Below, piece after piece: positions 1-64,000 of a stretch of 64,000 bases of DNA. Source of the stretch: Thermobifida alba. GTDB taxonomy: Bacteria > Actinomycetota > Actinomycetes > Streptosporangiales > Streptosporangiaceae. Position 1 is the first letter of the stretch, and every line of letters starts with the position of its first letter. Below the pieces are notes generated by a model that saw only the letters and a list, made by a program, of their open reading frames with translations, ran no database searches and was not told the origin of the DNA. Where the stretch lies: the NCBI RefSeq assembly GCF_023208015.1, contig NZ_CP051627.1, forward strand, positions 3,888,422-3,952,421, read 5' to 3'. A program made the translations under genes and the position numbers.

Positions 1-855
1 GTGCTTGGCGGTCAGTCCCGCCCGCAGCACGTTGTCGGAGGCCGCCATCACCTCCACCGCGACCCCGCCCAGGTAGGCGTGCACGTTCCCGGCGGGCAGG
101 AACAGCGCCTGGCCGGGGCGGAGCACCACGTGGTTCAGCAGCAGCGCCGCCACCGCTCCCGGGTCGCCGGGGTAGCGTTCGGCGAGGTCGAGCACGGCCC
201 GCAGGTGACGGGGGAGCGGTGCGGCGCGTCCGGCCAGCTCCGCGGTCGTCTCGGTGACGAGCGCGGCGCGGTCGTCCGCGGGCAGGGTCAGCAGCCGGGT
301 CATCGCCGAGCGCAGCGCCTCGGACGGGTCGGAGGCGGACAGGTCGGCCAGGAGCGCCCGGGCGAGGGGAGAGGCGAGTCCGGCGAGGTCGGCGGCTGCG
401 GCGGAAGGCGACCGGAATCCGCACAGCGCCTCGAACTCGCCCAACGCCAGGACGAGTTCCGGTTTGTGGTTGGCGTCCCGGTAGTTGCGGTGCGGGGCGT
501 CGACGGGAACCCCCGCGGCCTCCTCCGCGGCGAACCCGGCCCGGGCGCGTTCCTTGCTGGGATGCGCCTGCAGGGACAGCGGTTGGTCCACGGCGAGGAA
601 CTTGAGCAGGAAGGGCAGTCGCTCCTCGAAGTTCTCCGCGACGTCGGAGCCGAGGGCCGCGACCGGGTCGGCGGCGATCGCCGCGTCGAGCCCGACCGGG
701 GCCGCGCCGTCGGCGATCCTGCTGGGAGCGCTGGGGTGGGCCCCCAGCCACAGTTCTGCCTGGGGTTGTCCGTCCGGCTCGGTTCCGAGCAGTCGGGGGA
801 TCTCGGTCGTCGATCCCCACGCGTACCGCCGAACGTGGTTGGCGAGTCGCCACAT
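1..855 (-). CDS. manA: Mannose-6-phosphate isomerase, class I (C-terminus beyond window)
   Basis: Type I phosphomannose isomerase, a zinc enzyme interconverting mannose 6-phosphate and fructose 6-phosphate for GDP-mannose and glycan supply in the cytoplasm. Translating from the ATG at 855 gives 285 residues without a stop to the window edge. Family motifs are present in order: an N-terminal RRYAWGS, FLLKFLAVDQPLSLQAHPS near residue 90 (zinc ligands Q and H), HKPELVLAL, and FLPAGNVHAYLGG near the edge. A GGAGGGA ribosome site lies about 6 bases before the ATG. The gene downstream of the LCP gene reads in the same direction but is separated by 425 bases. Only the C-terminal quarter or so is missing. 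Assignment is firm. Confidence 0.93.
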   Translation of the reverse strand, partial: MWRLANHVRRYAWGSTTEIPRLLGTEPDGQPQAELWLGAHPSAPSRIADGAAPVGLDAAIAADPVAALGSDVAENFEERLPFLLKFLAVDQPLSLQAHPSKERARAGFAAEEAAGVPVDAPHRNYRDANHKPELVLALGEFEALCGFRSPSAAAADLAGLASPLARALLADLSASDPSEALRSAMTRLLTLPADDRAALVTETTAELAGRAAPLPRHLRAVLDLAERYPGDPGAVAALLLNHVVLRPGQALFLPAGNVHAYLGGVAVEVMAASDNVLRAGLTAKH

Positions 856-1280
856 GGTCAGTCCCTCCGTGAGGCGGAACAGCGCGCCCTCGAACTCGGT
901 CCACCGGGACGCGGTAGCCGCCACGCTAACCCCGATAAGCAGGTGAAAACCGTGATCAGGGAGGTGTTCCCCCCGAATTTCGTACTCGCGCCAGGAAGAT
1001 TTAACTCACTAGTAGGGAATCTGTAGGTTAGGCCAGGAACGGGCGGGGCGCCGGTTTCCGGCCAATCAGTTCGACGGTGGCTTCGGGAGGACCGCTCCGG
1101 GCATATCGGAGGCCGGCTCGGTCGAGGCGGCCGCCCCGAGGACGGCGCCGCCGGAGTGCGCCCGGACCTGCCCGCCACCGTCGGGGCGTCGGCCGGTCCG
1201 ACGACCGGAGACGGGCGGGGCAGCGACCGGCCCCTGCAGCCCGGCGGCTCCACCGTGCGCGGGGTGGTCGAGGGCCGGAA
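856..1280. other. Intergenic region upstream of manA
   Basis: No coding region is supported here. The part near 930-1030 is AT-richer than the surroundings and is the likely manA promoter region, but I cannot assign -35/-10 boxes. A short hairpin (GCCGG, TTT loop, CCGGC at 1050-1062) lies between the LCP stop and this region and may attenuate read-through. GC-rich open frames through 1040-1280 have no recognisable product. Confidence 0.4.
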
Positions 1281-2696
1281 TCACGGGCACAGCTTGTCGA
1301 GGGAGACCGGCTTCTCGCCGATCTGACGGCCCGGGCTGGACGGTGACGGCCGGGGGCGGTCGGGGGCGGTGGGCGCGTCCCGGTCGTCGAGGTCGCGGAT
1401 CGCCTCGTCGACCAGGTCCCGGATCTCCGCCCAGTCCGGGTGGGCGGTGGTGACCTGCGGAGGGGACAGTTGCAGGGTCCGCATCCGCGCGTCGGAGACC
1501 CGGCCGACCAGGTCGACCAGGGCTGGCAGGCGCGACCGGGGGACGTCGCTGTCGAGGGTGCGCTGCGCGGCGTCGGCGAGTTCCTCGAAACCGCGCAGCA
1601 CGGTCACCGGGTCGGCCTGCTCGGCGACGTACTTCAACAGGCAGCCCTGACGTCCCATGCGGGTGTAGTCGTCGCTGTCCGTCCGGCTGCGGCCGTACCA
1701 CAGCGCTTCCTGTCCGCTGATGCGCCGCTCCCCCGGCTCCAGCAGGCCCTCGCCGCGGCGGCCGTAGCGGATGGGTTCCTCGATGGGGACGACGACTCCC
1801 CCGATGGCGTCGATGAGGTCCGCGAACCCGCGGAGGTCCACCAGGGCGTAGTAGTCGATCGGCAGGCCGATCGCCTCGCCGATGACCAGTTTCAGGGTGT
1901 CGGCGGCCGGATTGGCGGCCCTCGGGTCGACCGCCAGCTCCTCCGGTTCCTCGGCCACCGTCTGGTAGACCTCGTTGAGCAGGTCGTCGAAGCCCTCGGG
2001 GGCCGGATAGCGCTCCGCCAGCGCCGTGCCCTCGGGGAAGGGCACGTTCTCCAGGTTGCGGGGCAGGCCGATCAGAACCGTGTCCCCGCTGTCGATCTCG
2101 ACACTGGCCACGATCATCGTGTCGGTGCGCAGCCCGTACCGGTTGTCGCCCGCGTCGCCGCCGAGCAGCAGCATGTTGATCCGGGTGCGGCCGCGCCACG
2201 GGTCGGCCGTGGCCGCGTCCTGGGGCGACTCCGCCGGGGCGAACACGGTCGACAGGGTGTCGCGGGCCGTGACGGCCGTACGCACGACCAGCGCGGAGGG
2301 CAGGACGAGCAGCGTGCAGAGGACGGCCAGCAGCACCGTGCCCACGGCCCGCGTGCCCCAGCCGCCGGGTCGCGGCCGGGTGAGCTGCCAGGACCGTAGG
2401 ACGACACTCGACCACAGCACGGCCACGGCGACGGAGCCGACCGAGACGGCCTCCACCCAGTACGGCTGGGTGACCAGCCACGCCTGCCAGGACAGGTCGG
2501 CGTGGAGCGTGCGGGCCGCGGCCACCGCCGCGGCGGCCAGCAGCAGGAAGCCACCGAGGATGCCCATGCCTGCGGTGCGCCGTCCGACGCGCAGGTGGGC
2601 GATTCCGGGCAGCAGTGCCGCGCCCGCGGTCCACAGTGCTGCGCGCACGGCTGTGCCGGGCCGCTCTCGTCGAGCCTTCTCCGCTGGATATGCCAC
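1281..2696 (-). CDS. LytR-CpsA-Psr (LCP) family cell-envelope protein
   Basis: LCP enzymes transfer undecaprenyl-linked glycopolymers (teichoic acids, arabinogalactan or capsule) onto peptidoglycan at the outer face of the membrane. The 471-residue protein has four hydrophobic segments in the first 150 residues, then the LCP domain from about residue 172 (RINMLLLGGDAGDNRYGLRTD, with the Arg and Asp residues that bind the pyrophosphate) to about 350 (RISGQEALWYGRSRTDSDDY, then RMGRQ). The C-terminus is Pro-rich. A GTG at 2696 is chosen as start because a GGGGGTGG ribosome site precedes it by about 7 bases; an ATG at 2753 gives 19 extra residues. Four N-terminal segments rather than one is a divergent LCP architecture. 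The surface protein gene at 3022 is divergently transcribed. Confidence 0.88.
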   Translation of the reverse strand: MAYPAEKARRERPGTAVRAALWTAGAALLPGIAHLRVGRRTAGMGILGGFLLLAAAAVAAARTLHADLSWQAWLVTQPYWVEAVSVGSVAVAVLWSSVVLRSWQLTRPRPGGWGTRAVGTVLLAVLCTLLVLPSALVVRTAVTARDTLSTVFAPAESPQDAATADPWRGRTRINMLLLGGDAGDNRYGLRTDTMIVASVEIDSGDTVLIGLPRNLENVPFPEGTALAERYPAPEGFDDLLNEVYQTVAEEPEELAVDPRAANPAADTLKLVIGEAIGLPIDYYALVDLRGFADLIDAIGGVVVPIEEPIRYGRRGEGLLEPGERRISGQEALWYGRSRTDSDDYTRMGRQGCLLKYVAEQADPVTVLRGFEELADAAQRTLDSDVPRSRLPALVDLVGRVSDARMRTLQLSPPQVTTAHPDWAEIRDLVDEAIRDLDDRDAPTAPDRPRPSPSSPGRQIGEKPVSLDKLCP

Positions 2697-3021
2697 GGTC
2701 AACCACCCCCAAGCATCCGCTGGCCACCGACTACCGAGAAGCGTGGCGGTCACTCGGGTCCCTGCCGCCCCTTTTGTGGCGTGATGCCGAATCTTGGCCT
2801 CGACGCGACGGATGCCGGATGGGCATGGATTGTCACTGTGTGTCCGGAAATGGTGGCATGGAGTGTCAGAGGCCGCTCTCCAGGGCGCGCCGGCCGGCGC
2901 CGGATGGGCCGCCGGGGCGGATTCTTTTCGGATTCTCCGCGGAGAAATCGTTGTCCTGTCCGGGACTCGTGGCTCTTACCGGTGAACGCGCAGTGAAGAC
3001 GCATCCCGAGAAGGAGTCACG
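2697..3021. promoter_or_regulatory. Divergent promoter region, LCP gene / LPXTG gene
   Basis: 325 bases between two divergently read cell-envelope genes. It contains a perfect 14-base palindrome TTCTCCGCGGAGAA at 2933-2946, about 75 bases before the LPXTG start, a plausible operator. No gene is supported in either strand. Promoter boxes cannot be assigned with confidence. Confidence 0.45.
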
Positions 3022-3822
3022 ATGACCATCACCCCCTGTGTCCGGCGGGTACTCGCCGCCGCGGCTCTCGTGTTCGGCGCGGGTCTCGCCCCACTGGCCG
3101 TGTCCTCCGCGGCGCTGGCCGACTCCGACGCCCTCCCCTCCCACACCCCCTCCGCGGCGGCGATGCCCCGGCCCAGCGCTGAGGCGCTCCTGCCCGGTGA
3201 GGAGCCGCTGCCGTCCGACGGCGGCGGGGACGTTCCCGTGCCGCCCTGCCCGGAGGAGGGCTGCTGGACCAGCGGCGGTGACGGGGAGGACGAGGAGGAG
3301 TGGCCGGTCGACGGCTGCGTCGGGGACGCGTGCGACCCCGAGGAGGAGTGGACCGAACTCGACAGCGGGTGCTTCTGGTACAGCGGCAGCCCCGGCCACG
3401 TGTACTGCCCGGGGGAGGAGCACCCTGTTCCGCTCGACGAGGACGGCTGCTACGAGCACGACGGCCGCGTTCACTGCCTGGGGGAGGTTCCGGGGGGTCA
3501 GCCCGAGCCGTGCGGTGCGGGGGAGTGCCCGGTCGACGGCGGCCCCGACTGCCCCATCACGCACGTCTCCGCGGAGTGCCGGCCCACCACGCCCGGGGAC
3601 GAGCCGGAGGACGAGCCCGGTACCACCCCTGAGGACGAGCCCGGTGCCACGCCCGGGGACGAGCCCGGCGCCGCGCCGCGCCCGGGGGGCGGCCTGCCGG
3701 TGACCGGTCCCGGGCTGGCGCTGGTCGCGGGCGTGGGAGGGCTGCTCACCGCGGTCGGTGCGGGCGGGCTGCTGCTGTACCGGCGCCGCGGTGGCCGCGA
3801 CGGAGCCGGGACCGCCGAGTAG
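3022..3822 (+). CDS. LPXTG-anchored acidic, cysteine-containing surface protein
   Basis: Secreted 266-residue protein predicted to be fixed to the cell wall by sortase. It has a signal peptide (residues 1-33, ending SSAALA), an acidic middle with about ten Cys residues and aromatic patches (CFWYSGSPGHVYCPGEE, CYEHDGRVHCLGE), a repetitive Pro/Asp/Glu stalk (repeats of the type TPGDEPEDEPG), and a C-terminal sorting signal: LPVTG, a hydrophobic segment, then RRRGGR. An AAGGAG ribosome site precedes the ATG. The Cys-rich domain does not match a family I know; extracellular disulfides or metal binding are possible. No sortase gene is in the window. The divergent LCP neighbour fits a wall-assembly context. 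Confidence 0.85.
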   Translation: MTITPCVRRVLAAAALVFGAGLAPLAVSSAALADSDALPSHTPSAAAMPRPSAEALLPGEEPLPSDGGGDVPVPPCPEEGCWTSGGDGEDEEEWPVDGCVGDACDPEEEWTELDSGCFWYSGSPGHVYCPGEEHPVPLDEDGCYEHDGRVHCLGEVPGGQPEPCGAGECPVDGGPDCPITHVSAECRPTTPGDEPEDEPGTTPEDEPGATPGDEPGAAPRPGGGLPVTGPGLALVAGVGGLLTAVGAGGLLLYRRRGGRDGAGTAE

Positions 3823-3851
3823 TCGGCGCCGTGTCCACGGCGCCGTCCCCG

Positions 3852-3900
3852 TGGTTCGGTCGTCTCCGGTCCGGGAGGAGGATCGGGGACGACCGAACCA
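3852..3900 (+). terminator. Inverted repeat downstream of the LPXTG gene
   Basis: A 13-base perfect inverted repeat (TGGTTCGGTCGTC at 3852-3864, its complement at 3888-3900) 30 bases after the stop codon at 3822. It has a 23-base GC-rich loop and no U tract, as is common for actinobacterial terminators. Confidence 0.55.
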
Positions 3901-3993
3901 TGCCCCGGGGGCACACGCCGACGAGCACGGCATCGCCCCGGGCCGCGCCGAGAACACTGGTGCTCAGGCCGGGCGGTGCGGTCACTGCGCCGA

Positions 3994-4152
3994 TCAGGAT
4001 GACGCCGGCCGGTGTCTCGCCGATGCCGGTCCGGCCGCGAGGCGGTCGACGAGTCGGGTGAAGGGGGGGCTGCCCACGGCGGTCAGGACGATCACCGCCA
4101 CCAGCAGTACCGCGGCACTCAGCGACAGGGGGCGGCCGGCCGGGGCTGGCAC
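3994..4152 (-). CDS. Possible small one-TM protein or gene remnant
   Basis: A 52-residue frame starting at GTG 4152 contains one clear hydrophobic segment (SAAVLLVAVIVLTAVG) followed by a short basic tail. No good ribosome site is visible and I recognise no family, so it may be a remnant of a longer membrane protein. It lies in the otherwise non-coding region between the LPXTG gene and the DnaA-box cluster. Confidence 0.22.
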   Translation of the reverse strand: MPAPAGRPLSLSAAVLLVAVIVLTAVGSPPFTRLVDRLAAGPASARHRPASS

Positions 4153-4173
4153 ACGCGGGGAGGAGGGGCAAGA

Positions 4174-4376
4174 TCATCCACAGGTGTCGGCCGAACCTGT
4201 GGATAACTTGTGGATATCTATCTGCGAAATTTCTTTTGTGCACAGCCAGTGGATGATGTTTTTGCAGTTCAGAGTGCATGACCATGGGGGGTGGAGAAGT
4301 TATCCACAGGCTGAGTGCACAGGTTATCCCCAAGTAGACGCCAGTCATCCACAGGATGTCCCCAGGTTTATCCACA
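4174..4376. promoter_or_regulatory. DnaA-box cluster upstream of dnaB
   Basis: Three perfect TTATCCACA boxes (4198-4206 on the minus strand, 4300-4308 and 4368-4376 on the plus strand) and four with one mismatch (TCATCCACA at 4174 and 4345, TTATCCCCA at 4324, and the complement of ATATCCACA at 4209-4217) lie within 203 bases. Both orientations occur. The stretch 4200-4290 is AT-richer than the surroundings. The cluster ends 87 bases before the dnaB start. DnaA binding is inferred from the match to the general bacterial consensus TTWTNCACA. Confidence 0.75.
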
Positions 4377-4463
4377 GGCTGCCTTTGCGACTGCCCGTCG
4401 AAGTGGCGACAATCCAGGTTCGGACATGTCGCGTTCAGGCATGGAGTCAGCCGGGGGGAAGCC

Positions 4464-5813
4464 ATGAGCGTCGTCCATCCAGTCGAGGAGGCCGGGTACG
4501 ACCGGACCCCGCCCCACGACATCATGGCCGAGCAGTGCGTCCTCGGCGGCATGCTGCTGTCCAAGGAGGCCATCACCCAGGTCGTCGAGATCGTCCGCTC
4601 CTCCGACTTCTACCGTCCGGCCCACCAGACCATCTACGACACGATCATCGACCTGTTCTCCCGGGGGGAACCGGTCGACGCGATCTCCGTCAACGCCGAA
4701 CTCACCAAACGGGGAGAGATCACCCGGGTGGGCGGCGCCCCCTACCTGCACACGCTCACCGACACGGTGCCCACCGCGGCCAACGCCGGGTACTACGCGC
4801 GCATCGTCGCCGACCGCGCGGTCCTGCGCCGCCTGGTCGAGGCGGGCACCCGCATCGCGCAGATCGGCTACTCCGGCGACGGCGAGATCGACGACCTCGT
4901 CGACCGGGCCCAGGCCGAGATCTACAAGGTGGCCGAGAAGCGCACCGGCGAGGACTACCTGCCCCTCAGCGACATCATGCCGGGCGCGCTGGACGAACTG
5001 GAGGCGATCTCCTCCCACGACGACACCCTGACCGGAGTCCCCACCGGGTTCACCGACTTCGACGCCCTCTCCAACGGCCTGCACCCGGGCCAGATGATCA
5101 TCATCGCGGCCCGCCCCGCGGTGGGAAAGTCCACCCTCGCCCTCGACTTCGCCCGGGCCGCGGCGATCAAGCACCAGTTGACCACCGTCTTCTTCAGCCT
5201 GGAGATGGGGCGCAACGAGATCGTCATGCGGCTGCTGTCAGCCGAGGCGCGGGTGCCGCTGCACACCATGCGGTCGGGCATGATGACCGACGACGACTGG
5301 GCCCGACTGGCACGACGCATGGGAGAGGTCGCGGGGGCACCGCTGTTCATCGACGACTCCCCGAACCTGTCGATGATGGAGATCCGCGCCAAGTGCCGCA
5401 GGCTCAAACAGCAGCACGACCTCAAACTCGTCATCGTCGACTACCTCCAGCTGATGAGCTCCACCGGCCGGGTGGAAAGCCGCCAGCAGGAGGTCTCCGA
5501 GATGTCCCGGTCGCTCAAGCTCCTCGCCAAGGAGCTTGAGGTCCCCGTGGTCGCCCTGTCCCAGCTCAACCGCGGCCCCGAACAGCGGACCGACAAGAAA
5601 CCGCAGATCAGCGACCTGCGTGAGTCGGGCTCCATCGAGCAGGACGCCGACATGGTCATCCTGCTCTACCGCGAGGACGTCCACGAGAAGGAGTCGCCGC
5701 GGGCCGGTGAGGCCGACCTGATCGTGGCCAAGCACCGCAACGGTCCCACGGCCACCGTCACCGTGGCGTTCCAGGGGCACTACAGCCGCTTCGTCGACAT
5801 GGCCCCGGGATAG
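4464..5813 (+). CDS. dnaB: Replicative DNA helicase DnaB
   Basis: Hexameric helicase that unwinds the chromosome ahead of the replisome and recruits primase. The 449-residue protein has the N-terminal DnaB domain (PPHDIMAEQCVLGGML, residues 17-32, to about 120) and a RecA-like C-terminal ATPase with Walker A ARPAVGKST near 216, FFSLEM, the Walker B region VIVDYLQLM, and SDLRESGSIEQDAD. No intein interrupts it. The ATG at 4464 is preceded by GGGGGGAA; an upstream in-frame extension begins inside the DnaA boxes and is not conserved in the family. The gene stands apart from rpsF/ssb/rplI, which often accompany dnaB in this phylum. The upstream DnaA boxes suggest control by DnaA. Confidence 0.97.
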   Translation: MSVVHPVEEAGYDRTPPHDIMAEQCVLGGMLLSKEAITQVVEIVRSSDFYRPAHQTIYDTIIDLFSRGEPVDAISVNAELTKRGEITRVGGAPYLHTLTDTVPTAANAGYYARIVADRAVLRRLVEAGTRIAQIGYSGDGEIDDLVDRAQAEIYKVAEKRTGEDYLPLSDIMPGALDELEAISSHDDTLTGVPTGFTDFDALSNGLHPGQMIIIAARPAVGKSTLALDFARAAAIKHQLTTVFFSLEMGRNEIVMRLLSAEARVPLHTMRSGMMTDDDWARLARRMGEVAGAPLFIDDSPNLSMMEIRAKCRRLKQQHDLKLVIVDYLQLMSSTGRVESRQQEVSEMSRSLKLLAKELEVPVVALSQLNRGPEQRTDKKPQISDLRESGSIEQDADMVILLYREDVHEKESPRAGEADLIVAKHRNGPTATVTVAFQGHYSRFVDMAPG

Positions 5814-5926
5814 CCACCGGGGGCCGTGCCGACGTGCCCCGGGCGGGCCTCGCCCCTGGACGGAGTGCTCTCCGGTCCGGCGGCGCGGGCGTCACCGCCC
5901 GGGGTGGAAACCAAGACCCACAGCGA

Positions 5927-5961
5927 GTGAGGGACCGACCATACGCTGGTCGGTCCCTCAC
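5927..5961. terminator. Bidirectional terminator between dnaB and a small minus-strand gene
   Basis: A 15-base perfect stem (GTGAGGGACCGACCA at 5927-5941, complement at 5947-5961) with a 5-base loop, placed 114 bases after dnaB and 18 bases beyond the stop of the convergent gene at 5979-6200. Confidence 0.8.
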
Positions 5962-5978
5962 CCGCTCAGGTGGTCAGC

Positions 5979-6200
5979 TCAGCTCCACCGCGCCTGAGGG
6001 CGCATACGCCCGGTGCTGTCGGGCAGAAGAACCCAGGTCAGCTTCGGTTGGTCCGAGAGGGTCTCCGCCTCGGTGGCGTCTCGCTGGTACGGCACGAAGG
6101 ACGTGGGCCGCATGGCACCCGCCACGCGGGTCAGTCGGCGACGGCGTCGAGTCTGGGACGGGCGGGTGGTCGATGGCGCCTTGCTCGCTCTCCGAGTCAT
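5979..6200 (-). CDS. Small basic hypothetical protein
   Basis: 73-residue protein with a strongly basic N-terminal half (TRRRRRLTRVAGAMR) followed by a mixed region (FVPYQRDATEAETLSDQPK, TWVLLP). No family recognised. It is supported by a GAGGGGG ribosome site before the ATG, an AT-rich upstream region (TTAACTTAAG near 6235), GC-rich third codon positions and a terminator just past its stop. It could bind nucleic acid, but that rests only on charge. Confidence 0.55.
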   Translation of the reverse strand: MTRRASKAPSTTRPSQTRRRRRLTRVAGAMRPTSFVPYQRDATEAETLSDQPKLTWVLLPDSTGRMRPQARWS

Positions 6201-6356
6201 GACGTCACCCCCTCATTCAATCTGACGATGGCTTAAGTTAACCTTCCGTTCACCTTGTCGTCAAGTTGGGTCCACTGTGATGCGCATCTGGCGGGAAACG
6301 GCGGAGCGCCCGCCGAGGGCGGGCGCTCCGTACGTCGTGGGTCGTGCGGCGGCCGG

Positions 6357-6872
6357 TCACTCCTTGTCGGGGAAGATCAGGCCGACCACCTCCAGGTAGA
6401 GCTGTTCCGGGTAGGGGATGAAGTCGATCTTGCTGAGCGCCTGGTCCTGACCGGCGGACTCCATGACGAACGTGCCGTAGCCGAGGAGGCGGCCCAGCAG
6501 CGTGCGTTCGAAGCGCATGTCGGTGACCTTGCCCAGCGGCATCATGTTGACCTGCCGGGTGATCAGACCGTTGGTCCCCAGCAGACGCGCGGACGTGATG
6601 ACGAAGTAGTCGACCGACCACTCCGCCACCTTCCACACGAACCACACCAGCACCAGCAGCCACAGCCACCAGATGACCGCCAGTACCGCCCCGCCCGTCA
6701 CGATCGAGGTGTTGCTCAGGAGCCCCGCGGCGATCAGGCTGCCCAGCACGATTCCCACCGGCCCCAGCAGGACGGCGGGATGCCGGCGGATCGTGATGAC
6801 CTGCTGCTCGTGGGGAAGCAGGTAACGGTTGACCGAAGCGGGCGCCGAGTCACCCGGCGTTACGAGCTTCAT
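6357..6872 (-). CDS. Bacterial PH (YdbS/YdbT-like) domain membrane protein
   Basis: 171 residues. After a short N-terminal part with PHEQQVITIRRHPAVLL, two adjoining transmembrane segments span about residues 36-80 (including GPVGIVLGSLIAAGLL and AVLAVIWWLWLLVLVWFVW). They are followed by the bPH_2 domain (YFVITSARLLGTNGLITRQVNMMPLGKVTDM, described here by its ends YFVITSARLL and MPLGKVTDM), matching the YdbS-like architecture. The C-terminus is FDFIPYPEQLYLEVVGLIF-like and ends near the stop. It lies 15 bases after the small membrane protein gene and is probably cotranscribed with it. The molecular role of the family is poorly defined (envelope or lipid-related). Confidence 0.82.
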   Translation of the reverse strand: MKLVTPGDSAPASVNRYLLPHEQQVITIRRHPAVLLGPVGIVLGSLIAAGLLSNTSIVTGGAVLAVIWWLWLLVLVWFVWKVAEWSVDYFVITSARLLGTNGLITRQVNMMPLGKVTDMRFERTLLGRLLGYGTFVMESAGQDQALSKIDFIPYPEQLYLEVVGLIFPDKE

Positions 6873-6887
6873 CCGGGCTCACGCCCC

Positions 6888-7055
6888 TCACAGCAGGATG
6901 GTGTTCACGAAGGTGGAGAGCGAGTTGGCGGCCCCGCCCAGGCCGGCGAAGACGTTCAGGACCAGGGTGCCCACGGTCGCCGGCTGAGTCAGCAGGTAGA
7001 AGATGACGAAGGCGATGAGGGCGTACCCCAGCCATTTCTTCAATTTCGGCGGCAT
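6888..7055 (-). CDS. Small one-TM protein
   Basis: 55 residues beginning MPPKLKKWLGYALIAFVIFY, with a single membrane segment after a short basic N-terminus and a second weakly hydrophobic stretch at the C-terminus. Start chosen at the ATG at 7055, which has a GGGGAG ribosome site 8 bases upstream; an in-frame ATG at 7088 lacks one. It is the first gene of a likely two-gene unit with the PH-domain protein. Similar-looking tiny membrane proteins are common in this order, but the function is unknown. Confidence 0.65.
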   Translation of the reverse strand: MPPKLKKWLGYALIAFVIFYLLTQPATVGTLVLNVFAGLGGAANSLSTFVNTILL

Positions 7056-7200
7056 GAACGCACTCCCCACTAGAACGTGAAGACCCACTAACCCACCACG
7101 ATTGTTGCATCGTGGACGTGCCGCGTAAAGGCAAAGGTGTGTCGTCGGCGTGCCGTCCCAGGTCAGGGAGTTGGGGTCGAGGTCCTCTCCCGGTATTCGG

Positions 7201-7425
7201 TCAGCGTCGTTCCGCCAGGGCGAGGGCGAGGACCTTCAGGTGCTGCCGCGCGATCCGCTCCACCAGTTCGGGGGTGGCGTGGCCGACCACGTCCTCGGCG
7301 CCGTGCCGGGCCGCGTCGATGCAGCGGGACACGATCGCCTCCTGGTGCACGTCCTTGAACTCGGCGCGGAGTCGCGTGGCGACAGAGGCGAAGTCGCGCG
7401 GGGTCGCGTCATAGGTCTGGGACAT
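7201..7425 (-). CDS. Small helical protein, three-helix-bundle dimerisation type
   Basis: 74 residues, predicted almost entirely helical: RDFASVATRLRAEFKDVHQE, then IVSRCIDAARHGAEDVV, then PELVERIARQHLKVLALAL. The pattern resembles the short three-helix-bundle dimerisation domain proteins that are common in actinobacteria; this is recognition by pattern, not by search. The ATG at 7425 has a GAGGAG ribosome site 5 bases upstream. It is a monocistronic gene with no obvious partner. Confidence 0.6.
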   Translation of the reverse strand: MSQTYDATPRDFASVATRLRAEFKDVHQEAIVSRCIDAARHGAEDVVGHATPELVERIARQHLKVLALALAERR

Positions 7426-7822
7426 GTCACTCCTCGGAAAGGCAGAGAGCGGTTGCGGTGCTCCGGTCTCTCCTGCGCGGCGGGCATGGTCTCGGGCGGG
7501 GTGCGGCGTCGCCCCGCGGGGTGCGCGGGGCCACGTCGTCCCCCACGGCGCCGGATCAGGAGCCGGGGGGATGAGTGAGAGGGGTCACGGCTTTTCGGTT
7601 GGTTGGAGTGGGGGATTATTGGGGGGTCAGAACTATCATTACCACAACGTGTCACATATGTGTCTCAATACGAGTTCGAGTGACGCAAGAAGCCCCGTGT
7701 GCTGCGGCAACGATGGCATTTCTGATTTTGGCCAAAAATGCCTCATTCCCCTGTTTCCGATGGTTGAAACCAGATGTTTCCTCAATGATATGAGGAACCC
7801 CTGAAGGAAAGTTCCGTGAAGG
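7426..7822. other. Intergenic region with AT-rich stretch
   Basis: 397 bases between the small helical protein gene and the upp stop. The half next to upp (7590-7810) is markedly AT-richer than average and holds a perfect palindrome CACATATGTG (7653-7662) and weak hairpins (GGCATTT / AAATGCC at 7715-7742, CCTCA / TGAGG near 7780-7795). The latter may end upp transcription. Open frames here have no coding character. Confidence 0.4.
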
Positions 7823-8476
7823 TCACACGGAGCCGTACAGCCGGTCTCCCGCGTCGCCCAGCCCCGGAACGATGAACCCCTCCTCGTTGAGCCGTTTGTC
7901 CAGGGCAGCCGTGACCACGCGCAGTCGCAGGTCCCCGCGCTCCTGGAGGACCGCGCCCAGTTCGGCGCGCACGCGTTCCACCCCTTCGGGAGCGGCCAGC
8001 AGGCAGATCGCGGTGACATGGTCGGCACCGCGGTCGACCAGCAGACGCAGTGCCGCCGCGAGGGTGCCGCCCGTGGCCAGCATCGGGTCGAGCACGTAGC
8101 ACTGCCGCCCGGAGAGGTCCTGGGGCAGCCGGTCCGCGTAGGTGACGGGCTGCAGGGTCGCCTCGTCGCGTGCCATCCCCAGGAAACCCACCTCGGCAGT
8201 GGGCAGCAGCCGCGTCATGCCGTCCAACATGCCCAGACCCGCGCGCAGAATCGGGACGACCAGCGGAGCAGGGCGGGAGAGCTGGACGCCGACCGTCTCG
8301 GTCAACGGCGTCCGCACGGTGGCCTTCGTGACCCGGACGTCCCTGGTCGCCTCATAGGTGAGGAGGGTCACCAGTTCGTCGGTGAGCCGGCGGAAGGTGG
8401 GAGAGTCGGTACGCACATCCCGCAGGGTCGTGAGCTTGTGGGCGATGAGCGGATGGTCCGCGACGAAGATCTCCAT
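7823..8476 (-). CDS. upp: Uracil phosphoribosyltransferase
   Basis: Pyrimidine salvage enzyme making UMP from uracil and PRPP in the cytosol. 217 residues starting [15 protein letters not shown]. Motifs: [28 protein letters not shown], the PRPP-binding loop [13 protein letters not shown], and the uracil-binding C-terminus [15 protein letters not shown]. The start at 8476 fits the family; 24 more residues upstream to 8548 are not family-like. There is only a weak ribosome site, so the message may be leaderless or nearly so. The gene is divergent from the tadA-associated genes, an arrangement seen in other actinobacteria. Confidence 0.95.
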
Positions 8477-8647
8477 GGGAGACCAAACTATCGTTCCGGA
8501 CCGTCGCGAACACCTCCGCCGGAAAGCGTTCCTCACCAGGGTTTTCACGGTGAGTAGTCATTTCGGGGCCCGGAGTCGCCGCGTTCCTCGCGGTCAAGGA
8601 GCGGAGCGCGTTCTGTTCCGGATGGGGCGTCCGTTCTAATAGGAGAC

Positions 8648-9286
8648 GTGAGCGCGGACTTCTACAACGGACCGGCATCCCCGCGAGAAGAGCGGAGCGC
8701 GGACGAAGGCGGCCGTTTCGGTGACGAGGCAAGAGACGATCTGCGATTCTGGTCCGATCAGGGCCAGCCGGGTGGAGCGACGATGACGGAACTCGAACTG
8801 GACGACGACGGCTCGGGCGACTTCGCCGCCGTCGCCTACCGCGAAGAAGACTACTGGGATGTCGACCTGCTTCCGGTCGCGCTGACCCGCGACCTCAGGG
8901 GACTGCTGCACGCCCTGCACCAGCAGCCGAGTATCAGCGGGGCGATCGGCCTGGTCTCGGTGGCCGACGACTTCTTCGTCCTCGCCCGCGTCTACGGACG
9001 TGACAACGTCAGCCTCTTCCTCTCCGACGTGACAGCCTCCGCCGACTGGAAGATCGCCCGGGACGTCCTGGAATACCTGGACATCGACATCCCCGACGAG
9101 GAGGACGTGGACCAGGTGCTGCCTGCGGGAGACATGTCGATCCTCGCCGACCTGGGCCTGGACGAGATGGAGTTGGGGGCGCTGGCCGGCGACCTCGACC
9201 TGTACCCGGACGAGGTCCTGGCCAGCATCTCCGAGCGCCTCGGGTTCCAGGCGGCTTTCCAACGCGCGCTCGATGCGATGGGGTAG
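8648..9286 (+). CDS. tRNA adenosine deaminase-associated protein (first copy)
   Basis: 212-residue acidic protein of the family found next to tadA in actinobacteria (TIGR03941-type, recognised by pattern). Signature pieces: DFAAVAYREEDYWDVD, VSVADDFFVLARVYG, SLFLSDVTAS, SILADLGLDEMEL, and the C-terminal YPDEVLASISERLGF. GTG start at 8648 has AGGAG 3 bases before; a later ATG at 8783 would give the shorter version typical of the family. It heads a likely operon with a second paralog and tadA. The biochemical role is unknown. Confidence 0.78.
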   Translation: MSADFYNGPASPREERSADEGGRFGDEARDDLRFWSDQGQPGGATMTELELDDDGSGDFAAVAYREEDYWDVDLLPVALTRDLRGLLHALHQQPSISGAIGLVSVADDFFVLARVYGRDNVSLFLSDVTASADWKIARDVLEYLDIDIPDEEDVDQVLPAGDMSILADLGLDEMELGALAGDLDLYPDEVLASISERLGFQAAFQRALDAMG

Positions 9287-9350
9287 GACCCAGCGCGGTG
9301 CGGTGCCGCCCCGCACGTGTCCGAAGGAGCGCAGGAGAAGGAGTCCCGGG

Positions 9351-9842
9351 GTGCCGGTTTTCGCAGCGGTCTTCTCCCGTTCGGCCGACGGGTGGACGGG
9401 GACCGAGGTGGATGTGGCGGATCTCGACGAGATCGACGACGTCGCCGATCTGATGCGTGACGTGGCCGCCGCGGTGGAGGCCGACGAGACCGCCGTGGTG
9501 CTGGTGGCGGAGGCCGACGACGAGTGGTTCGGTATCGCCCGGATCGACGACACCGGCGATCCCCGGGCCTTCCTCTCCGACCTGCGGGTGGTGTACGGGC
9601 ACCCGGCGGCCCGCCTGTTCCTGGAGGACGGCCGGGGCCCGGGAGACGAGGAGGCCGAGGGGACCGGACAGCCCCCCTACCCCGAGCCCGCGGGAGACGC
9701 CGAGCTGCTCGCCGACCTCGGCACCCCGGGCTCGGAGCTGCTGGCCCTGACGCTGCGCGAGGGCGTGCTGCCCGCGGACGCGCTCACCACCGTCGCCGAC
9801 CGGGCCGGATTCGCTGAACTGCTGGACGAGCTGCGGACATGA
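9351..9842 (+). CDS. tRNA adenosine deaminase-associated protein (second copy)
   Basis: 163 residues, paralogous to the preceding gene: VFAAVFSRSADGW, WFGIARIDDTGDPRAFLSDL, ELLADLGTPGSELLAL, PADALTTVADRAGFAELL. GTG start at 9351 with GGAGAAGGAG upstream. Its stop overlaps the tadA ATG (ATGA at 9839-9842), so translation is probably coupled to the deaminase. It carries a Gly/Glu/Pro-rich insert (GRGPGDEEAEGTGQPPYP) in the middle. It may assist or regulate TadA; no catalytic motif is visible. Confidence 0.75.
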   Translation: MPVFAAVFSRSADGWTGTEVDVADLDEIDDVADLMRDVAAAVEADETAVVLVAEADDEWFGIARIDDTGDPRAFLSDLRVVYGHPAARLFLEDGRGPGDEEAEGTGQPPYPEPAGDAELLADLGTPGSELLALTLREGVLPADALTTVADRAGFAELLDELRT

Positions 9843-10324
9843 GCACGGGACGGAACGGAGTCGACGCCGCGCTGCGCCTGGCCCTGGAGGAGGCCCGGAA
9901 AACCACCTCCAGCGGCGATGTCCCGGTGGGAGCCGTCGTGCTCGACCCGGACGGCGCGCTCGTCGGCGCCGGACACAACGAACGCGAAGCCACCGGGGAC
10001 CCCACCGCGCACGCCGAGGTGCTGGCCCTGCGTGCGGCGGCCCGGCGGCTGGGCCGCTGGCGGCTGAGCGGCTGCACCCTGGCGGTCACCCTGGAGCCGT
10101 GCACGATGTGCGCGGGCGCGGCCGTGCTGGCACGCGTCGAACGGCTCGTCTACGGCGCGCGCGACGACCGGGCCGGAGCGGTGGGTTCGCTGTGGGACGT
10201 GGTCCGCGACCGCCGCCTCAACCACCGCCCCGAGGTCGTTCCCCCGGAACTGGCCGACCCGGCACTGTCCGAGGAGTGCAGCCGACTCCTCGTCGAGTTC
10301 TTCGCACACCGCCGTGTCCGGTAG
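9839..10324 (+). CDS. tadA: tRNA-specific adenosine deaminase
   Basis: Zinc deaminase converting A34 to inosine in the anticodon of tRNA-Arg(ACG). 161 residues with the cytidine/deoxycytidylate deaminase fold: HAEV near residue 57 (zinc His and catalytic Glu) and PCTMCAGA near 84 (two zinc Cys), plus the VPVGAVVLD and NHRPEV signatures. Translationally coupled to the upstream associated protein by an ATGA overlap. A tRNA-Ser gene begins 10 bases after its stop. Confidence 0.96.
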   Translation: MSTGRNGVDAALRLALEEARKTTSSGDVPVGAVVLDPDGALVGAGHNEREATGDPTAHAEVLALRAAARRLGRWRLSGCTLAVTLEPCTMCAGAAVLARVERLVYGARDDRAGAVGSLWDVVRDRRLNHRPEVVPPELADPALSEECSRLLVEFFAHRRVR

Positions 10325-10334
10325 AGTTGTCCGC

Positions 10335-10422
10335 GGTGGAGTCGCATAGCGGCCGAGTGCGCACGCCTCGAAAGCGTGTGAGGGGCGACCCTCCGTGGGT
10401 TCAAATCCCACCTCCACCGCCA
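10335..10422 (+). tRNA. tRNA-Ser (anticodon CGA)
   Basis: Class II tRNA. Acceptor stem GGTGGAG (10335-10341) pairs with CTCCACC (10412-10418), discriminator G, and CCA is encoded (10420-10422). The anticodon loop CTCGAAA between CACGC and GCGTG gives anticodon CGA. A long variable arm (GAGGGGCGACCCTC) and the T arm GTGGGTTCAAATCCCAC complete the fold. Confidence 0.96.
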
Positions 10423-10424
10423 CG

Positions 10425-10446
10425 GGCCGGTCCTTCGGGACCGGCC
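10425..10446 (+). terminator. Rho-independent terminator after tRNA-Ser(CGA)
   Basis: Nine-base stem GGCCGGTCC / GGACCGGCC closed by a TTCG tetraloop, followed by a pyrimidine-rich tract TTCTTCTGTTG. Confidence 0.9.
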
Positions 10447-10610
10447 TTCTTCTGTTGTCCCGACGGCAGGGGACCGTCCCGCACACCGCCCGGACCACGG
10501 ACCGGGACGGCCCCGGGCGGCTCCCCGGCGGACAGGGCGGGGAAACCCCGCTCCTGCCCGCCGGAAGGCCGCCCACGGAACGCGAGCCCTTCGCGTCGGG
10601 ACCGCGACCC

Positions 10611-13600
10611 TCACTCCGCCGGAGCGCTCCACGGCGCCTGCACCTGCTCGGGAGAGCGACCCCGGCGCGCCAGCAGCGCCCGGCCTGGCGGAAGCCTGCG
10701 CGAGGCCACCCCGTTGGCGAGACGCCCCTCCATGCGGTCGCCGGAGAACAGCATGGCCGGGATGGCCGTGTCGCTGAGCGTCTGCAGCAGCGGCTCGTAC
10801 ATCGCCCGCGCCGCACCGCCCGTACGGCGCGCCACGATCAGGTGCAGCCCCAGGTCCCGTCCCTGCGGCAGGAACTCCACGAGCGGCGCCAGCGGGCTGC
10901 CGGAACGGTTGCTGACCAGGTCCAGGTCGTCGACGACCACGAAGATCTCCAGCCCTTTCCACCAACTGCGTTCCCGCAGCTGCCGGGGGGTGACGTCCGG
11001 TCCCGGCAGCCGCTTCCTGATCGAGTTCGCCAGCTCGGTGGCGGCGGCCTGGGTGTGCTGCGGTCCGGTGCAGTAGGCCAGCAGGTGCTTCTCCCCCACC
11101 AGGCCCAGGTGGGCGTGGCGGTAGTCGACCAGCACGATCCCCACCTCCTCGGGGGGACGCGACGCGATCTGTCGCAGCAGGGCGCGCAGCAGCGTGCTCT
11201 TCCCGGTCTGCGGGTCGCCGTAGACCAGCAGGTGCGGTTCGTCGTCGAGCGACAGCGTCACCGGCGCCAGGTCGCGCTCCCCCATCCCCAGCACCAGGTC
11301 GGCGCCCCGGTGGCTGTGGAGCAGTTCGTCCAGGCCGACCCGGTCGGGCAGGGTCCGGACCGTCGGGACCCGCCGGCTCGGCCAGCGTTCGGCGATCCGC
11401 CGGACCAGGTCGCGCACCCCTTCGCCGCTGAGGTCGTCGGCGTCGGCCCGTCCGTCCAAGCGGGGCAGCGCGATCTGCGCCGTGTTCTCGTCGGACAGCA
11501 GCGCCCGCCCCGGCACGTCCCGGGGCAGCTCCTCGGCTTTCTTCCGTCCGATCTGGGAGTCGAACGGGTCACTGAGCCGGAACTCCAACCGCCCCCCGAA
11601 CAGCGCCTGGAGTTTGGCGCGGATCTGGGAACTCGCCGCTCCCGTCAGCACGGTGTGCACCCCCAGGGAGGGACCGCGCGAGGCGATGTCGACGACGGCG
11701 TCGTCGGCGTCCTCCAGGTTCTCGCGCACCGACGCCCAGCCGTCGATCAGCAGGAACACGTCGGCGAAGACGCTGCGGGGCACCGTGCCCTCGGCGCGTG
11801 CTCGGCGCAGCGCCGCCGGCGAGTCCAACCGGAACCGGCGGAAGAGCCGCTCGCGTTCGTCGAGCAGGCGGCGCACGTCCGCCAGGACCCGCCGCACCCG
11901 CTCCGGGTCGGAGCGTCCGGCGATCCCCGCCACGTGCGGCAGTTCCTCCAGCGCGGCTAGCGAGCCGCCGCCGAAGTCGATGCCGTAGACCGCGATCCGC
12001 CCGGGCGGGTACCGCCACGCCAGGCTCGCGATCATGGTGCGCAGCAGGGTGGACTTGCCGGACTGGGGGCCGCCCAGCACGATGATGTTGCCCTCCCCGC
12101 CGGTGAAGTCCAGGACGGTGGGCTCCTGGCGCTGTTCACGCGGGGTGTCGGTGAGACCGATCACGGCCATCGCCTCGGCCGGGTCGGGTTCGACCGGACC
12201 GTCGACGCCTTCGGCGCCGGCGTCGCGGGCCAGCAGCGCGTCCAGCGGCAGGGCGGGCGGCAGCGGCGGCAGCCACACCGGCCGCACCCGCTCCGCGCCC
12301 GCGGCCCGCAGCCGCTCCACCGCCACCTGGAGGGTGCTGCGCGTCTCCTCCCGGGGCTGTTTCCGTTCCCCGAGGCGCGACGCCACGGCGTCGACGAGCG
12401 AGTCCACCGCGTCGAGGGTGTGCAGGCCGTTGTAGGAGAGCAGCGGAACCACCGACTCGGCTTCGGGTTCGTCGTCGCCGGGCGGCTGGTAGGGCTGGGA
12501 GACCATGGCGGCCTTGAAGCGTTCGAACACGGAGGTGTCGACCTTCAGGTACCCCGATCCCGGGTCGGGCGGCAGGTGGTAGGCGTCGGCGACCCCGATG
12601 GCCTCGCGGCTCTCGGCCTCGGAGAAGGTGCGCAGCCCGATCCGGTAGGACAGGTGCGACTCCAGGCCCTTGATCTTGCCGGACTCCAGACGCTGGGTGG
12701 CCAGCAGCAGGTGCACCCCGATGGAGCGGCCGATACGCCCGATCGCGATGAACAGTTCCGCGAAGTCGGGGTGGGCGGTGAGCAGTTCGGAGAACTCGTC
12801 GATGATGACGAGCAGGTGCGGCAGCGGAGGCAGGTCGGTGCGCCCCGAGTCGCGCAACGCCTCGTAGGCGTGCACGTTCGGCAGGTTCCCGTGCTCCTTG
12901 AGGACCTGTTGGCGGCGGGTCAGCTCCCCGAACATCGCCTCCCGGAAACGCAGCACCAGCGTGTCGTCGTCGGCCAGGTTGGTGATCAGCCCGGCGCTGT
13001 GCGGCAGCGGATCGGTGTCGGCGAAGGTCGCACCGCCCTTGAAGTCCACCAGCAGCAGGGCGAGCTGCTCGGGCGGGTGGTTGATCACCAGGGACGCCAC
13101 CAGGGTGCGCAGCATCTCCGACTTGCCCGAACCGGTCGCGCCGACGACGAGTCCGTGCGGTCCCATGCCGCCGAACGCCGACTCCTTCAGGTCCAGCAGC
13201 ACGGGCGTGCCGTTGGGGCCCACGCCGATGGGAACGCGCAGGAAGTCGCTCTGGCTGCGCCGCCGCCACGTCTTCGCGGGGTCGAGGCGGGCGACGTCGG
13301 GCACGCCCAGGATCTCGGCGAGGCCGACCGTGGAGTGCAGCGCGTCGGCGGCGTCGTCGGCGGACAGCCGAAGCGGCGCCAGGGCACGGGCGAGCGTGGT
13401 CAGCCGGGCGACACCGGACCGGTCGGCGGTGCCCGACAGCGGCACGTGCCCGGTCTCCGGGGCGGGGCCGGCGTCCTCGCGGAGGGAGCCGTCGGCGTCG
13501 ACGAGCAGCCGGAGATCGACCGCCTCGGGCTCCTCGCGCCGGTCCCCGACCAGGACGACGAGGTGGATGCCCAGATCGGCCAGGGAGGTCACGGGCGGTT

Positions 13601-14615
13601 CGGCCGCCAGCCCGGACAGCGTCGACTGGTATTCGCCGTCGACGACGATGACGAGGCGGTCGGTGCCGGGGCCGGGAGGGCGGCCGTGGCGCCGCTGCCA
13701 CTCGACGGTGCGCCGTTCGATCTCGGACTCCAGCAGCTCGGCGAACTCCACGGTGTTGTGCGCGACCAGCCGGGCGGGCAGCGGGCCGTCGGTGAGGTCC
13801 TCGGCGGCGTTGTGCGGCAGCCACTTGACCCAGTCCCACTCGGCGAGCAGCCGGGGGTGCCGGACCACCCCCAGGCGCACGTCCTCGGGCGCGGAGAAGG
13901 TGACGAGCTGGGCGACGAGGGAACGGGCGAGGGAGCGTCCGACCGCGCGGTCCCCGACGATCGACACCACGCCCAGGTCCCGCAGGGGCAGGACCAGCGG
14001 TTCCTCGGGAACCTCGGCGTAGAGCCCCACGAGCTGCTCGGCGATGCCCCGGCAGACAGGGTCGTAGACGAGCAGCGGGTTGGAGTCGTCCACGCGCAGG
14101 CTCAACGGCCGTGCCAGGGGGCGCACGCCCTCGCCGACACGCAGGTGCAGGAAGTCCGGGTCGGCGGCGCGCCGCTCCCACCGGCGGGCGGGCAGCCGGA
14201 CCAGGTCGGTGAGGTGGGCGGGCGCGGGGTGGCGGAACGCGCCGGCGCGGCGCTGCGTGGCGGCCACGTCCCGGATGGTCTCGCGGAGCTGGTCGAGGTA
14301 GTCGAGGTAGCGTTCGCGCTGCTCCCGGATGCGGCGGCGGGGACCGTTCTGCTGGGTGACGAACATGACGACCCCCACCGCGACGCTGGCCAGCATGATC
14401 ATCAGTCCGGCGGCGGCGTACAGGGGCCGGTTGCCCATGGTGATCGTCATGAGCAGCGATCCCGAACCGGTGATGATCGGCATGATGATCATCGCCGTGG
14501 AACTGGTCGCCGGGGGATTCTCCGGCAGTTGCGGTGGAGAGGCGATGACCAGGGGGCCGTTGCCGGGATCGGGAACCGGGTGCCGCGCGGGACGCTGCAC
14601 CGGCGTCGTCGTCAC
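10611..14615 (-). CDS. eccC: Type VII secretion ATPase, fused EccCa-EccCb
   Basis: FtsK/SpoIIIE-type motor that recognises WXG100 substrates and drives type VII export across the inner membrane. The 1334-residue chain carries both halves that are separate genes in some ESX loci. Two membrane segments lie at about 38-58 and 66-87. Three ATPase domains follow: Walker A GATGSGKSE near 495 with a DEF Walker B (LLVIIDEFSELL), GGPQSGKST near 850 with LLIDGW, and GDPQTGKST near 1132 with VVVDDLD. The GTG at 14615 has AAAGGG upstream. eccD is divergent, 148 bases away. No EccB, EccE or mycosin gene is in the window. Confidence 0.94.
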   Translation of the reverse strand: MTTTPVQRPARHPVPDPGNGPLVIASPPQLPENPPATSSTAMIIMPIITGSGSLLMTITMGNRPLYAAAGLMIMLASVAVGVVMFVTQQNGPRRRIREQRERYLDYLDQLRETIRDVAATQRRAGAFRHPAPAHLTDLVRLPARRWERRAADPDFLHLRVGEGVRPLARPLSLRVDDSNPLLVYDPVCRGIAEQLVGLYAEVPEEPLVLPLRDLGVVSIVGDRAVGRSLARSLVAQLVTFSAPEDVRLGVVRHPRLLAEWDWVKWLPHNAAEDLTDGPLPARLVAHNTVEFAELLESEIERRTVEWQRRHGRPPGPGTDRLVIVVDGEYQSTLSGLAAEPPVTSLADLGIHLVVLVGDRREEPEAVDLRLLVDADGSLREDAGPAPETGHVPLSGTADRSGVARLTTLARALAPLRLSADDAADALHSTVGLAEILGVPDVARLDPAKTWRRRSQSDFLRVPIGVGPNGTPVLLDLKESAFGGMGPHGLVVGATGSGKSEMLRTLVASLVINHPPEQLALLLVDFKGGATFADTDPLPHSAGLITNLADDDTLVLRFREAMFGELTRRQQVLKEHGNLPNVHAYEALRDSGRTDLPPLPHLLVIIDEFSELLTAHPDFAELFIAIGRIGRSIGVHLLLATQRLESGKIKGLESHLSYRIGLRTFSEAESREAIGVADAYHLPPDPGSGYLKVDTSVFERFKAAMVSQPYQPPGDDEPEAESVVPLLSYNGLHTLDAVDSLVDAVASRLGERKQPREETRSTLQVAVERLRAAGAERVRPVWLPPLPPALPLDALLARDAGAEGVDGPVEPDPAEAMAVIGLTDTPREQRQEPTVLDFTGGEGNIIVLGGPQSGKSTLLRTMIASLAWRYPPGRIAVYGIDFGGGSLAALEELPHVAGIAGRSDPERVRRVLADVRRLLDERERLFRRFRLDSPAALRRARAEGTVPRSVFADVFLLIDGWASVRENLEDADDAVVDIASRGPSLGVHTVLTGAASSQIRAKLQALFGGRLEFRLSDPFDSQIGRKKAEELPRDVPGRALLSDENTAQIALPRLDGRADADDLSGEGVRDLVRRIAERWPSRRVPTVRTLPDRVGLDELLHSHRGADLVLGMGERDLAPVTLSLDDEPHLLVYGDPQTGKSTLLRALLRQIASRPPEEVGIVLVDYRHAHLGLVGEKHLLAYCTGPQHTQAAATELANSIRKRLPGPDVTPRQLRERSWWKGLEIFVVVDDLDLVSNRSGSPLAPLVEFLPQGRDLGLHLIVARRTGGAARAMYEPLLQTLSDTAIPAMLFSGDRMEGRLANGVASRRLPPGRALLARRGRSPEQVQAPWSAPAE

Positions 14616-14763
14616 AGAGAAGCCCTTTCGGTATTGGGGGAATCAGGGGCGCACTGTTGCTACGGTGATGATTCCGTGCGGTACGCACAAAGCATAATTC
14701 TGCGTGCTATCACCGATGGACACGGACTAATCGGTCGCCGTCTCGACGATGGGTGGATAATTC

Positions 14764-16101
14764 GTGAGCGGATACTGCCGGGTGACGGTCACGGGCCCCG
14801 GCCGGTGGGCCGACCTGGCCCTGCCCAGCGGGGTTCCGGTGGCGTCCCTGTTGCCGCAGGTGCTCCGCGTGTGTTCTCCCGAGACGGAGGGGACAGAACC
14901 CGCCGGATGGGCGCTGACCACGGTCGATGGCGAGGTCGTGGCGCCGGAGGGGACCCTTGCCGCGGCGGGGGTGCTGGACGGCGACGTGCTGCTGCTCCGC
15001 CGCGATGTGCGCCGGATCCAGCCCGCGCACATCGACGACGTGCGCGGAGCGGTCGAGGACCGGGTGGACGAGACCGCGCGGATCTGGCGTTCTCGGACGA
15101 CATTCACATTCGGATTGTTTTTGGCCACAATCGGCCCCCTTCTGGTCTTGACAGCGATGCTTTTCTTCCACCCGTCGAGATTGCATTTGCTGGTCGCTCC
15201 GGTGGGAATGGTTTTCTCACTTGTCGGAATGTGGGTGGCGTGCCGCCGCTCGATGTGGGTGTCCGCGCACTTCCTGCTGGTGGCGGCGGCGATCTGGGGG
15301 GCGTTGAGCACGGCGCTGCCGGTGCCGGTGGTCGCCGAGGACCCCGCGCCGGCCGTGGTGGCGGCGTTCGCCTGCGTGGGCCTGTCGGCCGTGGCCGTGT
15401 GGGGGTGGCGGATCCACCCGCTGGCGTTGCCGTACCTGTCGGGGCTGGCGTTGATCACGGTCGCGGTCGGTGTGGCGTGCACGGTGAGCCTGTTCGTCGA
15501 CGTCGCCCAGGCGGTTCGGGTCCTGGCTCTGCTGCTGGCGGTGTGTGTGGGCGTGCTGCCGCGGATCGCGCTGGCCCTGGGCGGGTTGTCGAACCTGGAC
15601 TACGAGGTCCGCCATTCGGGGGCGACCCGGACCGAACAGTTCGAGGAGAGCCTGCGAGACAGCGACCTGCTGCTGCTCGGCGCGGTGGTGGGTGCGGCGG
15701 TCGCGGCCACCGCCACCGTCCCGCTGCTGGTGTCCACCGGAGGGCTGCCCGACCTGGTGTTGGCCGCGCTGGTCGGCCTGCTGCTGATCATGCGTTCGCG
15801 GTTCTTCGACCGGGTCGCCCACGTGCTGCCGCTGCGCCTGGGCGGAGTGGCGGGGCTGGCGGTGGTCGGTGTCGTGGCGGTGCTGGACCGCCTGCCGGTG
15901 CTGCTGCCGTGGGTGCCGGGCATCGCCCTGGTGGTCGGGGTGTCGGTCGCCGCGATCAGCTGGGTCGACCTGGCGGACGTGCCCCGCGCCAGCCTGCGCC
16001 GTCTCCTCAACGGCGTGGAGGTCGCGGTGGTGATGGCCCTGTGCGTGACCCTGGCCTGGTCGATGGGCCTGTTCGGCCTGGTCGCGACGCTGGCGGAGTG
16101 A
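14764..16101 (+). CDS. eccD: Type VII secretion integral membrane protein EccD
   Basis: 445 residues: an N-terminal ubiquitin-like (YukD) domain (CRVTVTGPGRWADLALPSGV to about residue 80, with DGDVLLLR), then about eleven transmembrane segments from residue 115 to the C-terminus. This layout matches EccD, which forms the channel vestibule of the ESX membrane complex. GTG start at 14764 with only a weak ribosome site. Divergent from eccC across 14616-14763, which should hold both promoters. A 23-codon frame overlaps its stop (GTGA at 16098). Confidence 0.92.
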   Translation: MSGYCRVTVTGPGRWADLALPSGVPVASLLPQVLRVCSPETEGTEPAGWALTTVDGEVVAPEGTLAAAGVLDGDVLLLRRDVRRIQPAHIDDVRGAVEDRVDETARIWRSRTTFTFGLFLATIGPLLVLTAMLFFHPSRLHLLVAPVGMVFSLVGMWVACRRSMWVSAHFLLVAAAIWGALSTALPVPVVAEDPAPAVVAAFACVGLSAVAVWGWRIHPLALPYLSGLALITVAVGVACTVSLFVDVAQAVRVLALLLAVCVGVLPRIALALGGLSNLDYEVRHSGATRTEQFEESLRDSDLLLLGAVVGAAVAATATVPLLVSTGGLPDLVLAALVGLLLIMRSRFFDRVAHVLPLRLGGVAGLAVVGVVAVLDRLPVLLPWVPGIALVVGVSVAAISWVDLADVPRASLRRLLNGVEVAVVMALCVTLAWSMGLFGLVATLAE

Positions 16102-16181
16102 GTGTGGCGGCGGCCGTGGTCCTGTGGGCGGTGTTCGGTTCGGGTGCGGTGCCGGTTCCCCGCCGCTGAGAGGAGACGTGG

Positions 16182-17686
16182 GTGATGCCTGGCGGTCGCC
16201 GTTCGCGATGGGTGCCGCCGCTGGTAGGTACGACGGTCGTGGCGGTCGCGGCTCTGGGAGCGGTGGTGTGGCTGGGGAGGAGCACCGAGCACACCACTGC
16301 TGCGCCGCTTGAGGAGGAGCTGGTCGTGCCGGGGTCGGTGAGCGGGGTGGGGTGGACCTGGCAGTCTCCGGAGGGTGCTCGGCTCTACCGGGTCTATCGG
16401 GGAGTGGCCGGGATGGTGGCGGCCTTGGACGACGGGGTGGTTGCCGTGCACGGGGGGACGGGTGAGGAGTTGTGGCGGTTCCGGCGTCCCGGTGGTGTGG
16501 TGGCTTCGGGGGTGACGCCGGACGGGGAGGCCGTGGTGGTGGCCTTCCGTGAGGAGCGTCTCTGGGGGCCGGGGGCAGGATGCTGGTGCTGGACGCGGCC
16601 ACCGGCGAGATCCGCCACGACCACGAGTTCCCCCTGACAGGGGAGGAGAGAGACAGCTATGTGGATGAGACAGCCGCGTTGCCGGAGGTGCGGTTGTTGA
16701 CCTCTGCGGTGCGGGTGCAGCCTGACAGCACGGACCTGGTGGGCTATGCCCTGGAGAGCAACGAGGAGGTGTGGCGGTTCTCCGTTCCGTCGGGGTGTAC
16801 TCATGGTCCGGCCACGAGCACGGGTGACGGGTGGGGGGCGTTGTTCCATCCCGATCTGGTGGTGGTTCCGCTGGTGTGCGTGCCCGGCGTGGACGATGTC
16901 GGCGAGATCGGGCCCGGCACGGACCCGGACACCTCGTCTCTGGTGGTGGCTTTGGACGCCGGGACGGGGCGGGAAGTCTGGCGGTACGAGAACACCGAGG
17001 ACGCCGGGGACACCTCCCCGGACCTGCGGGCCTCGGTGGACGGAACCGTCCTCACCATCGCCGAGCAGAACCTGAACGGTACGGACTATCCGCTGCCCGG
17101 GGACGGCAGGATCCTCGACCTCGCCACGGGCGAGGTCCTGGTCGCGTCCGTGGACGAGGTCGCGGACGGAAGGGACGTCTTCCAGGTCGACGGCACGGCG
17201 CGGACGCTGACCTACGCCAGCGTCTCGGGGGAGGGGGAGGATGCCACGGTCGAGTACGGCCGGCTCTCCTTCGACGGCGAGGTGCTGGCCTCGGCCGTGC
17301 TGCCCGAGGGGGTCGCCAGAAGGGGCCGGGGCTACTACGGACAGATCAGGAACAACTTCGACCACCGGACCACGGCGGCGGTCCTGGAGGACGGGATCGT
17401 CCTCCTCACCTGCGACCGGGAATGCGGCACCGGTGGCGGTTCCGAGGCCGAACGGATCGACGCCGTGCTGCTTCCCGGGGACGGGAGCGGACCTGAGGAG
17501 AGCATCCCGCTCAACGGTCTTCTCGACCCGCAGATGTCCATCCGCACCGATGCCCAGATTCCCGTGCCCGGGGCGGTCGTCGTCCACCAGACCGACTACG
17601 GCCTGGAGATGCTTCCGGCAGGGGTCGGTGAAATGTCCCCGTACGTCTTCCCCGAAACCTCGGAGGCCGTCGTCGGGCTTGTCTGA
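16182..17686 (+). pseudogene. PQQ-like beta-propeller membrane-anchored protein, frameshifted
   Basis: Two overlapping frames encode one protein. The first (16182 to about 16570) gives an N-terminal membrane segment (VGTTVVAVAALGAVVWLG) and the first blades (GEELWRFRRPGGVVASGVTPDG, cut at GWV-like repeats, then AVVVAFREERLWGPG). The second (from about 16570 to 17686) continues with MLVLDAATGEIRHD and further blades (VVALDAGTGREVWRYE). The switch lies in the G-rich run at 16564-16575 and needs one added base. Repaired length is about 501 residues. The intact paralog at 17755 aligns across the junction (LSYFTAERGFQTRRFVLDARSG). GTG 16182 or ATG 16185 follows AGGAG. An extracytoplasmic sensor or scaffold role in the type VII locus is only inferred from position. 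Confidence 0.75.
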
Positions 17687-17754
17687 TCATTCCTCGCGCC
17701 TTCCTCGTTTCGGTGCTCGGCCGCGGGTCTGGCGGAACAGACAGGAGAAAAGCG

Positions 17755-19584
17755 ATGACAGAACAGCGCAACGGAGTGGGGTACGGCTTCCTCTTCTGGT
17801 GCGGGACCGGAATGCTCTCGACCGGTCTGCTGACTGCCGCGGCAGGTCTCCTCCTCGGTGGCGGGAGGGAGTCCGGTGCCTGGTCCTTCGTGCTCTGGGG
17901 GCTGCTGGGTGTTGCGGTCGCCGGTCTCCTGGTCAGTGCTTACACCTCGTTCCGGAAGAAGGACGGGGAAGCGGCTCCCCGGACGGGAGCGGTGCGACTG
18001 TGGGCCTGCCTCGCGTTGCTCGGCGCGGTCGTGCTGTGTCTTGTGGGCTTCCCGAGCGAGAGCTTCTGGTGGACGCGGTTCGGCTTCGCGGATTCGGAAG
18101 CGCTGCTCTCCGCGGTCGCCTGGGCGGGAACGGCCGCCGCGGCCCTGGGTTTTCTGCTGGTCCTGGTCTCCGGTGCCCGGAAGGCCCGGTCCCGGCGGCG
18201 GTTCCTCGCAGGACTGGTGGCCGGAGTCGCGGCCGCAGCCGTGGTGGCGGCCGGAGGAGCAGCGGCCACCGTGTACGAAGAGGTGGAGCACACCACCCAC
18301 GAGGCCGCCGGAACCCCCGCGGCGGTGCCCGCCTCGGCCGAGGAGGTCACCTGGGTGTGGGAGGCGCCCGAAGGCGTCGCCGTCCACGACGTCCACCCCG
18401 TGCCCGGCGGCGCTCTGGTCGACGTCGGCGACGGGGTGATCGCACTGGACACGGTCACCGGCGAGGAGCGCTGGCGTTACCGCAGGCCCGGGCAGGTGGC
18501 ACGGTTCGGGGTCGCCCCGGACGGGCAGACCGTGGTCCTCTCCTACTTCACCGCGGAGCGGGGGTTCCAGACCCGGAGGTTCGTTCTCGACGCCCGGAGC
18601 GGTCGCCTGCTCGGGGAGTACGACGTCACCGTCGGCGTCTACCAGGACGCCGGGGAGGACGGCCGGGGGGAGCAGGACCTCGGCTATCTCCACATTCAGG
18701 GAGTGGAGACCCTGACGTCGGGGGCGCGGGGCGTCGCGGACAGCGAACGCGGCGCCCTCTCGGCCCGCGACCTGGCGGACAACAGCCTTCTCTGGACGCG
18801 GGAGGGCGACCCGCGGTGTGTCGAGCACTCCAGGACGGCGCTCGGCGACCTCCTCTTCCAGGCCGTCACCTGTGCCGATGAACTCGAGACCGACAGCCCG
18901 ACGGAAAGAACCGAGTACCTGGACTCGGCGGAGGCGGAGACCAGGGTGGTGGCGCTGGACGCACGGACCGGCGAGGAGGTGTGGTGCCGGTCCTGGAGGA
19001 CCAGGTCCTTCTACCCGAGGGTCTTCTTTCCGGGAATCAGGAGGAGCCTCGTCGGCCTTCTCGGGTACCAGAGCCCCGAGGAGACCCTTCTCGTGGTGGA
19101 GAGCACGACCGGGAGCTCAGGGCAGACGTCCGGGAAGATCCTGGACCCGCAGACCGGGGAGGTGCTCGCCGACGACCTGGGACACGCCTCCGGAGGGGAC
19201 GGGAACCCGGTCCTCCACGCGACCGGGGACTCACTCGTCGTCGGTGGCGAGGGGGAGGCCTCCGGCGTGGAGTGGAGGTCCTTCGACGGAGAGGCCCGGA
19301 GGACTCTCGCGCTCCCCGGACCGGCGACCGGGGCAGCAGCGGGGATCGCGTTCCTCCCCGGCGCGGTGGCGTGGTTGAGCGCGGAGGAGGGGGCCGTCCA
19401 CATCACTCCGTGGTCCGAGGAGGGAGAGGCGAGCTCGGTCGATCTGCGCGGCTCGCTGGAAGGGCGGGACGTGACGGGACCCCTCGGGCTCCTGCCGGCC
19501 CCGGGGAGCCTGGTCGTGTACCCGAGGAGCAGTGAGCAAGAAGGGGAGGAACCTGAGGGAGGAGTGGTGCTCGGCCTCTCCTGA
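17755..19584 (+). CDS. Four-TM protein with PQQ-like beta-propeller
   Basis: 609 residues. About five hydrophobic segments in the first 185 residues (for example GFLFWCGTGMLSTGLLTAA, LLGVAVAGLLVSAYT, AALGFLLVLVSG, LVAGVAAAAVVAAG) are followed by a large extracytoplasmic domain with repeated propeller motifs: VIALDTVTGEERWRYRRPGQ, RFVLDARSGRLLGEYD, VVALDARTGEEVWCRSW, ILDPQTGEVLADDLG. The ATG at 17755 has ACAGGAG upstream. It is paralogous to the preceding frameshifted gene and follows it by 68 bases. Propellers of this type often mediate protein contacts; substrate capture or surface sensing for the secretion system is possible but unproven. Confidence 0.78.
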   Translation: MTEQRNGVGYGFLFWCGTGMLSTGLLTAAAGLLLGGGRESGAWSFVLWGLLGVAVAGLLVSAYTSFRKKDGEAAPRTGAVRLWACLALLGAVVLCLVGFPSESFWWTRFGFADSEALLSAVAWAGTAAAALGFLLVLVSGARKARSRRRFLAGLVAGVAAAAVVAAGGAAATVYEEVEHTTHEAAGTPAAVPASAEEVTWVWEAPEGVAVHDVHPVPGGALVDVGDGVIALDTVTGEERWRYRRPGQVARFGVAPDGQTVVLSYFTAERGFQTRRFVLDARSGRLLGEYDVTVGVYQDAGEDGRGEQDLGYLHIQGVETLTSGARGVADSERGALSARDLADNSLLWTREGDPRCVEHSRTALGDLLFQAVTCADELETDSPTERTEYLDSAEAETRVVALDARTGEEVWCRSWRTRSFYPRVFFPGIRRSLVGLLGYQSPEETLLVVESTTGSSGQTSGKILDPQTGEVLADDLGHASGGDGNPVLHATGDSLVVGGEGEASGVEWRSFDGEARRTLALPGPATGAAAGIAFLPGAVAWLSAEEGAVHITPWSEEGEASSVDLRGSLEGRDVTGPLGLLPAPGSLVVYPRSSEQEGEEPEGGVVLGLS

Positions 19585-19932
19585 CCCGAAGGCCGTCTGT
19601 GGAGATGGGGCCGTTGGTCTCCCGACGATGCCGGGAGTGTGGTTGCCTCGAGACAGCGAAGCCCTTGGGCGACGGAGTGCTGCTCACAGCAACTGCCTGA
19701 CCAAGGGCTTGAAGCTGTGGGAGGTTCCTGGTCGCCGCTCCTGCTGTCCTGGAGAATGTTCGGTGGCCGTCCTCCGACATCCTCTGAGCCGGGCCGTACG
19801 GTGTCCCGCCTTCGTGGCGGGACTGCCGTTTGCCCGAGACGACCGCGCCTTATCGCCGGGCAAACGGCTCCGGCGGGGTACAGATCACGGCCGAGCGGCA
19901 TGGAATCCTGCCTGGAACAAGGGCCGACAGGG
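19585..19932. other. Convergent intergenic region with several strong hairpins
   Basis: No gene. Three structured elements: a nested hairpin 19659-19710 (AAGCCCTTGG outer stem, TGCTG/CAGCA inner stem, with flanking ACAGC/GCTGT extending it), a simple hairpin 19803-19823 (GTCCCGCC/GGCGGGAC), and a 10-base stem 19826-19835 / 19858-19867 (CCGTTTGCCC). The last two are adjacent and may act as a bidirectional terminator between the propeller gene and the convergent large gene. The first is unusually elaborate for a terminator. Confidence 0.5.
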
Positions 19933-22491
19933 TCACGGATTCTTCCGCGGGCGGTCTGCCGGTCCTCCCGCTCTCATGTTGTCGTATTCATCAGAATTCT
20001 CTGCCTGTAGGTTCTTGACCACTGTCTCGTAGTAGAGATTGTGCTCGTCGAGATAGTCATCGACGAAGGAGGACCCGGTTTCGACTGCTCCCCCGGGCCA
20101 CTGCTCCTCCCTCTTGATCAGGTTCTGGACCTGGCCGATCACCTCTGATCTTTCTCGGTCTGAGTGGGACTCTCGTATCTCTCTCTCGGTGGCGACCCGG
20201 ACAGTCCCGTCCTCTGTCTCGACCAGAACCCCCTGGGGGACTTCTCCTGTCGAGACGGTTCCGCTTTCGAGCATGTATTCAAGGATTTTCAACTGGGCGC
20301 CGTTTGCGACTATCTCTCTGTTTTCGAGCTGGTCGAGAGATACTCCCCCGTAGCTCTCGGGTCCGGGCTTTATTGTATTATCCAGGGCAAATTTCAGGTA
20401 TTCTGAAACCCCCACTTTTCCTGAATTGAAAAGTATCTCTCCGGTGAGTGAGAGTTCCTTGCCGGGCGGGAGGGAGGAGATGATCCCCGCGCCGATGTCG
20501 ACGCCGAGTTTCCTTAGCTTGTAGGTGTTCTGTCTCGCTTCGTCGGAGTCTCCGAGGCGGTCCATGCTCTCGTTGTACACGGCTGCGTCCACAAGCCCCT
20601 GGAGGATCCCGGCGCTTCCGGCCGTCGGTCGCTGGCCGCTGGACGTGTAGAGGTATTCCGTGAGCTGGTCGTTGTTGTAGGTGTAGGCCGCAGACTGCAG
20701 GAGCCCTGCATATTCTTCATTTGCGGCGATGTACTGGAGGAACCGTACACGGCTCAGCGGGTCGACTTGAAGCTGCTCTTTCTTTGAATCCCAGAGCGAC
20801 CAGGTTCTGAGGGTCTCCCCGTCCTCGTTCAAGAGGAAGTTGACTCCGTCTTCCGAAGCAAACTCTTCTAGGTAGGTGTAGAAAACTCCGTAGAGGCTGG
20901 CCGAGAGTGACGGATTGACCTGGCCGAAGGAAGCACGCTGATTCGTGTACGAGCCCTCTCCGTCGCCGTAGGAGACCGAGTGAACCGTGTCGGTCAGTTT
21001 GTCGAACATGTCATTCGACGTCGTTATCCGTATCAGGCCCGCTGCTGCCTCTCCAGCCATGGTCCGCTGAGTTTCGTCAGAGCTCCCCCCGTACTCGCTG
21101 ATCCAGTCGATGAGGTTGTGCACGGGAAGCCCATCAGCCTCTGCTTCGTCCGGCCAGTCGTAGATGAAAAGCCCTTCTATGACCCCCACCGCGTCGATCT
21201 TGTAGTCCTCCTTGTGGGCCTCGTCGTTGCGGTGGTCGGGGTGGTAGAAGCTGTCGGTCAGGATCGCGTGGTTGGCCTCGTTGTTGCGGGTCGAGACGTC
21301 GAGCAGGATCTGGGCGTTCCGCTCGAAGAACTCCTTGCCCTCGGGGTGGAGGAACTCGGGGGCCGCGTTGGCGCCGACGACCGCGGTCAGCAGGGCCGAG
21401 AAGTCCTTGCCGCCCATGAGGTCCCCGTCGGCGTGCTCCAGGATGGACGCCAGCGGTTCGATGTCGGCTCCCCAGCCCTTGGTGGCGTCGCCCCCCTTGG
21501 CCCAGGAGCCGGAGCCCAGAGCCGTGCGGATGTCCTCGGGAAGGTTCTCGTAGCCGCCGTGGAGGTCCTCCCTGGAGAGGACGAGGATCCCGTCCGCCAG
21601 CGTGCCGAGGATCTGGGCGCGCCCCTCGTCGCTCTCGCCGAGCACGTCCAGGTAGCGCGGGACGTTGAGGATGCCGCCGGAGTGCTCGTCGATGGCGTCG
21701 AAGATCGCCTTCAGGGTGTCCTGGTCCGCCCTGTTGACGCCCAGACCGCGCTGCTCGGAGTCCAGGACCTTGGCCGAGAGCATGGTCAGCATCATCATCA
21801 GGTTGTCGTACTCTTCGCCCCGTCGGCCGGTCTTCCACGCCTCGGAGAGCTTCTGCCCCCACTCGTCCGCCTCGTGCGGGCTGATCTCCGGGGCGTAGCG
21901 GACCGGGTCGATGTTGAACAGCGACCAGTTGACGTACCCGGCGTCGATCAGGCTGCGGATGTTCGCGGGGGTGGGACCGTCGGTGAGCTCCTGCCGGCGG
22001 TCGTCCGCGTGGTCCATCAGCGTGTCCCAGTTGGTCCGGGCCTGGGCGTTGAGCTCGTCGAGCCGGTCCTTGAGCTCGGCGATGATCTGGTCCTTGTCGG
22101 CCGAGAAGAGGGAGGAGAACCAGTTGCCGTCGTCCAGGGCGGCGATCCTGGCCTCGGCGTCCTGCTTCTCGTCGCGCCACAGGCCGATGAGCCGGTTGCG
22201 CTCCCGCTTGAACTCGTCGATGTTGTCGGCCCAGTGCTCGGTGACCGCGGCGCAGTAGCGCACCGCTCCGGCCGCGTCCCGCCACGCCTGGCGGTCCTCC
22301 TCGGAGGCGCCTTCCAGGTTCCAACCGGTGATCTCGCCGAACTCCTTGGCGCTGTCGTCGAACTGCGCGCTCAGGTCCTCGGAGTTGCCGAGGATGCGGG
22401 CGCAGAACATGTCCAGCGAACTCGCCCAGCCCCGCACGGTTCCGCCGTTGGCGTCGATGTCCGCGGGATCAAAGGAGAGGTCGACTCCCAT
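19933..22491 (-). CDS. Large putative type VII-associated protein with mosaic composition
   Basis: 852 residues, no signal peptide. The N-terminus (GVDLSFDPADIDANGGTVRG, then a helical region to about residue 150 with WNLEGASEEDRQAWRDAAG and LDELNAQARTNWDTLMDHAD) resembles the WXG-like helical N-terminus of large actinobacterial proteins encoded beside WXG100 genes (DUF6571-like by memory). The rest is mostly helical without motifs I recognise. Codon use changes sharply: 21150-22491 is GC-rich as the rest of the genome, 19933-21150 is clearly AT-richer, so the C-terminal half may have been acquired separately, as in polymorphic effectors. ATG at 22491 lacks a strong ribosome site. The preceding frameshifted small gene lies 60 bases upstream. 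A secreted effector is a reasonable guess. Confidence 0.7.
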   Translation of the reverse strand: MGVDLSFDPADIDANGGTVRGWASSLDMFCARILGNSEDLSAQFDDSAKEFGEITGWNLEGASEEDRQAWRDAAGAVRYCAAVTEHWADNIDEFKRERNRLIGLWRDEKQDAEARIAALDDGNWFSSLFSADKDQIIAELKDRLDELNAQARTNWDTLMDHADDRRQELTDGPTPANIRSLIDAGYVNWSLFNIDPVRYAPEISPHEADEWGQKLSEAWKTGRRGEEYDNLMMMLTMLSAKVLDSEQRGLGVNRADQDTLKAIFDAIDEHSGGILNVPRYLDVLGESDEGRAQILGTLADGILVLSREDLHGGYENLPEDIRTALGSGSWAKGGDATKGWGADIEPLASILEHADGDLMGGKDFSALLTAVVGANAAPEFLHPEGKEFFERNAQILLDVSTRNNEANHAILTDSFYHPDHRNDEAHKEDYKIDAVGVIEGLFIYDWPDEAEADGLPVHNLIDWISEYGGSSDETQRTMAGEAAAGLIRITTSNDMFDKLTDTVHSVSYGDGEGSYTNQRASFGQVNPSLSASLYGVFYTYLEEFASEDGVNFLLNEDGETLRTWSLWDSKKEQLQVDPLSRVRFLQYIAANEEYAGLLQSAAYTYNNDQLTEYLYTSSGQRPTAGSAGILQGLVDAAVYNESMDRLGDSDEARQNTYKLRKLGVDIGAGIISSLPPGKELSLTGEILFNSGKVGVSEYLKFALDNTIKPGPESYGGVSLDQLENREIVANGAQLKILEYMLESGTVSTGEVPQGVLVETEDGTVRVATEREIRESHSDRERSEVIGQVQNLIKREEQWPGGAVETGSSFVDDYLDEHNLYYETVVKNLQAENSDEYDNMRAGGPADRPRKNP

Positions 22492-22551
22492 GGTGGCGTG
22501 ATGTCCTTCTGCGTGCTTCGCGGTTCTTCGGTGGAGGATGGAGAAACGCGG

Positions 22552-22904
22552 TCAGTTCGGTGTGCCGGGCAGGCCGAATGACTCGTTGATGTCGCGGGAC
22601 AACGACGGCCAGGCACCCTGGTAGCCCTCGGAGGTGTCCAGGTCGGTCAGGGCGGCCTCGGCCGCTCCCGCCTGGATGTTGTTGGCCAGGGTCAGACCGT
22701 GGTCCTGACTTTCTTGATGCTGTCGTAGTGGTCGTCGCGGGAACAGGAGTAGCCGTTGCGGACGTAGATACCGGCAGCGTCACGGACCTCGGTGATCAGG
22801 TCCTCGAAAGTGTCGGCCAGCCCAGCCATCGCGTTGGCCATTTCCTCGGCCGCTGCTCCCCCGCTGGCTGCCGCTCCGGGATTGGCTCCCGCTTCGTTAC
22901 CCAC
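22552..22904 (-). pseudogene. Small helical partner gene, frameshifted
   Basis: The first frame runs from GTG 22904 (AGGAG 8 bases upstream) through AAAEEMANAMAGLADTFEDL and SRDDHYDSIKK, then hits a stop near 22692. Another frame carries on immediately with clear coding character: SQDHGLTLANNIQAGAAEAA, then LDTSEGYQGAWPSLSRDI and ends FGLPGTPN at 22552. One added A in the AAGAAAG run near 22710 joins them into about 117 residues. Alternatively the protein ends naturally at 22692, but the continuing GC3 pattern argues against it. It sits directly upstream of the large gene and is probably cotranscribed with it, as a WXG100-like partner or chaperone. Confidence 0.6.
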
Positions 22905-23191
22905 GTCTGTGCTCCTGTTCCCCTGATCCGAGGCGGACAATGCGCCAAAAGTTCAGAAAGAGATCTGTGTCGCTCTGAGGTCGCAGGGTAACCGTGGAAA
23001 TTGTCCAGAAAGTTGCTTTTAAGTCCGGTTGCCACATGTGGCCACCGAATTGACTCGTCACCTACCGCGTCACTAGCGTCACGAAAAGCCAGGCTGGTGA
23101 AGGACGTCCGAAGGACGAGAGCCGCCGGAAGAACGCTTCCGCACGTGTACGAACCCCCTGGTCACCGGCTTTCTTTGCGGAGAGGACAACC

Positions 23192-23530
23192 ATGAACGCT
23201 TATGTCGGCCTGACCCAGGCCGATGCCCTCGGGACGGGTGGGCAGCAGCTCGGGATCGAGGCGGAGGGGCTGCGCGGCCAGCTGAACAACCTGATCGCCG
23301 ACATGGAGAACGACGGCCAGTCGCTGCAGGGAAGCGCGCTGGCGGAATTCCGCAAGGCGCGTTCCGAACTGAACCAGCGCTTCGACGAACTCATCGCCTG
23401 GTGCAACAACAACGGCATCAAGCTGGGTGAGGCCCAGACCCAGGTGACCCAGACCGACGACACCTCCGGTGAGGAGTTCTCCGGGGCCGGAAGCGGACTG
23501 GGCGGCCTCGCACGTCCGATCAACCTCTGA
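23192..23530 (+). CDS. WXG100-like small secreted protein (EsxA/B type)
   Basis: 112 residues of two long helices joined by a turn: TGGQQLGIEAEGLRGQLNNL, then the turn SLQGSALAEF (Leu in place of Trp of the WXG motif), then RKARSELNQRFDELIAWCNN. The C-terminus is flexible and Gly/Ser-rich. This is the usual form of an ESX substrate half. It begins a plus-strand operon with the second WXG100 gene 13 bases downstream, the one-TM protein and the kinase. The divergent 288-base region before it separates it from the large-gene unit. Confidence 0.75.
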   Translation: MNAYVGLTQADALGTGGQQLGIEAEGLRGQLNNLIADMENDGQSLQGSALAEFRKARSELNQRFDELIAWCNNNGIKLGEAQTQVTQTDDTSGEEFSGAGSGLGGLARPINL

Positions 23531-23543
23531 GCGGAGGACAGCA

Positions 23544-23837
23544 GTGGGCAACCAGTACGAGGTCTACGGAAACGTCGGCGGGCTCCAGGACCTGGCGGCC
23601 ACCCAGCAGGGGTACCTGGGCCGCTTCCAGGGGATCATGGAGCAGATCGACTCCCAGGCGAAGGACACCGTCGGCAAGTGGGAGGGGTCGGGCAGCCCCG
23701 AGTTCCAGGCCAAGGCCGAGGAGTACAACACACACTTCTCCGCCGTCAACGACGCCTTCGCCAAGCTCATCGACGCCACCGACGGCGCGGCCAACAACTA
23801 CGCCAAGCTCTCCAACTACCTGAACGGACTGTTCTAG
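23544..23837 (+). CDS. WXG100 family type VII secretion target
   Basis: 97 residues, the canonical WXG100 size, with the motif W-E-G at KWEGSGSPEFQAKAEEYN between two helices. The C-terminus reads NNYAKLSNYLNGLF; I do not see a clear YxxxD/E export signal, though Y with acidic residues is absent only at the very end. GTG start at 23544 with GGAGG 6 bases upstream. Expected to heterodimerise with the product of the gene at 23192 and be exported by EccC/EccD. Confidence 0.85.
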   Translation: MGNQYEVYGNVGGLQDLAATQQGYLGRFQGIMEQIDSQAKDTVGKWEGSGSPEFQAKAEEYNTHFSAVNDAFAKLIDATDGAANNYAKLSNYLNGLF

Positions 23838-23858
23838 AAGCCGTAGCGGCCACTCGCG

Positions 23859-24224
23859 ATGCCCGACACCACAGGAACCGACACACCCGCCAGAGGCGCT
23901 GACACGCCCGCGGTCCCCGAGGCGTTCCACGCCACCCCCAACGCCGAGCGGTACGTCCTCCAGGCCGACGCACTGCGCCGCCAGCAGTTGCGGGCGGCGC
24001 TGCTGTACGGGTCGAGCCGCTACTGGCGGCGGCGTCAGCGGGTCTGGCCCGCGATGATCGCGGGAGCGATCCTCGTCGCGGTCGTGTCCGGCGGCATCGT
24101 GGTCGCCAGCGCCTTCGAGAAGCAGCAGGCCATCAACGAGGAACGGTTCCAGCAGTACGGACCGCCGGACCCCTCGGCCGGCCCGGTGGAACCGTCGGCC
24201 GCCCCCTCTCCGGCGACGCAGTGA
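23859..24224 (+). CDS. One-TM accessory protein of the type VII locus
   Basis: 121 residues: a hydrophilic N-terminal region with HATPNAERYVLQADALRRQQ, a basic stretch (SSRYWRRRQRVW), a membrane segment (MIAGAILVAVVSGGIVVASA), then a Pro/Ser-rich tail (PPDPSAGPVEPSAAPSP). No family recognised. It follows the WXG100 gene by 21 bases and overlaps the reading start region of the kinase (stop at 24224), so it belongs to the same unit. A membrane adaptor is plausible. Confidence 0.65.
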   Translation: MPDTTGTDTPARGADTPAVPEAFHATPNAERYVLQADALRRQQLRAALLYGSSRYWRRRQRVWPAMIAGAILVAVVSGGIVVASAFEKQQAINEERFQQYGPPDPSAGPVEPSAAPSPATQ

Positions 24225-24238
24225 GAGGGGGGACACGG

Positions 24239-26383
24239 GTGACGGGCCGCCAGCACGGCACTGACTGGGTGACGGGCTTCCACAGCCTGGAAGAGCTGTA
24301 CCGGGGACGCACCGCGGTGCTGTACCGCGCGGTGCGGTCCAGCACCGGAGCGCACACCGTGCTCAAGGTGATGCGCGACGACGGGTGGACGGAACGCGAG
24401 ATCGCCGCCACGCGTGCGGTGGCGGGACAGCCCGGCATCGTGACCCTGCTCGATCTGGGCCGCACCGCCACGGGCGAGCCGTTCCTGGCGATGCCCCACT
24501 ACCCGGAGGGCTCCTATGCGGCGGTCGCCACCCCGGAGGGGCGGCTCACGGTCCGGGAGGCGGCCGCGGTGGGGCGCGCGGTCGCGGCCGGGCTGACCGC
24601 CGTGCACGCGCAGGGACTGCTGCACAACGACGTCACCCCCGGCAACATCCTGCGCGCCGGGTCGGGGGCGGTACTCAGCGACTTCGGAGCGGTCGGCCGG
24701 ATCGGGGAGCCGCCGATACCCGGCGACCTCCGGTCGGAGACCACGCTGCACGCCCCACCCGAGGCGCTGCGCGGCGAACCGCTGTCCGTGGCCTCCGACG
24801 TCTACCGACTGGCCTCCACCCTGTGGGCGCTGCTCGCCGGGCGCGCACCGTTCGCCGTGCGGGAGGGCCCTCCCGGCCCCGAGGGCTACCGGGACCGGGT
24901 GCTGTCGATGCCCGCCCACCCGGTGCCCGCCCCGGACGTGCCCGAACAGGTGCAGCAGGTGCTGCTCTGCGCGTTGGCGAAAGCCCCGGCAGACCGGTAC
25001 GCCACTCCGGCGGAGTTCGCCGCCGCCTTGGAGGAGGCCCGGGTCGCGGCGCCCTCTCCGCCACCCGCCCCGGTGCGGGGAGGGCAACCGCCGCCGGAAG
25101 CTTCCGCGTCCGGGAGCACGGCCAGACCGCTCTCTCCCCGGTTGCGGGGGCGAGGGCTGCCGCCCAACCGGGGCGAAGCGGACCTCGCGGCCGCTCCGGA
25201 CTGGATCGCGCCGTCGCCGCCCACGGTCCTGTCCGCACCGACCGGCCCGAACGCGCCGAGCCTCCCCCCTCCCGTGGCGGCACCGCCGACGCCTCCCCCT
25301 CCCGCTTCCGGAGGGCACGCGGACCGTCCGCGTGCCCGGACCTCTCCGGAACCGCCCGCCGCCACCGCTCCGCAGGCTCCACCGGGGCCGGTGCGGACCT
25401 CCCCGGAGCGGCCCGCGCCCGCGCCGCCGCCCGTCCCCGACGCGCCCACCGGGCCGTCCCCGCTCCCGGGCGGTGCCACCCCGCGGCAGGGGAGGCAGGA
25501 CGCTCCCCGCACCGGCCCCGTCCCCGCCCCGGCCCCGTTCCCCGCGGGCTCCTCCGAGCCGGTCGACCACCGTCCCCAACCGCCGGCTCCGGCTCCGGCG
25601 CCGGTGCCCCCCGCCCCCACCGCGGCCCCGGTCCCCGCACCGGGACGCCTCCGAGACGGCGACGTACGCGAGTGGACGTGGACCCGGCTGGAGGGGTGGA
25701 GCGGGACCGCCGAGACGGCGGCGTTGCCGCGCGACGACGCCGACCACCCGGACGGCGTCCGCCGGGACGACGAGGCCGAGGACCCGGTGGCCGCCCCCGT
25801 CGGTTCGGTGGGGCGTGAACGGCGTCCGCTGTACGTGGCGGCGGTGGTGCTGGCCATCGTGTTCTTCTCCGGAACGTCGGGCATGCTGTCCCTGCTGTTC
25901 CCCGGCCCGTGGTGGGACGGCAGCCTGGTTCCGGAGGCTGCGGCGGAACCGGGCCCGTCGGCGCAGCCGTCGCCGACCCCCTCCCCCTCGCCCAGCGAAC
26001 CCGTCCTGGTGGCGGCCGAACCCACCGGTATCTGGATGTACGACAACGGCGGCAGTGTCCAGCTGTTCTGGATCGACAACACCGAGGGCGGTGTTCCCCA
26101 CCACGTGTTCGGCGCACCGGAGGGCCTGCCCCGCGCCTCTGTGCTGGAGGCCGAACCCGGTGCGGAGACCGCGGTCGTCGGCGGCCTCGACCCCGCCCTG
26201 GAGTACTGCTTCACCATCGCTGCGGTGGCGGGGGAGAGCGAGGAGCAGATCGTCCACTCCGGGGTGATCTGCACGACACGCGCCGAGGACCTGCTGGCCC
26301 AGCAGGAGGAAGCGGAGGGGTCCGCCGAGGAGGACGGTTCCGCGACGGAGGAGGAGAGCCCGGACTCCGACACCGGGGAGTAG
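24239..26383 (+). CDS. Membrane Ser/Thr protein kinase with C-terminal Fn3-like domain
   Basis: 714 residues. Kinase domain about 1-280: TVLKVM (ATP-binding Lys), LLHNDVTPGNIL (catalytic loop with HND where HRD is usual), LSDFGAVG, and SDVYRLASTLWALLAGRAPF. A long Pro-rich linker follows (about 290-500). One membrane segment (LYVAAVVLAIVFFSGTSG, near 535) leads to an extracellular Fn3-like domain (PTGIWMYDNGGSVQLFWID, then VVGGLDPALEYCFTIAAVAG). The tail is acidic. GTG 24239 chosen because AGGGGGG lies 6 bases before; GTG 24221 overlaps the preceding stop but has no ribosome site. Position implies control of the type VII system by phosphorylation. Confidence 0.85.
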   Translation: MTGRQHGTDWVTGFHSLEELYRGRTAVLYRAVRSSTGAHTVLKVMRDDGWTEREIAATRAVAGQPGIVTLLDLGRTATGEPFLAMPHYPEGSYAAVATPEGRLTVREAAAVGRAVAAGLTAVHAQGLLHNDVTPGNILRAGSGAVLSDFGAVGRIGEPPIPGDLRSETTLHAPPEALRGEPLSVASDVYRLASTLWALLAGRAPFAVREGPPGPEGYRDRVLSMPAHPVPAPDVPEQVQQVLLCALAKAPADRYATPAEFAAALEEARVAAPSPPPAPVRGGQPPPEASASGSTARPLSPRLRGRGLPPNRGEADLAAAPDWIAPSPPTVLSAPTGPNAPSLPPPVAAPPTPPPPASGGHADRPRARTSPEPPAATAPQAPPGPVRTSPERPAPAPPPVPDAPTGPSPLPGGATPRQGRQDAPRTGPVPAPAPFPAGSSEPVDHRPQPPAPAPAPVPPAPTAAPVPAPGRLRDGDVREWTWTRLEGWSGTAETAALPRDDADHPDGVRRDDEAEDPVAAPVGSVGRERRPLYVAAVVLAIVFFSGTSGMLSLLFPGPWWDGSLVPEAAAEPGPSAQPSPTPSPSPSEPVLVAAEPTGIWMYDNGGSVQLFWIDNTEGGVPHHVFGAPEGLPRASVLEAEPGAETAVVGGLDPALEYCFTIAAVAGESEEQIVHSGVICTTRAEDLLAQQEEAEGSAEEDGSATEEESPDSDTGE

Positions 26384-26411
26384 CCGGGGACGCCGGCCGG
26401 GGCCGGGAGGC

Positions 26412-26864
26412 TCACCGGGGCTCCCAGAGGCGCACCTCCACCCCGGGGAGGTCGCCGAGGGCTCGCTCCACCAGGGGACGCACCTCGGCCCAGGACAGTC
26501 CGCCGTGGCCGCAGCCGAGTGGTGGCACGGCCACGGAGCCGATGGACAGTGCGGTGATCGTGTCCCGCAGGGCGGCCAGGCCGGATTCGATGTCGTCGAG
26601 CCGCGAGGGCGACCGCCAGTGGCGTTTCGTGGGGAAGTTGACGACGAACCGGGGCCGTCCGGGGCGGGCCAGTGCGTGGACGTGCATCCGCCCGACCGTG
26701 ACCTCGCCGCGTTCGCAGGCCGCCCGGTAGTCCCGGTAGTTCTCCGGGAAGGCGCGTTTGAACTGCAATGCGATGCCCTTGCCCATGACGCCCACGGTGT
26801 TGACCGCGTTCACCAGGGCGTCGACGTCCGCGTCGAGCAGGTCGCCGTGGCCGGGGGTGATCAA
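26412..26864 (-). CDS. Macrodomain protein (ADP-ribose binding)
   Basis: 150-residue single macrodomain: ITPGHGDLLDADVDALVNAV, then NTVGVMGKGIALQFKRAFP (the Asn and Gly-rich loop that hold ADP-ribose), FVVNFPTKRHWRSPS, and VAVPPLGCGHGGLSW. This closely matches the DarG/ADP-ribose-1''-phosphate phosphatase group, which can remove ADP-ribose from DNA or RNA. TTG at 26864 is chosen as start because GGGAG lies 8 bases upstream and the domain begins there; the frame stays open upstream. No DarT-type toxin gene is adjacent, so it is not an evident toxin-antitoxin pair. Confidence 0.85.
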   Translation of the reverse strand: MITPGHGDLLDADVDALVNAVNTVGVMGKGIALQFKRAFPENYRDYRAACERGEVTVGRMHVHALARPGRPRFVVNFPTKRHWRSPSRLDDIESGLAALRDTITALSIGSVAVPPLGCGHGGLSWAEVRPLVERALGDLPGVEVRLWEPR

Positions 26865-26888
26865 GGTGCCGTCTCCCTTCGCCGCACC

Positions 26889-26902
26889 CCACCGCGGTGG
26901 GA
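26889..26902. promoter_or_regulatory. Perfect palindrome upstream of the macrodomain gene
   Basis: CCCACCGCGGTGGG, 14 bases, centred about 31 bases before the proposed TTG start. It may be an operator or a 5' leader hairpin. Confidence 0.35.
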
Positions 26903-27119
26903 CGGGGCCGAGGTTCCGCTTCCGTCCCCGAGGGCGGGAGTTCCACCACGATCTGTAGCGGGCCGGTCCGACAGTCGGCGGGAGATACCGCGGGGCCGCC
27001 TGCGCGGGCGGGGGCGGGAGTGCGCGGACCGCCCGCGGCCGCACGCACGCGGTACCGGTGATCCGCTCGTGGACGTCGGCGTGGCCTGCCGACGGCGTCC
27101 CGCGAGCGTCCCGGGGGCG

Positions 27120-28187
27120 CTACCCGCGCAGGTGGGCGCCGACTGCCTCGACCGCGCGGTCCACGTCGGCGGCGTCGGTGGACAGGTGGAAGGCGCAGCG
27201 CAGGCGCCCCGCGCGCATGGTCGCGACGACGCCCTGCTCGGCCAGGGCGGCCTCGGCCTTGGCGTCGACCCGCAGGCTGACGATCGCGGAGTCCGTCGGG
27301 GGCAGCCCCAGCGCGGCGCAGAACCGGTTGGCCAGTGCGACGTTGTGCGTTCCGATCGCCGCTTCGCCGAGGTCGGCGAGCATCTCCAGGGCCGGGGCCA
27401 GGCCCGCCCAGGACGCCCACACCGGGGACAGGTTGAACCGGCGGGCGTCGGAGGCCAGGCGCATCTCCGTCCCGTAGAACGACTCCGCGCCCTCTTCGGC
27501 CGCGAACCAGTTGGCGGCGCCCGGGGTCAGGTCGGCCAGGGCCTCCTCGGTTCCGGCGAAGAAGCAGACGCCCCGCGGCCCCAGCAGCCATTTGTAGGCG
27601 CTGCACACCAGGTAGTCCACCCGGTCGGCGGGAACGGGCAGCCACCCGGCCGACTGGGTGGTGTCCAACAGCACCCGCGCCCCGTGCGCGGAGGCGGCGG
27701 CCAGCAGTGCGGCGACGTCGACGACGTGGCCGTCGGCGGACTGCGCGGCCGAGACCGCGACGAGGTCCACGGTCGGGTCCACCGCGTCGACGATCCGGGC
27801 CACCGGTACCGACCGCACCGTGATGCCGCGCCCGGTCAGGGCCAGGAAGGGGTAGGTCACCGAGGTGAAGTCCTCCTCGGCGACCAGCACGGTCGACCTG
27901 GCGGGCAGCGACGCCGCGACCAGGCCGACGAACTGGGAGGCCTGCGAGCCGACCGCCACCCGGGACACGGGGAGGCCCACGAGCCGGGCGTAGGCGGCAC
28001 GCGACCGCTCCACGGCCTCGTCGCAGAAGGCCAGGGTCAGGCGGCCCGCCGCGCGGTCGCGTTCGACGGCCAGCGTCGCCTCGTGGGCGACGCGGGGCGG
28101 CAGTCCGTAGGAGGCGGTGTTCAGGTAGACCACGTCTCGGGTGAACTGGTCGCGGATCGAGGCGGGAAGCAGCGGCGCGGTGTCCAT
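27120..28187 (-). CDS. Class V aminotransferase family protein
   Basis: 355-residue PLP enzyme of the aminotransferase class V fold (cysteine desulfurase / isopenicillin N epimerase-like). Features: VVYLNTASYGLPPRV near the N-terminus, VAVGSQASQFVGLVAAS, LLDTTQSAGWLPV (Asp and Gln contacting PLP), and the Schiff-base Lys in VCSAYKWLLGPRGVCFF. Substrate is unknown. Start at ATG 28187 rather than an upstream 28220, as it fits the family. Weak ribosome site; the message may be nearly leaderless. Divergent from a LysR regulator 83 bases away, which probably controls it. Confidence 0.85.
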   Translation of the reverse strand: MDTAPLLPASIRDQFTRDVVYLNTASYGLPPRVAHEATLAVERDRAAGRLTLAFCDEAVERSRAAYARLVGLPVSRVAVGSQASQFVGLVAASLPARSTVLVAEEDFTSVTYPFLALTGRGITVRSVPVARIVDAVDPTVDLVAVSAAQSADGHVVDVAALLAAASAHGARVLLDTTQSAGWLPVPADRVDYLVCSAYKWLLGPRGVCFFAGTEEALADLTPGAANWFAAEEGAESFYGTEMRLASDARRFNLSPVWASWAGLAPALEMLADLGEAAIGTHNVALANRFCAALGLPPTDSAIVSLRVDAKAEAALAEQGVVATMRAGRLRCAFHLSTDAADVDRAVEAVGAHLRG

Positions 28188-28270
28188 GTCTGGATCTTCA
28201 GCGAGCACAGACAAAAGCACAAGAAGATTTTTTCGTCATTTCCCATAAAAGGAATTGATATCTTGGGGCT
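28188..28270. promoter_or_regulatory. Divergent LysR-type control region
   Basis: Short AT-rich region between the aminotransferase and the LysR gene, unlike its surroundings, with tracts AAGAAGATTTTTTCG and GGAATTGATATCTTG. GATATC lies about 12 bases before the LysR GTG and could be part of its -10. LysR regulators usually bind such shared regions; the exact T-N11-A operator cannot be fixed by eye. Confidence 0.5.
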
Positions 28271-29188
28271 GTGCTGGACCTGACCCGACTACGTGTGCTG
28301 CGTGAGGTGGCCCGGCTGGGCTCGATGAGCGCGGCCGCGCGCGCCCTCTCCTACACCCAGCCCGCCGTCTCCCACCACGTCGCCCGGTTGGAGGCGGAGG
28401 TGGGCACACCGCTGGTGGTGCGGCACGGACGGGGAGTGCGCCTCACCGAGGCGGGCCGGGTCCTGGTCGGCCACGCCGACGCCGTCCTGACCCGGTTGGC
28501 GGCCGCCGAGGAGGAGGTCGCCGCCATCGCGGGGCTGCGGGCGGGCCGGGTCCGGCTGGCCGCCTTCCCCACGGCCACCGCCGGAATCGTGCCGCAGGCC
28601 CTGGCCGCGCTGCGGAAACGCGCGCCCGGCGTCACGGTCACCCTCGTCGAGGCCGAGCCGCCGGAGTCGCTGGCCCTGGTCCGGGAGGGCGAGGTGGACG
28701 TGGCGGTCGCCTTCGCCTACGACGAGACGCCCCCCGACGCGGACACCGGGATCCGGGAGGTCACGTTCTCCCGGGAACGGGTGCGGCTGCTGCTTCCCGG
28801 AGGCCATCCGCTCGCCGCCGAGCACACCGTCGAACTGGCGGCACTGCGTGGTGAGACCTGGGTGGCGGGGTGCGAGCGCTGCCGGTCCCACCTCGTCCAC
28901 GTCTGCCGTCGGGCGGGTTTCGAGCCGCACGTCGCCTACGCCACCGACGACCACCTGGCCGTGCAGCGCCTGGTCTCCCTCGGCCTGGCGGTCGGAGTGC
29001 TGCCGCAGCTCGCGCTGTCGCTGCACCGGGGGGAGAACGTCGCGGTGGCCGACTCCCCGGAACTGGGGTGGCGCCGTCTGTTCGCGGTGGCCGCCGCGGG
29101 GCCGGTACCGCCCGCGGCCGCCGCGCTCGTGGACGAGCTCGCCGCCGCGGTGGGTCAGCTCAGCTCCGGGAACCAGGTCGGGTCGTAG
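28271..29188 (+). CDS. LysR family transcriptional regulator
   Basis: 305 residues: N-terminal winged helix-turn-helix (RLRVLREVARLGSMSAAARA, LSYTQPAVSHHVARLEAEVG) and a C-terminal periplasmic-binding-fold effector domain (from about 90; GRVRLAAFPTATAGIVPQAL, and VQRLVSLGLAVGVLPQLAL). GTG start at 28271. Divergent from the aminotransferase, the classical arrangement for a LysR regulator and its target. Its 3' end overlaps the convergent gene at 29155-29466 by 34 bases. Confidence 0.92.
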   Translation: MLDLTRLRVLREVARLGSMSAAARALSYTQPAVSHHVARLEAEVGTPLVVRHGRGVRLTEAGRVLVGHADAVLTRLAAAEEEVAAIAGLRAGRVRLAAFPTATAGIVPQALAALRKRAPGVTVTLVEAEPPESLALVREGEVDVAVAFAYDETPPDADTGIREVTFSRERVRLLLPGGHPLAAEHTVELAALRGETWVAGCERCRSHLVHVCRRAGFEPHVAYATDDHLAVQRLVSLGLAVGVLPQLALSLHRGENVAVADSPELGWRRLFAVAAAGPVPPAAAALVDELAAAVGQLSSGNQVGS

Positions 29189-29466
29189 ACGCGGGCCACC
29201 ACCGTGTCACGCTGCTGCAGGGCGGCGCGCAGTGCCCGGTGCAGGCCGTCCTCCAGGTAGAGCTCGCCCTTCCACCGCACCACGTGGGGGAACAGGTCGC
29301 CGAAGAAGGTGGAGTCCTTGGCGAGCAGATGCTCCAGGTCCAGACTGGCCTTGGTGGTCACCAGCTCGTCCAGCCGCACCTGGCTCGGCGCGATCCGTGT
29401 CCACGCGCTCTGCGACAGGCCGTGATCAGGATAAGGACGGCCGTTGCCGACCCGCTTGAAGACCAT
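29155..29466 (-). CDS. Conserved actinobacterial hypothetical protein
   Basis: 103 residues: MVFKRVGNGRPYPDHGLS, then IAPSQVRLDELVTTKASLDL, DSTFFGDLFPHVVRWKGELY, LEDGLHRALRAALQQRDTV. I know near-identical motifs from unnamed proteins across actinobacteria; the RLDELVTTK and LEDGLHRALRA parts suggest a small ParB/sulfiredoxin-like fold, but this is a guess. ATG at 29466 lies only 6 bases after a -10 box TACTAT, so it is likely translated from a leaderless message. The 3' end overlaps the LysR gene. Confidence 0.75.
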   Translation of the reverse strand: MVFKRVGNGRPYPDHGLSQSAWTRIAPSQVRLDELVTTKASLDLEHLLAKDSTFFGDLFPHVVRWKGELYLEDGLHRALRAALQQRDTVVARVYDPTWFPELS

Positions 29467-29472
29467 GCGCCA

Positions 29473-29478
29473 ATAGTA
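29473..29478 (-). promoter_or_regulatory. -10 element of a leaderless promoter
   Basis: TACTAT on the minus strand, six bases before the ATG of the gene at 29155-29466. At this distance transcription would start at or next to the start codon. The sequence around it is AT-richer than the flanks. No convincing -35 is seen. Confidence 0.55.
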
Positions 29479-29760
29479 AGTGGAACCGGACAGTCGGTGA
29501 GGGACGATCGGGAAACGGACACCCGTATCCAGGAGGGCTTCCCGGGCGGCGGACGGCGCGCCCCTGGTCCGAAGGGGACGGGAAGGCCGACGCCGGAGCG
29601 GGAACGGGCGGGGCCGCACCGGCGTCCGCGGTGACCGCCCCTCCACCGGAAGCGGACCGACGGTTGGCAAAGGACGCGGACGAGCGCGGCCGTTGGGCGC
29701 CTCTTTCCCGTCCAGACCGCCGGCGGAAGCGCGTCTGCGGCCGCGTCCCAGCGGAAACGG

Positions 29761-29790
29761 TCACGGCGCCGCAGGGACGCGGCGCCGTGA
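29761..29790 (-). terminator. Hairpin downstream of serS (distal)
   Basis: Perfect 12-base stem TCACGGCGCCGC / GCGGCGCCGTGA with a 6-base loop. Together with the next hairpin it should end serS transcription; no U tract. Confidence 0.65.
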
Positions 29791-29813
29791 CCCACGGGAA
29801 GAGCGGAACGATG

Positions 29814-29840
29814 TCGCGGGGCCGGGGCCCGGCCCCGCGA
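29814..29840 (-). terminator. Hairpin downstream of serS (proximal)
   Basis: 27-base near-perfect palindrome beginning TCGCGGGGCCGGG and ending in its complement, 22 bases past the serS stop codon. Very GC-rich, no U tract. Confidence 0.65.
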
Positions 29841-29861
29841 GAAACCGGGCCCGGCCGCCGA

Positions 29862-31130
29862 CTACTTCTTGTCGATCGGTTCCAGCACGTCGCGGCCGAC
29901 GAACGGACGCAGGGCCTCGGGGACCGCCACGGAACCGTCCGCGCGCTGGTGGTTCTCCAGGATCGCGACGATCCAGCGCGTGGTGGCCAGTGTTCCGTTG
30001 AGCGTCGCGGCGAACCGCGGCCTGCCGTCGGCGTCGCGGTAGCGGATGTTCAGGCGGCGGGCCTGGAAGTCCGTGCAGTTGGAGGTGGAGGTGAGTTCGC
30101 GGTAGCGCCCCTGGCTGGGAATCCACGCCTCGCAGTCGTACTTGCGCGCCGCGCTCGTTCCCAGGTCGCCCGCCGCGATGTCCACCACCCGGTAGGGCAC
30201 CTCCAGCAGGTCGAGCATCTCGCGTTCCCACGCCAGCAGCCGCAGGTGCTCCTCGTGCGCCTGGTCGGGGTGGGCGTAGACGAACATCTCCACCTTGTTG
30301 AACTGGTGCACCCGGATGATGCCGCGCGTGTCCTTGCCGTAGGAGCCCGCTTCGCGGCGGAAGCACGAGGACCAGCCGACGTACCGGGTGGGCAGCGCGT
30401 CGGCGGGCAGGATCTCGTCCGCGTGGTACCCGGCCAGCGGCACCTCGGAGGTGCCCACCAGGTACAGGTCGTCGGCGGGCAGGTGGTAGACCTCCGCGGA
30501 GTGCTCCCCGAGGAAACCGGTGCCCTCCATGGTGTCGGGCTTGACCAGCACCGGCGGGATCACCGGGGTGAAGCCGTTGGCGGTCGCCCGCTGCATGGCC
30601 AGGTTGAGCAGGCCCAGCTCCAGCATCGCGCCGACACCGGTGAGGAAGTAGAACCGCGCCCCGGACACCTTGGCGCCCCGGTCGGTGTCGATGGCGCCGA
30701 GCATCTCCCCCAGTTCCAGGTGGTCGCGCGGGGTGAAGTCGAACTCGCGCGGCGTGCCGACCTCCTCGACCACCACGAAGTCGTCGACGCCGCCCACCGG
30801 CGCCTCGCTCTCCACCAGGTTCGGCACGGAACGCAGCAGCGCGGAGAGTTCGCCGGAGAGCGCCTCGGCCTCGGCCTCGGCGGACTTGACGTCGGCGGCC
30901 AGACTCTTGGCCCGGGCCAGCAGCGCCTCACGCTCGTCCGCCGACGCGCGGGAGACGGACTTGCCGACACTCTTCTGCTCGGCGCGCAGCGACTCGAAAC
31001 GCGCCAGGGCGGCGCGGTGCCGCGAGTCCAGGTCCAGCAGCCGGTCGACGACGGAGTCGTCTTCGCCACGGGCACGCTGCGACGCGCGCAGACGGTCAGG
31101 GTCATCCCGTAGAGCTCGAAGGTCGATCAC
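29862..31130 (-). CDS. serS: Seryl-tRNA synthetase
   Basis: Class II synthetase charging tRNA-Ser. 422 residues: an N-terminal coiled-coil arm (residues about 30-110) that binds the long variable arm, then the catalytic core with motif 2 ([20 protein letters not shown] by its ends [12 protein letters not shown] and [11 protein letters not shown]) and motif 3 ([18 protein letters not shown]). GTG at 31130 is chosen since the family starts [11 protein letters not shown]; 26 residues upstream to 31208 are not family-like. There is no ribosome site, so a leaderless message is likely. Two tRNA-Ser genes occur in this window. Confidence 0.96.
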
Positions 31131-31195
31131 GTTGAGCAGGGTACCGGTATCGCGGTTTTCAGCACACCGTGTCATACGGTTCTGGAACGATGAGG

Positions 31196-31224
31196 CCGTC
31201 GACCGCATCTAATGAGGTCGACGG
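31196..31224. promoter_or_regulatory. Inverted repeat in the serS / small-gene divergent region
   Basis: CCGTCGACC (31196-31204) and its complement (31216-31224) flank an 11-base AT-rich loop containing TAATGA, 66 bases upstream of the serS start. It may be an operator or part of overlapping promoters for serS and the plus-strand gene at 31379. Confidence 0.4.
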
Positions 31225-31378
31225 ACCTGTCACGGGGACACGACGCACGGAGTGGAGGAACTGAGACAGGGGGGAACAGCGAGGTCCCTCGTGGGACGGG
31301 TCTCGCTTCGGCCGGCCAAGGACACCGGCCTTTGCTCCGCGCCGGTGCGGCAGCGGAGCGGAAAGGGGGAAGAACACC

Positions 31379-31564
31379 ATGACGCAGAACTGGGGGATGA
31401 AGCCGGTCAGCTCGATGACCGCGACGGAGATCTGTGCGGCACTGGATCGGCTCGACGAGGTCGCACCCGGGGACACCGCCCTGGAGTTGGCGTTGCGGCG
31501 CGAGCTGTACCGGGTGGCCTCCGAGGACTGGATGTTCGACGAGGACTCGGTCCTGGTGGGCTGA
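31379..31564 (+). CDS. Small hypothetical protein
   Basis: 61 residues: MTQNWGMKPVSSMTATEICA, then LDRLDEVAPGDTALELALRR and ELYRVASEDWMFDEDSVLVG. Predicted helical, acidic, no membrane segment. GGGGGAAG lies about 8 bases before the ATG, and third positions are GC-rich. Family unknown. Confidence 0.55.
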   Translation: MTQNWGMKPVSSMTATEICAALDRLDEVAPGDTALELALRRELYRVASEDWMFDEDSVLVG

Positions 31565-31636
31565 GACCGGCCGGATCTGCGGGTCGACGCCGCCGTTCGA
31601 GGGCTCTCCGGCGGCGTCCCTTCGTCTCCGCGTCTC

Positions 31637-32233
31637 TCACCTGGGGATCCGGGAGCGCGGAATCCGGGTTCGCGTGTCGTGGAACCGTGGGACGGAGTTG
31701 CCGTTCGCCGCGGTGGACACCGGTTTGGCGTGTGTTCCGAGCGTGGTCCGGTCGTGGAGTCCGTCGACCGTCTGCCACGGGTGGCCGTTGCGGTCGTACT
31801 CCGCGGCGGCGAGGCGGGAGGAGCCGCGGGAAGAGCCGCCGGAACGTCCGTTCACCCGCGACTCCGTCCCGTCGGGCTGGTACCCCGCGAACACCCGTTC
31901 CATCCGGTCTCCGAGCAGGTCGTCACGGACGTGCTCGCCACTGCCGAGCGCTTCGTGCCGTCCGCTCCGGACCAGCCCGAGCAGGCTGTTGAGCGGTCCC
32001 TGGCGGCCGATGACGAACCACGCCACGGCACCGAGGACCGGCAACTGGAGAACCGTGAGCGACCACAGCAGTTTGCCGCCCCGGGTGAGCGTCCGGGCGG
32101 ACAGCACGGAGGCCAGGGCCGCGATGACCAGTGTGAGCAGCGCGATCGTGAGCAGACCGCCGAGCACTCCCAGGAGCATGGCGGTGCCGTCCGACATCGG
32201 CTGCTGCGTCACGGCTGCCGTGACCCTCCCCAT
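31637..32233 (-). CDS. PLDc_N domain membrane protein
   Basis: 198 residues. Two membrane segments (MLLGVLGGLLTIALLTLVIA and, after RTLTRGGKLLW, LTVLQLPVLGAVAWFVIG) form the PLDc_N (phospholipase D-nuclease N-terminal) module, recognised by the LLWxLxVLxLPVxGAVxWFxxG pattern. The C-terminal half is a hydrophilic, Arg/Ser-rich tail (SRVNGRSGGSSRGSSRL). Family role unknown; these domains occur in cardiolipin synthases and in small orphan proteins. ATG at 32233 has GGAGGAG 6 bases upstream. Ends close to the convergent small gene at 31564. Confidence 0.75.
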   Translation of the reverse strand: MGRVTAAVTQQPMSDGTAMLLGVLGGLLTIALLTLVIAALASVLSARTLTRGGKLLWSLTVLQLPVLGAVAWFVIGRQGPLNSLLGLVRSGRHEALGSGEHVRDDLLGDRMERVFAGYQPDGTESRVNGRSGGSSRGSSRLAAAEYDRNGHPWQTVDGLHDRTTLGTHAKPVSTAANGNSVPRFHDTRTRIPRSRIPR

Positions 32234-32440
32234 GGGCGACTCCTCCTGCGACTCCTCCAGTCCGTTGTCTCCAGCATGAGGAGTCGCTGCCCAACGCACG
32301 CCAGCGGCAAGGCCAGCCCCCGGTAAAACTCCCCGCGAACGCCGACGGCGGAGGACCGGTGGAGGCGGAGCGGCGTACCGGTACCGTTGGTCCGCGGTCC
32401 GCTGACGGAGACGGATCCCCGGTGGGAAGGGAGTGCGTCG

Positions 32441-33043
32441 ATGATGGAGAGCCCGGTCGGTGAGTCCAGGGTGCCCGCTGCGGCGACCTGGGGGCTGTTC
32501 GTGGCCTGGGCGATCCACGACGCCGAGGAACTGGCGACCATGGCGCACTGGTCCAGGCGGGCGCGGCCCCGTCTGGAGAGGACGCTGCCGTGGGTGCCGC
32601 CGACGGTGTGGGACCGCATGGACCTCTCCCAGGAGCACGTGAACCTGTCCATCGGGCTGGTGGGGTGTGTGGTGGCGGCAGCCGCCGCTGACGGCGCCCG
32701 CACGAACGGCCGGAGCGTCTTCTACCAGGCCACGCTGGCCGCCCTGGGACTGCACGCCGTCTCGCACGTGGCCTCGGCGGTCGCGACGAGGGGCTACACG
32801 CCGGGGATGGTGACCGCGCCACTGGTGGCGGCGCCGTTCGCGCTGTGGGCGCGCCGGGAGCTGCGCCGCGCGGGTGTTCCCCGCGCCGCGGTCTCGCCGG
32901 CCGCGGCCCTGCTGTTCGTGCCGCTGGCGGCCGGAGTGCACGGAACGGCCGCTGCGTTGCTCGCCGCTCGGGACCGGTGGCGGCGCCGCTCCCGGAGGGG
33001 AGCGGGGGCAGCCGCGGCGGTCCGCCGTCCGTCGGCCCGCTGA
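32441..33043 (+). CDS. HXXEE domain membrane protein
   Basis: 200 residues with the HXXEE family signature: WGLFVAWAIHDAEELATMAH near the N-terminus (the His-x-x-Glu-Glu form is HDAEE), QEHVNLSIGLVGCVVAAAA, and YQATLAALGLHAVSHVASAV with its conserved histidines, then GYTPGMVTAPLVAAPFALW. About five hydrophobic segments. Ribosome site AAGGGAG before the ATG at 32441. Function of the family is unknown; the His/Glu residues inside membrane segments suggest metal binding. Confidence 0.78.
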   Translation: MMESPVGESRVPAAATWGLFVAWAIHDAEELATMAHWSRRARPRLERTLPWVPPTVWDRMDLSQEHVNLSIGLVGCVVAAAAADGARTNGRSVFYQATLAALGLHAVSHVASAVATRGYTPGMVTAPLVAAPFALWARRELRRAGVPRAAVSPAAALLFVPLAAGVHGTAAALLAARDRWRRRSRRGAGAAAAVRRPSAR

Positions 33044-33223
33044 CCCGGCGGGGAAGTGCGGACCTCCTGCTCGGTTTGTCTGCGCGAGGGCACGACCTGC
33101 TGCTTTACTGGGCTCTATGGGCGAGCGTCGACAGGTTTTCGCGGGGGGTTCCGGGTGCTTCGGGGAAACCGTCCCGGCTGAGGGGGCCGGTCGCCTTTGT
33201 GGAAGCACGTTCCGTCCGCGCGA

Positions 33224-34060
33224 GTGGTCGTGATCGAGAAGCCGGGTTATCTGCGGGTCGCCGACAGTCTGCGGGAGCCCATCCTCAACGGGGAGATGCC
33301 TCCGGGGACGCGGCTGCCGTCCCGCGCCCAGCTGTCCCACCGCCACTCGGTGAGCGACCAGGTGGCCCGCCGCGCGTTGCGGCTCCTCGTGGAGGAGGGA
33401 CTGATCGAGGGGCGGGCCGGATCCGGGTACTACGTGCGTGCACCGTCGGCGGAGTTCCTGCTGTCCCGGACCTGCCCCGGCCCGGATCTCGACCCGCTGC
33501 GGATCGAACGGCTGGGGGCCCGTACCGAGACCGCGTCCGCCGCGGTGGCGCGGCGGTTGGGGGTGCGGGAGGGCGAGCCGCTGTACCAGACCGAGTGTCT
33601 GGGGTACGCGCAGGGCACGCCGGTCGCGTTGCACATCGCGTGGGAGCCGGCCCTGCTCACCCTCAACACCGGGCGGACCCCGGGAGAGCTTCCCGGGCTC
33701 GGTGTCGCGGACCGTCTCGCCGGGGTGGGGATCACCGTGGACCGGGTCGAGGAGGAGGTGTCGGTCCGGGGGTTGCGGGAACCGGAAGCGCGGCGGCTCG
33801 CTCTGGCGCCGGGCGCGTCCATGCTGGTGGTCCAGCGCACCCACTTCGCCGGACGGTGTCCCGTGGAGACCTCCGACCTCATCGTCTCGGCGGACCACTG
33901 TCGTCTCGGTTACCGGTTGGCTCCGTCGCGCGGTGGGGAACAGACGTTCCGGCACAGCGGTAAGCCGTCTCCCGCGGCTCCTCAGGAGGCGGCGGACTCC
34001 TCCTCCGCGGGGGTGGCGGGGCCGGAGGGGCCGCCGGGGAAGGAGCGCGTCCAGGGGTGA
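33224..34060 (+). CDS. GntR family transcriptional regulator with UTRA domain
   Basis: About 278 residues. The N-terminal winged helix (GYLRVADSLREPILNGEMPP, GTRLPSRAQLSHRHSVSDQV, ALRLLVEEGLIEGRAGSGYY) is GntR; the C-terminal ligand-binding UTRA (HutC) domain follows (LYQTECLGYAQGTPVALHIAW, ASMLVVQRTHFAGRCPVETS). Start is uncertain: GTG 33224 or 33230 gives a normal N-terminus, TTG 33197 a longer one; none has a strong ribosome site. The last 30 residues are low-complexity. No adjacent enzyme operon suggests its target. Confidence 0.82.
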   Translation: MVVIEKPGYLRVADSLREPILNGEMPPGTRLPSRAQLSHRHSVSDQVARRALRLLVEEGLIEGRAGSGYYVRAPSAEFLLSRTCPGPDLDPLRIERLGARTETASAAVARRLGVREGEPLYQTECLGYAQGTPVALHIAWEPALLTLNTGRTPGELPGLGVADRLAGVGITVDRVEEEVSVRGLREPEARRLALAPGASMLVVQRTHFAGRCPVETSDLIVSADHCRLGYRLAPSRGGEQTFRHSGKPSPAAPQEAADSSSAGVAGPEGPPGKERVQG

Positions 34061-34511
34061 CCCCCTCCGACGGTGTCGTCCGGGGGCTCGTCGAGCAGGG
34101 GCACGCCCGAGGGCGGCGGAGGCGGAGCGGCGGGAGCCCGGAGCCGGTTCCACGACGGCCAACCCCGGGCTGGACACGCACCGCACCAGGGGTACGGCCG
34201 CCTCGCCGGAGGGGTCGTGGCGGCCGCCGACCAGGAGGGCTGGTCGCTGCCGCTGGACGGGGCCGGGGCGTCACGCCCGCCGTGACCGGCTCCGTCACCT
34301 GCGCAGGGGCACGGCATCCTGCGACGTGGTCCGTCAACGGTCCGGGGCAGCCGCCGAACGACGGCTCCGTGCCCGGGCGTCGTCTCTCGGCGACAGTCGA
34401 CGGCCGGGGCGGGTGAGGTCGGACCGAGTCACGCGGGAAGGCTGCCGGATGCTTTCCCGTGCTGGAAACGCCGCTGGCCCACGCCGCCAAGCGGCGTGGG
34501 TCGAGTGCCGG
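34061..34511. other. Long GC-rich region without a supported gene
   Basis: Between the GntR gene and the tandem secreted-protein array. Open frames occur on both strands (for example 34073-34285 plus) but they are Gly/Pro/Arg-rich, lack ribosome sites and have no recognisable product. A short inverted repeat (CACGCCGC near 34482 and GCGGCGTG near 34492) is present. Confidence 0.4.
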
Positions 34512-34546
34512 GGCCGCCTCCCGGGCAGGTGCCGTGGGAGGCGGCC
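34512..34546 (-). terminator. Terminator of the first tandem secreted-protein gene
   Basis: Perfect 11-base stem GGCCGCCTCCC / GGGAGGCGGCC with a 13-base loop, 44 bases beyond the stop codon at 34590. Closely related hairpins follow two of the other paralogs. Confidence 0.8.
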
Positions 34547-34589
34547 GGTGGAGTGGGGTTACCGATCCGTACGGACCGGTGGCGCGCTC

Positions 34590-34829
34590 CTAGTTGTTGA
34601 CGTCGTTGACGTTGAGGTTGCCGGCGCAGGCTGCGGAGTTGAGCAGGTTCAGGTTGAGGCCCAGGCCCAGGAGCAGGCCGGCACCGGTGGCCTCCTGCGC
34701 CGAGATGCACTGCGCGGCCTCGGTGGCGGTGACCTCGGTGTAGTCACCGGCCAGGGCGGCCGAGGCCCCGGCGCCGACCAGGCCCGCGGTCATCGCGCCC
34801 ACGGCAGCCAGCTTCATGATTCGCCGCAT
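34590..34829 (-). CDS. Small secreted two-cysteine protein, tandem paralog 1
   Basis: 79 residues: signal peptide (MRRIMKLAAVGAMTAGLVGA, cleavage after SAALA) and a mature part of about 52 residues starting GDYTEVTATEAAQCIS, with a hydrophobic middle (AGLLLGLGLNLNLLNSAAC) and the Asn-rich end NLNVNDVNN. The two Cys (mature 14 and 41) probably form a disulfide. The alternating Leu/Asn stretch suggests beta structure or surface activity, as in chaplins, but the chaplin motif is absent. AAAGG lies 10 bases before this ATG; an ATG 9 bases earlier (34838) is too close to AAAGG. Least Asp-rich C-terminus of the four. Confidence 0.82.
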   Translation of the reverse strand: MRRIMKLAAVGAMTAGLVGAGASAALAGDYTEVTATEAAQCISAQEATGAGLLLGLGLNLNLLNSAACAGNLNVNDVNN

Positions 34830-34907
34830 TTGAGACATACCTTTCAATGACGGTAGCGACAGCCGGAAAGGCCGTCGTTCCAACGGTCGCGTCGATCCGA
34901 TCGCTCG

Positions 34908-34930
34908 GTCGCGCATTGCAACAATGCCCC
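34908..34930 (-). promoter_or_regulatory. Conserved GGCATTGTT box upstream of paralog 1
   Basis: Minus-strand GGGGCATTGTTGCAATGCGCG, cited here by its parts GGCATTGTT and TGCGCG, 80-100 bases before the start codon. The same element recurs at the same distance before paralogs 2 and 3, implying a shared promoter or operator. Confidence 0.5.
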
Positions 34931-35133
34931 ACCGTCGGCGCCCCTGAATGAAGCAACGCGCGTCATGCCATTCCTTTACTTCCGTTGGCAGTTTCATTAC
35001 TGTCCATTCTGTGGAGGAATGGCCGAGAAGTGGGGGGAATGGGAAACGGAAACCGCCCCCCGCGGAGCGTGCGGGGAGCGGCCGCTCGGAAGACAGCAGA
35101 GAAACGTCTCCGAAGCAGAACTGGGATCCGGTC

Positions 35134-35373
35134 CTAGTCGTTGATGTCGTTGATGTTGACGCTGCCGGTGCAGGCCCCGGAGTTGAGGGCGTTGACGTTC
35201 GCGCCCAGGCCGATCAGCAGGCTCAGTCCCTGAGCGGACTCGCCGGCGATGCACTGGGCGGCCTCGGTGGCGGTGATCTCGGTGTAGTCACCGGCCAGGG
35301 CGGCCGAGGCCCCGGCGCCGACCAGGCCCGCGGTCATCGCGCCCACGGCAGCCAGCTTCATGATTCGCCGCAT
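35134..35373 (-). CDS. Small secreted two-cysteine protein, tandem paralog 2
   Basis: 79 residues with a signal peptide identical to paralog 1. Mature part GDYTEITATEAAQCIAGESA then QGLSLLIGLGANVNALNSGA and C-TGSVNINDIND. It is the most divergent in the middle (GESAQGLSLLIGLGANVNAL) while both Cys and the Asn/Asp end are kept, so selection acts on the frame. Start codon and AAAGG arrangement are as in the other copies. An imperfect GC hairpin at about 35053-35083 follows the stop. Confidence 0.82.
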   Translation of the reverse strand: MRRIMKLAAVGAMTAGLVGAGASAALAGDYTEITATEAAQCIAGESAQGLSLLIGLGANVNALNSGACTGSVNINDIND

Positions 35374-35456
35374 TTGAGACATACCTTTCGATGACGGTAG
35401 TGACAGCCGGAAAAAGCTGTCGAATCCACTTTTCACGCTGGTCGAGAGGGATTCCC

Positions 35457-35480
35457 GGACCGCGCACGACAACAATGCCA
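35457..35480 (-). promoter_or_regulatory. Conserved GGCATTGTT box upstream of paralog 2
   Basis: Minus strand GTGGCATTGTTG followed by GTGCGCGGTCC, 84-107 bases before the start codon, matching the elements before paralogs 1 and 3. Confidence 0.5.
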
Positions 35481-35588
35481 CGAGAATCTTCCCGAGCGCT
35501 GCAAGAACTCGTTCCTTGTCATTTCTTTGCGTCGGAGGGCAATGTTGTTACCGCCGGTGTCTGCCGATCGGACGGCGGAGAACACGAG

Positions 35589-35621
35589 GCCGCCTCCCGC
35601 GGGGTTTCCGTGGGAGGCGGC
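35589..35621 (-). terminator. Terminator of paralog 3
   Basis: Ten-base stem GCCGCCTCCC / GGGAGGCGGC with a 13-base loop, 51 bases past the stop at 35672. The sequence from here into the gene is repeated almost exactly at 36119, after paralog 4. Confidence 0.8.
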
Positions 35622-35671
35622 TGTTCCGCTGTGCGGCAGGAAACGTCTCCGAGCCAGAACCGGGTTCGGTC

Positions 35672-35914
35672 CTAGTCGTTGATGTCGTTGACGTTGACGC
35701 TGCCGGAGCAGGCTGCGGAGTTGAGCAGGTTCGCGTTCAGACCCGCACCCACGAGCAGACCGGCGCCGAGGGCCTCCTGGGCCTCGATGCACTGGGCGAC
35801 CTTGGTGGCGGTGATCTCGGTGTAGTCGCCGCTGGCCAGGGCGGCCGAGGCCCCGGCGCCGACCAGGCCGGCGGTCATCGCACCCACGGCAGCCAGCTTC
35901 ATGATTCGCCGCAT
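35672..35914 (-). CDS. Small secreted two-cysteine protein, tandem paralog 3
   Basis: 80 residues; as the others but with one extra Ser after the signal peptide (SAALASGDYTEITATKVAQC). Middle EAQEALGAGLLVGAGLNANL, then LNSAACSGSVNVNDIND. Its 3' end and terminator are nearly identical in DNA to those of paralog 4, showing recent duplication or gene conversion. Own upstream box and terminator, so each copy is probably a separate transcription unit. Confidence 0.82.
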   Translation of the reverse strand: MRRIMKLAAVGAMTAGLVGAGASAALASGDYTEITATKVAQCIEAQEALGAGLLVGAGLNANLLNSAACSGSVNVNDIND

Positions 35915-35997
35915 TTGAGACATACCTTTCTCTGATGTCGTCGGTGGCTGGAGAAGAAGCCACCCATCGTCAGCGCGTTCTTCAGAACGTCTCTCTG

Positions 35998-36022
35998 AAC
36001 CGCGCACCACAAACAATGCCCC
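35998..36022 (-). promoter_or_regulatory. Conserved GGCATTGTT box upstream of paralog 3
   Basis: Minus strand GGGGCATTGTTTG followed by GGTGCGCGGTTC, 84-108 bases before the start codon, matching the elements before paralogs 1 and 2. Paralog 4 has only a diverged form (GGGCATCGCCC near 36530). Confidence 0.5.
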
Positions 36023-36118
36023 ACCCGTCTGCCGGACAGGACCGGAAATCCTGTGTCCTGGACTCTCTTTGCGCCTGTTGGCCTTCTGGTTACCGAGGGG
36101 ATTCGGGGGAAAAACGAG

Positions 36119-36151
36119 GCCGCCTCCCGCGGGGTTTCCGTGGGAGGCGGC
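36119..36151 (-). terminator. Terminator of paralog 4
   Basis: Same ten-base stem as at 35589 (GCCGCCTCCC / GGGAGGCGGC), 51 bases beyond the stop at 36202. Copy spacing is 530 bases. Confidence 0.8.
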
Positions 36152-36201
36152 TGTTCCGCTGTGCGGCAGGAAACGTCTCCGAGCCAGAACCGGGTTCGGT
36201 C

Positions 36202-36441
36202 CTAGTCGTTGATGTCGTTGACGTTGACGCTGCCGGAGCAGGCTGCGGAGTTGAGCAGGTTCAGGTTGAGGCCCAGGCCCAGGAGCAGGCCGACGCCAGT
36301 GGCCTCCTGCGTCGAGATGCACTGGGCGACCTCGGTGGCGGTGACCTCGGTGTAGTCGCCGGCCAGGGCGGTCGAGGCCCCGGCGCCGACCAGGCCGGCG
36401 GTCATCGCGCCCACGGCAGCCAGCTTCATGATTCGCCGCAT
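36202..36441 (-). CDS. Small secreted two-cysteine protein, tandem paralog 4
   Basis: 79 residues; signal peptide with one change (GAGASTALA), mature GDYTEVTATEVAQCISTQEA then TGVGLLLGLGLNLNLLNSAA and CSGSVNVNDIND. The mature core resembles paralog 1, the C-terminus paralog 3, as expected from gene conversion. Its upstream region differs from the other three and is longer, so expression may differ. Confidence 0.82.
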   Translation of the reverse strand: MRRIMKLAAVGAMTAGLVGAGASTALAGDYTEVTATEVAQCISTQEATGVGLLLGLGLNLNLLNSAACSGSVNVNDIND

Positions 36442-36450
36442 TTGAGACAT

Positions 36451-36925
36451 ACCTTTCGTCAAAGATCGCCGACGATACGGATCTCGTCGACCAATCCACT
36501 TCGGATGCCGAATGTCACCCAGAAGGGCGATGCCCATTGAGCGGCTCCGCAGAAACCTCTCCTCGTCTTTTCTTGCCATCCTTTTACTGTTCTTGCGGAG
36601 GCGGTTCCGATGGCTTCTCCTCTGGAAGGAGGGCTGTGGTTCCCCCGAATTCCCGGGAGAGCCGGAGAAAGGTTCCGTGGGAACGCGAAGCGGAACAGAA
36701 ATTCTCTTTCCGAAAAAAGGGGTCCCGGACCGGGGCCGGGGAGCGGGAGGCGACGACCACCGGCCGACCCGAGACACCCGACCGGACACGGCCGGGCCGG
36801 GAACAGAAAACGGGGAGGGCGGAGCCCACCCGACACCGGCGAACCGGACACGTTCACCGGGTCGGCCAGGCGACCAACCCTCCCCGACCGCAGACGCGGA
36901 AACAGGCCCCCGCTGGGACTCCGAA
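36451..36925. other. Intergenic region between asd and the secreted-protein array
   Basis: No gene supported. The segment 36555-36720 is AT-richer, with TTTTCTTGCC and a run of six A (36715-36720) that on the minus strand reads as a U tract after a GC-rich stretch, a possible asd terminator. It must also hold the promoter of paralog 4. Confidence 0.4.
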
Positions 36926-37987
36926 CTAACCGGCGGTGAACTCCGCCGCAAGCAGTTCGGCGATCTGCGCGGTGTTCAGCGCCGCACCCTTACGCAGGTT
37001 GTCCCCGCACAGGAACAGGTCCAGCGACCGCGGGTCGTCGATCGAACGACGGATGCGCCCCACCCAGGTCGGGTCGGTGCCGACCACGTCGGCCGGGGTC
37101 GGGAACTCCCCCTTGGCCGGATCGTCCTGCACGACCACCCCGGGAGAGGAGGCCAGCAGCCGACGGGCCTCGTCGGCGTCCACCTCGGTGGCGAAGGTCG
37201 CGTGGATCGCGAGCGAGTGAGTGGTGACCACCGGCACGCGCACACAGGTCACCGCCACCCGAAGATCCGGAAGACCGAGGATCTTGCGGGACTCGTTGCG
37301 GACCTTCAGCTCCTCCGACGACCAGCCGTCGTCCTTGAGCGACCCGGCCCACGGCACCACGTTCATGGCCAGCGGGGCGGGGAACGGCCCCAGCTCGCCG
37401 ACCGCGGCCCGCACGTCGCCCGCCCTGGAGCCCAGAGTGCGGTCCGTGGAGACCTTCGCGATCTGGTCGTGCAGGGTGTCGACCCCCTCCTGGCCCGCAC
37501 CGGAGGCGGCCTGGTAGGAGCTGACCACCAGGTCGGTGAGCCCGTAGGCCCGGTGCAGCGCGCCGATCGCCACGATCATCGACAGCGTGGTGCAGTTCGG
37601 GTTGCTGATGATGCCGCGCGGCCGGTTCCGGACCTGTTCGCCGTTGACCTCGGGTACCACCAGCGGCACGTCGTCGTCCAACCGGAACGCGCCGGAGTTG
37701 TCGACGGCGACCGCGCCCCGCGCCACCGCGACCGGAGCCCACTCCTTCGACACCTCGTCGGGGACGTCGAACATCGCCACGTCCACCCCGTCGAAGACCT
37801 CCGGAGCCAGTGCCTGGACCTCGACCTCCTCACCGCGCACGGTGAGCCGCTTGCCCGCGGAACGGGCCGACGCCACCAGGCGGATCTCCCCCCACACGTT
37901 CTCGCGGGTGGAGAGGATGTCCAGCATGACAGTGCCCACGGCGCCGGTAGCCCCGACGACGGCGAGAGTGGGAAGACGGTTGCTCAT
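36926..37987 (-). CDS. asd: Aspartate-semialdehyde dehydrogenase
   Basis: Second step of the aspartate pathway to Lys, Thr, Met and diaminopimelate: reduces aspartyl phosphate with NADPH. 353 residues: the nucleotide-binding [19 protein letters not shown], the catalytic Cys in [12 protein letters not shown] near residue 132, [13 protein letters not shown], and the substrate-binding His in [13 protein letters not shown]-type sequence. ATG overlaps the lysC stop (ATGA at 37984-37987), so the two are translationally coupled. Confidence 0.96.
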
Positions 37988-39255
37988 CGGCCGGTACCTC
38001 CGTAAACGACGGCCTCTACCTGATCGGCGTCCAACTGGAACTCACTGTGCGCGGCGGCCACCGCGGCGTCCACGTCGTCCTGCTCCACCACGATCGAGAT
38101 GCGGATCTCGGAGGTGGAGATCATGTCGATGTTGATGCCCTGCCGGGCCACGGCGTCGAAGAACCGGGCGGTGACCCCCGGGTAGGAGCGCATGCCCGCA
38201 CCGATCAGCGACACCTTGCCGATCCGGTCGTTGTACAGCAGCGACTCGAAACCGACCTTGTCCTGGATCTTCTTCAGCGCGGCCAACGCGCTCTGCCCCG
38301 AGTCGGAAGGAAGGGTGAAGGAGATGTCGGTGCGCGAGGTGGACGCCGCGGACACGTTCTGCACGATCATGTCGACGTTGATCTCGGCATCGGCCAGGGC
38401 CTTGAAGATCGCCGCCGCCTCCCCGACGCGGTCGGGCACGCCCACGACCGTGATCTTGGCCTCGCTCCGGTCATGCGCCACGCCGGAGATGATCGGTTGT
38501 TCCATGCCTTCGGTTTCCTCAACTTCCGAGACGACCCAGGTACCGGGCTTCTGATTGAAAGACGAGCGCACGTGCAGCGGGATGCCGTACCGTCGGGCGT
38601 ACTCCACGCAGCGCAGGTGCAGGATCTTGGCGCCGGAGGCCGCCATCTCCAGCATCTCTTCGTAGGAGATCTTGGGGATGCGCCGGGCGGAGGGGACGAT
38701 ACGCGGATCAGCGGTGAACACGCCGTCCACGTCGGTGTAGATCTCGCACACGTCGGCGTTGAGCGCGGCGGCGAGCGCGACGGCCGTGGTGTCCGAACCT
38801 CCGCGCCCCAGGGTGGTGATGTCCTTGCTGTCCTGCGACACCCCCTGGAAGCCGGCGACGATGCAGATCGCGCCCTCGGCGAGCGCGTCCTTGATCCGGC
38901 CCGGGGTGACGTCGATGATCTTCGCGTTGCCGTGCAGGGACGTGGTGATGACACCCGCCTGCGAACCGGTGAAGGAACGGGCCTCGTAGCCCAGGTTCCC
39001 GATGGCCATCGCGACGAGCGCCATCGAGATCCGCTCCCCGGCGGTCAGCAGCATGTCCAGTTCCCGCCCCGGGGGAAGCGGACTCACCTGCTCCGCGAGG
39101 TCGAGAAGTTCGTCGGTGGTGTCGCCCATGGCGGAGACCACGACGACCACGTCGTATCCGGCCTTCTTCTGAGCGACGATCCGTTGGGCCACTCGCTTGA
39201 CGGCCTCCGCGTCAGCCACGGACGATCCGCCGTACTTCTGCACGATCAAAGCCAC
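37984..39255 (-). CDS. lysC: Aspartokinase
   Basis: Committing kinase of the aspartate family pathway. 423 residues: [20 protein letters not shown] at the N-terminus (kinase signature KYGGSS), [14 protein letters not shown], and two C-terminal ACT domains (from about 265 and 345; [40 protein letters not shown]) for feedback control by Lys and Thr. GTG at 39255 has AGGAG 8 bases upstream. Internal starts for a separate beta subunit are possible, as in other actinobacteria. Operon with asd. Confidence 0.96.
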
Positions 39256-39478
39256 GGTCGGCGCTCCTGAGGAATCGGGTTCACAATAATCGACCAGCCA
39301 GTCTAGTGATCGGGTTGTTCGCGGCTCCCAGCACTCCGACAGGGGCCAAGGCAGGGAGGTACCCGCGAAGGGGACAGGGATATCCACAAAGCCGCGGACA
39401 GCGACCACCCGGACACGGCTCTCGCCCGGCCGGGTGATCCGCCACGGCCGCTGGGGCGAGGGGGCTGAGGTCCGACTC

Positions 39479-40078
39479 TCAGAAGTCGAGGGCGCGGCGG
39501 CCCTCGAAGGCCCGACCCAGGGTGACCTCGTCAGCGTATTCGAGGTCGCCTCCCACGGGCAGGCCACTGGCGAGCCGGGTGACCTTCAGCCCCAAGGGTT
39601 TGAGCAGGCGTGCCAGGTAGGTGGCGGTCGCCTCTCCCTCCAGGTTCGGATCGGTGGCCAGGATCACCTCGGTGACCCGACCGTCCGAGAGGCGCGCCAT
39701 CAGTTCTTTGACACGCAGGTCGTCGGGGCCGACACCCTCGATGGGGCTGATCGCACCGCCCAGCACGTGGTAGCGGCCGCGGAACTCCCGCGTCCGCTCG
39801 ATGGCCACGACGTCCTTGGGCTCCTCGACGACGCAGACGACCGCGTCGTCGCGGCGCGGGTCGCGGCAGATCCGGCACTGGGTCTCCTCGGCGACGTTGC
39901 CGCACACGGAACAGAACCGGACCCGCTCCTTGACCGCGACAAGCGCGTTGACCAGGCGCTTGACGTCGGCGGTCTCCGCCGAGAGCAGGTGGAAGGCGAT
40001 ACGTTGCGCGCTTTTCGGACCGACGCCAGGCAGCCGCCCGAGTTCGTCGATCAGATTCTGAACCGCGCCTTCGTACAT
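39479..40078 (-). CDS. recR: Recombination mediator RecR
   Basis: 199 residues. Helix-hairpin-helix ([17 protein letters not shown]), a four-Cys zinc finger (CSVCGN near 57 and CRICRD near 69), and a Toprim domain ([27 protein letters not shown]). RecR with RecF/RecO loads RecA at gaps. ybaB lies 90 bases upstream, the usual partner. Confidence 0.96.
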
Positions 40079-40168
40079 GTCCCGCCTACTCGTGGAGTGC
40101 TTGCTACCACCGTAGTGGAGTCACCCGACCGGTGGGGACCCCACCCTCGCCAGAACCGGTCGTCCCGC

Positions 40169-40519
40169 TCAGAAACCGGGAAGTCCCGGGATGCCGCCGC
40201 CCAGCCCCTGCGCGAGCGGTCCCATCTTCTGCTGCTGGATCTCCTCCACCATGCGCTCGGCGTCGCGGATGGCCGCGAGCACCAGGTCGGCGATGGTCTG
40301 CGCGGTGTCGGACACGTCGTCGGGGTCGACCGCCTTCGGGTCGATGGAGATGTCCTCGACCTGTCCGCGTCCGTTCATGGTGACACTGACCAGGCCGCCG
40401 CCGGAGGAACCCGTCACCCTGGTTTCGTCCAACTCCTGCTGGGCCGCCATGAGCTGCTGCTGCATCTGCTGCGCCTGCTGCAGGATCGCCTGCATGTCCA
40501 TTCCGCCGCCGGGATTCAC
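40169..40519 (-). CDS. ybaB: YbaB/EbfC nucleoid-associated protein
   Basis: 116 residues: MDMQAILQQAQQMQQQLMAA near the N-terminus, then GGGLVSVTMNGRGQVEDISI and ADLVLAAIRDAERMVEEIQQ, the standard YbaB fold that dimerises and binds DNA. GTG at 40519 is chosen because AAGGAGG lies 7 bases before; the ATG six codons later also fits. Adjacent to recR; dnaX, normally the next gene upstream, is 7 kb away here. Confidence 0.92.
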   Translation of the reverse strand: MNPGGGMDMQAILQQAQQMQQQLMAAQQELDETRVTGSSGGGLVSVTMNGRGQVEDISIDPKAVDPDDVSDTAQTIADLVLAAIRDAERMVEEIQQQKMGPLAQGLGGGIPGLPGF

Positions 40520-40710
40520 TGTTTCCCTCCTTGGTCCGGGGTTGTCCGTGCCTGCGAGCCTAGCCGTTCCACCGGTCCACAACTCCGCCTCCGACGGGCC
40601 CCGCCACGGGTTTACGGGCCGGTGGCGGGGATAGCCGAAACATCCGACCCGCGCAACGGTCACGGACGTCGACACACCCGAAAGGGCCTCGAAGCAGACG
40701 GGAAGCACCC

Positions 40711-41076
40711 ATGACGACGTACGGTTCTCCCTCCTCCCACGAGCAGCTTCCCCCCGAAGCCCCGGCGGGCAAGGCGTGCACGGCACGGGAGGCCGGACTC
40801 GTCGAGGACGTGCGCTCCGGCCACTGCGCGCCATGGAGTATCCACCGGGACCGTCCGGTCCGGGCGGCCCCGGAGCCGGGACGCCGCGCCCGCTCCGTGA
40901 CCGTGGTCCGGTCCGCCGTCCCGGAACGCGTGTCTTCCGGACAGCCCCGGACGGTGCTGCGCCACGGACAGGCCCACCACAGTTCCGACAGGGCGGCGGT
41001 CCGCCACGTCAGCGGAGAGCAGTACTTCCCCACCGGCCTGTTCGACAGACACGTGCCATCGGAGTGGCGGCCATGA
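40711..41076 (+). CDS. Hypothetical protein coupled to the GH15 gene
   Basis: 121 residues, hydrophilic, rich in Arg, His, Ser and Pro (for example DVRSGHCAPWSIHRDRPV, TVLRHGQAHHSSDRAAVR). No signal peptide, membrane segment or known motif. Strong GC at third positions and an ATGA overlap with the following glycosidase (41073-41076) support translation. GGGAAG lies before the ATG. Could be a lineage-specific orphan. Confidence 0.5.
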   Translation: MTTYGSPSSHEQLPPEAPAGKACTAREAGLVEDVRSGHCAPWSIHRDRPVRAAPEPGRRARSVTVVRSAVPERVSSGQPRTVLRHGQAHHSSDRAAVRHVSGEQYFPTGLFDRHVPSEWRP

Positions 41077-42980
41077 ACACGACGGAATTTCCACCGATCA
41101 GTGAGTATGCGATGCTGTCCGACTGCCGCACCGCCGCACTCGTCGCCCCGGACGGTGCGGTGGAGTGGCTGTGCGCGCCCCGCTTCGACAGCCCCAGCGT
41201 CTTCGCTCGGCTGCTGGACCGGCGCAGCGGCGGGGCCTGGGAGTTGACGGTGCCCGACGCCACCCCGGTCGAACGGGGCTATGTCGGAGAGACGCTGGTG
41301 CTCCGCACCCGCTGGCGGGCCCCGCAGGGGAGTGCGGTGGGCCACGACTTCCTGGCGGTCCTCCCCCGCGGCCCCGAGGGCGTCGTGTCCGCCGGAATCC
41401 TGGTCCGCCTGGTCCACTGTGAACAGGGCACGGTTCGGGTCCGCTCCCGGGTCCTGGCCCGTCCCGACTACGGTGCCCGCGACCCCCGCTGGGAGGCGCG
41501 GGACGGCGTACTCGTCGAGGACGGCAGCGGCATCCTGCTGTCCGGCCACGGCGGAGCCGTCCCCGGCCGGGAAGGGGGCGTCGTGACGGAGACCGTTCTG
41601 CACGCCGGCGAGTCGCTGGCGCTCGGCCTCGACTACACGGGGGACACGCTGCGCCGGGTCGACGCCGCGAGCGCGCACCACCTGCTCGACCGCTCGGTGC
41701 GGGCCTGGCGGACCTGGTCGTCCACCACCGACTACGACGGGGTGGCGGCCGACTGGGTGCGGCACAGCACCGTCGTCCTGCGGGGCCTCATGTTCGAGGA
41801 GAGCGGCGGCCTCGTCACGGCCCCCACCACATCGCTGCCGGAGCGGTGGGGAGGGCGGCGCAACTGGGACTACCGCTACGTGTGGAACCGCGACTCCGCC
41901 CTGGTGGTGCTCACGCTGCTGGGCATGGGCCACCACCAGGAAGCCGGCCGCTACCTGCGTTTCCTGCTGGACTACTGCATCAGAAAGGAGAGCCGGGTAC
42001 CGCCGACGGCCCGGATCGACCAGGGCCCGGTCCCCGACGAGATCGTGCTGGAGCACCTGGGCGGCTACCGCGGCCTCCGCCCGGTGCGCATCCACAACAA
42101 CGCCTACAGGCAGCACCAGCTCGACGTCTACGGGCACATCCTCGACGTGGCGTTCGACTACCACGAGGTCACCGGACGGCTCTGCGCGGCCGACCTCGAC
42201 GAGCTGCGCACGGTGGTGGAGGCGGCACGCCGACTGTGGCGCCAGCCCGACTCCGGGATGTGGGAGGTCCGCAGCGGCCAACGGCACTGGACCGTCTCGA
42301 AACTGTACGCGTGGGTGTGCTTCGACCGCGCGGTCCGCCTCTTCGAACGGACCGGGGGCGTCTCCGCCGACACGTTGGACGCGTGGCGCGCCGAACGCGG
42401 CATGGTCCGCGCCGACCTGATGGCCAAGGGATACCACCCCGGTCTCGGCAGGTTCGTGCAGTCCTACGGCTCGGCCGACGTCGACGGGGCGCTGCTGCGC
42501 ATCCCGCTGGCGGGGTTCCTCCCCGGCGACGACCCCCGGGTACTGGCCACCATCGACCGCATCGACACCGAGCTGGGCGAAGCCGGTTTCCTGGTGCACC
42601 GCTACGACCCCTCCGCGACCCGCGACGGCGTCGACGACGGCCCCGAGGAGGCGTTCCTGCTCAGCTCCTTCGAGATGGTGTCGGCGCTGGTGATGGCGGG
42701 CCGGGTGGAGGAGGCGCGGCGGCGTTTCGACGCCCTGTGCGCCCGCGCCGGACCCTTCCGGCTGTTCTCCGAGAAGATGGCCGCGGACGGGACCATGTTC
42801 GGCAACTACCCGCAGGTGTTCGTCCACCTGGCGCTGATCGAGGCGGCGACCAACCTGGACGAGGCGCTCCGCGGGGACTCCCTCCGTGCCAGGGCGCACC
42901 GCCGCGGCCGAGTGCGCGGACGACCGGGGGCGGAGACCGTCACGGCAGGCCCCGCGCCCCCCGGTCGACCAGGTCAGTAG
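41073..42980 (+). CDS. Glycoside hydrolase family 15 protein (glucoamylase/trehalase type)
   Basis: 635 residues, cytoplasmic (no signal peptide). N-terminal beta domain starting [40 protein letters not shown], then the (alpha/alpha)6 barrel: [40 protein letters not shown] (HNNAY for the usual GNAA), and [20 protein letters not shown] with an acidic pair as candidate general base. Actinobacterial members include trehalases and glucan hydrolases; substrate cannot be told. GGAG before the ATG; coupled to the preceding orphan. Its 3' end overlaps convergent dnaE by 7 bases. Confidence 0.88.
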
Positions 42981-45900
42981 GTGATCGCCTCGGGCCCCAG
43001 GATGCCCTTGATCTCACCGGAGAACTCGGGGCTGACCCGCACCGGGTAGTCGTCGACCGCGAAGATCCGCGACCGCAGCGGGTTGTCCACCCGGATCCGC
43101 ACCGGCGTGTCGCCGCGGTGGCTGCGCAGCGCCTGCTTGAGGTCGTTGATCAGCTCCCTGGTGATCCGCTTCTCCGGGATCGTGAGCAGGACCGGGGGCT
43201 CCCCCTCGGAGACGTGGGAGATGTCCAGGATCGACATCTCCGACACGAAGATCGAATAGGTGCCCTCCCGGTCGTTGAGCCGCCCCTTGACGGTGACCGC
43301 GGTGTCCTCCACCAGGGCGTCCACGTACAGCGGGTAGGTCTTGGGGAAGAACAGCGCCTCGATCGAGGCGTCGAGGTCCTCGATCGTGGCGATCGCCCAC
43401 TGGTTGCCCGCCTTGTTGATGCGCTTCTCCACCTTGGAGATCAGGCCCGCGATGCGTACCTCGTCGTTGTTGCGGCGCTCGCCGTTGACGACCTCCAGCA
43501 GGGAGGCGTCCCTGGACCGCGCCAGGATGCGTTCGGCGCCCGCCAGCGGGTGGCTGGACACGTACAGCCCCAGCATCTCCCGCTCGAACGCGAGTTTGGT
43601 CTTGCGGTCCCACTCCTCGCCGGTCCAGTTGATGGTGAGGCCGATCGGCGCGGCCCCCTCCTCCTCGTCGTCCCCGCCGAACAGGTCGAACTGACCGTTG
43701 GCCTCCTGCTTCTTGGAGGTGATGACGGCGTCGACCGCCGCCTCGTGGTGGCGGTACAGGTCCAGGCGCGAGTGGCCGAGCGAGTCGAACGCGCCCGCCT
43801 TGATCAGCGACTCGATGACGCGCTTGTTGCAGACGGCCAGTTCGATCTTGGACAGGAAGTCCACGAAGGAGGTGAACTTCCCCTTCTCCTCGCGGGTCTT
43901 GATGATGGACTCCACGACGTTGGCGCCCACGTTGCGGACCGCGCCCATGCCGAAGCGGACGTCGCTGCCGACCGGGGTGAACCGCAGGCCCGACTCGTTG
44001 ACGTCGGGCGGCAGCACCCGGATGCCCATCTTGCGGCACTCGGCCAGGTAGACGGCCATCTTGTCCTTGTCGTCGCCCACCGAGGTGAGCAGCGCCGCCA
44101 TGTAGGACGCGGGATGGTTGGCCTTGAGGTAGGCGGTCCAGTAGGAGACCACGCCGTAGGCGGCGGAGTGCGACTTGTTGAAGGCGTAGCCGGAGAACGG
44201 GAGCATGACGTCCCACAGCGTCTGGATGGCCTCCGCGGAGAAGCCGCGCTCCAGCATGCCCGAACGGAACGTCTCGTACTCCTTCTCCAGGACCTCCTTC
44301 TTCTTCTTGCCCATCGCGCGGCGCATCAGGTCCGCGCCGCCCAGCGTGTACCCGGCGAGCTGCTGGGCGATCGCCATGATCTGCTCCTGGTAGACGAGCA
44401 GGTGGTAGGTCTCGGAGAGGATCGGGTCCAGAGCCTCCTTCAGCTCCGGGTGGATCGGGGTGACCTCCTGGCGTCCGTTGGAGCGGTCGGCGTAGTCGTT
44501 GTGCGCGTTGGCGGCCATCGGACCGGGCCGGTACAGCGCGCTGACCGCGGAGATGTCGCTGAAGTACTTGGGCTGCATGCGCTTGAGCAGCGCGCGCATG
44601 GGACCGCCGTCGAACTGGAAGACGCCGAGGGTGTCGCCGCGGGACAGCAGTTCGTAGGTCTTCTTGTCGTCCAGCGGCAGGTTCGCCAGGTCGAGTTCCT
44701 TGCCCTCGTTGGCCTTCACGCTCTGCACCGCGTCGTCGATGATCGTCAGGTTGCGCAGGCCCAGGAAGTCCATCTTCAGCAGGCCCATCTCCTCGCACTG
44801 GGGGTACGGGAAGCCCGTGATGATGGCGCCGTCGGTGTCGCGCTTGTGCAGCGGGATGACGTCGAGCAGCGGCTCGGAGGAGAGGATGACGCCCGCGGCG
44901 TGCACACCGGTGCCCCGGGTCAGGCCCTCCAGACCGCTGGCGGTCTCGTAGACCTTGCGGACGTCCGGGTCGGACTCGATGAGCTGGCGCAGCTCGACCG
45001 CCTCGTGGTAGCGGGGGTGCGACTCGTCGAAGACCGCGGAGAGCGGGATCTCCTTGCCCATGACGGCGGGCGGGAACGCCTTGGTGATCTTGTCGCCGAG
45101 CGCGTAGGGGTAGCCGAGGATGCGGGTGGCGTCCTTGATGGCCGCCTTGGCCTTGATGGTGCCGAAGGTGAGGATCTGCGCGACCCGCTCCTCGCCGTAG
45201 CGTTCGGTGACGTAGCGGATCATGTCGCCGCGCTTACGCTCGTCGAAGTCCAGGTCGATGTCGGGCATCGACACGCGTTCGGGGTTGAGGAACCGCTCGA
45301 ACAGCAGGCCGTAGGGCATCGGGTTGAGGTCGGTGATGCCGAGGATGTAGGCGATCATCGACCCGGCGGCGGAGCCCCGCCCCGGGCCCAGCGCGATCCC
45401 GGAGCGGCGCGCGTACTGGCAGATGTCGGCGACGACGAGGAAGTAGGCGGGGAACCCCATCTTCTCGATGACGTTCAGCTCGTACTCGATGCGTTCACGC
45501 GTCTCCCGGTCGGGCCCGTCGGGGAACCGGCTGGGGATGCAGCGCTCCACCTCCTTGCGCAGCCAGCTCGCCTGGGTCTCGCCCTCCGGCACCGGGAACT
45601 TGGGCATCAGGTCGCGGGGCTGGAACACCTCGTCGTAGGCGCCGTCCTCGACCTGCTCGGCGATCCACAGGGTGTTGCGGCAGCCCTCGGCCCACTCATC
45701 GAAGTGGTTGAGGTCGCGCATCTCGTCGGCGCTCTTGAGGTAGTAGCCGGTGCCGTTGAACCGGAAGCGGGTGGGGTCGTCGAGGTTCTTGCCGACGCCC
45801 ACGGCCAGCAGCGCGTCGTGCGCGGCGGCCTGGTCCTCGGTGACGTAGTGGGAGTCGTTGGTGACCAGGGGGCGCAGGCCCAGTTTCCTGCCGACGGACA

Positions 45901-46534
45901 GCAGGCCGGAGCGGACCTCGCGTTCGATGTCGATGCCGTGGTCCATCAGCTCCAGGAACACCGAGTCGCGGCCGAAGATGTCCTGGAGCTTGCCCGCGTA
46001 CTCGATGGCCTCGCGTTCCTGGCCGAGCCGCAGCCGGGTCTGCACGCCGCCGGAGGGGCATCCGGTGGTGACCATGATGCCCTCGCTGTACTGGGCCATC
46101 AGGTCCAGGTCCATGCGCGGTTTGGTGTAGTAGCCCTCGATGGAGGCCAGGGACGACAGCCGGAAGAGGTTGCGCAGCCCCTTGGCGTTCTTCGCCCACA
46201 TGGTCATGTGCAGGTAGCGGCCGCCGCCGGAGACGTCCTTGCCGCCCTCGGCCGCGTCGTCGCCGGTCTTGCCCTGCCCCCAGAACACCCGCTGCTTGTG
46301 GAAGCGGGACTCGGGCGCCACGTACGCCTCGATCCCGATGATCGGCTTGACCCCGGTGCCCTTGGAGGTCTGCCAGAACTCGTAGGAGCCGAACATGTTG
46401 CCGTGGTCGGTCATCGCCACGGCGGGCATGCCCAGCCGGGCCGCCTCGGCGAACAGCGGCTTGAGCTTGGCAGCCCCGTCCAGCATCGAGTACTCGGTGT
46501 GGACGTGCAGGTGGACGAAGGGATCGTTCGTCAC
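42974..46534 (-). CDS. dnaE: DNA polymerase III alpha subunit
   Basis: Main chromosomal replicase, 1186 residues, no intein. N-terminal PHP domain ([32 protein letters not shown]), polymerase domain with the catalytic Asp pair in [16 protein letters not shown] near 435 and the third Asp region, [18 protein letters not shown], tandem helix-hairpin-helix, and the OB-fold ([20 protein letters not shown]). GTG at 46534 follows GGGAG at some distance. It lies near dnaX (clamp-loader subunit), an unusual pairing. Confidence 0.97.
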
Positions 46535-46789
46535 GGTGCGACTACTCCCAACGCGACTTGGAGAAGAGACGGGTGTGGCTCATGAGCCTACGACTCTCCC
46601 ATGCCCCGTGGGACGCCATCCACAGGTGCGGAACGCGACGGACACGGCTTTTCCCCAGGACGCCGTCCACCGGGGCCCGTGGTGCCGGAACGTCCGACCC
46701 TGCGGCCGGAACCGGCAGAACCCCAACAAACCACCGGGGATTCTGCGAATCTGGTACGCGTCCACCCCACCACCCCCGGAAGGATGCCG

Positions 46790-47578
46790 ATGGTCCTCAA
46801 GCGCCTCATGCGCGTCTTCGGCGTCGGCGGCCCCACCGTCGAGACCGTGTTCGACTCCACCGAGGTGGCCCCCGGCGGGACCCTCACCGGACGGGTCGAG
46901 GTCACCGGCGGGGACCACGACACCGAGATCGAGAAGATCACCCTCACCCTGGAGGCGGAGGTCGAGCACGAGTACGAGTACACGACCGAGGACTCCGAGG
47001 GCGAGGAGGTGGAGCACGAGGGCGAGTACACCGCCACCCGCTCCTGGGGCCGCCTCCTGGTCTGCGAGGCCTTCTCCCTGCCCGCCGGGGAGCACCGGGT
47101 CTTCGGGTTCGAGCTGCCCGTCCCGTTCGAGGCGCCCCTCACCGTCTCCGGCGGGACCCCGCTGAACGGGCCGAAGGTCGGCGTGCGCACCCGGCTGCAC
47201 GTCGACCGGGCGTTCGACAAGAGGGACCTGGACCCGCTCGCCGTGCACGCGCTGCCGGTGCAGGAACGGATCCTCACCGCCCTCGACGAGTTGGGGTTCC
47301 AGCTCGTCGAATCCGACCTGGAGCCCGGAGAACTCATCGGCACCGACCAGACGCTCCCCTTCCACCAGGAGATCGAGTTCGGGGCCAGCCCCCGCTACGA
47401 GGCCGTCGGAGACCTGGAGGTCTCCTTCGTCACGGACGAGGAGGGCGCCCACGTCGTCTTCCAACTCGACGGCCTGGACGACCGCGGCCACACCTTCCGG
47501 GTCTCCCACGCCGAGGCCGAGACCACCGACTGGGCCGAGCGGCTCGCCTCCGAACTGGAGGCCGCGATGAACCGCTGA
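46790..47578 (+). CDS. Spo0M-like sporulation/regulatory protein
   Basis: 262 residues beginning MVLKRLMRVFGVGGPTVETV. The Spo0M (SpoOM) family signature is seen as VETVFDSTEVAPGGTLTGRV, then EIEKITLTLEAEVEHEYEY, AFSLPAGEHRVFGFELPVP, and the arrestin-like beta core. Bacillus Spo0M affects sporulation; roles in actinobacteria are uncertain. The ATG at 46790 has GGAAGG 6 bases upstream, better than ATG 46784. Convergent with dnaX, whose stop is only 13 bases away. Confidence 0.85.
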   Translation: MVLKRLMRVFGVGGPTVETVFDSTEVAPGGTLTGRVEVTGGDHDTEIEKITLTLEAEVEHEYEYTTEDSEGEEVEHEGEYTATRSWGRLLVCEAFSLPAGEHRVFGFELPVPFEAPLTVSGGTPLNGPKVGVRTRLHVDRAFDKRDLDPLAVHALPVQERILTALDELGFQLVESDLEPGELIGTDQTLPFHQEIEFGASPRYEAVGDLEVSFVTDEEGAHVVFQLDGLDDRGHTFRVSHAEAETTDWAERLASELEAAMNR

Positions 47579-47590
47579 CCGCGGGGCGGA

Positions 47591-49681
47591 CTACTTGGTG
47601 TGGTCGATCTCCTCGATGAGGTGGCCGCCCAGTTCGCTCTCGATGAGCAGGGAACCGGTGAAGGCGCTCTCGTCCAGGTCGTTCTCCGCCGCGTCCTCGG
47701 GGGCGAGCGAGGAATCGCCGGCCGGTCCGGAGTCGGCCGCCTCGGCCGGTCCCGGCTGGGGCCGGGGGGCCGGCTCGGGAGGCGCGGGCGGCTCCGGGGC
47801 GGGCTGGACGCCCGCCGGTTCGGGGCGGGAGAAGGCCACCGGGACGTCGTCCCACCCGGTCTCCGCCGCCCCCCGGGACGCGGATCCCGGCGAGGGCGCG
47901 GAAGGCGGCGCTGGAGGGGCGTCCCGGTCCGGCTGGGGTGCGGGCGGTGCGGCGGGTTCCCGGACCGGCTGCGGCGGACGGGGCGCGGCGGCCTGCGGGG
48001 CGCGCGGCGCCGCACTGCCCGGGTTCCCCGTGGACGCCTCCACGGAGACCTCCAGACCGCACACCCGCTGCACCGCCTCGGCGATGTCCCGGGCCCGCCC
48101 GCCCGTGACGAAGCTGCGCATCAGGCCGTCGGTCTCGAAGAAGAGGGTGAGGGTGCGCCCGTTCAGCACGGTGGTGCGCACCCCGTCGCGGACGATGGCG
48201 TGCGCGGCCCGCTTCCGGTTGCTCGCCAGGTATTCCAGGATGTGCGGCCACCGGTCGTCGAACGACCCGCCCCCGGCCGGGACCTGGGGACGCTGCTGCG
48301 CGGCGGGCGCGGGCGTGCCCGGCTGTGCGGGGGAGCCCCAGTCGTCGGCCGGGGCCGGACGCGGCTGGGGCCGGGACGGGGCCGCGGGCGGCTGCTGCGG
48401 CCGTGCCTCGGGCGGCGGCGCGACCGGACGGTCCGGTGCGGCCGGGGCGGGCGGCGGGGCCGCGGACGGCGCGCCTCCCGCCGGGGCGGGCGCGACCGCA
48501 GCGGCCGCGGGGGCCGCCGCGGCACCGCCGCGCTCCAAGCGCTCCAGCCGGGCCGCCAGCGCCAGTTCGTCACCGGGGTCGACGGCGGGCAGCAGGATGC
48601 GCGAGCACATCAGTTCCAGCAGCAGCCGGGGCGCGGTGGTGCCGCGCATCTCGGTCAGCCCCTTGTTGAGGATCTCGGCGGCGCGGGTCAGCTGTGCCGC
48701 ACCGAGCCGGCCCGCCTGCTCGCGCATCTGCTCCACCGCGTCGGGCGGCACGTTGATCAGACCCTTGTCCAACGCGTCGGGCACCGCGTTGAGCACCACC
48801 AGGTCGCGGACGCGCTCCAACAGGTCGGCGGCGAACCGGCGGGGGTCGTGGCCGCCCTCGACCACCCGGTCGATCAGGCCGAACACGGCGGCCCCGTCGC
48901 GCGCGCCGAGCGCGTCGACCATCTCCCCGAGGAGGCTGGAGTCGGTGTAGCCGAGCAGCTGCACCGCGCCCTCGCGGGTGATGCCGCGCTCGTCGGAGCC
49001 CGCGAGCAGCTGGTCGAGGATGGACAGCGAGTCACGCGCGGAGCCGCCGCCGGCGCGCACCACCAGCGGCAGCGCCGCCGGGTCGTAGGGCACGCCCTCC
49101 TCGGTGAGGATCTCCTCCATGAGTTCGCGCAGCGTGCTCGGCGGGATCAGCCGGAACGGGTAGTGGTGGGTGCGCGACCGGATCGTGCCGATGACCTTCT
49201 CGGGCTCGGTCGTGGCGAAGACGAACTTCAGGTGCGGCGGCGGCTCCTCGACGAGTTTCAGCAGCGCGTTGAAACCCTCGCGGGTCACCATGTGCGCCTC
49301 GTCGATGATGTAGACCTTGTACCGCGAGTTCACCGGCGCGAAGAACGCGCGTTCTCGCAGGTCACGCGCGTCGTCGACACCACCGTGGGAGGCGGCGTCG
49401 ATCTCGATGACGTCGATGCTGCCGCCGCCGTCGGGGGCCAGCGCCACGCACGACTCGCACTCCCCGCACGGGTCGGGGGTGGGGCCCTGCACGCAGTTGA
49501 GCGAGCGGGCCAGGATGCGCGCGCTGGACGTCTTGCCGCAGCCGCGCGGACCGCTGAACAGGTAGGCGTGGTTGACCCGCCCGTTGCGCAGCGCCTGGCG
49601 CAGCGGCTCGGTGACGTGTTCCTGGCCGCGCACCTCGGCGAAGGTCGCGGGACGGTACTTGCGGTACAGGGCGATGCTCAC
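47591..49681 (-). CDS. dnaX: DNA polymerase III tau/gamma subunit
   Basis: Clamp-loader ATPase, 696 residues. AAA+ domain: SIALYRKYRPATFAEVRGQE, Walker A LFSGPRGCGKTSSAR, a zinc site with C-x8-CGECESC, Walker B VYIIDEAHMVT, and sensor 1 FVFATTEPEKV. From about 380 the protein is Pro/Ala-rich, ending in an acidic tail, the tau-type extension that binds DnaE and DnaB. GTG at 49681 fits the family; longer frames do not. No obvious slippery heptamer was seen for a gamma form. The SRP RNA gene lies 130 bases upstream. Confidence 0.95.
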   Translation of the reverse strand: MSIALYRKYRPATFAEVRGQEHVTEPLRQALRNGRVNHAYLFSGPRGCGKTSSARILARSLNCVQGPTPDPCGECESCVALAPDGGGSIDVIEIDAASHGGVDDARDLRERAFFAPVNSRYKVYIIDEAHMVTREGFNALLKLVEEPPPHLKFVFATTEPEKVIGTIRSRTHHYPFRLIPPSTLRELMEEILTEEGVPYDPAALPLVVRAGGGSARDSLSILDQLLAGSDERGITREGAVQLLGYTDSSLLGEMVDALGARDGAAVFGLIDRVVEGGHDPRRFAADLLERVRDLVVLNAVPDALDKGLINVPPDAVEQMREQAGRLGAAQLTRAAEILNKGLTEMRGTTAPRLLLELMCSRILLPAVDPGDELALAARLERLERGGAAAAPAAAAVAPAPAGGAPSAAPPPAPAAPDRPVAPPPEARPQQPPAAPSRPQPRPAPADDWGSPAQPGTPAPAAQQRPQVPAGGGSFDDRWPHILEYLASNRKRAAHAIVRDGVRTTVLNGRTLTLFFETDGLMRSFVTGGRARDIAEAVQRVCGLEVSVEASTGNPGSAAPRAPQAAAPRPPQPVREPAAPPAPQPDRDAPPAPPSAPSPGSASRGAAETGWDDVPVAFSRPEPAGVQPAPEPPAPPEPAPRPQPGPAEAADSGPAGDSSLAPEDAAENDLDESAFTGSLLIESELGGHLIEEIDHTK

Positions 49682-49814
49682 GGCGCGCTCACTGCTCCCT
49701 CCGCGGACCGGCGCTGTGGGGTCACAGGCTCCTCGGTGGCGTCCACGCCATCCATTCAACCCCGTTCCGATGACAGTCAGGGGCTGCTCCGCGCGATCGG
49801 CGGCCCCAAACGCG

Positions 49815-49909
49815 AAAGGACCCCCCGCGCACCCGCCAGAGCCTACTTATCCTTGCTGCCTTCCGGCCCTGGGGAGGTTCGTAGGATGACGCCGCACGAG
49901 GGGTCTGTC
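49815..49909 (-). ncRNA. ffs: Signal recognition particle RNA (4.5S, small bacterial type)
   Basis: The minus strand contains the conserved SRP loop: CAGGGCCGGAAGGCAGCAAG at 49854-49873, with GGCAGC and AAGGAT as the tetraloop and asymmetric loop parts. The outer stem is formed by GGACAGACCCC at the 5' end and GGGGGGTCC at the 3' end (49818-49826). The ends are accurate to a few bases. TATAGA about 10 bases upstream may be its -10 box. An ffs gene before dnaX is the usual actinobacterial order. Confidence 0.93.
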
Positions 49910-50034
49910 CGAGAGTCTATAGGCCCCCGACGGGTTTCGCGAACCCGGACGTTCCGCAGCTCGGACCGGTACTTCCCCGGCCGGGACGGGGAACCGGTTC
50001 GGAGCACTGTCCGATTCCATGTAGAGTGTTCTGC

Positions 50035-50119
50035 GGAGGATTCGCCTAGTGGCCTAGGGCGCACGCTTGGAAAGCGTGTTGGGGGCAACCCCTCAAGGGT
50101 TCGAATCCCTTATCCTCCG
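50035..50119 (+). tRNA. tRNA-Ser (anticodon GGA)
   Basis: Acceptor stem GGAGGAT (50035-50041) with ATCCTCC (50112-50118), discriminator G, no encoded CCA. Anticodon loop TTGGAAA between CACGC and GCGTG gives anticodon GGA. Long variable arm TTGGGGGCAACCCCT. It marks the left edge of the accessory region. Confidence 0.96.
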
Positions 50120-50139
50120 CACCGCCTGACCAGGCAGCA

Positions 50140-50174
50140 CGAGGCCCCGGAGCGCCCAGCGCCCCGGGGCCTCG
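50140..50174 (+). terminator. Terminator after tRNA-Ser(GGA)
   Basis: Eleven-base stem CGAGGCCCCGG / CCGGGGCCTCG with a 13-base loop, starting 20 bases after the tRNA. Confidence 0.85.
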
Positions 50175-50184
50175 TCGTGCTTCC

Positions 50185-50511
50185 GTCTCAGTTTCAGCAT
50201 GCGGACGGCGAAACCCAAGCCAAACGCTCGCCGATCGGGAGTTCGTGTGTGCCGAGTGCGGATTACAGCTCGACCGTGATCTCAACGCGGCACGCAACAT
50301 CGCTGCCCATGCGGAAATTGTGCCGCCTGGCACGGGCGCCCCTGGTAGAGGGGAGCCCTTAAACGCCCGTGGAGACCGTGTCAGTCCTGTCCTCCTCAAG
50401 GGAGAGCGGGCAACAGTCATCGAAGCGGGAAGACGCTGGCCTCTGCGGGCCAGCGCCACCTCGGCGGAGCAATCCGCCGACGTCCCTCTCGCGCGTATCT
50501 CAAAACGGTAA
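50185..50511 (+). pseudogene. TnpB (IS605/IS607-type OrfB) C-terminal remnant
   Basis: The frame reads SVSACGRRNPSQTLADREFV then CAECGLQLDRDLNAARNIAA, the C-terminal zinc-ribbon and final RuvC motif of TnpB (normally C-S-A-C-G ... C-x-x-C-G ... DRDxNAAxNI). The first zinc Cys is replaced by Ser/Val, and the whole N-terminal part is missing; the remnant starts right after the tRNA terminator. The tail after NIAA (LNARGDRVSP) is also typical. No TnpA or intact ends are seen. It abuts the CRISPR leader. Confidence 0.8.
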
Positions 50512-50540
50512 AGCTTCTGCTTAGATGCAGGTCAGTAACT
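50486..50540 (+). promoter_or_regulatory. Probable CRISPR leader end
   Basis: The 55 bases before the first repeat are AT-richer than the flanks (CTCAAAACGGTAAAGCTTCT, then GCTTAGATG) and lie on the 5' side expected for a repeat that starts GTGC and ends GACCG. The leader may extend into the TnpB remnant. Assignment of the leader side is inferred. Confidence 0.5.
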
Positions 50541-51177
50541 GTGCGGGCCTTACGCGCGCGGGACGACCGTACACCGCGACCCGGCGCGGGTCCGTGGCCC
50601 GCGTGCGGGCCTTACGCGCGCGGGACGACCGGTCTTGGCGGACGCGCTGCGGGCCGGGGTCGTGTGCGGGCCTTACGCGCGCGGGACGACCGCCGCCAGG
50701 ACAGCCCCCACGCCCCGCCACCCCGTGCGGGCCTTACGCGCGCGGGACGACCGGAGGCCCCTCATGACCAGTCCGTTCTGGCTGAGTGCGGGCCTTACGC
50801 GCGCGGGACGACCGCACCCCGCCCCGTGGGGGGGTGCGCATCAGTGCGGGCCTTACGCGCGCGGGACGACCGTCCCGGGGGCTCATCGCGCCCGAGGAGG
50901 CAGCGTGCGGGCCTTACGCGCGCGGGACGACCGGCTGAGGCCGACCGCGCCACCCGGCAGGCGGAGTGCGGGCCTTACGCGCGCGGGACGACCGCCGTGT
51001 GGCCAGGGGGCGCCGCCTGCGGTGGCGTGCGGGCCTTACGCGCGCGGGACGACCGCCCACGACGAGGAAGAGGTGTACGCCTGATGGGTGCGGGCCTTAC
51101 GCGCGCGGGACGACCGACGGTGACCATGTAGCGGACCGGCCGCCCGTCGTGCGGGCCTTACGCGCGCGGGACGACCG
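50541..51177 (+). CRISPR. CRISPR array, 11 identical 29-base repeats, 10 spacers
   Basis: Repeats begin at 50541, 50603, 50664, 50725, 50786, 50844, 50905, 50966, 51027, 51088 and 51149. Each is 29 bases, starting GTGCGGGCC and ending GCGGGACGACCG, identical in all copies as far as I can read. Spacers are 32 bases except the first (33) and the fifth (29). The 29/32 geometry and the GTG...GACCG ends fit type I-E, but the centre (TTACGCGCG) lacks the usual CCCC/GGGG stem. No cas gene lies in the window, so the array is an orphan or depends on distant cas genes. Confidence 0.97.
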
Positions 51178-51412
51178 GGGCGAGTTCCAGGGTCCACGGT
51201 GCTGCGGTGGTCTCGACACGGGTGGCGGCAGCGTAGCCCTGCCGGGCGTGGTCCAACAACCGTTCGGCGATTCGCGGCCCCAGCACCACACCGGAGTCGA
51301 AACTGTACACAAAGGTGAGTGACGGTAACGGGACAACGGCGGCCTTCTCTGAGGTGATGAAGAACCGTTCGAAAAGATCGGCGTCGATGAGGCCGATGTG
51401 CAGCGTCTGCAT
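51158..51412 (-). pseudogene. Gene fragment ending inside the last CRISPR repeat
   Basis: A minus-strand frame from ATG 51412 gives 84 residues with coding character (MQTLHIGLIDADLFERFFIT, SLTFVYSFDSGVVLGPRIAE, RLLDHARQGYAAATRVETTA). The same frame stays open about 35 codons upstream (RTTLPPALADHLHRLLELRD) without a start. Its C-terminus (PVVPRA then stop) is encoded by the last CRISPR repeat, so the array has replaced the true 3' end. Family not recognised. Confidence 0.5.
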
Positions 51413-51522
51413 GCCCAGCGACCGGTTGTGGGGATCTCGCAGCTCCAGCAGCCGGTGTAGGTGGTCGGCCAGGGCCGGGGGCAGAGTGGTCCGCTGATGG
51501 GTGAGACGCCGGTCTCGGGAAG

Positions 51523-51554
51523 GCCCTCAGGGGGCTGTCACGCCCCCTGAGGGC
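51523..51554 (-). terminator. Terminator of the XRE / 125-residue gene unit
   Basis: Perfect 13-base stem GCCCTCAGGGGGC / GCCCCCTGAGGGC with a 6-base loop, 11 bases beyond the stop at 51565. Confidence 0.85.
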
Positions 51555-51564
51555 TTCGCACCCG

Positions 51565-51942
51565 TCACACGGCCTTGTCGGCCCTGACGTGTATTTCGAT
51601 CTGTTCGAAGATGTCGGCGTCGGTTTCCTGCTGCCAGGCCGGCAGGTCGTCCCAGTCGGCGACATAGGAGGGCTTGGGGTCGGGAAAGTGCTTGTAGATC
51701 TGGCCGATCCAGCACAGGGCGACGAACCGGCCCTTCTGGGATCGGGTGAGTTTGGCGGTGGCGCCGTTGGTCGTCTCGACGAAGGCGGCGACCTGGTCGT
51801 AGACGGCGGCCGCGGCGGCCCGTTCCCAGTCGGGAGTGTCTTCCCAGGGAGCGATGTAACCCGGTTTGGGGTCGCCGGGATAGTGGTTCTTTACCCCGGC
51901 GATCCACGCGTCGCGAAACAGCCGGCCTCGCTCGTCGTGCAC
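51565..51942 (-). CDS. Hypothetical protein with internal duplication
   Basis: 125 residues made of two similar halves: WIAGVKNHYPGDPKPGYIAP-W-EDTPDWE...VYDQVAAFV and WIGQIYKHFPDPKPSYVADW-DDLPAWQ...IFEQIEIHV. Each half has an aromatic HYP/HFP-DPKP motif and a helical end. GTG start at 51942 with GAGGAG 6 bases upstream. It follows the XRE regulator by 17 bases and shares its transcript. Proteins of this type occur beside XRE regulators in other actinobacteria (from memory), function unknown. Confidence 0.7.
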   Translation of the reverse strand: MHDERGRLFRDAWIAGVKNHYPGDPKPGYIAPWEDTPDWERAAAAAVYDQVAAFVETTNGATAKLTRSQKGRFVALCWIGQIYKHFPDPKPSYVADWDDLPAWQQETDADIFEQIEIHVRADKAV

Positions 51943-51959
51943 TTCAACTCCTCTGTCGA

Positions 51960-53519
51960 TTATCCGGAAACTGCAGGTCTGGTGAGGGCGGTGATGTCGT
52001 CGTTGAGCCGACGGATGCGTCTGTCGCGGAGCAGCGGTAGCAGATACTGCTGGAGCCCTCGCAGTTTGCGGTTGATCACACCCGATCCGGTCTGGCGAGC
52101 CGCCTCCACCGCCTCGGCGGTGAAGGCCACCACCTGCTCTGGGTCTCGACGCTGGACGCCGAGAAGCGCGAGGTCGGTGAGCACGCCTGCACGGCGTCGC
52201 ACAGTAAGGGGTCCGGTCAGGGCCTTGGTGAGCGCTGTCTCGGCGAGGTCGGACCGTCCCAGTGCGACATAGCAGGTGCCGCGCTCCTCAGCCAGGCGCG
52301 AGCCGTCGAAGCGCAGCCAGCCACCGTTGTGGACCTGGCCGGGCAGGTCCAGGACCTGCTCTGCGGTGTCCAAAGCCCGCTGGCAGGCGTCTTGGTCTCC
52401 GAGACCGGCGAAGGTCTCAGCCTGCACGGCAGCGACCCAGTATCGGGTGGACAGTGTCGAGTCCCCGCGGTGTGCAAGGGCCGTGGCGAGTTCCAGCAAA
52501 GGGACCGCTTGGGGGAACTGCCGTTCATAGACCGCAACGAACGCGTGCCGCGTCAGTGCGCACGCCCAGAGGTCGAACGCTCCGGCCTCCTTGGCCGCAG
52601 AAGCGGAGAGGGAGTAGCAGTGGGCGGCGTCGGTGTAGTGGTTGCCGTCGAAGAAGATCTCTCCAGCCAACTGGAACAGGTCCGCGGTCAGAAGACAGAG
52701 CCGCTGGCGGGCGGCCTCGCCGTGGGGCTGTTTGAGCTTGTCGGTCAGCACGTCGAGTTGGGTGCGCACCAGGGGCAGCACCTGGCTTTTGGACGGGGTC
52801 AACCCGAAGACGCGCCATAGGTTGCTGTTCAACTGCGTGTACTCGTCCAGCGCGGTGGCATCCAGGTGCCCCGACCGTCCTGGAATAGAACTGATCGCTT
52901 GGTCGATGCCCGGTACGAACCCGGCAGATGGCAGGGCCAGCAGTGTGCCAGTGACACTGAACAGGCGCAGCAGTTCACGGCGGTTCATGTCGTCATTCTC
53001 CGGAGCACCCGTCTGGCCGGGCCACACCGGGAGCAGACTGCGGTCGTTTTGCGGATCCGGGCTGGCCTTCCTGGAGAGAGGGCGCTGGGGGAGTGGTTGT
53101 CCCACGGGACCGTTCGAGTGAAACCCCTCGACGGCGGGAGTGGTACAGGTTCTCGCTGAGATGTCCTCAGTATCCGACGTGTCGAGCGGTGCGCCTGCAC
53201 CCGATGGTCCCGCCCTCATAGTGGAAGCTGGAGGGAGGATACCGAGGCCTTCCAGAGCCCTGCGCTTCTTGGCCGCATCGCGCAGGGAGCGCTTCCCCGA
53301 TTCCATCTGCGAGACCATGCCCTGGGACAGGCCGGTCATGTTTCCGATGGCCTCTTGCGTCAACTCCGTATGGGTGCGCAGCAGCCGCACGATCCGCGTC
53401 ACATCCGAGCGCGCCACCGCCTCGCGGACGTCAGCGCGCTGCCAGAAAGCGACGGGAATGCACTCGCATCTCCCCTCGGCACGGTCGTGCCCGCAGTGGC
53501 CGCAGATCACGGAGGCCAT
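51960..53519 (-). CDS. XRE-type regulator with C-terminal TPR-like region (copy 1)
   Basis: 519 residues. A Cys-rich start (CGHCGHDRAEGRCEC) precedes the helix-turn-helix (TRIVRLLRTHTELTQEAIGN, MTGLSQGMVSQMESGKRSL). A linker with MNRRELLRLFSVTGTLLALP follows, then helical repeats (from about 220) of the kind in actinobacterial signalling regulators (GEAARQRLCLLTADLFQLAG, WACALTRHAFVAVYERQFPQ). ATG at 53519 has AGGAG upstream. Its N-terminal DNA is nearly identical to that of the copy at the right edge. Divergent from the lanthipeptide precursor, so it is the likely cluster regulator. Confidence 0.88.
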   Translation of the reverse strand: MASVICGHCGHDRAEGRCECIPVAFWQRADVREAVARSDVTRIVRLLRTHTELTQEAIGNMTGLSQGMVSQMESGKRSLRDAAKKRRALEGLGILPPASTMRAGPSGAGAPLDTSDTEDISARTCTTPAVEGFHSNGPVGQPLPQRPLSRKASPDPQNDRSLLPVWPGQTGAPENDDMNRRELLRLFSVTGTLLALPSAGFVPGIDQAISSIPGRSGHLDATALDEYTQLNSNLWRVFGLTPSKSQVLPLVRTQLDVLTDKLKQPHGEAARQRLCLLTADLFQLAGEIFFDGNHYTDAAHCYSLSASAAKEAGAFDLWACALTRHAFVAVYERQFPQAVPLLELATALAHRGDSTLSTRYWVAAVQAETFAGLGDQDACQRALDTAEQVLDLPGQVHNGGWLRFDGSRLAEERGTCYVALGRSDLAETALTKALTGPLTVRRRAGVLTDLALLGVQRRDPEQVVAFTAEAVEAARQTGSGVINRKLRGLQQYLLPLLRDRRIRRLNDDITALTRPAVSG

Positions 53520-53914
53520 GATCTCCTACAGGATCCGGGGAGTCCATAACAGATTATTACGGCCTGCAGCCTGGCCTGGAGTCTCCCAGCCCCGCAGACC
53601 AGCGCAGCCAGACTGTGCGAGCACACAACAGGTTCTGCTTCAGTAGGCGGGGACCGAGACGGGGTTCACATGTCCGTTGAGTGTGGCCTGGCTGGCGTAA
53701 AAGCTGGAGAAGCTCTCTAGGTCGACAAGGGGATCTACTAGGGGGTTTCTTTCGAAGATCGAGGCGATAGGAATATTGCAATTTATTGCATTTATTGCTG
53801 GAGTTGTATTTGTCTAATGCGGTGCCCGGGGGGACAGTGTAGAGCGCTGGCGGGATGCTCGCTCGACTCAGAAGCAAGTGTCTTCAACAAACTGGTCAGA
53901 ATAAGGAGAACGAA
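53520..53914. promoter_or_regulatory. Divergent control region, XRE regulator / lanthipeptide cluster
   Basis: 395 bases without a supported gene, AT-rich from 53740 to 53825, which contrasts with the surroundings. It holds phased TATTGC repeats (listed separately) and the AAGGAG ribosome site of the precursor. The long untranslated stretch suits a strongly regulated promoter. Confidence 0.5.
53774..53798. repeat. Three phased TATTGC repeats
   Basis: TATTGC occurs at 53774, 53784 and 53793, spaced 10 and 9 bases, one helical turn apart, 115-140 bases before the precursor start. Candidate binding site for the divergent XRE regulator or part of the promoter. Confidence 0.5.
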
Positions 53915-54085
53915 ATGAGTAATACGGTTGCTGCTGAACCGTCTGTCTCCGAAGACCCCTTCGCGCTCGATGTGCAGATTGTCACCGACATTCCCCCGGG
54001 AGATCCCCTGTTCGCCTGCGGGGAAGGAACCAACGACGGCTGCCAACCGACCTGCGCCTCGGCTTGCGTCACCGGTGGAGTCTGA
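53915..54085 (+). CDS. FxLD family lanthipeptide precursor
   Basis: 56 residues. The leader has FALDVQIV at 16-23, the FxLD motif that names this family of class I lanthipeptide precursors (TIGR04363-type, by memory). The C-terminal core region runs from about residue 35: CGEGTNDGCQPTCASACVTG, with Cys at 35, 43, 47 and 51 and Thr/Ser at 39, 46, 49 and 53 for dehydration and ring closure. Asp41 lies in N-D-G, the best context for methylation-driven aspartimide formation by the linked methyltransferases. AAGGAG 7 bases before ATG. First gene of the cluster. Confidence 0.88.
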   Translation: MSNTVAAEPSVSEDPFALDVQIVTDIPPGDPLFACGEGTNDGCQPTCASACVTGGV

Positions 54086-54166
54086 TGCCTGCTGATCTGG
54101 GTGCTGCCCGGGGCGAGGGGGCCGAGCTCCAGGCAGCCTCTTCCTCTCATTGCTTGGAGAGACGAA

Positions 54167-57100
54167 ATGGGTGCCACCACCAAGTTGGCAAGGCTGTACC
54201 GACACACCGGTGCGGCGCTGTTGCGGGCCGCCGCCGTCCCCTTGTCCACCTCTTCCCTCAGTTGGCCGGATCTCACCGACCCCACAGCAAGCCGAGCTTG
54301 GCTGGCACGGGTGTGGGATGATCCGCGTCTCGCGGAAGCCGTGGGACAAGCCAGCCCTTCACTGGAAAAGACTGTTGCAGTCCTTCGAACTGGGAACCCC
54401 GTTCGAGACAAGCAGGTCCGTAGCGCCTCCCTGTCCACCGTCCGCTACTTACTTCGTAGCATCGGTCGTCCGACACCCTTTGGACTGTTCGCAGGAGTTG
54501 CTCCAGTCAAACTGGGCCCAACCGCAAAGGTGGCCTGGGGGCACAACCACCGGGCCGCTGCTCGTGTCAACACCGAATGGCTGATCGACATCATCGAACA
54601 GGCCGAAAGCTGCCCCGAATTACTGGACCGACTCTTCGTTGTGCTCTCAGACCTCGCTCACCGCCGTGGCCGGCGACTCGAAGTGCCGCGAGGACCGAAC
54701 CGGGTGACCTTGAACTACACCCGTGTCGTTGCCGTACTCTGCGACAGAGCCACCACCCCGATCCGTTTCGCTGCTCTCGTCGACATGCTTGCCGAAGAAT
54801 TCGCCGTTGATCGGGACAGAGTTCGAAGCACGCTCACAGAACTGGTAAAAAACGGCTGCTTGATCACCAACTTGCGCGCCCCGTTTACAGTTACCGACCC
54901 GCTAGCCCACGTTGTGGACCAACTCCGCGAGGCTGGCGCCGACACCGTGGCACACACAGCCCCCTTACTCCGCGCCCTTGAGGAAATCCAAAACGAACTG
55001 CAACACCACAATCATCCAGCCACCACCCCGCAAGATCAGAAACACTCCCGAGCACTGGTCACCAGCGCGATGAGAGAACTGTCCCGGGCTGGACGCATGC
55101 CGCTGGCACTGGACCTGCTGCTGGATTGCCAGGTCCGACTTCCCCGTCAAGTAGCGCATGAGATGGAGCGAGCAGCAAGCGCACTGCTGCGGCTGACCCG
55201 TCAACCCACCGGAGAAAAGCCTGGCACGACTACCATGCGGCGTTCGTCGAGCGCTACGGCACAGGAACCCTCGTACCACTCACCGATGTCCTCAACCCCG
55301 ACTCCGGACTCGGCTACCCGGCTGGATACCGCGGCAGCGTGTTCCCCCTACCAGGAGACGGATCCACGACACGAGATGAACGACTGCTGTCCATGGCTTG
55401 GCAGGCTGTGGCTACAGACAGCCGTGAGATCGTCCTTACCGACGCAGACATTGACGCTTTGAGCAACGGAGACTGCGACCCCCACCGCATTCCTCCACAT
55501 GTCGAACTCTCCGCACGCATCCACGCAGCCGACACCGAAGCACTGAACCGCGGCGATTTCCTCATCACCGTGGCCCCCGCTCGGTCTGCGGGCACACTGA
55601 CCTCTCGCTTCACCCCCATCGCCACCGGCAGCGGCCTGGCCGAGGTTTACCGGGCCCTGCCCTGCTCGATCAGGGGAGCACTCCGCGTCCAGATGAGCTT
55701 CGGGCCGCTGTACGCACACGCCGAAAACGTCTGCCGCGTCCCCGCCTACCTGGACCACTTGCTTCCGCTCGGACAGTATCCATCTTCCAGTGCCGAACAG
55801 ACACTGATCACCGTGGACGACCTGGCGATCACCGCTACCAGTGACCGCCTGTACCTGGTCAGCCTTACCCACCGCAGGGTTGTGGAACCCCAGGTGTTCC
55901 ACGCTCTCGCCTTGGACAAACAAGCCCCGTTGCTCGCCCGGTTTCTCGCCCACCTACCCCGCGCAGGTCTGGCCTCCTGGTATCAGTTCGACTGGGGACC
56001 GCACGCCACACTGCCGTTTCTGCCTCAGGTCCGCTACCGGCGCACCATACTGTCCCCGGCCCAGTGGCGCCTGACCAAAGCCGACCTGCCACCACGAGGA
56101 GGTGACTGGGAGACAGCACTCGATCAGTGGCGGCAACGCTGGAACTGCCCGAACGTGGTGGAGTTGCGTGAAGCCGACCGCACACTGCGCCTCACGCTCC
56201 AAGAGCCTGCCCACGTGGCTTTGCTGCATGCCCATCTCAGCCGACACGGCCAAGCCATCCTCTACCAGGCCACCCCCCTCAAGGAATACGGATGGATCAA
56301 TGGCCACGCTCACGAAATCGCACTGCCGTTGGCCGCCGTATCTCCGGAGGCCCCCAACCCGCTGTGCGGCCCTCTGCCGACGGTGACCAACACGCATGGG
56401 CAACTTTCGGGGGCTGCGGAAGCCATTTGGCTGTCCACGAAGCTCTTCACCCATCCCGAGAGAATGACTGAGATCGTCACCGAGCAACTCCCCGCTCTCC
56501 TGGCCGAGCTCAACTCCCCCCCATGCTGGTGGCTGCGCTACCGAAGTTCGCGAGAAACCGACCACCTGCGCATTCGCATCCGCACCTCCCCGGACCGCTA
56601 CGGCCGACAGGTGCGGAAAGTCGCCGAGTGGGCTCAACAGTTGCGGCGGACAGGAGTGGCCGGTGCCCTGTCCTTTGACACCTACTCTCCGGAGATCGGA
56701 CGTTACGGGGCAGGCCCAGCGTTGAACGCGGCAGAAGAGGTCTTCGTCGCCGACGCCGAACTCGTGGCAGCCCTGCTGCGCCAGCAGGCCACAAGCCCTG
56801 TGGATCCCACCGCGTCAGTGGTGGCAAACATGGTGGCCATCGTCACCGGCTTCTACGGTGATCCCACAGCAGCGATGAACTGGTTGGCGCAACGCCCAAC
56901 TCCTACCGCTCCTGCAATCGACCGCAGAGTGGCCGACGAGGCCATCCGAATCAGCACCGAGACCAGCGCCCGGTCTCTATGGGGTCGAAGCCACGAACTC
57001 GATGCGCTGTGGCAGAGACGCGCCGACGCTTTGAAGGCCTATCGCATGGCATTGCCAGCGGACGCGAATATCAACATCGTGGTGGAGTCGCTGCTGCACA

Positions 57101-57213
57101 TGCACCACAACCGTGCCGTAGGCATTGGCCCGGAGCACGAGCGCACCTGCCGTCGCCTGGCACGACAGGCCTCCCTCTCCTGGCTGGCCAGGAAAGGAAA
57201 CGGTGTCCGGTGA
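54167..57213 (+). pseudogene. lanB: Lantibiotic dehydratase LanB, frameshifted
   Basis: tRNA-Glu-dependent dehydratase that makes Dha/Dhb from Ser/Thr of the precursor. First frame 54167-55218: SIGRPTPFGLFAGVAPVKLG and other Lant_dehydr_N motifs. Second frame, from 55216 to 57213: AWHDYHAAFVERYGTGTLVP, NPDSGLGYPAGY, then the elimination (SpaB_C) domain with CWWLRYRSSRETDHLRIRIR and YSPEIGRYGAGPALNAAEEV. The WHDYH segment precedes any start codon in its frame, so this is not a natural split LanB. Adding one A to the AAAA run at 55215-55218 restores about 1015 residues, normal for LanB. Start at ATG 54167 after GGAGAG. Confidence 0.85.
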
Positions 57214-58438
57214 CCAACGTCCTTCGGCACGTTCCCCAAAGCGGACTCGCCCCCGCTCAACGACAGTCCCTGGCTTTCGGTGCTCTTGGCACAGCCCTCC
57301 TCCACATCGTTCGTGCCTGCACCGGTGCAGAGGAGTGGGATACTGCCCATCAGTGGGTGACCACTGTGACTCGCGGCCCGGTAGCCGCCCATACCGAAGC
57401 CAATTTGTTCTACGGGGCGCCCGCAGTCGCGTTCGTGCTGCGTATCGCTGCCAAGCGCAGCCACACGACTGTCTTGGCTGCACTCGATGACCACATCACT
57501 GCGCTCACCCGGGCCCGACTGGACCAGGCCTACGCTCGGATCAGCCGCGGAGAACTTCCCCGTCTGGGGGAATACGACTTGATCAGCGGTTTGACCGGGA
57601 TCGGTGTATACCTGTTTCAGGCCCAGAATGCCGATCTACTGCGGGAAGTATTGGCCTACCTGGTCCGACTGACCGCAACGGTCACCATCGGAGACCGTCG
57701 CCTTCCCGGCTGGTGGACACTTCATGGCCCTTCCGACCGCCCGGATCCCCGATGGCCCGGCGGTCACGCCAACCTGGGCTTGGCTCACGGCATCAGCGGT
57801 CCGCTGGCACTGCTGGCCCAGACGATGCTCCACGGCATCACCGTGCCAGCCAGGCAGAAGCCATCGCTGACATCAACAGGGTATTGGATCGTTGGCTTCG
57901 TGACTTTCCCCATCGCCCCTGGTGGCCAGGGGCCGTCTCCGCTCGGGAATGGGAAAGCGAAACCCTTCACCAAACCGGCCCGCAACGACCGTCCTGGTGC
58001 TACGGAACTCCTGGTCTGGCCCGCGCTCGGCAGCTCGCTGCTCTCGCCCTGAACACCCCGGAACGGCAGCACACCGCTGAGACCGTTCTGGCTTCCTGCA
58101 TCACCGATGAAGCCCAACTCGACCAGCTCCGCGACGACTCGCTGTGCCACGGCTGGGCCGGACTCGTCCACACCAGCCGACGTGCCGCGGAGGACTCCCT
58201 TCGCGGAAGTGTGCTCACCCTGGCGTTCTCCCGCCTTCACGAGCTCTGGAGCCGACGCTGGCCATACCTGCCAGACACGCCCGACCACAAAGGTCTGCTG
58301 GAAGGCACAGTGGGGGCCATGCTGGTCCACCACGGTGGTGAGCATCCTGTCTCCCCCTCCTCGCCCGCCTCCTGGTGGGACGCCTGCCTGTTGACCACCG
58401 CACCTGTCACGACCACGGACCCGGAAGGACCACGATGA
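57210..58438 (+). pseudogene. lanC: Lanthionine cyclase LanC, frameshifted
   Basis: Zinc cyclase adding Cys thiols to Dha/Dhb. First frame from GTG 57210 (overlapping the lanB stop): GALGTALLHIVRACTG, GEYDLISGLTGIGVYLFQAQ, NLGLAHGISGPLALLAQ. Second frame, from about 57848: AEAIADINRVLDRWLRDFPH, then the zinc ligands in SWCYGTPGLARARQLAAL and DSLCHGWAGLVHTSRRAAED. The frames join if CC at 57847-57848 is CCC, giving about 409 residues, normal for LanC. As written, the first frame ends at 58052 without any zinc ligand, so it would be inactive. Its stop overlaps the ATG of the first methyltransferase. Confidence 0.85.
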
Positions 58439-59646
58439 CCAACGCAGCCGGTACACGTCCCGAACAGCTGCGCGACCGTATGGTCGACCGCATCAGGACC
58501 GCAGGCCACCTCCGCTCTCCACGAGTCGAGCACGCCCTGCGAACCGTTCCCCGGCATCGGTTCGTCCCCGAAGCCTCCACAGAGGACGCCTACGCCGACA
58601 AGGCCATTACCATCAAACCCGGCACCGACCGGCCGGCCAGCTGTATCTCCGTGCCCACCGTCGTGGCCATGATGCTCGACCAACTCGACCCGCAGCCCGG
58701 CGAACGGATCCTGGAGATCGGCGCCGGCACCGGGTACAACGCCGCTCTGCTGGCCGAACTGGTCGGGCCGGAAGGCCGGGTCACCACTGTCGACATCCAC
58801 TCTGACGTCGTCGACCACGCGCGGCGCACCCTGGCCGAGACCGGCTACTCCCGGGTCCGGGTGGTCAACGCGGACGGCGTGCTCGGCTACCCGCAGGACG
58901 CCCCCTACGACAGGATCATCGTCACGGTCGGACCGTGGGACCTGCCCCGGGCCTGGTTCGACCAACTCCGCGACGGCGGGCGCCTTGTGGTGCCGCTGCA
59001 CTGGCGGGGCCAGTCCCGCAGTATCGCCTTCACCCGCTACGCCGACAAGCTGCGTGCCACCGACAGTCGGCTCTGCGGATTCATCCCCATGGTCGGGAAC
59101 AGCGACGGTGAACGCACCGCAGAGATCACTGACCATGTGGCCCTGTACTGGGACGCGGGCCAGGACATCAGCCCGACCGCCCTGCACAGCGTGTTCACCC
59201 GCTCGGAGAGCACCGTGTGGTCCGGTGTCACCGTGGCCGCCAATGAGCCCTTCGACCATGTCTGGTTGTGGCTGAGCGCCACCGAGCCAGGTACCTGCCG
59301 TCTCGCCGCAGAGCCCGCCGCCATCGACGCCGGCGTCTGCCACGCCGTGTTCCCCTACCGCACTCCCGCGATCGTGGAAGGCGACTCCCTGGCCTACCTG
59401 ACCAGGCCCCGTCCCGTCGACCAGGACGACGAGCCCCGCTTCGAGCTGGGGGCCACTGGACACGGTCCCGCAGGAACCGACCTCGCCGAACGCCTCTGCG
59501 CGAGCATCCGCCTGTGGGACCGCGATCGCGACGCCCAGCCCGTCATCACCGTCTGGCCGACTGCTGTTGGGCACGCGGACCCGCAGCACCACGAAGGGGT
59601 GGTCATTGACAAGGAACACGTCCGACTGGTGCTCACACACCGCTAG
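58435..59646 (+). CDS. FxLD-system O-methyltransferase 1 (PIMT-like)
   Basis: 403 residues. Protein-L-isoaspartate O-methyltransferase-like N-terminal domain: VEHALRTVPRHRFVPEASTE, SCISVPTVVAMMLDQLDPQP, SAM motif I ILEIGAGTGYNAALLAELVG, and APYDRIIVTVGPWDLPRAWF. A C-terminal domain of about 190 residues (VALYWDAGQDISPTALHSVF, FELGATGHGPAGTDLAERLC) matches the methyltransferase, FxLD system (TIGR04364-type, by memory). Such enzymes methylate an Asp of the lanthipeptide, which then cyclises to aspartimide and can open to isoAsp. ATG overlaps the lanC stop (ATGA). Confidence 0.9.
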   Translation: MTNAAGTRPEQLRDRMVDRIRTAGHLRSPRVEHALRTVPRHRFVPEASTEDAYADKAITIKPGTDRPASCISVPTVVAMMLDQLDPQPGERILEIGAGTGYNAALLAELVGPEGRVTTVDIHSDVVDHARRTLAETGYSRVRVVNADGVLGYPQDAPYDRIIVTVGPWDLPRAWFDQLRDGGRLVVPLHWRGQSRSIAFTRYADKLRATDSRLCGFIPMVGNSDGERTAEITDHVALYWDAGQDISPTALHSVFTRSESTVWSGVTVAANEPFDHVWLWLSATEPGTCRLAAEPAAIDAGVCHAVFPYRTPAIVEGDSLAYLTRPRPVDQDDEPRFELGATGHGPAGTDLAERLCASIRLWDRDRDAQPVITVWPTAVGHADPQHHEGVVIDKEHVRLVLTHR

Positions 59647-59765
59647 CGCTAGCCGTCTTCACCGCTTATTGCAAGGGCTGGGAGTCGTCAGGACAGCGGA
59701 ACCGGGTACTGCCGGTTCGTTGCTCTGGCGTAGTGGTCCTGGGCCACTCCGACCACGAGGTTTCT

Positions 59766-61022
59766 GTGACAAGCACTGTTGTGAACCGCGGCTCCGCCGA
59801 GGCCGCCCGCGCCGAGGAGCTGCGCTCCGTCCTGGTCGACCGTTTGTGCGGGGACGGCGTGGTCCGCAGCGCTGCGGTGGAGGCGGCCCTGCGCCGGGTG
59901 CCCCGGCATCTGTTCGTGCCGGGGACGTCTCTGGAGGAGGCCTATGCCGATGAGGCCGTCTACACCAAGCGCGACCCTGACACGGGGGCTTCCATCAGTG
60001 CCGCTTCCCAGCTGAGGATCGTGGCGATGATGCTGGAGCAGCTCCAGGCCGCGCCGGGCATGCGCGTGCTGGAGTTGGGCGCGGGCACCGGCTACAACGC
60101 GGCCCTGCTCGCCGCCCTCGTCGGGCCGGAGGGCCGCGTCACCACGGTGGACGTGGACGACGACCTTGTCGCGGGGGCCCGGGACCACCTGGCCGCCGCG
60201 GGCGCGCCCAACGTCGAAGCGGTCCTCGGCGACGGCGCCCTCGGCCACCCCGACAGCGCCCCCTACGACCGGATCATCGCCACCGTCGGCGCCTACGAGG
60301 TGCCCACGGCCTGGCTGGAACAACTGGCTCCCGGCGGGCGCCTGGTGGTGCCGCTGCGTCTGAGTGGCGCCGTCTCCCGCAGTATCGTCTTCGAGCGCGC
60401 CGAGCGTGGCTGGACCAGCCGCGGCAGCGAACTGGCGGTGTTCATGCCGCTGCGCGGGATCGGTGACGACGCGCGCCGCGTCATCGACCTCACCGGGGAC
60501 GGGCAGGTGACCCTGCAGACCCACGGGGACAACACCGACGCCGATGCCGATGGGCTGGCCGGTGTGCTGGGCGCCGGCCGCTGCGAGGCGTGGAGTGGGG
60601 TGTGCTTCGTGCCGCGGGAGTCGTTCGAGTGGCTGTACCTGTGGCTGTCCTGCCGCCTGGCCAACCCGCTGATGCGGATGAACGTCGAACCCGCCGCCCG
60701 GGACAGCGGACTGGTCGCGCCGATGTTTCCCACCACGGCCATGGCCACCACCCGCGGCGGCGACCTCGCCTACCTCACCATCCGAGCAGCCGAGCCCGGT
60801 CCCGACAGTGCCAGACGGTACGAGGTCGGCGTCATCGGCCACGGTCCCGGCGCCGAGGAACTGGCGTACCAAGTGGTCGAGGAGGTGCGGGTCTGGGACC
60901 GCGACCACCGCAACCACCAGGCGCGCTTCGAACTCCCCGACACTGCGGTGGTCTCCGATCCGGAGGCGGGCCGCTACGTCCTGGACCGCCCCCGCCACCC
61001 CGTCACCGTCATCTGGGAATGA
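59766..61022 (+). CDS. FxLD-system O-methyltransferase 2 (PIMT-like)
   Basis: 418 residues, paralogous to the preceding gene and of the same architecture: VEAALRRVPRHLFVPGTSLE, RVLELGAGTGYNAALLAALV, APYDRIIATVGAYEVPTAWL, and FELPD-type C-terminus with YEVGVIGHGPGAEELAYQVV. It has a longer C-terminal domain and higher GC than its neighbour, so it may not be a recent duplicate. GTG at 59766 with GAGG upstream; an earlier GTG at 59733 is possible. The 119-base gap before it may hold a promoter. Two such methyltransferases for a single precursor are unusual. Confidence 0.88.
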   Translation: MTSTVVNRGSAEAARAEELRSVLVDRLCGDGVVRSAAVEAALRRVPRHLFVPGTSLEEAYADEAVYTKRDPDTGASISAASQLRIVAMMLEQLQAAPGMRVLELGAGTGYNAALLAALVGPEGRVTTVDVDDDLVAGARDHLAAAGAPNVEAVLGDGALGHPDSAPYDRIIATVGAYEVPTAWLEQLAPGGRLVVPLRLSGAVSRSIVFERAERGWTSRGSELAVFMPLRGIGDDARRVIDLTGDGQVTLQTHGDNTDADADGLAGVLGAGRCEAWSGVCFVPRESFEWLYLWLSCRLANPLMRMNVEPAARDSGLVAPMFPTTAMATTRGGDLAYLTIRAAEPGPDSARRYEVGVIGHGPGAEELAYQVVEEVRVWDRDHRNHQARFELPDTAVVSDPEAGRYVLDRPRHPVTVIWE

Positions 61023-61678
61023 TCACAGACACCGTTGCCCTGGCACGGCGCTTTCCCTTGGTCGCGCGGTCGCGTCCACCGTGTGCCCCGCTCGACGCCC
61101 GAGTCGGCGAGCTGTGCAGGCTCGCCGACTCGGCGGCACGCAGCACCGACCCGACAGCCGCCTCAGCCGTGTACAACCAGGCCGCCCTCCTGGCCTCGGA
61201 CGCAGGACTGCTGGAGCTGGCGCGCACCTGGTGTCACCGGCATGCGATCCTTCTGTTCTGCGGGAAGCGGGTGGCGGACCGGGACGTCCACACCATGCTC
61301 GGCCTCTACCAGGCGCTTGAGTGCCCAGGCCGTACGGCGGTGTTTCACACACGACTGGGACTGACCGTGGTCGATGCTCTCGGAGGTACCGACCACCCCC
61401 GAGGGGGCCGCATCGCCACCGACCTCATCCGCCGCGCGATCGAGGAACGTGACGGCTACCGCGCCAGGGAGATCCTGACGCACCCGAGCGGGGCCGCCCA
61501 ACCGGTGAGGGACGAACTCGCCGAAGTGACAGCCTCCTGTGGATTGGGAACCGGACGACTACCCGAGGCTCTGCACGCCCTTCTGACCGAGGCGGTGGCG
61601 ACAAGCGAGGCCACGCTCACACGCACACTCCGCATGGGGATCGGGCAGGCCCGCGGCGGGCCCCGTAGCCGGAGGTGA
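61019..61678 (+). CDS. Accessory protein, internally shortened
   Basis: 219 residues starting at an ATGA overlap with methyltransferase 2. The N-terminal part (ALARRFPLVARSRPPCAPLD, AASAVYNQAALLASDAGLLE, LARTWCHRHAILLF) and C-terminal part (GRTAVFHTRLGLTVVDALGG, RIATDLIRRAIEERDGYRAR) match the two ends of a longer (about 370-400 residue) helical-repeat protein common beside XRE regulators and RiPP loci in Streptomyces, as I remember it. About 150 residues of the middle would be missing after HRHAILLFCGKR. The frame is intact, so it may be translated, but function is doubtful. Confidence 0.6.
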   Translation: MITDTVALARRFPLVARSRPPCAPLDARVGELCRLADSAARSTDPTAASAVYNQAALLASDAGLLELARTWCHRHAILLFCGKRVADRDVHTMLGLYQALECPGRTAVFHTRLGLTVVDALGGTDHPRGGRIATDLIRRAIEERDGYRAREILTHPSGAAQPVRDELAEVTASCGLGTGRLPEALHALLTEAVATSEATLTRTLRMGIGQARGGPRSRR

Positions 61679-61766
61679 ACGATCATGTCGGCATGGCCGA
61701 CGCGGGACAGTCCCGGGCTTGTGGGGGCCAAGCTGTCCAAGGGGTGTTGAGCCTGTTGGAGTCCTG

Positions 61767-62687
61767 TCAGTGGTAGGTGTCCCACCGGGTGCGGGTGTCG
61801 CCTGCGCGGAAGCTCGCGTAGCGGGGCTCCCACTGGGCGCGGATGCCGGGGTTGCCGGCCAGTTGTGGAAGCACGCTGGTGACCAGGACGAGTTCACGTA
61901 GACGGCGGAAGACCGGGAAGCCGACCCAGGCGGTGACGTCGTAGCCGTAGGCGTCGGCCAGCGGGGTGTGGTGGTCCTCGGGATAGTTCATGCGCAGCCG
62001 TCCCACCGCGACAGGGGTGAGGTCCCATTCCCGCGGCCCCCAAGAGACGCCGTCGAAATCGCACAGCACGGGACCGTCAGGACCAGGGATCAGGTTGCCC
62101 AGGAACGGGTCGCCGTGGATCAGACCCGCTTCCAGCACGTAGTCCAACGACCGGACCTCGGCTTCCACTGCGGCGCACTGTTCCAGCAGCCATTCCTGGT
62201 CGCGGGCACTGATGCCTTGGGCGTCGGCGATGCGTGCGCGGATACGGGGAAATGGAGCCCAGTCGGGTAGTGCGAAGTCGGGTTCGGGCAGGGCGTGGAA
62301 CCGGCGGAGAATGCGTCCCAGGTCGGCCCCTGTGGGCGCGGGACCGGTGACGGGTACTTCCTCCCAGAACGTTGCCACGTGGCCTGCGGCCTCGACGGGT
62401 TGGTCGATGCCGGACAGCAGGCGCACAGCGGGCATGTCTTGGCCGGTCAGCCAGCGGGCCACCTGCACGACCGTGGTGATGCTGGCCCTAGCGGCGCGGG
62501 AACCGGCGATGCGCACCACCACCGGAGCCGTGGCCAGCCGCAGTGCGGCGTTGTTGGTGAACTTGATCAACTGGGCGCCGGTCGGATCGAGGCCGACACG
62601 GTCGCACAGGGCTGCCACGACCGTGGGGAGCTCGGCCAGCGTGAGACCGCCTGCGGAAGCCGTTGGTGCAGAAGGTGGTGTGCTCAT
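61767..62687 (-). CDS. Aminoglycoside phosphotransferase (APH) family protein
   Basis: 306 residues with the APH/choline kinase fold: APVVVRIAGSRAARASI (ATP-binding side), VATFWEEVPVTGPAPTGADL, LGRILRRFHALPEPDFALPD, and the catalytic AGLIHGDPFLGNLI followed by VLCDFDGVSWGPREWDLTPV (metal-binding D). The substrate is unknown; in such loci these genes more often act in small-molecule phosphorylation than in drug resistance. ATG overlaps the stop of the second XRE gene (62684-62687), so the two form an operon. Confidence 0.85.
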   Translation of the reverse strand: MSTPPSAPTASAGGLTLAELPTVVAALCDRVGLDPTGAQLIKFTNNAALRLATAPVVVRIAGSRAARASITTVVQVARWLTGQDMPAVRLLSGIDQPVEAAGHVATFWEEVPVTGPAPTGADLGRILRRFHALPEPDFALPDWAPFPRIRARIADAQGISARDQEWLLEQCAAVEAEVRSLDYVLEAGLIHGDPFLGNLIPGPDGPVLCDFDGVSWGPREWDLTPVAVGRLRMNYPEDHHTPLADAYGYDVTAWVGFPVFRRLRELVLVTSVLPQLAGNPGIRAQWEPRYASFRAGDTRTRWDTYH

Positions 62688-64000
62688 CGTGTCCGCAGCG
62701 TAGCAATCCGTTCCACCAGGTCGGCGGCATCGATGGTGTGTACTGCCTGTGCTGCAGCAGCCAAAGGGGCAAGCCGGTCGATGACCCGGGCAGAGCACAG
62801 ACGCTCAGCCAAGTCGACAGCGGCATAACCGGCCTCCACGCCTTCCGCGGTATCTCCGCCTGTGATGTGGGCAGTAGCCAAAGCCGCTAGTTCAAACGCG
62901 CGACTCCGACTCATTTCCGGTCCTCGTTGGGAGAGGCTACGGGTGAGACTCGTGGTCGCCTGGTTGTAGGCGCGGGGAACGAGCTCCACTAGAGAGGCGT
63001 TGACCACGCCGGTCATGGCGTCCAGGTCGGCAGTGCCGAAGAAACGGGCCCAGGACGGGACACGGGTGTGGTCGGTACGGGTGAATTCGTCCTGGGAACG
63101 TCCCAGCGCTTGGAGCGCGCGGCTTGGGTCTCCTGTCAGGGCATAGGCCCAGGCCTCGTTGGCGTGCAGGATCGCCACGGTTACCCCGCAACCGGAGTTC
63201 TGTCCGGCGATCTGTCCTAACTGGAAGAAGCGCAGGGCGTCGCTGATCAGTCCACGGTGGAGGTGGAGGCGTCCCATGCGGTAGAGGACGTTGGCGGAGA
63301 GAGAAGGCTCCTGGGCATGGTGAGCGTGTTCCAGGGCACGGGCGAAGTGCCACCGTGCGGTGGAGTGGCCGCCGATGTCGAACTCTGTCCATCCCGCCAG
63401 GTTGTGGAGATCGGCCAGAGCGAGGTGCAGTCGAGCTTTGACCCTATCGTTCTCCGAGGCCGCGGTAAGGAAACGGCGGGCGTGGGCGGTGTGAGCGTTG
63501 ATCGCGTCGCGGCATGCTCCACCGCCGTACCGGTAGTCTGCGGCCCTCAAGGAGTGGGTCACTGCTTCGAGGTGTTCCACGTTGGCCATGGTGACTCGCT
63601 GTGGAACCTGAGCCGCTTCTATGGTGAACGGTGAAGTCCACCGGTCTGGTGTCTGGGGAACCACTCCCATGGTGACCTGGGCTGCATAGGCGATCAGGTC
63701 ATGCACTTCCGTGGTTTCGCTGCATACCTCTGGTCCAGAGAAGTGGGTGACATATTCGAGGACTGGCTGAGGCGTCCCCAGTCCTTCCAAGGCTCGGCGT
63801 TTCTTGATGGGGGATCGCAGGGAGCGCTTGCCGGATTCCATCTGCGAGACCATGCCTTGGGACAGGCCGGTCATGTTCGCGATCGCCTCTTGGGTGAGGT
63901 CGGTGCGGGCGCGCAGCAGTCGCACGATCCGCGTCACATCCGAGCGCGCCACCGCCTCGCGGACGTCAGCGCGCTGCCAGAAAGCGACGGGAATGCACTC
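62684..64000 (-). CDS. XRE-type regulator (copy 2), N-terminus beyond window
   Basis: At least 438 residues; the frame is open to the window edge, where it reads ECIPVAFWQRADVREAVARS, the same as copy 1. Helix-turn-helix: TRIVRLLRARTDLTQEAIAN, MTGLSQGMVSQMESGKRSL. The C-terminal helical-repeat region (HLALADLHNLAGWTEFDIGG, ALEHAHHAQEPSLSANVLYR) is only distantly like copy 1. A GTG at 63952 is an internal codon, not the start. Operon with the phosphotransferase gene. Confidence 0.88.
   Translation of the reverse strand, partial: ECIPVAFWQRADVREAVARSDVTRIVRLLRARTDLTQEAIANMTGLSQGMVSQMESGKRSLRSPIKKRRALEGLGTPQPVLEYVTHFSGPEVCSETTEVHDLIAYAAQVTMGVVPQTPDRWTSPFTIEAAQVPQRVTMANVEHLEAVTHSLRAADYRYGGGACRDAINAHTAHARRFLTAASENDRVKARLHLALADLHNLAGWTEFDIGGHSTARWHFARALEHAHHAQEPSLSANVLYRMGRLHLHRGLISDALRFFQLGQIAGQNSGCGVTVAILHANEAWAYALTGDPSRALQALGRSQDEFTRTDHTRVPSWARFFGTADLDAMTGVVNASLVELVPRAYNQATTSLTRSLSQRGPEMSRSRAFELAALATAHITGGDTAEGVEAGYAAVDLAERLCSARVIDRLAPLAAAAQAVHTIDAADLVERIATLRTR

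Follow-up and report, generated by a model that had tools for sequence, protein, structure and literature searches.

Why should a lanthipeptide cluster with a single visible precursor carry two PIMT-like methyltransferase genes side by side? The question is raised by a locus of Thermobifida alba at positions 53915 to 61678 of the window, by which we mean the whole 64,000-nucleotide stretch of DNA that was analysed. The original prediction treated the pair as tandem paralogues that might act on different Asp residues of one peptide, or of which one might serve a second substrate or be a non-functional copy. The comparisons below lead us to an answer of another kind, which we hold to be probable: an FxLD cluster of the order precursor, LanB, LanC, methyltransferase (MT1) would have gained a second methyltransferase (MT2) and its partner gene behind its last gene, from an FxLD cluster of another organisation and before two congeneric species split. 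On this reading the chimeric cluster is whole in one congener (G003), interrupted in T. alba and lost from the closest congener (G001).

Genes of the locus

The locus is a genuine FxLD class I lanthipeptide cluster, as had been proposed: the precursor and both methyltransferases score above the TIGR04363 and TIGR04364 cut-offs, and the genes do run in one direction. Its parts, together with the direct repeats that flank it, are as follows.

53242..53656, unstranded: left direct repeat, made up of the 5' part of the left NsdA-family gene together with sequence upstream of it
53915..54085, + strand: FxLD precursor (LanA), 56 aa, with FALD leader motif (TIGR04363 33.6 bits, cut-off 30); core region ...ACGEGTNDGCQPTCASACVTGGV
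54167..55216, + strand: LanB 5' piece, matching Lant_dehydr_N positions 2-304; frame open until the stop at 55460-55462
55225..57213, + strand: LanB 3' piece in another frame, matching Lant_dehydr_N 355-649 and Lant_dehydr_C (elimination domain); overlaps the LanC start
57210..57842, + strand: LanC 5' piece, GTG start, matching LANC_like positions 3-182; frame open until the stop at 58050-58052
57863..58438, + strand: LanC 3' piece in another frame, matching LANC_like 196-333, WCYG and CHG stretches retained; overlaps the MT1 start
58435..59646, + strand: MT1 (LanSA), FxLD methyltransferase of the A-B-C-MT lineage (TIGR04364 432.4 bits, cut-off 320; tree; dN/dS)
59647..59765, + strand: MT1/MT2 spacer of 119 nt, from the coordinates; GC-rich stem predicted
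59766..61022, + strand: MT2, FxLD methyltransferase of the A-B-C-gene-MT-accessory lineage (TIGR04364 460.2 bits, cut-off 320; tree; dN/dS)
61019..61678, + strand: accessory-gene remnant, 219 aa (two blocks aligned to a 390-aa homologue; profile positions 19-103 and 266-387)
63777..64000, continuing to 64192 past the window edge, unstranded: right direct repeat, made up of the 5' part of the right NsdA-family gene together with sequence upstream of it

Profile scans do not assign either methyltransferase to ordinary protein repair, the outcome that would have overturned the first assignment. MT1 falls narrowly short of TIGR00080 (157.6 against a cut-off of 159.05) and MT2 further so (126.4); PRK00312, with a cut-off of 188, gives 178.7 and 153.3 respectively, and both enzymes far exceed TIGR04364. 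The match to the PCMT domain extends to residue 222 of 403 in MT1 and to residue 224 of 429, as scanned, in MT2, and each protein carries a C-terminal extension of more than 100 aa behind its PIMT domain, which the available text of PMC10787088 gives as a LanSA/PAMT feature.

The presence of LanB and LanC holds at the level of homology, but neither is the single intact gene it had been taken for. Each is split by a change of frame: the glutamylation and elimination domains of a class I LanB are both present but not in one open frame, and the same is true of the LanC cyclase. The stop/start overlaps claimed for every later step are found at three junctions (LanB-LanC, LanC-MT1 and MT2-last gene), but not between MT1 and MT2, where the spacer has the same length of 119 nt in G003. 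A hairpin signal in this spacer was considered and dropped; the predicted stem is not clearly above shuffled sequences (z -0.6 in T. alba, -1.7 in G003), and relatives have various stems 3' of their methyltransferase. The reported lack of a nearby transporter was borne out by a crude motif scan, which found no frame for an ABC-type ATPase in 46000-64000 of the window or in 18.6 kb beyond its right edge. The same scan found none in 20 comparison stretches, so the absence looks normal for this cluster type, and we no longer count it as a peculiarity of the locus.

What the first reading missed in the last gene is that it is, by alignment, an internally deleted accessory gene of the type that follows MT2-type methyltransferases. 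Its 219 residues match the two termini of an accessory protein of 390 aa from another FxLD cluster of the T. alba genome, and ~160 middle residues are absent. The fold of this protein gave at most weak TPR matches and weak matches to solved structures (best E 0.011).

The cluster in congeneric genomes

Four genomes of the genus were searched, T. alba included, and three of them contain FxLD methyltransferases. G003 carries the same cluster, with open frames of 1015 codons for LanB, 409 for LanC and 402 for MT1; its MT2 is open for 418 codons from the aligned start, with an ATG one codon further on. Protein identity between the two species is 79% for the precursor, 89% and 88% for the 5' and 3' pieces of LanB, 85% for both LanC pieces, 87% for MT1 and 90% for MT2. 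The DNA is collinear over 53897-61043 at 89% and then ends, and a match to the accessory gene was not found in the G003 stretch. Both flanks also match G003 (51466-53656 at 90.5%, 65019-68447 at 94%), which places the cluster at the same chromosomal site in the two species.

Compared with G003, the uncompensated, single-base net differences located within genes are those that break LanB and LanC in T. alba. Constraint is not visibly relaxed in either gene, with dN/dS between the two species of 0.195 and 0.249 for the LanB pieces and 0.194 and 0.246 for the LanC pieces (the precursor gives 0.373, on 56 codons), and the breaks are therefore either recent or sequencing errors. Faster change in the LanC 3' piece was discarded as a signal: it stood at 13 to 0 with pooled outgroups, but at 1-6 to 0-3 with single outgroups.

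We consider it rather unlikely that both breaks are errors of sequencing or assembly and that the cluster functions in T. alba, although the unrelaxed constraint speaks for this, single-base net differences are a usual type of assembly error, and a third one lies near the 5' end of another T. alba LanB (L027, near 11320) when compared with that of G001. The genome is nevertheless a single contig of 4.90 Mb rated 100% complete; where ~10.9 kb of the flanks was aligned to G001, none of the genes found by a crude gene caller contained an uncompensated one-base difference; and in the same operon the accessory gene carries independent damage of its own. Programmed frameshifting, or enzymes deliberately made in two parts, would be in keeping with the conservation of both halves of LanB and of LanC, but is very improbable, given that G003 has each enzyme in one frame and that LanB is broken within Lant_dehydr_N and not between domains. 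We thus retain the reading of an interrupted cluster, apparently disabled in the T. alba genome: with LanB and LanC interrupted and the accessory gene shortened, the locus as read should yield no finished lanthipeptide.

In G001, the closest congener, which matches T. alba at 97.6 and 98.9% identity in the two flanks, the cluster is absent from the corresponding site, and the only two FxLD methyltransferases of that genome are both in other clusters. The T. alba cluster lies between direct repeats (53242-53656 and 63777-64192) of ~415 bp and 89% identity, within which a tract of 143 bp (53386-53528) is identical in the left repeat, the right repeat and G001. The G001 sequence runs from the left repeat through this shared tract into the right repeat; its empty site is a recombinant of the two, which is what recombination between them would leave. 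Given that the cluster occupies this site in G003 too, and that G001 is more closely related to T. alba, its loss from G001 is more parsimonious than its being gained twice, and most simply the segment would have been lost through recombination between the flanking repeats. The three genomes form a loss series at one site, whole in G003, interrupted in T. alba and absent from G001, with the repeats to explain the absence. The regulators encoded on either side of the cluster both belong to the NsdA family by profile scan, and G003 has copies related to the 5' end of the NsdA-family gene at six other places.

Ancestry of MT1 and MT2

MT1 and MT2 were compared with their relatives in a sample of 40 family stretches and 80 named loci, among the matches listed. 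In the loci sampled, one layout is A-B-C-MT, with precursors like FALDVQIV...ACTTNDGCxPSCASSC, and another is A-B-C-gene-MT-accessory, with precursors like FDLD...TDDGC. In the latter, the gene that separates LanC from the methyltransferase was tested in one case, L115, where it proved to be a LanB elimination domain standing alone (TIGR03891, 164 bits), a known companion according to the available text of PMC7268733.

A maximum-likelihood tree built from 76 methyltransferases places MT1 among the A-B-C-MT clusters (support 98/92 and 99/95), its nearest relatives outside the genus, among the matches listed, being Frankia L146 and L147, and MT2 among the A-B-C-gene-MT-accessory clusters (99/95 and 100/100). 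In a LanC tree, the T. alba piece and the G003 LanC group with Frankia L146 (99/97), that is, with MT1-type clusters, and the best LanB matches also come from the A-B-C-MT layout. Taken together, these placements imply that MT2 and the accessory remnant derive from the other kind of cluster. The description of the two enzymes as tandem FxLD methyltransferases, paralogous for one precursor, is therefore correct as to family and needs changing as to the rest, the two being 45% identical and of different lineages. Their adjacency, common family and level of identity might still suggest that one gene was duplicated in tandem, but this is scarcely credible: MT1 and MT2 nest in different, well-supported clades, MT2 is accompanied by a partner gene of its own clade, and a recent duplication is ruled out by the tree. 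The locus does not reproduce the full MT2-type layout, as the accessory gene is shortened and no remnant of the gene preceding the methyltransferase scored above shuffled sequences in the spacer; the joining event itself is thus not visible.

Several other cluster types each share a part of this locus. The OlvA/OlvSA-type clusters (LanSA, lanthimiditides), as presented in the available text of PMC13001092 and PMC10787088, have in common with it LanB, LanC, a PIMT-like methyltransferase and, in the core, a TxDGC motif whose conserved Asp precedes Gly, but the T. alba locus has two methyltransferases of different lineages, and its LanB and LanC are interrupted. For the precursor, LanB, LanC and MT1, the closest are the MT1-type clusters (L146 of Frankia californiensis, L127, L128, and the similar L147, which has no LanC match). 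The L146 and L147 precursors share the ...CASACVTGG end with that of T. alba; unlike the T. alba locus, these clusters have one methyltransferase and no accessory gene. In L146, LanB is likewise spread over several frames. The nearest counterparts of MT2 and the accessory remnant are in MT2-type clusters such as L107, L108, L111 and L175, from which the locus differs in having a precursor, a LanB and a LanC of the other type and in lacking the gene that precedes the methyltransferase.

Among the matches listed, two full-length methyltransferases per LanB-LanC block were found in one of the 24 clusters of the named sample, the remainder having one (18 clusters) or none (5). The family sample gave 5 of 29, a figure biased upward by stretches chosen for two matches, and within the genus both cases among six clusters are the locus under study. 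Two-methyltransferase clusters do recur in other genera: L116, L132, L137, L138, L140 and L187 likewise combine a single LanB-LanC pair with two FxLD methyltransferases of full length, in gene orders and lineage pairings that differ from those of T. alba. The two enzymes are not sisters in any of these six, so that the arrangement, in each case seen, is built from separate lineages. Such an assembly fits the statement, in the available text of PMC13001092, that methyltransferases of this kind did not appear to co-evolve with LanC. Clusters with two methyltransferases are not mentioned in the available text of PMC13001092, PMC10787088 or PMC7268733, and none is named in the titles or abstract openings listed by our literature search. 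MT2-type genes also occur as orphans, without lan genes within ~9 kb (L106, L125).

The core peptide and the putative role of MT2

The T. alba core contains one Asp-Gly, Asp41 in TNDGC, and thus the TxDGC motif. OlvSA-type substrates have a conserved Asp in TXDGC (available text of PMC13001092 and PMC10787088), and OlvSA methylates the Asp of the cyclised peptide, the ester then giving an aspartimide and mostly isoAsp (available text of PMC13001092). By analogy, in the whole form found in G003, LanB and LanC would make the thioether rings, and MT1 would methylate Asp41 inside a presumed Thr39-Cys43 ring, forming an aspartimide that opens mostly to isoaspartate; it is probably the Asp-Gly of TNDGC, then, that MT1 converts.

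The idea that one of the enzymes is a non-functional copy finds no support in dN/dS (0.229 for MT1 and 0.242 for MT2; another FxLD methyltransferase of the two species gives 0.326) or in conserved residues. Of the class-invariant residues, MT1 keeps 67/69 in T. alba and 68/69 in G003, and MT2 118/120 and 117/120, losses that lie within the leave-one-out range of the classes (14 and 20 reference rows). MT2 has accordingly been retained since the two species diverged, and there is a hint of recent weakening in T. alba: at one of 53 columns conserved across both classes, Leu replaces the Pro present in 12 of 12 relatives (Ile stands at the aligned position of a solved PIMT, 2yxe), and MT2 shows 22 derived changes against 9 in G003, an excess with a nominal, uncorrected p of 0.02 that is not significant when set against MT1's ratio (p 0.14).

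On what, then, might MT2 act? Most likely, we infer, it would act on the same cyclised peptide, either at a second site or by re-methylating isoAsp. No precursor in an MT2-type layout was found among those above cut-off in T. alba (four) or G003 (two). The other G003 precursor belongs to a cluster with a LanB fragment and no LanC found in the stretch examined (L037), which makes the window-type peptide the likeliest lanthipeptide substrate of MT2 in G003.

That MT1 and MT2 modify two different Asp residues of this core is nonetheless doubtful. The G003 core does have two Asp-Gly pairs, in ACGDGTNDGC (Asp37 and Asp41), and its nearest single-methyltransferase relatives, with ACTTNDGC or CKGNTDDGC, lack both Asp37-Gly and the Glu that T. 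alba has there. Residue 37, however, is Glu in T. alba, where the original suggestion of different Asp residues is unsupported, and the further Asp common to both cores is followed by Pro (GDP), a context in which Asp cannot cyclise to aspartimide. By eye, moreover, single-methyltransferase clusters carry one to three core Asp and the two-methyltransferase L187 a single one; we looked for more Asp in two-methyltransferase clusters, but saw no clear rule (the L116 and L124 precursors were not found). More speculative still, and in our view improbable, is a fuller scenario in which MT1 and MT2 would convert Asp41 and Asp37 of G003 into two aspartimide/isoaspartate positions, the second site would be Glu in T. 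alba while its cluster decays, and FxLD clusters would recruit methyltransferases of other lineages, widening their products. MT2 could also be a passenger without a role here, left over from the 3' end of an adjacent FxLD cluster whose other genes are gone. FxLD clusters do adjoin elsewhere in the T. alba genome (methyltransferases at 3535190 and 3540507), the partner accessory gene is shortened in T. alba and gone in G003, and orphans such as those noted above exist. We nevertheless think this on the unlikely side: MT2 is intact in both species, at a dN/dS close to that of MT1 and with its class-invariant residues kept, and in both it has held its position 119 nt behind MT1.

With an acquired and retained MT2 as the preferred reading, the locus brings together in one natural cluster two LanSA enzymes that differ in ancestry, and the intact copy of a sister species makes the pairing open to test. 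Should MT2 share the substrate of MT1, the contribution of a second PIMT-like enzyme would become visible; if it does not, methyltransferase counts in mined clusters may include the leftovers of neighbours.

A second substrate, as first suggested, would have to be sought among the other FxLD precursors of T. alba, which exist but have methyltransferases of their own; the genome holds five FxLD methyltransferases in all. L025 contains one complete cluster (order MT-A-B-C-accessory), L027 the cluster with the single-base LanB difference, and a fourth is seen as a LanB fragment only (L025 at ~18 kb), with nothing further in L026. It is possible that MT2 acts in trans on such precursors, for example on that of L025, FDLD...TDDGC, which is encoded with its own methyltransferase.

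Regulator genes as direct repeats and the empty site

Features bordering the cluster, and the corresponding site in the closest congener, G001:
51960-53519 and 62684-64000 (window), also in the stretches L235 and L236: NsdA-family regulator genes
about 3258-3634 of L234 (G001), reverse strand: empty site, a left/right repeat recombinant

These NsdA-family genes are alike at their 5' ends and divergent over their remainders, and the common 5' ends act as direct repeats. The empty site of G001 is a recombinant of the left and right repeats that border the cluster in this genome. In G003, the congener which carries the whole cluster at the same site, the NsdA-family 5' end is found repeatedly along the same region, and kinase-like genes of the APH family lie near by.

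Related genes outside the cluster

MT2-type methyltransferases without lan genes nearby, in stretches from other genomes:
L106, 9034-10260
L125, 8640-9863

Neither has a LanB or LanC match within about 9 kb, and at E 0.01 their genomes gave no match to an FxLD precursor. The accessory family, with members of up to 390 aa, is common in FxLD clusters (L025 of this genome, 4453-5622, and homologues; alignment A2), and four full-length members, when scanned, all stayed below the cut-offs of the Pfam and NCBIfam models. Elsewhere in this genome, a further LanB (L027, about 11320) differs from that of G001 by a net single base close to the 5' end; its profile match begins at position 70 rather than 11.

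Other repeats in the window

50541-51178: CRISPR-like array, 11 29-nt repeats, GTGCGGGCCTTACGCGCGCGGGACGACCG, spaced about 61 nt
34590-36429, minus strand: four paralogous tandem ORFs of 75-76 aa, spaced about 530 bp

The starts of the four ORFs, MKLAAVGAMTAGLVGAGAS, are almost identical.
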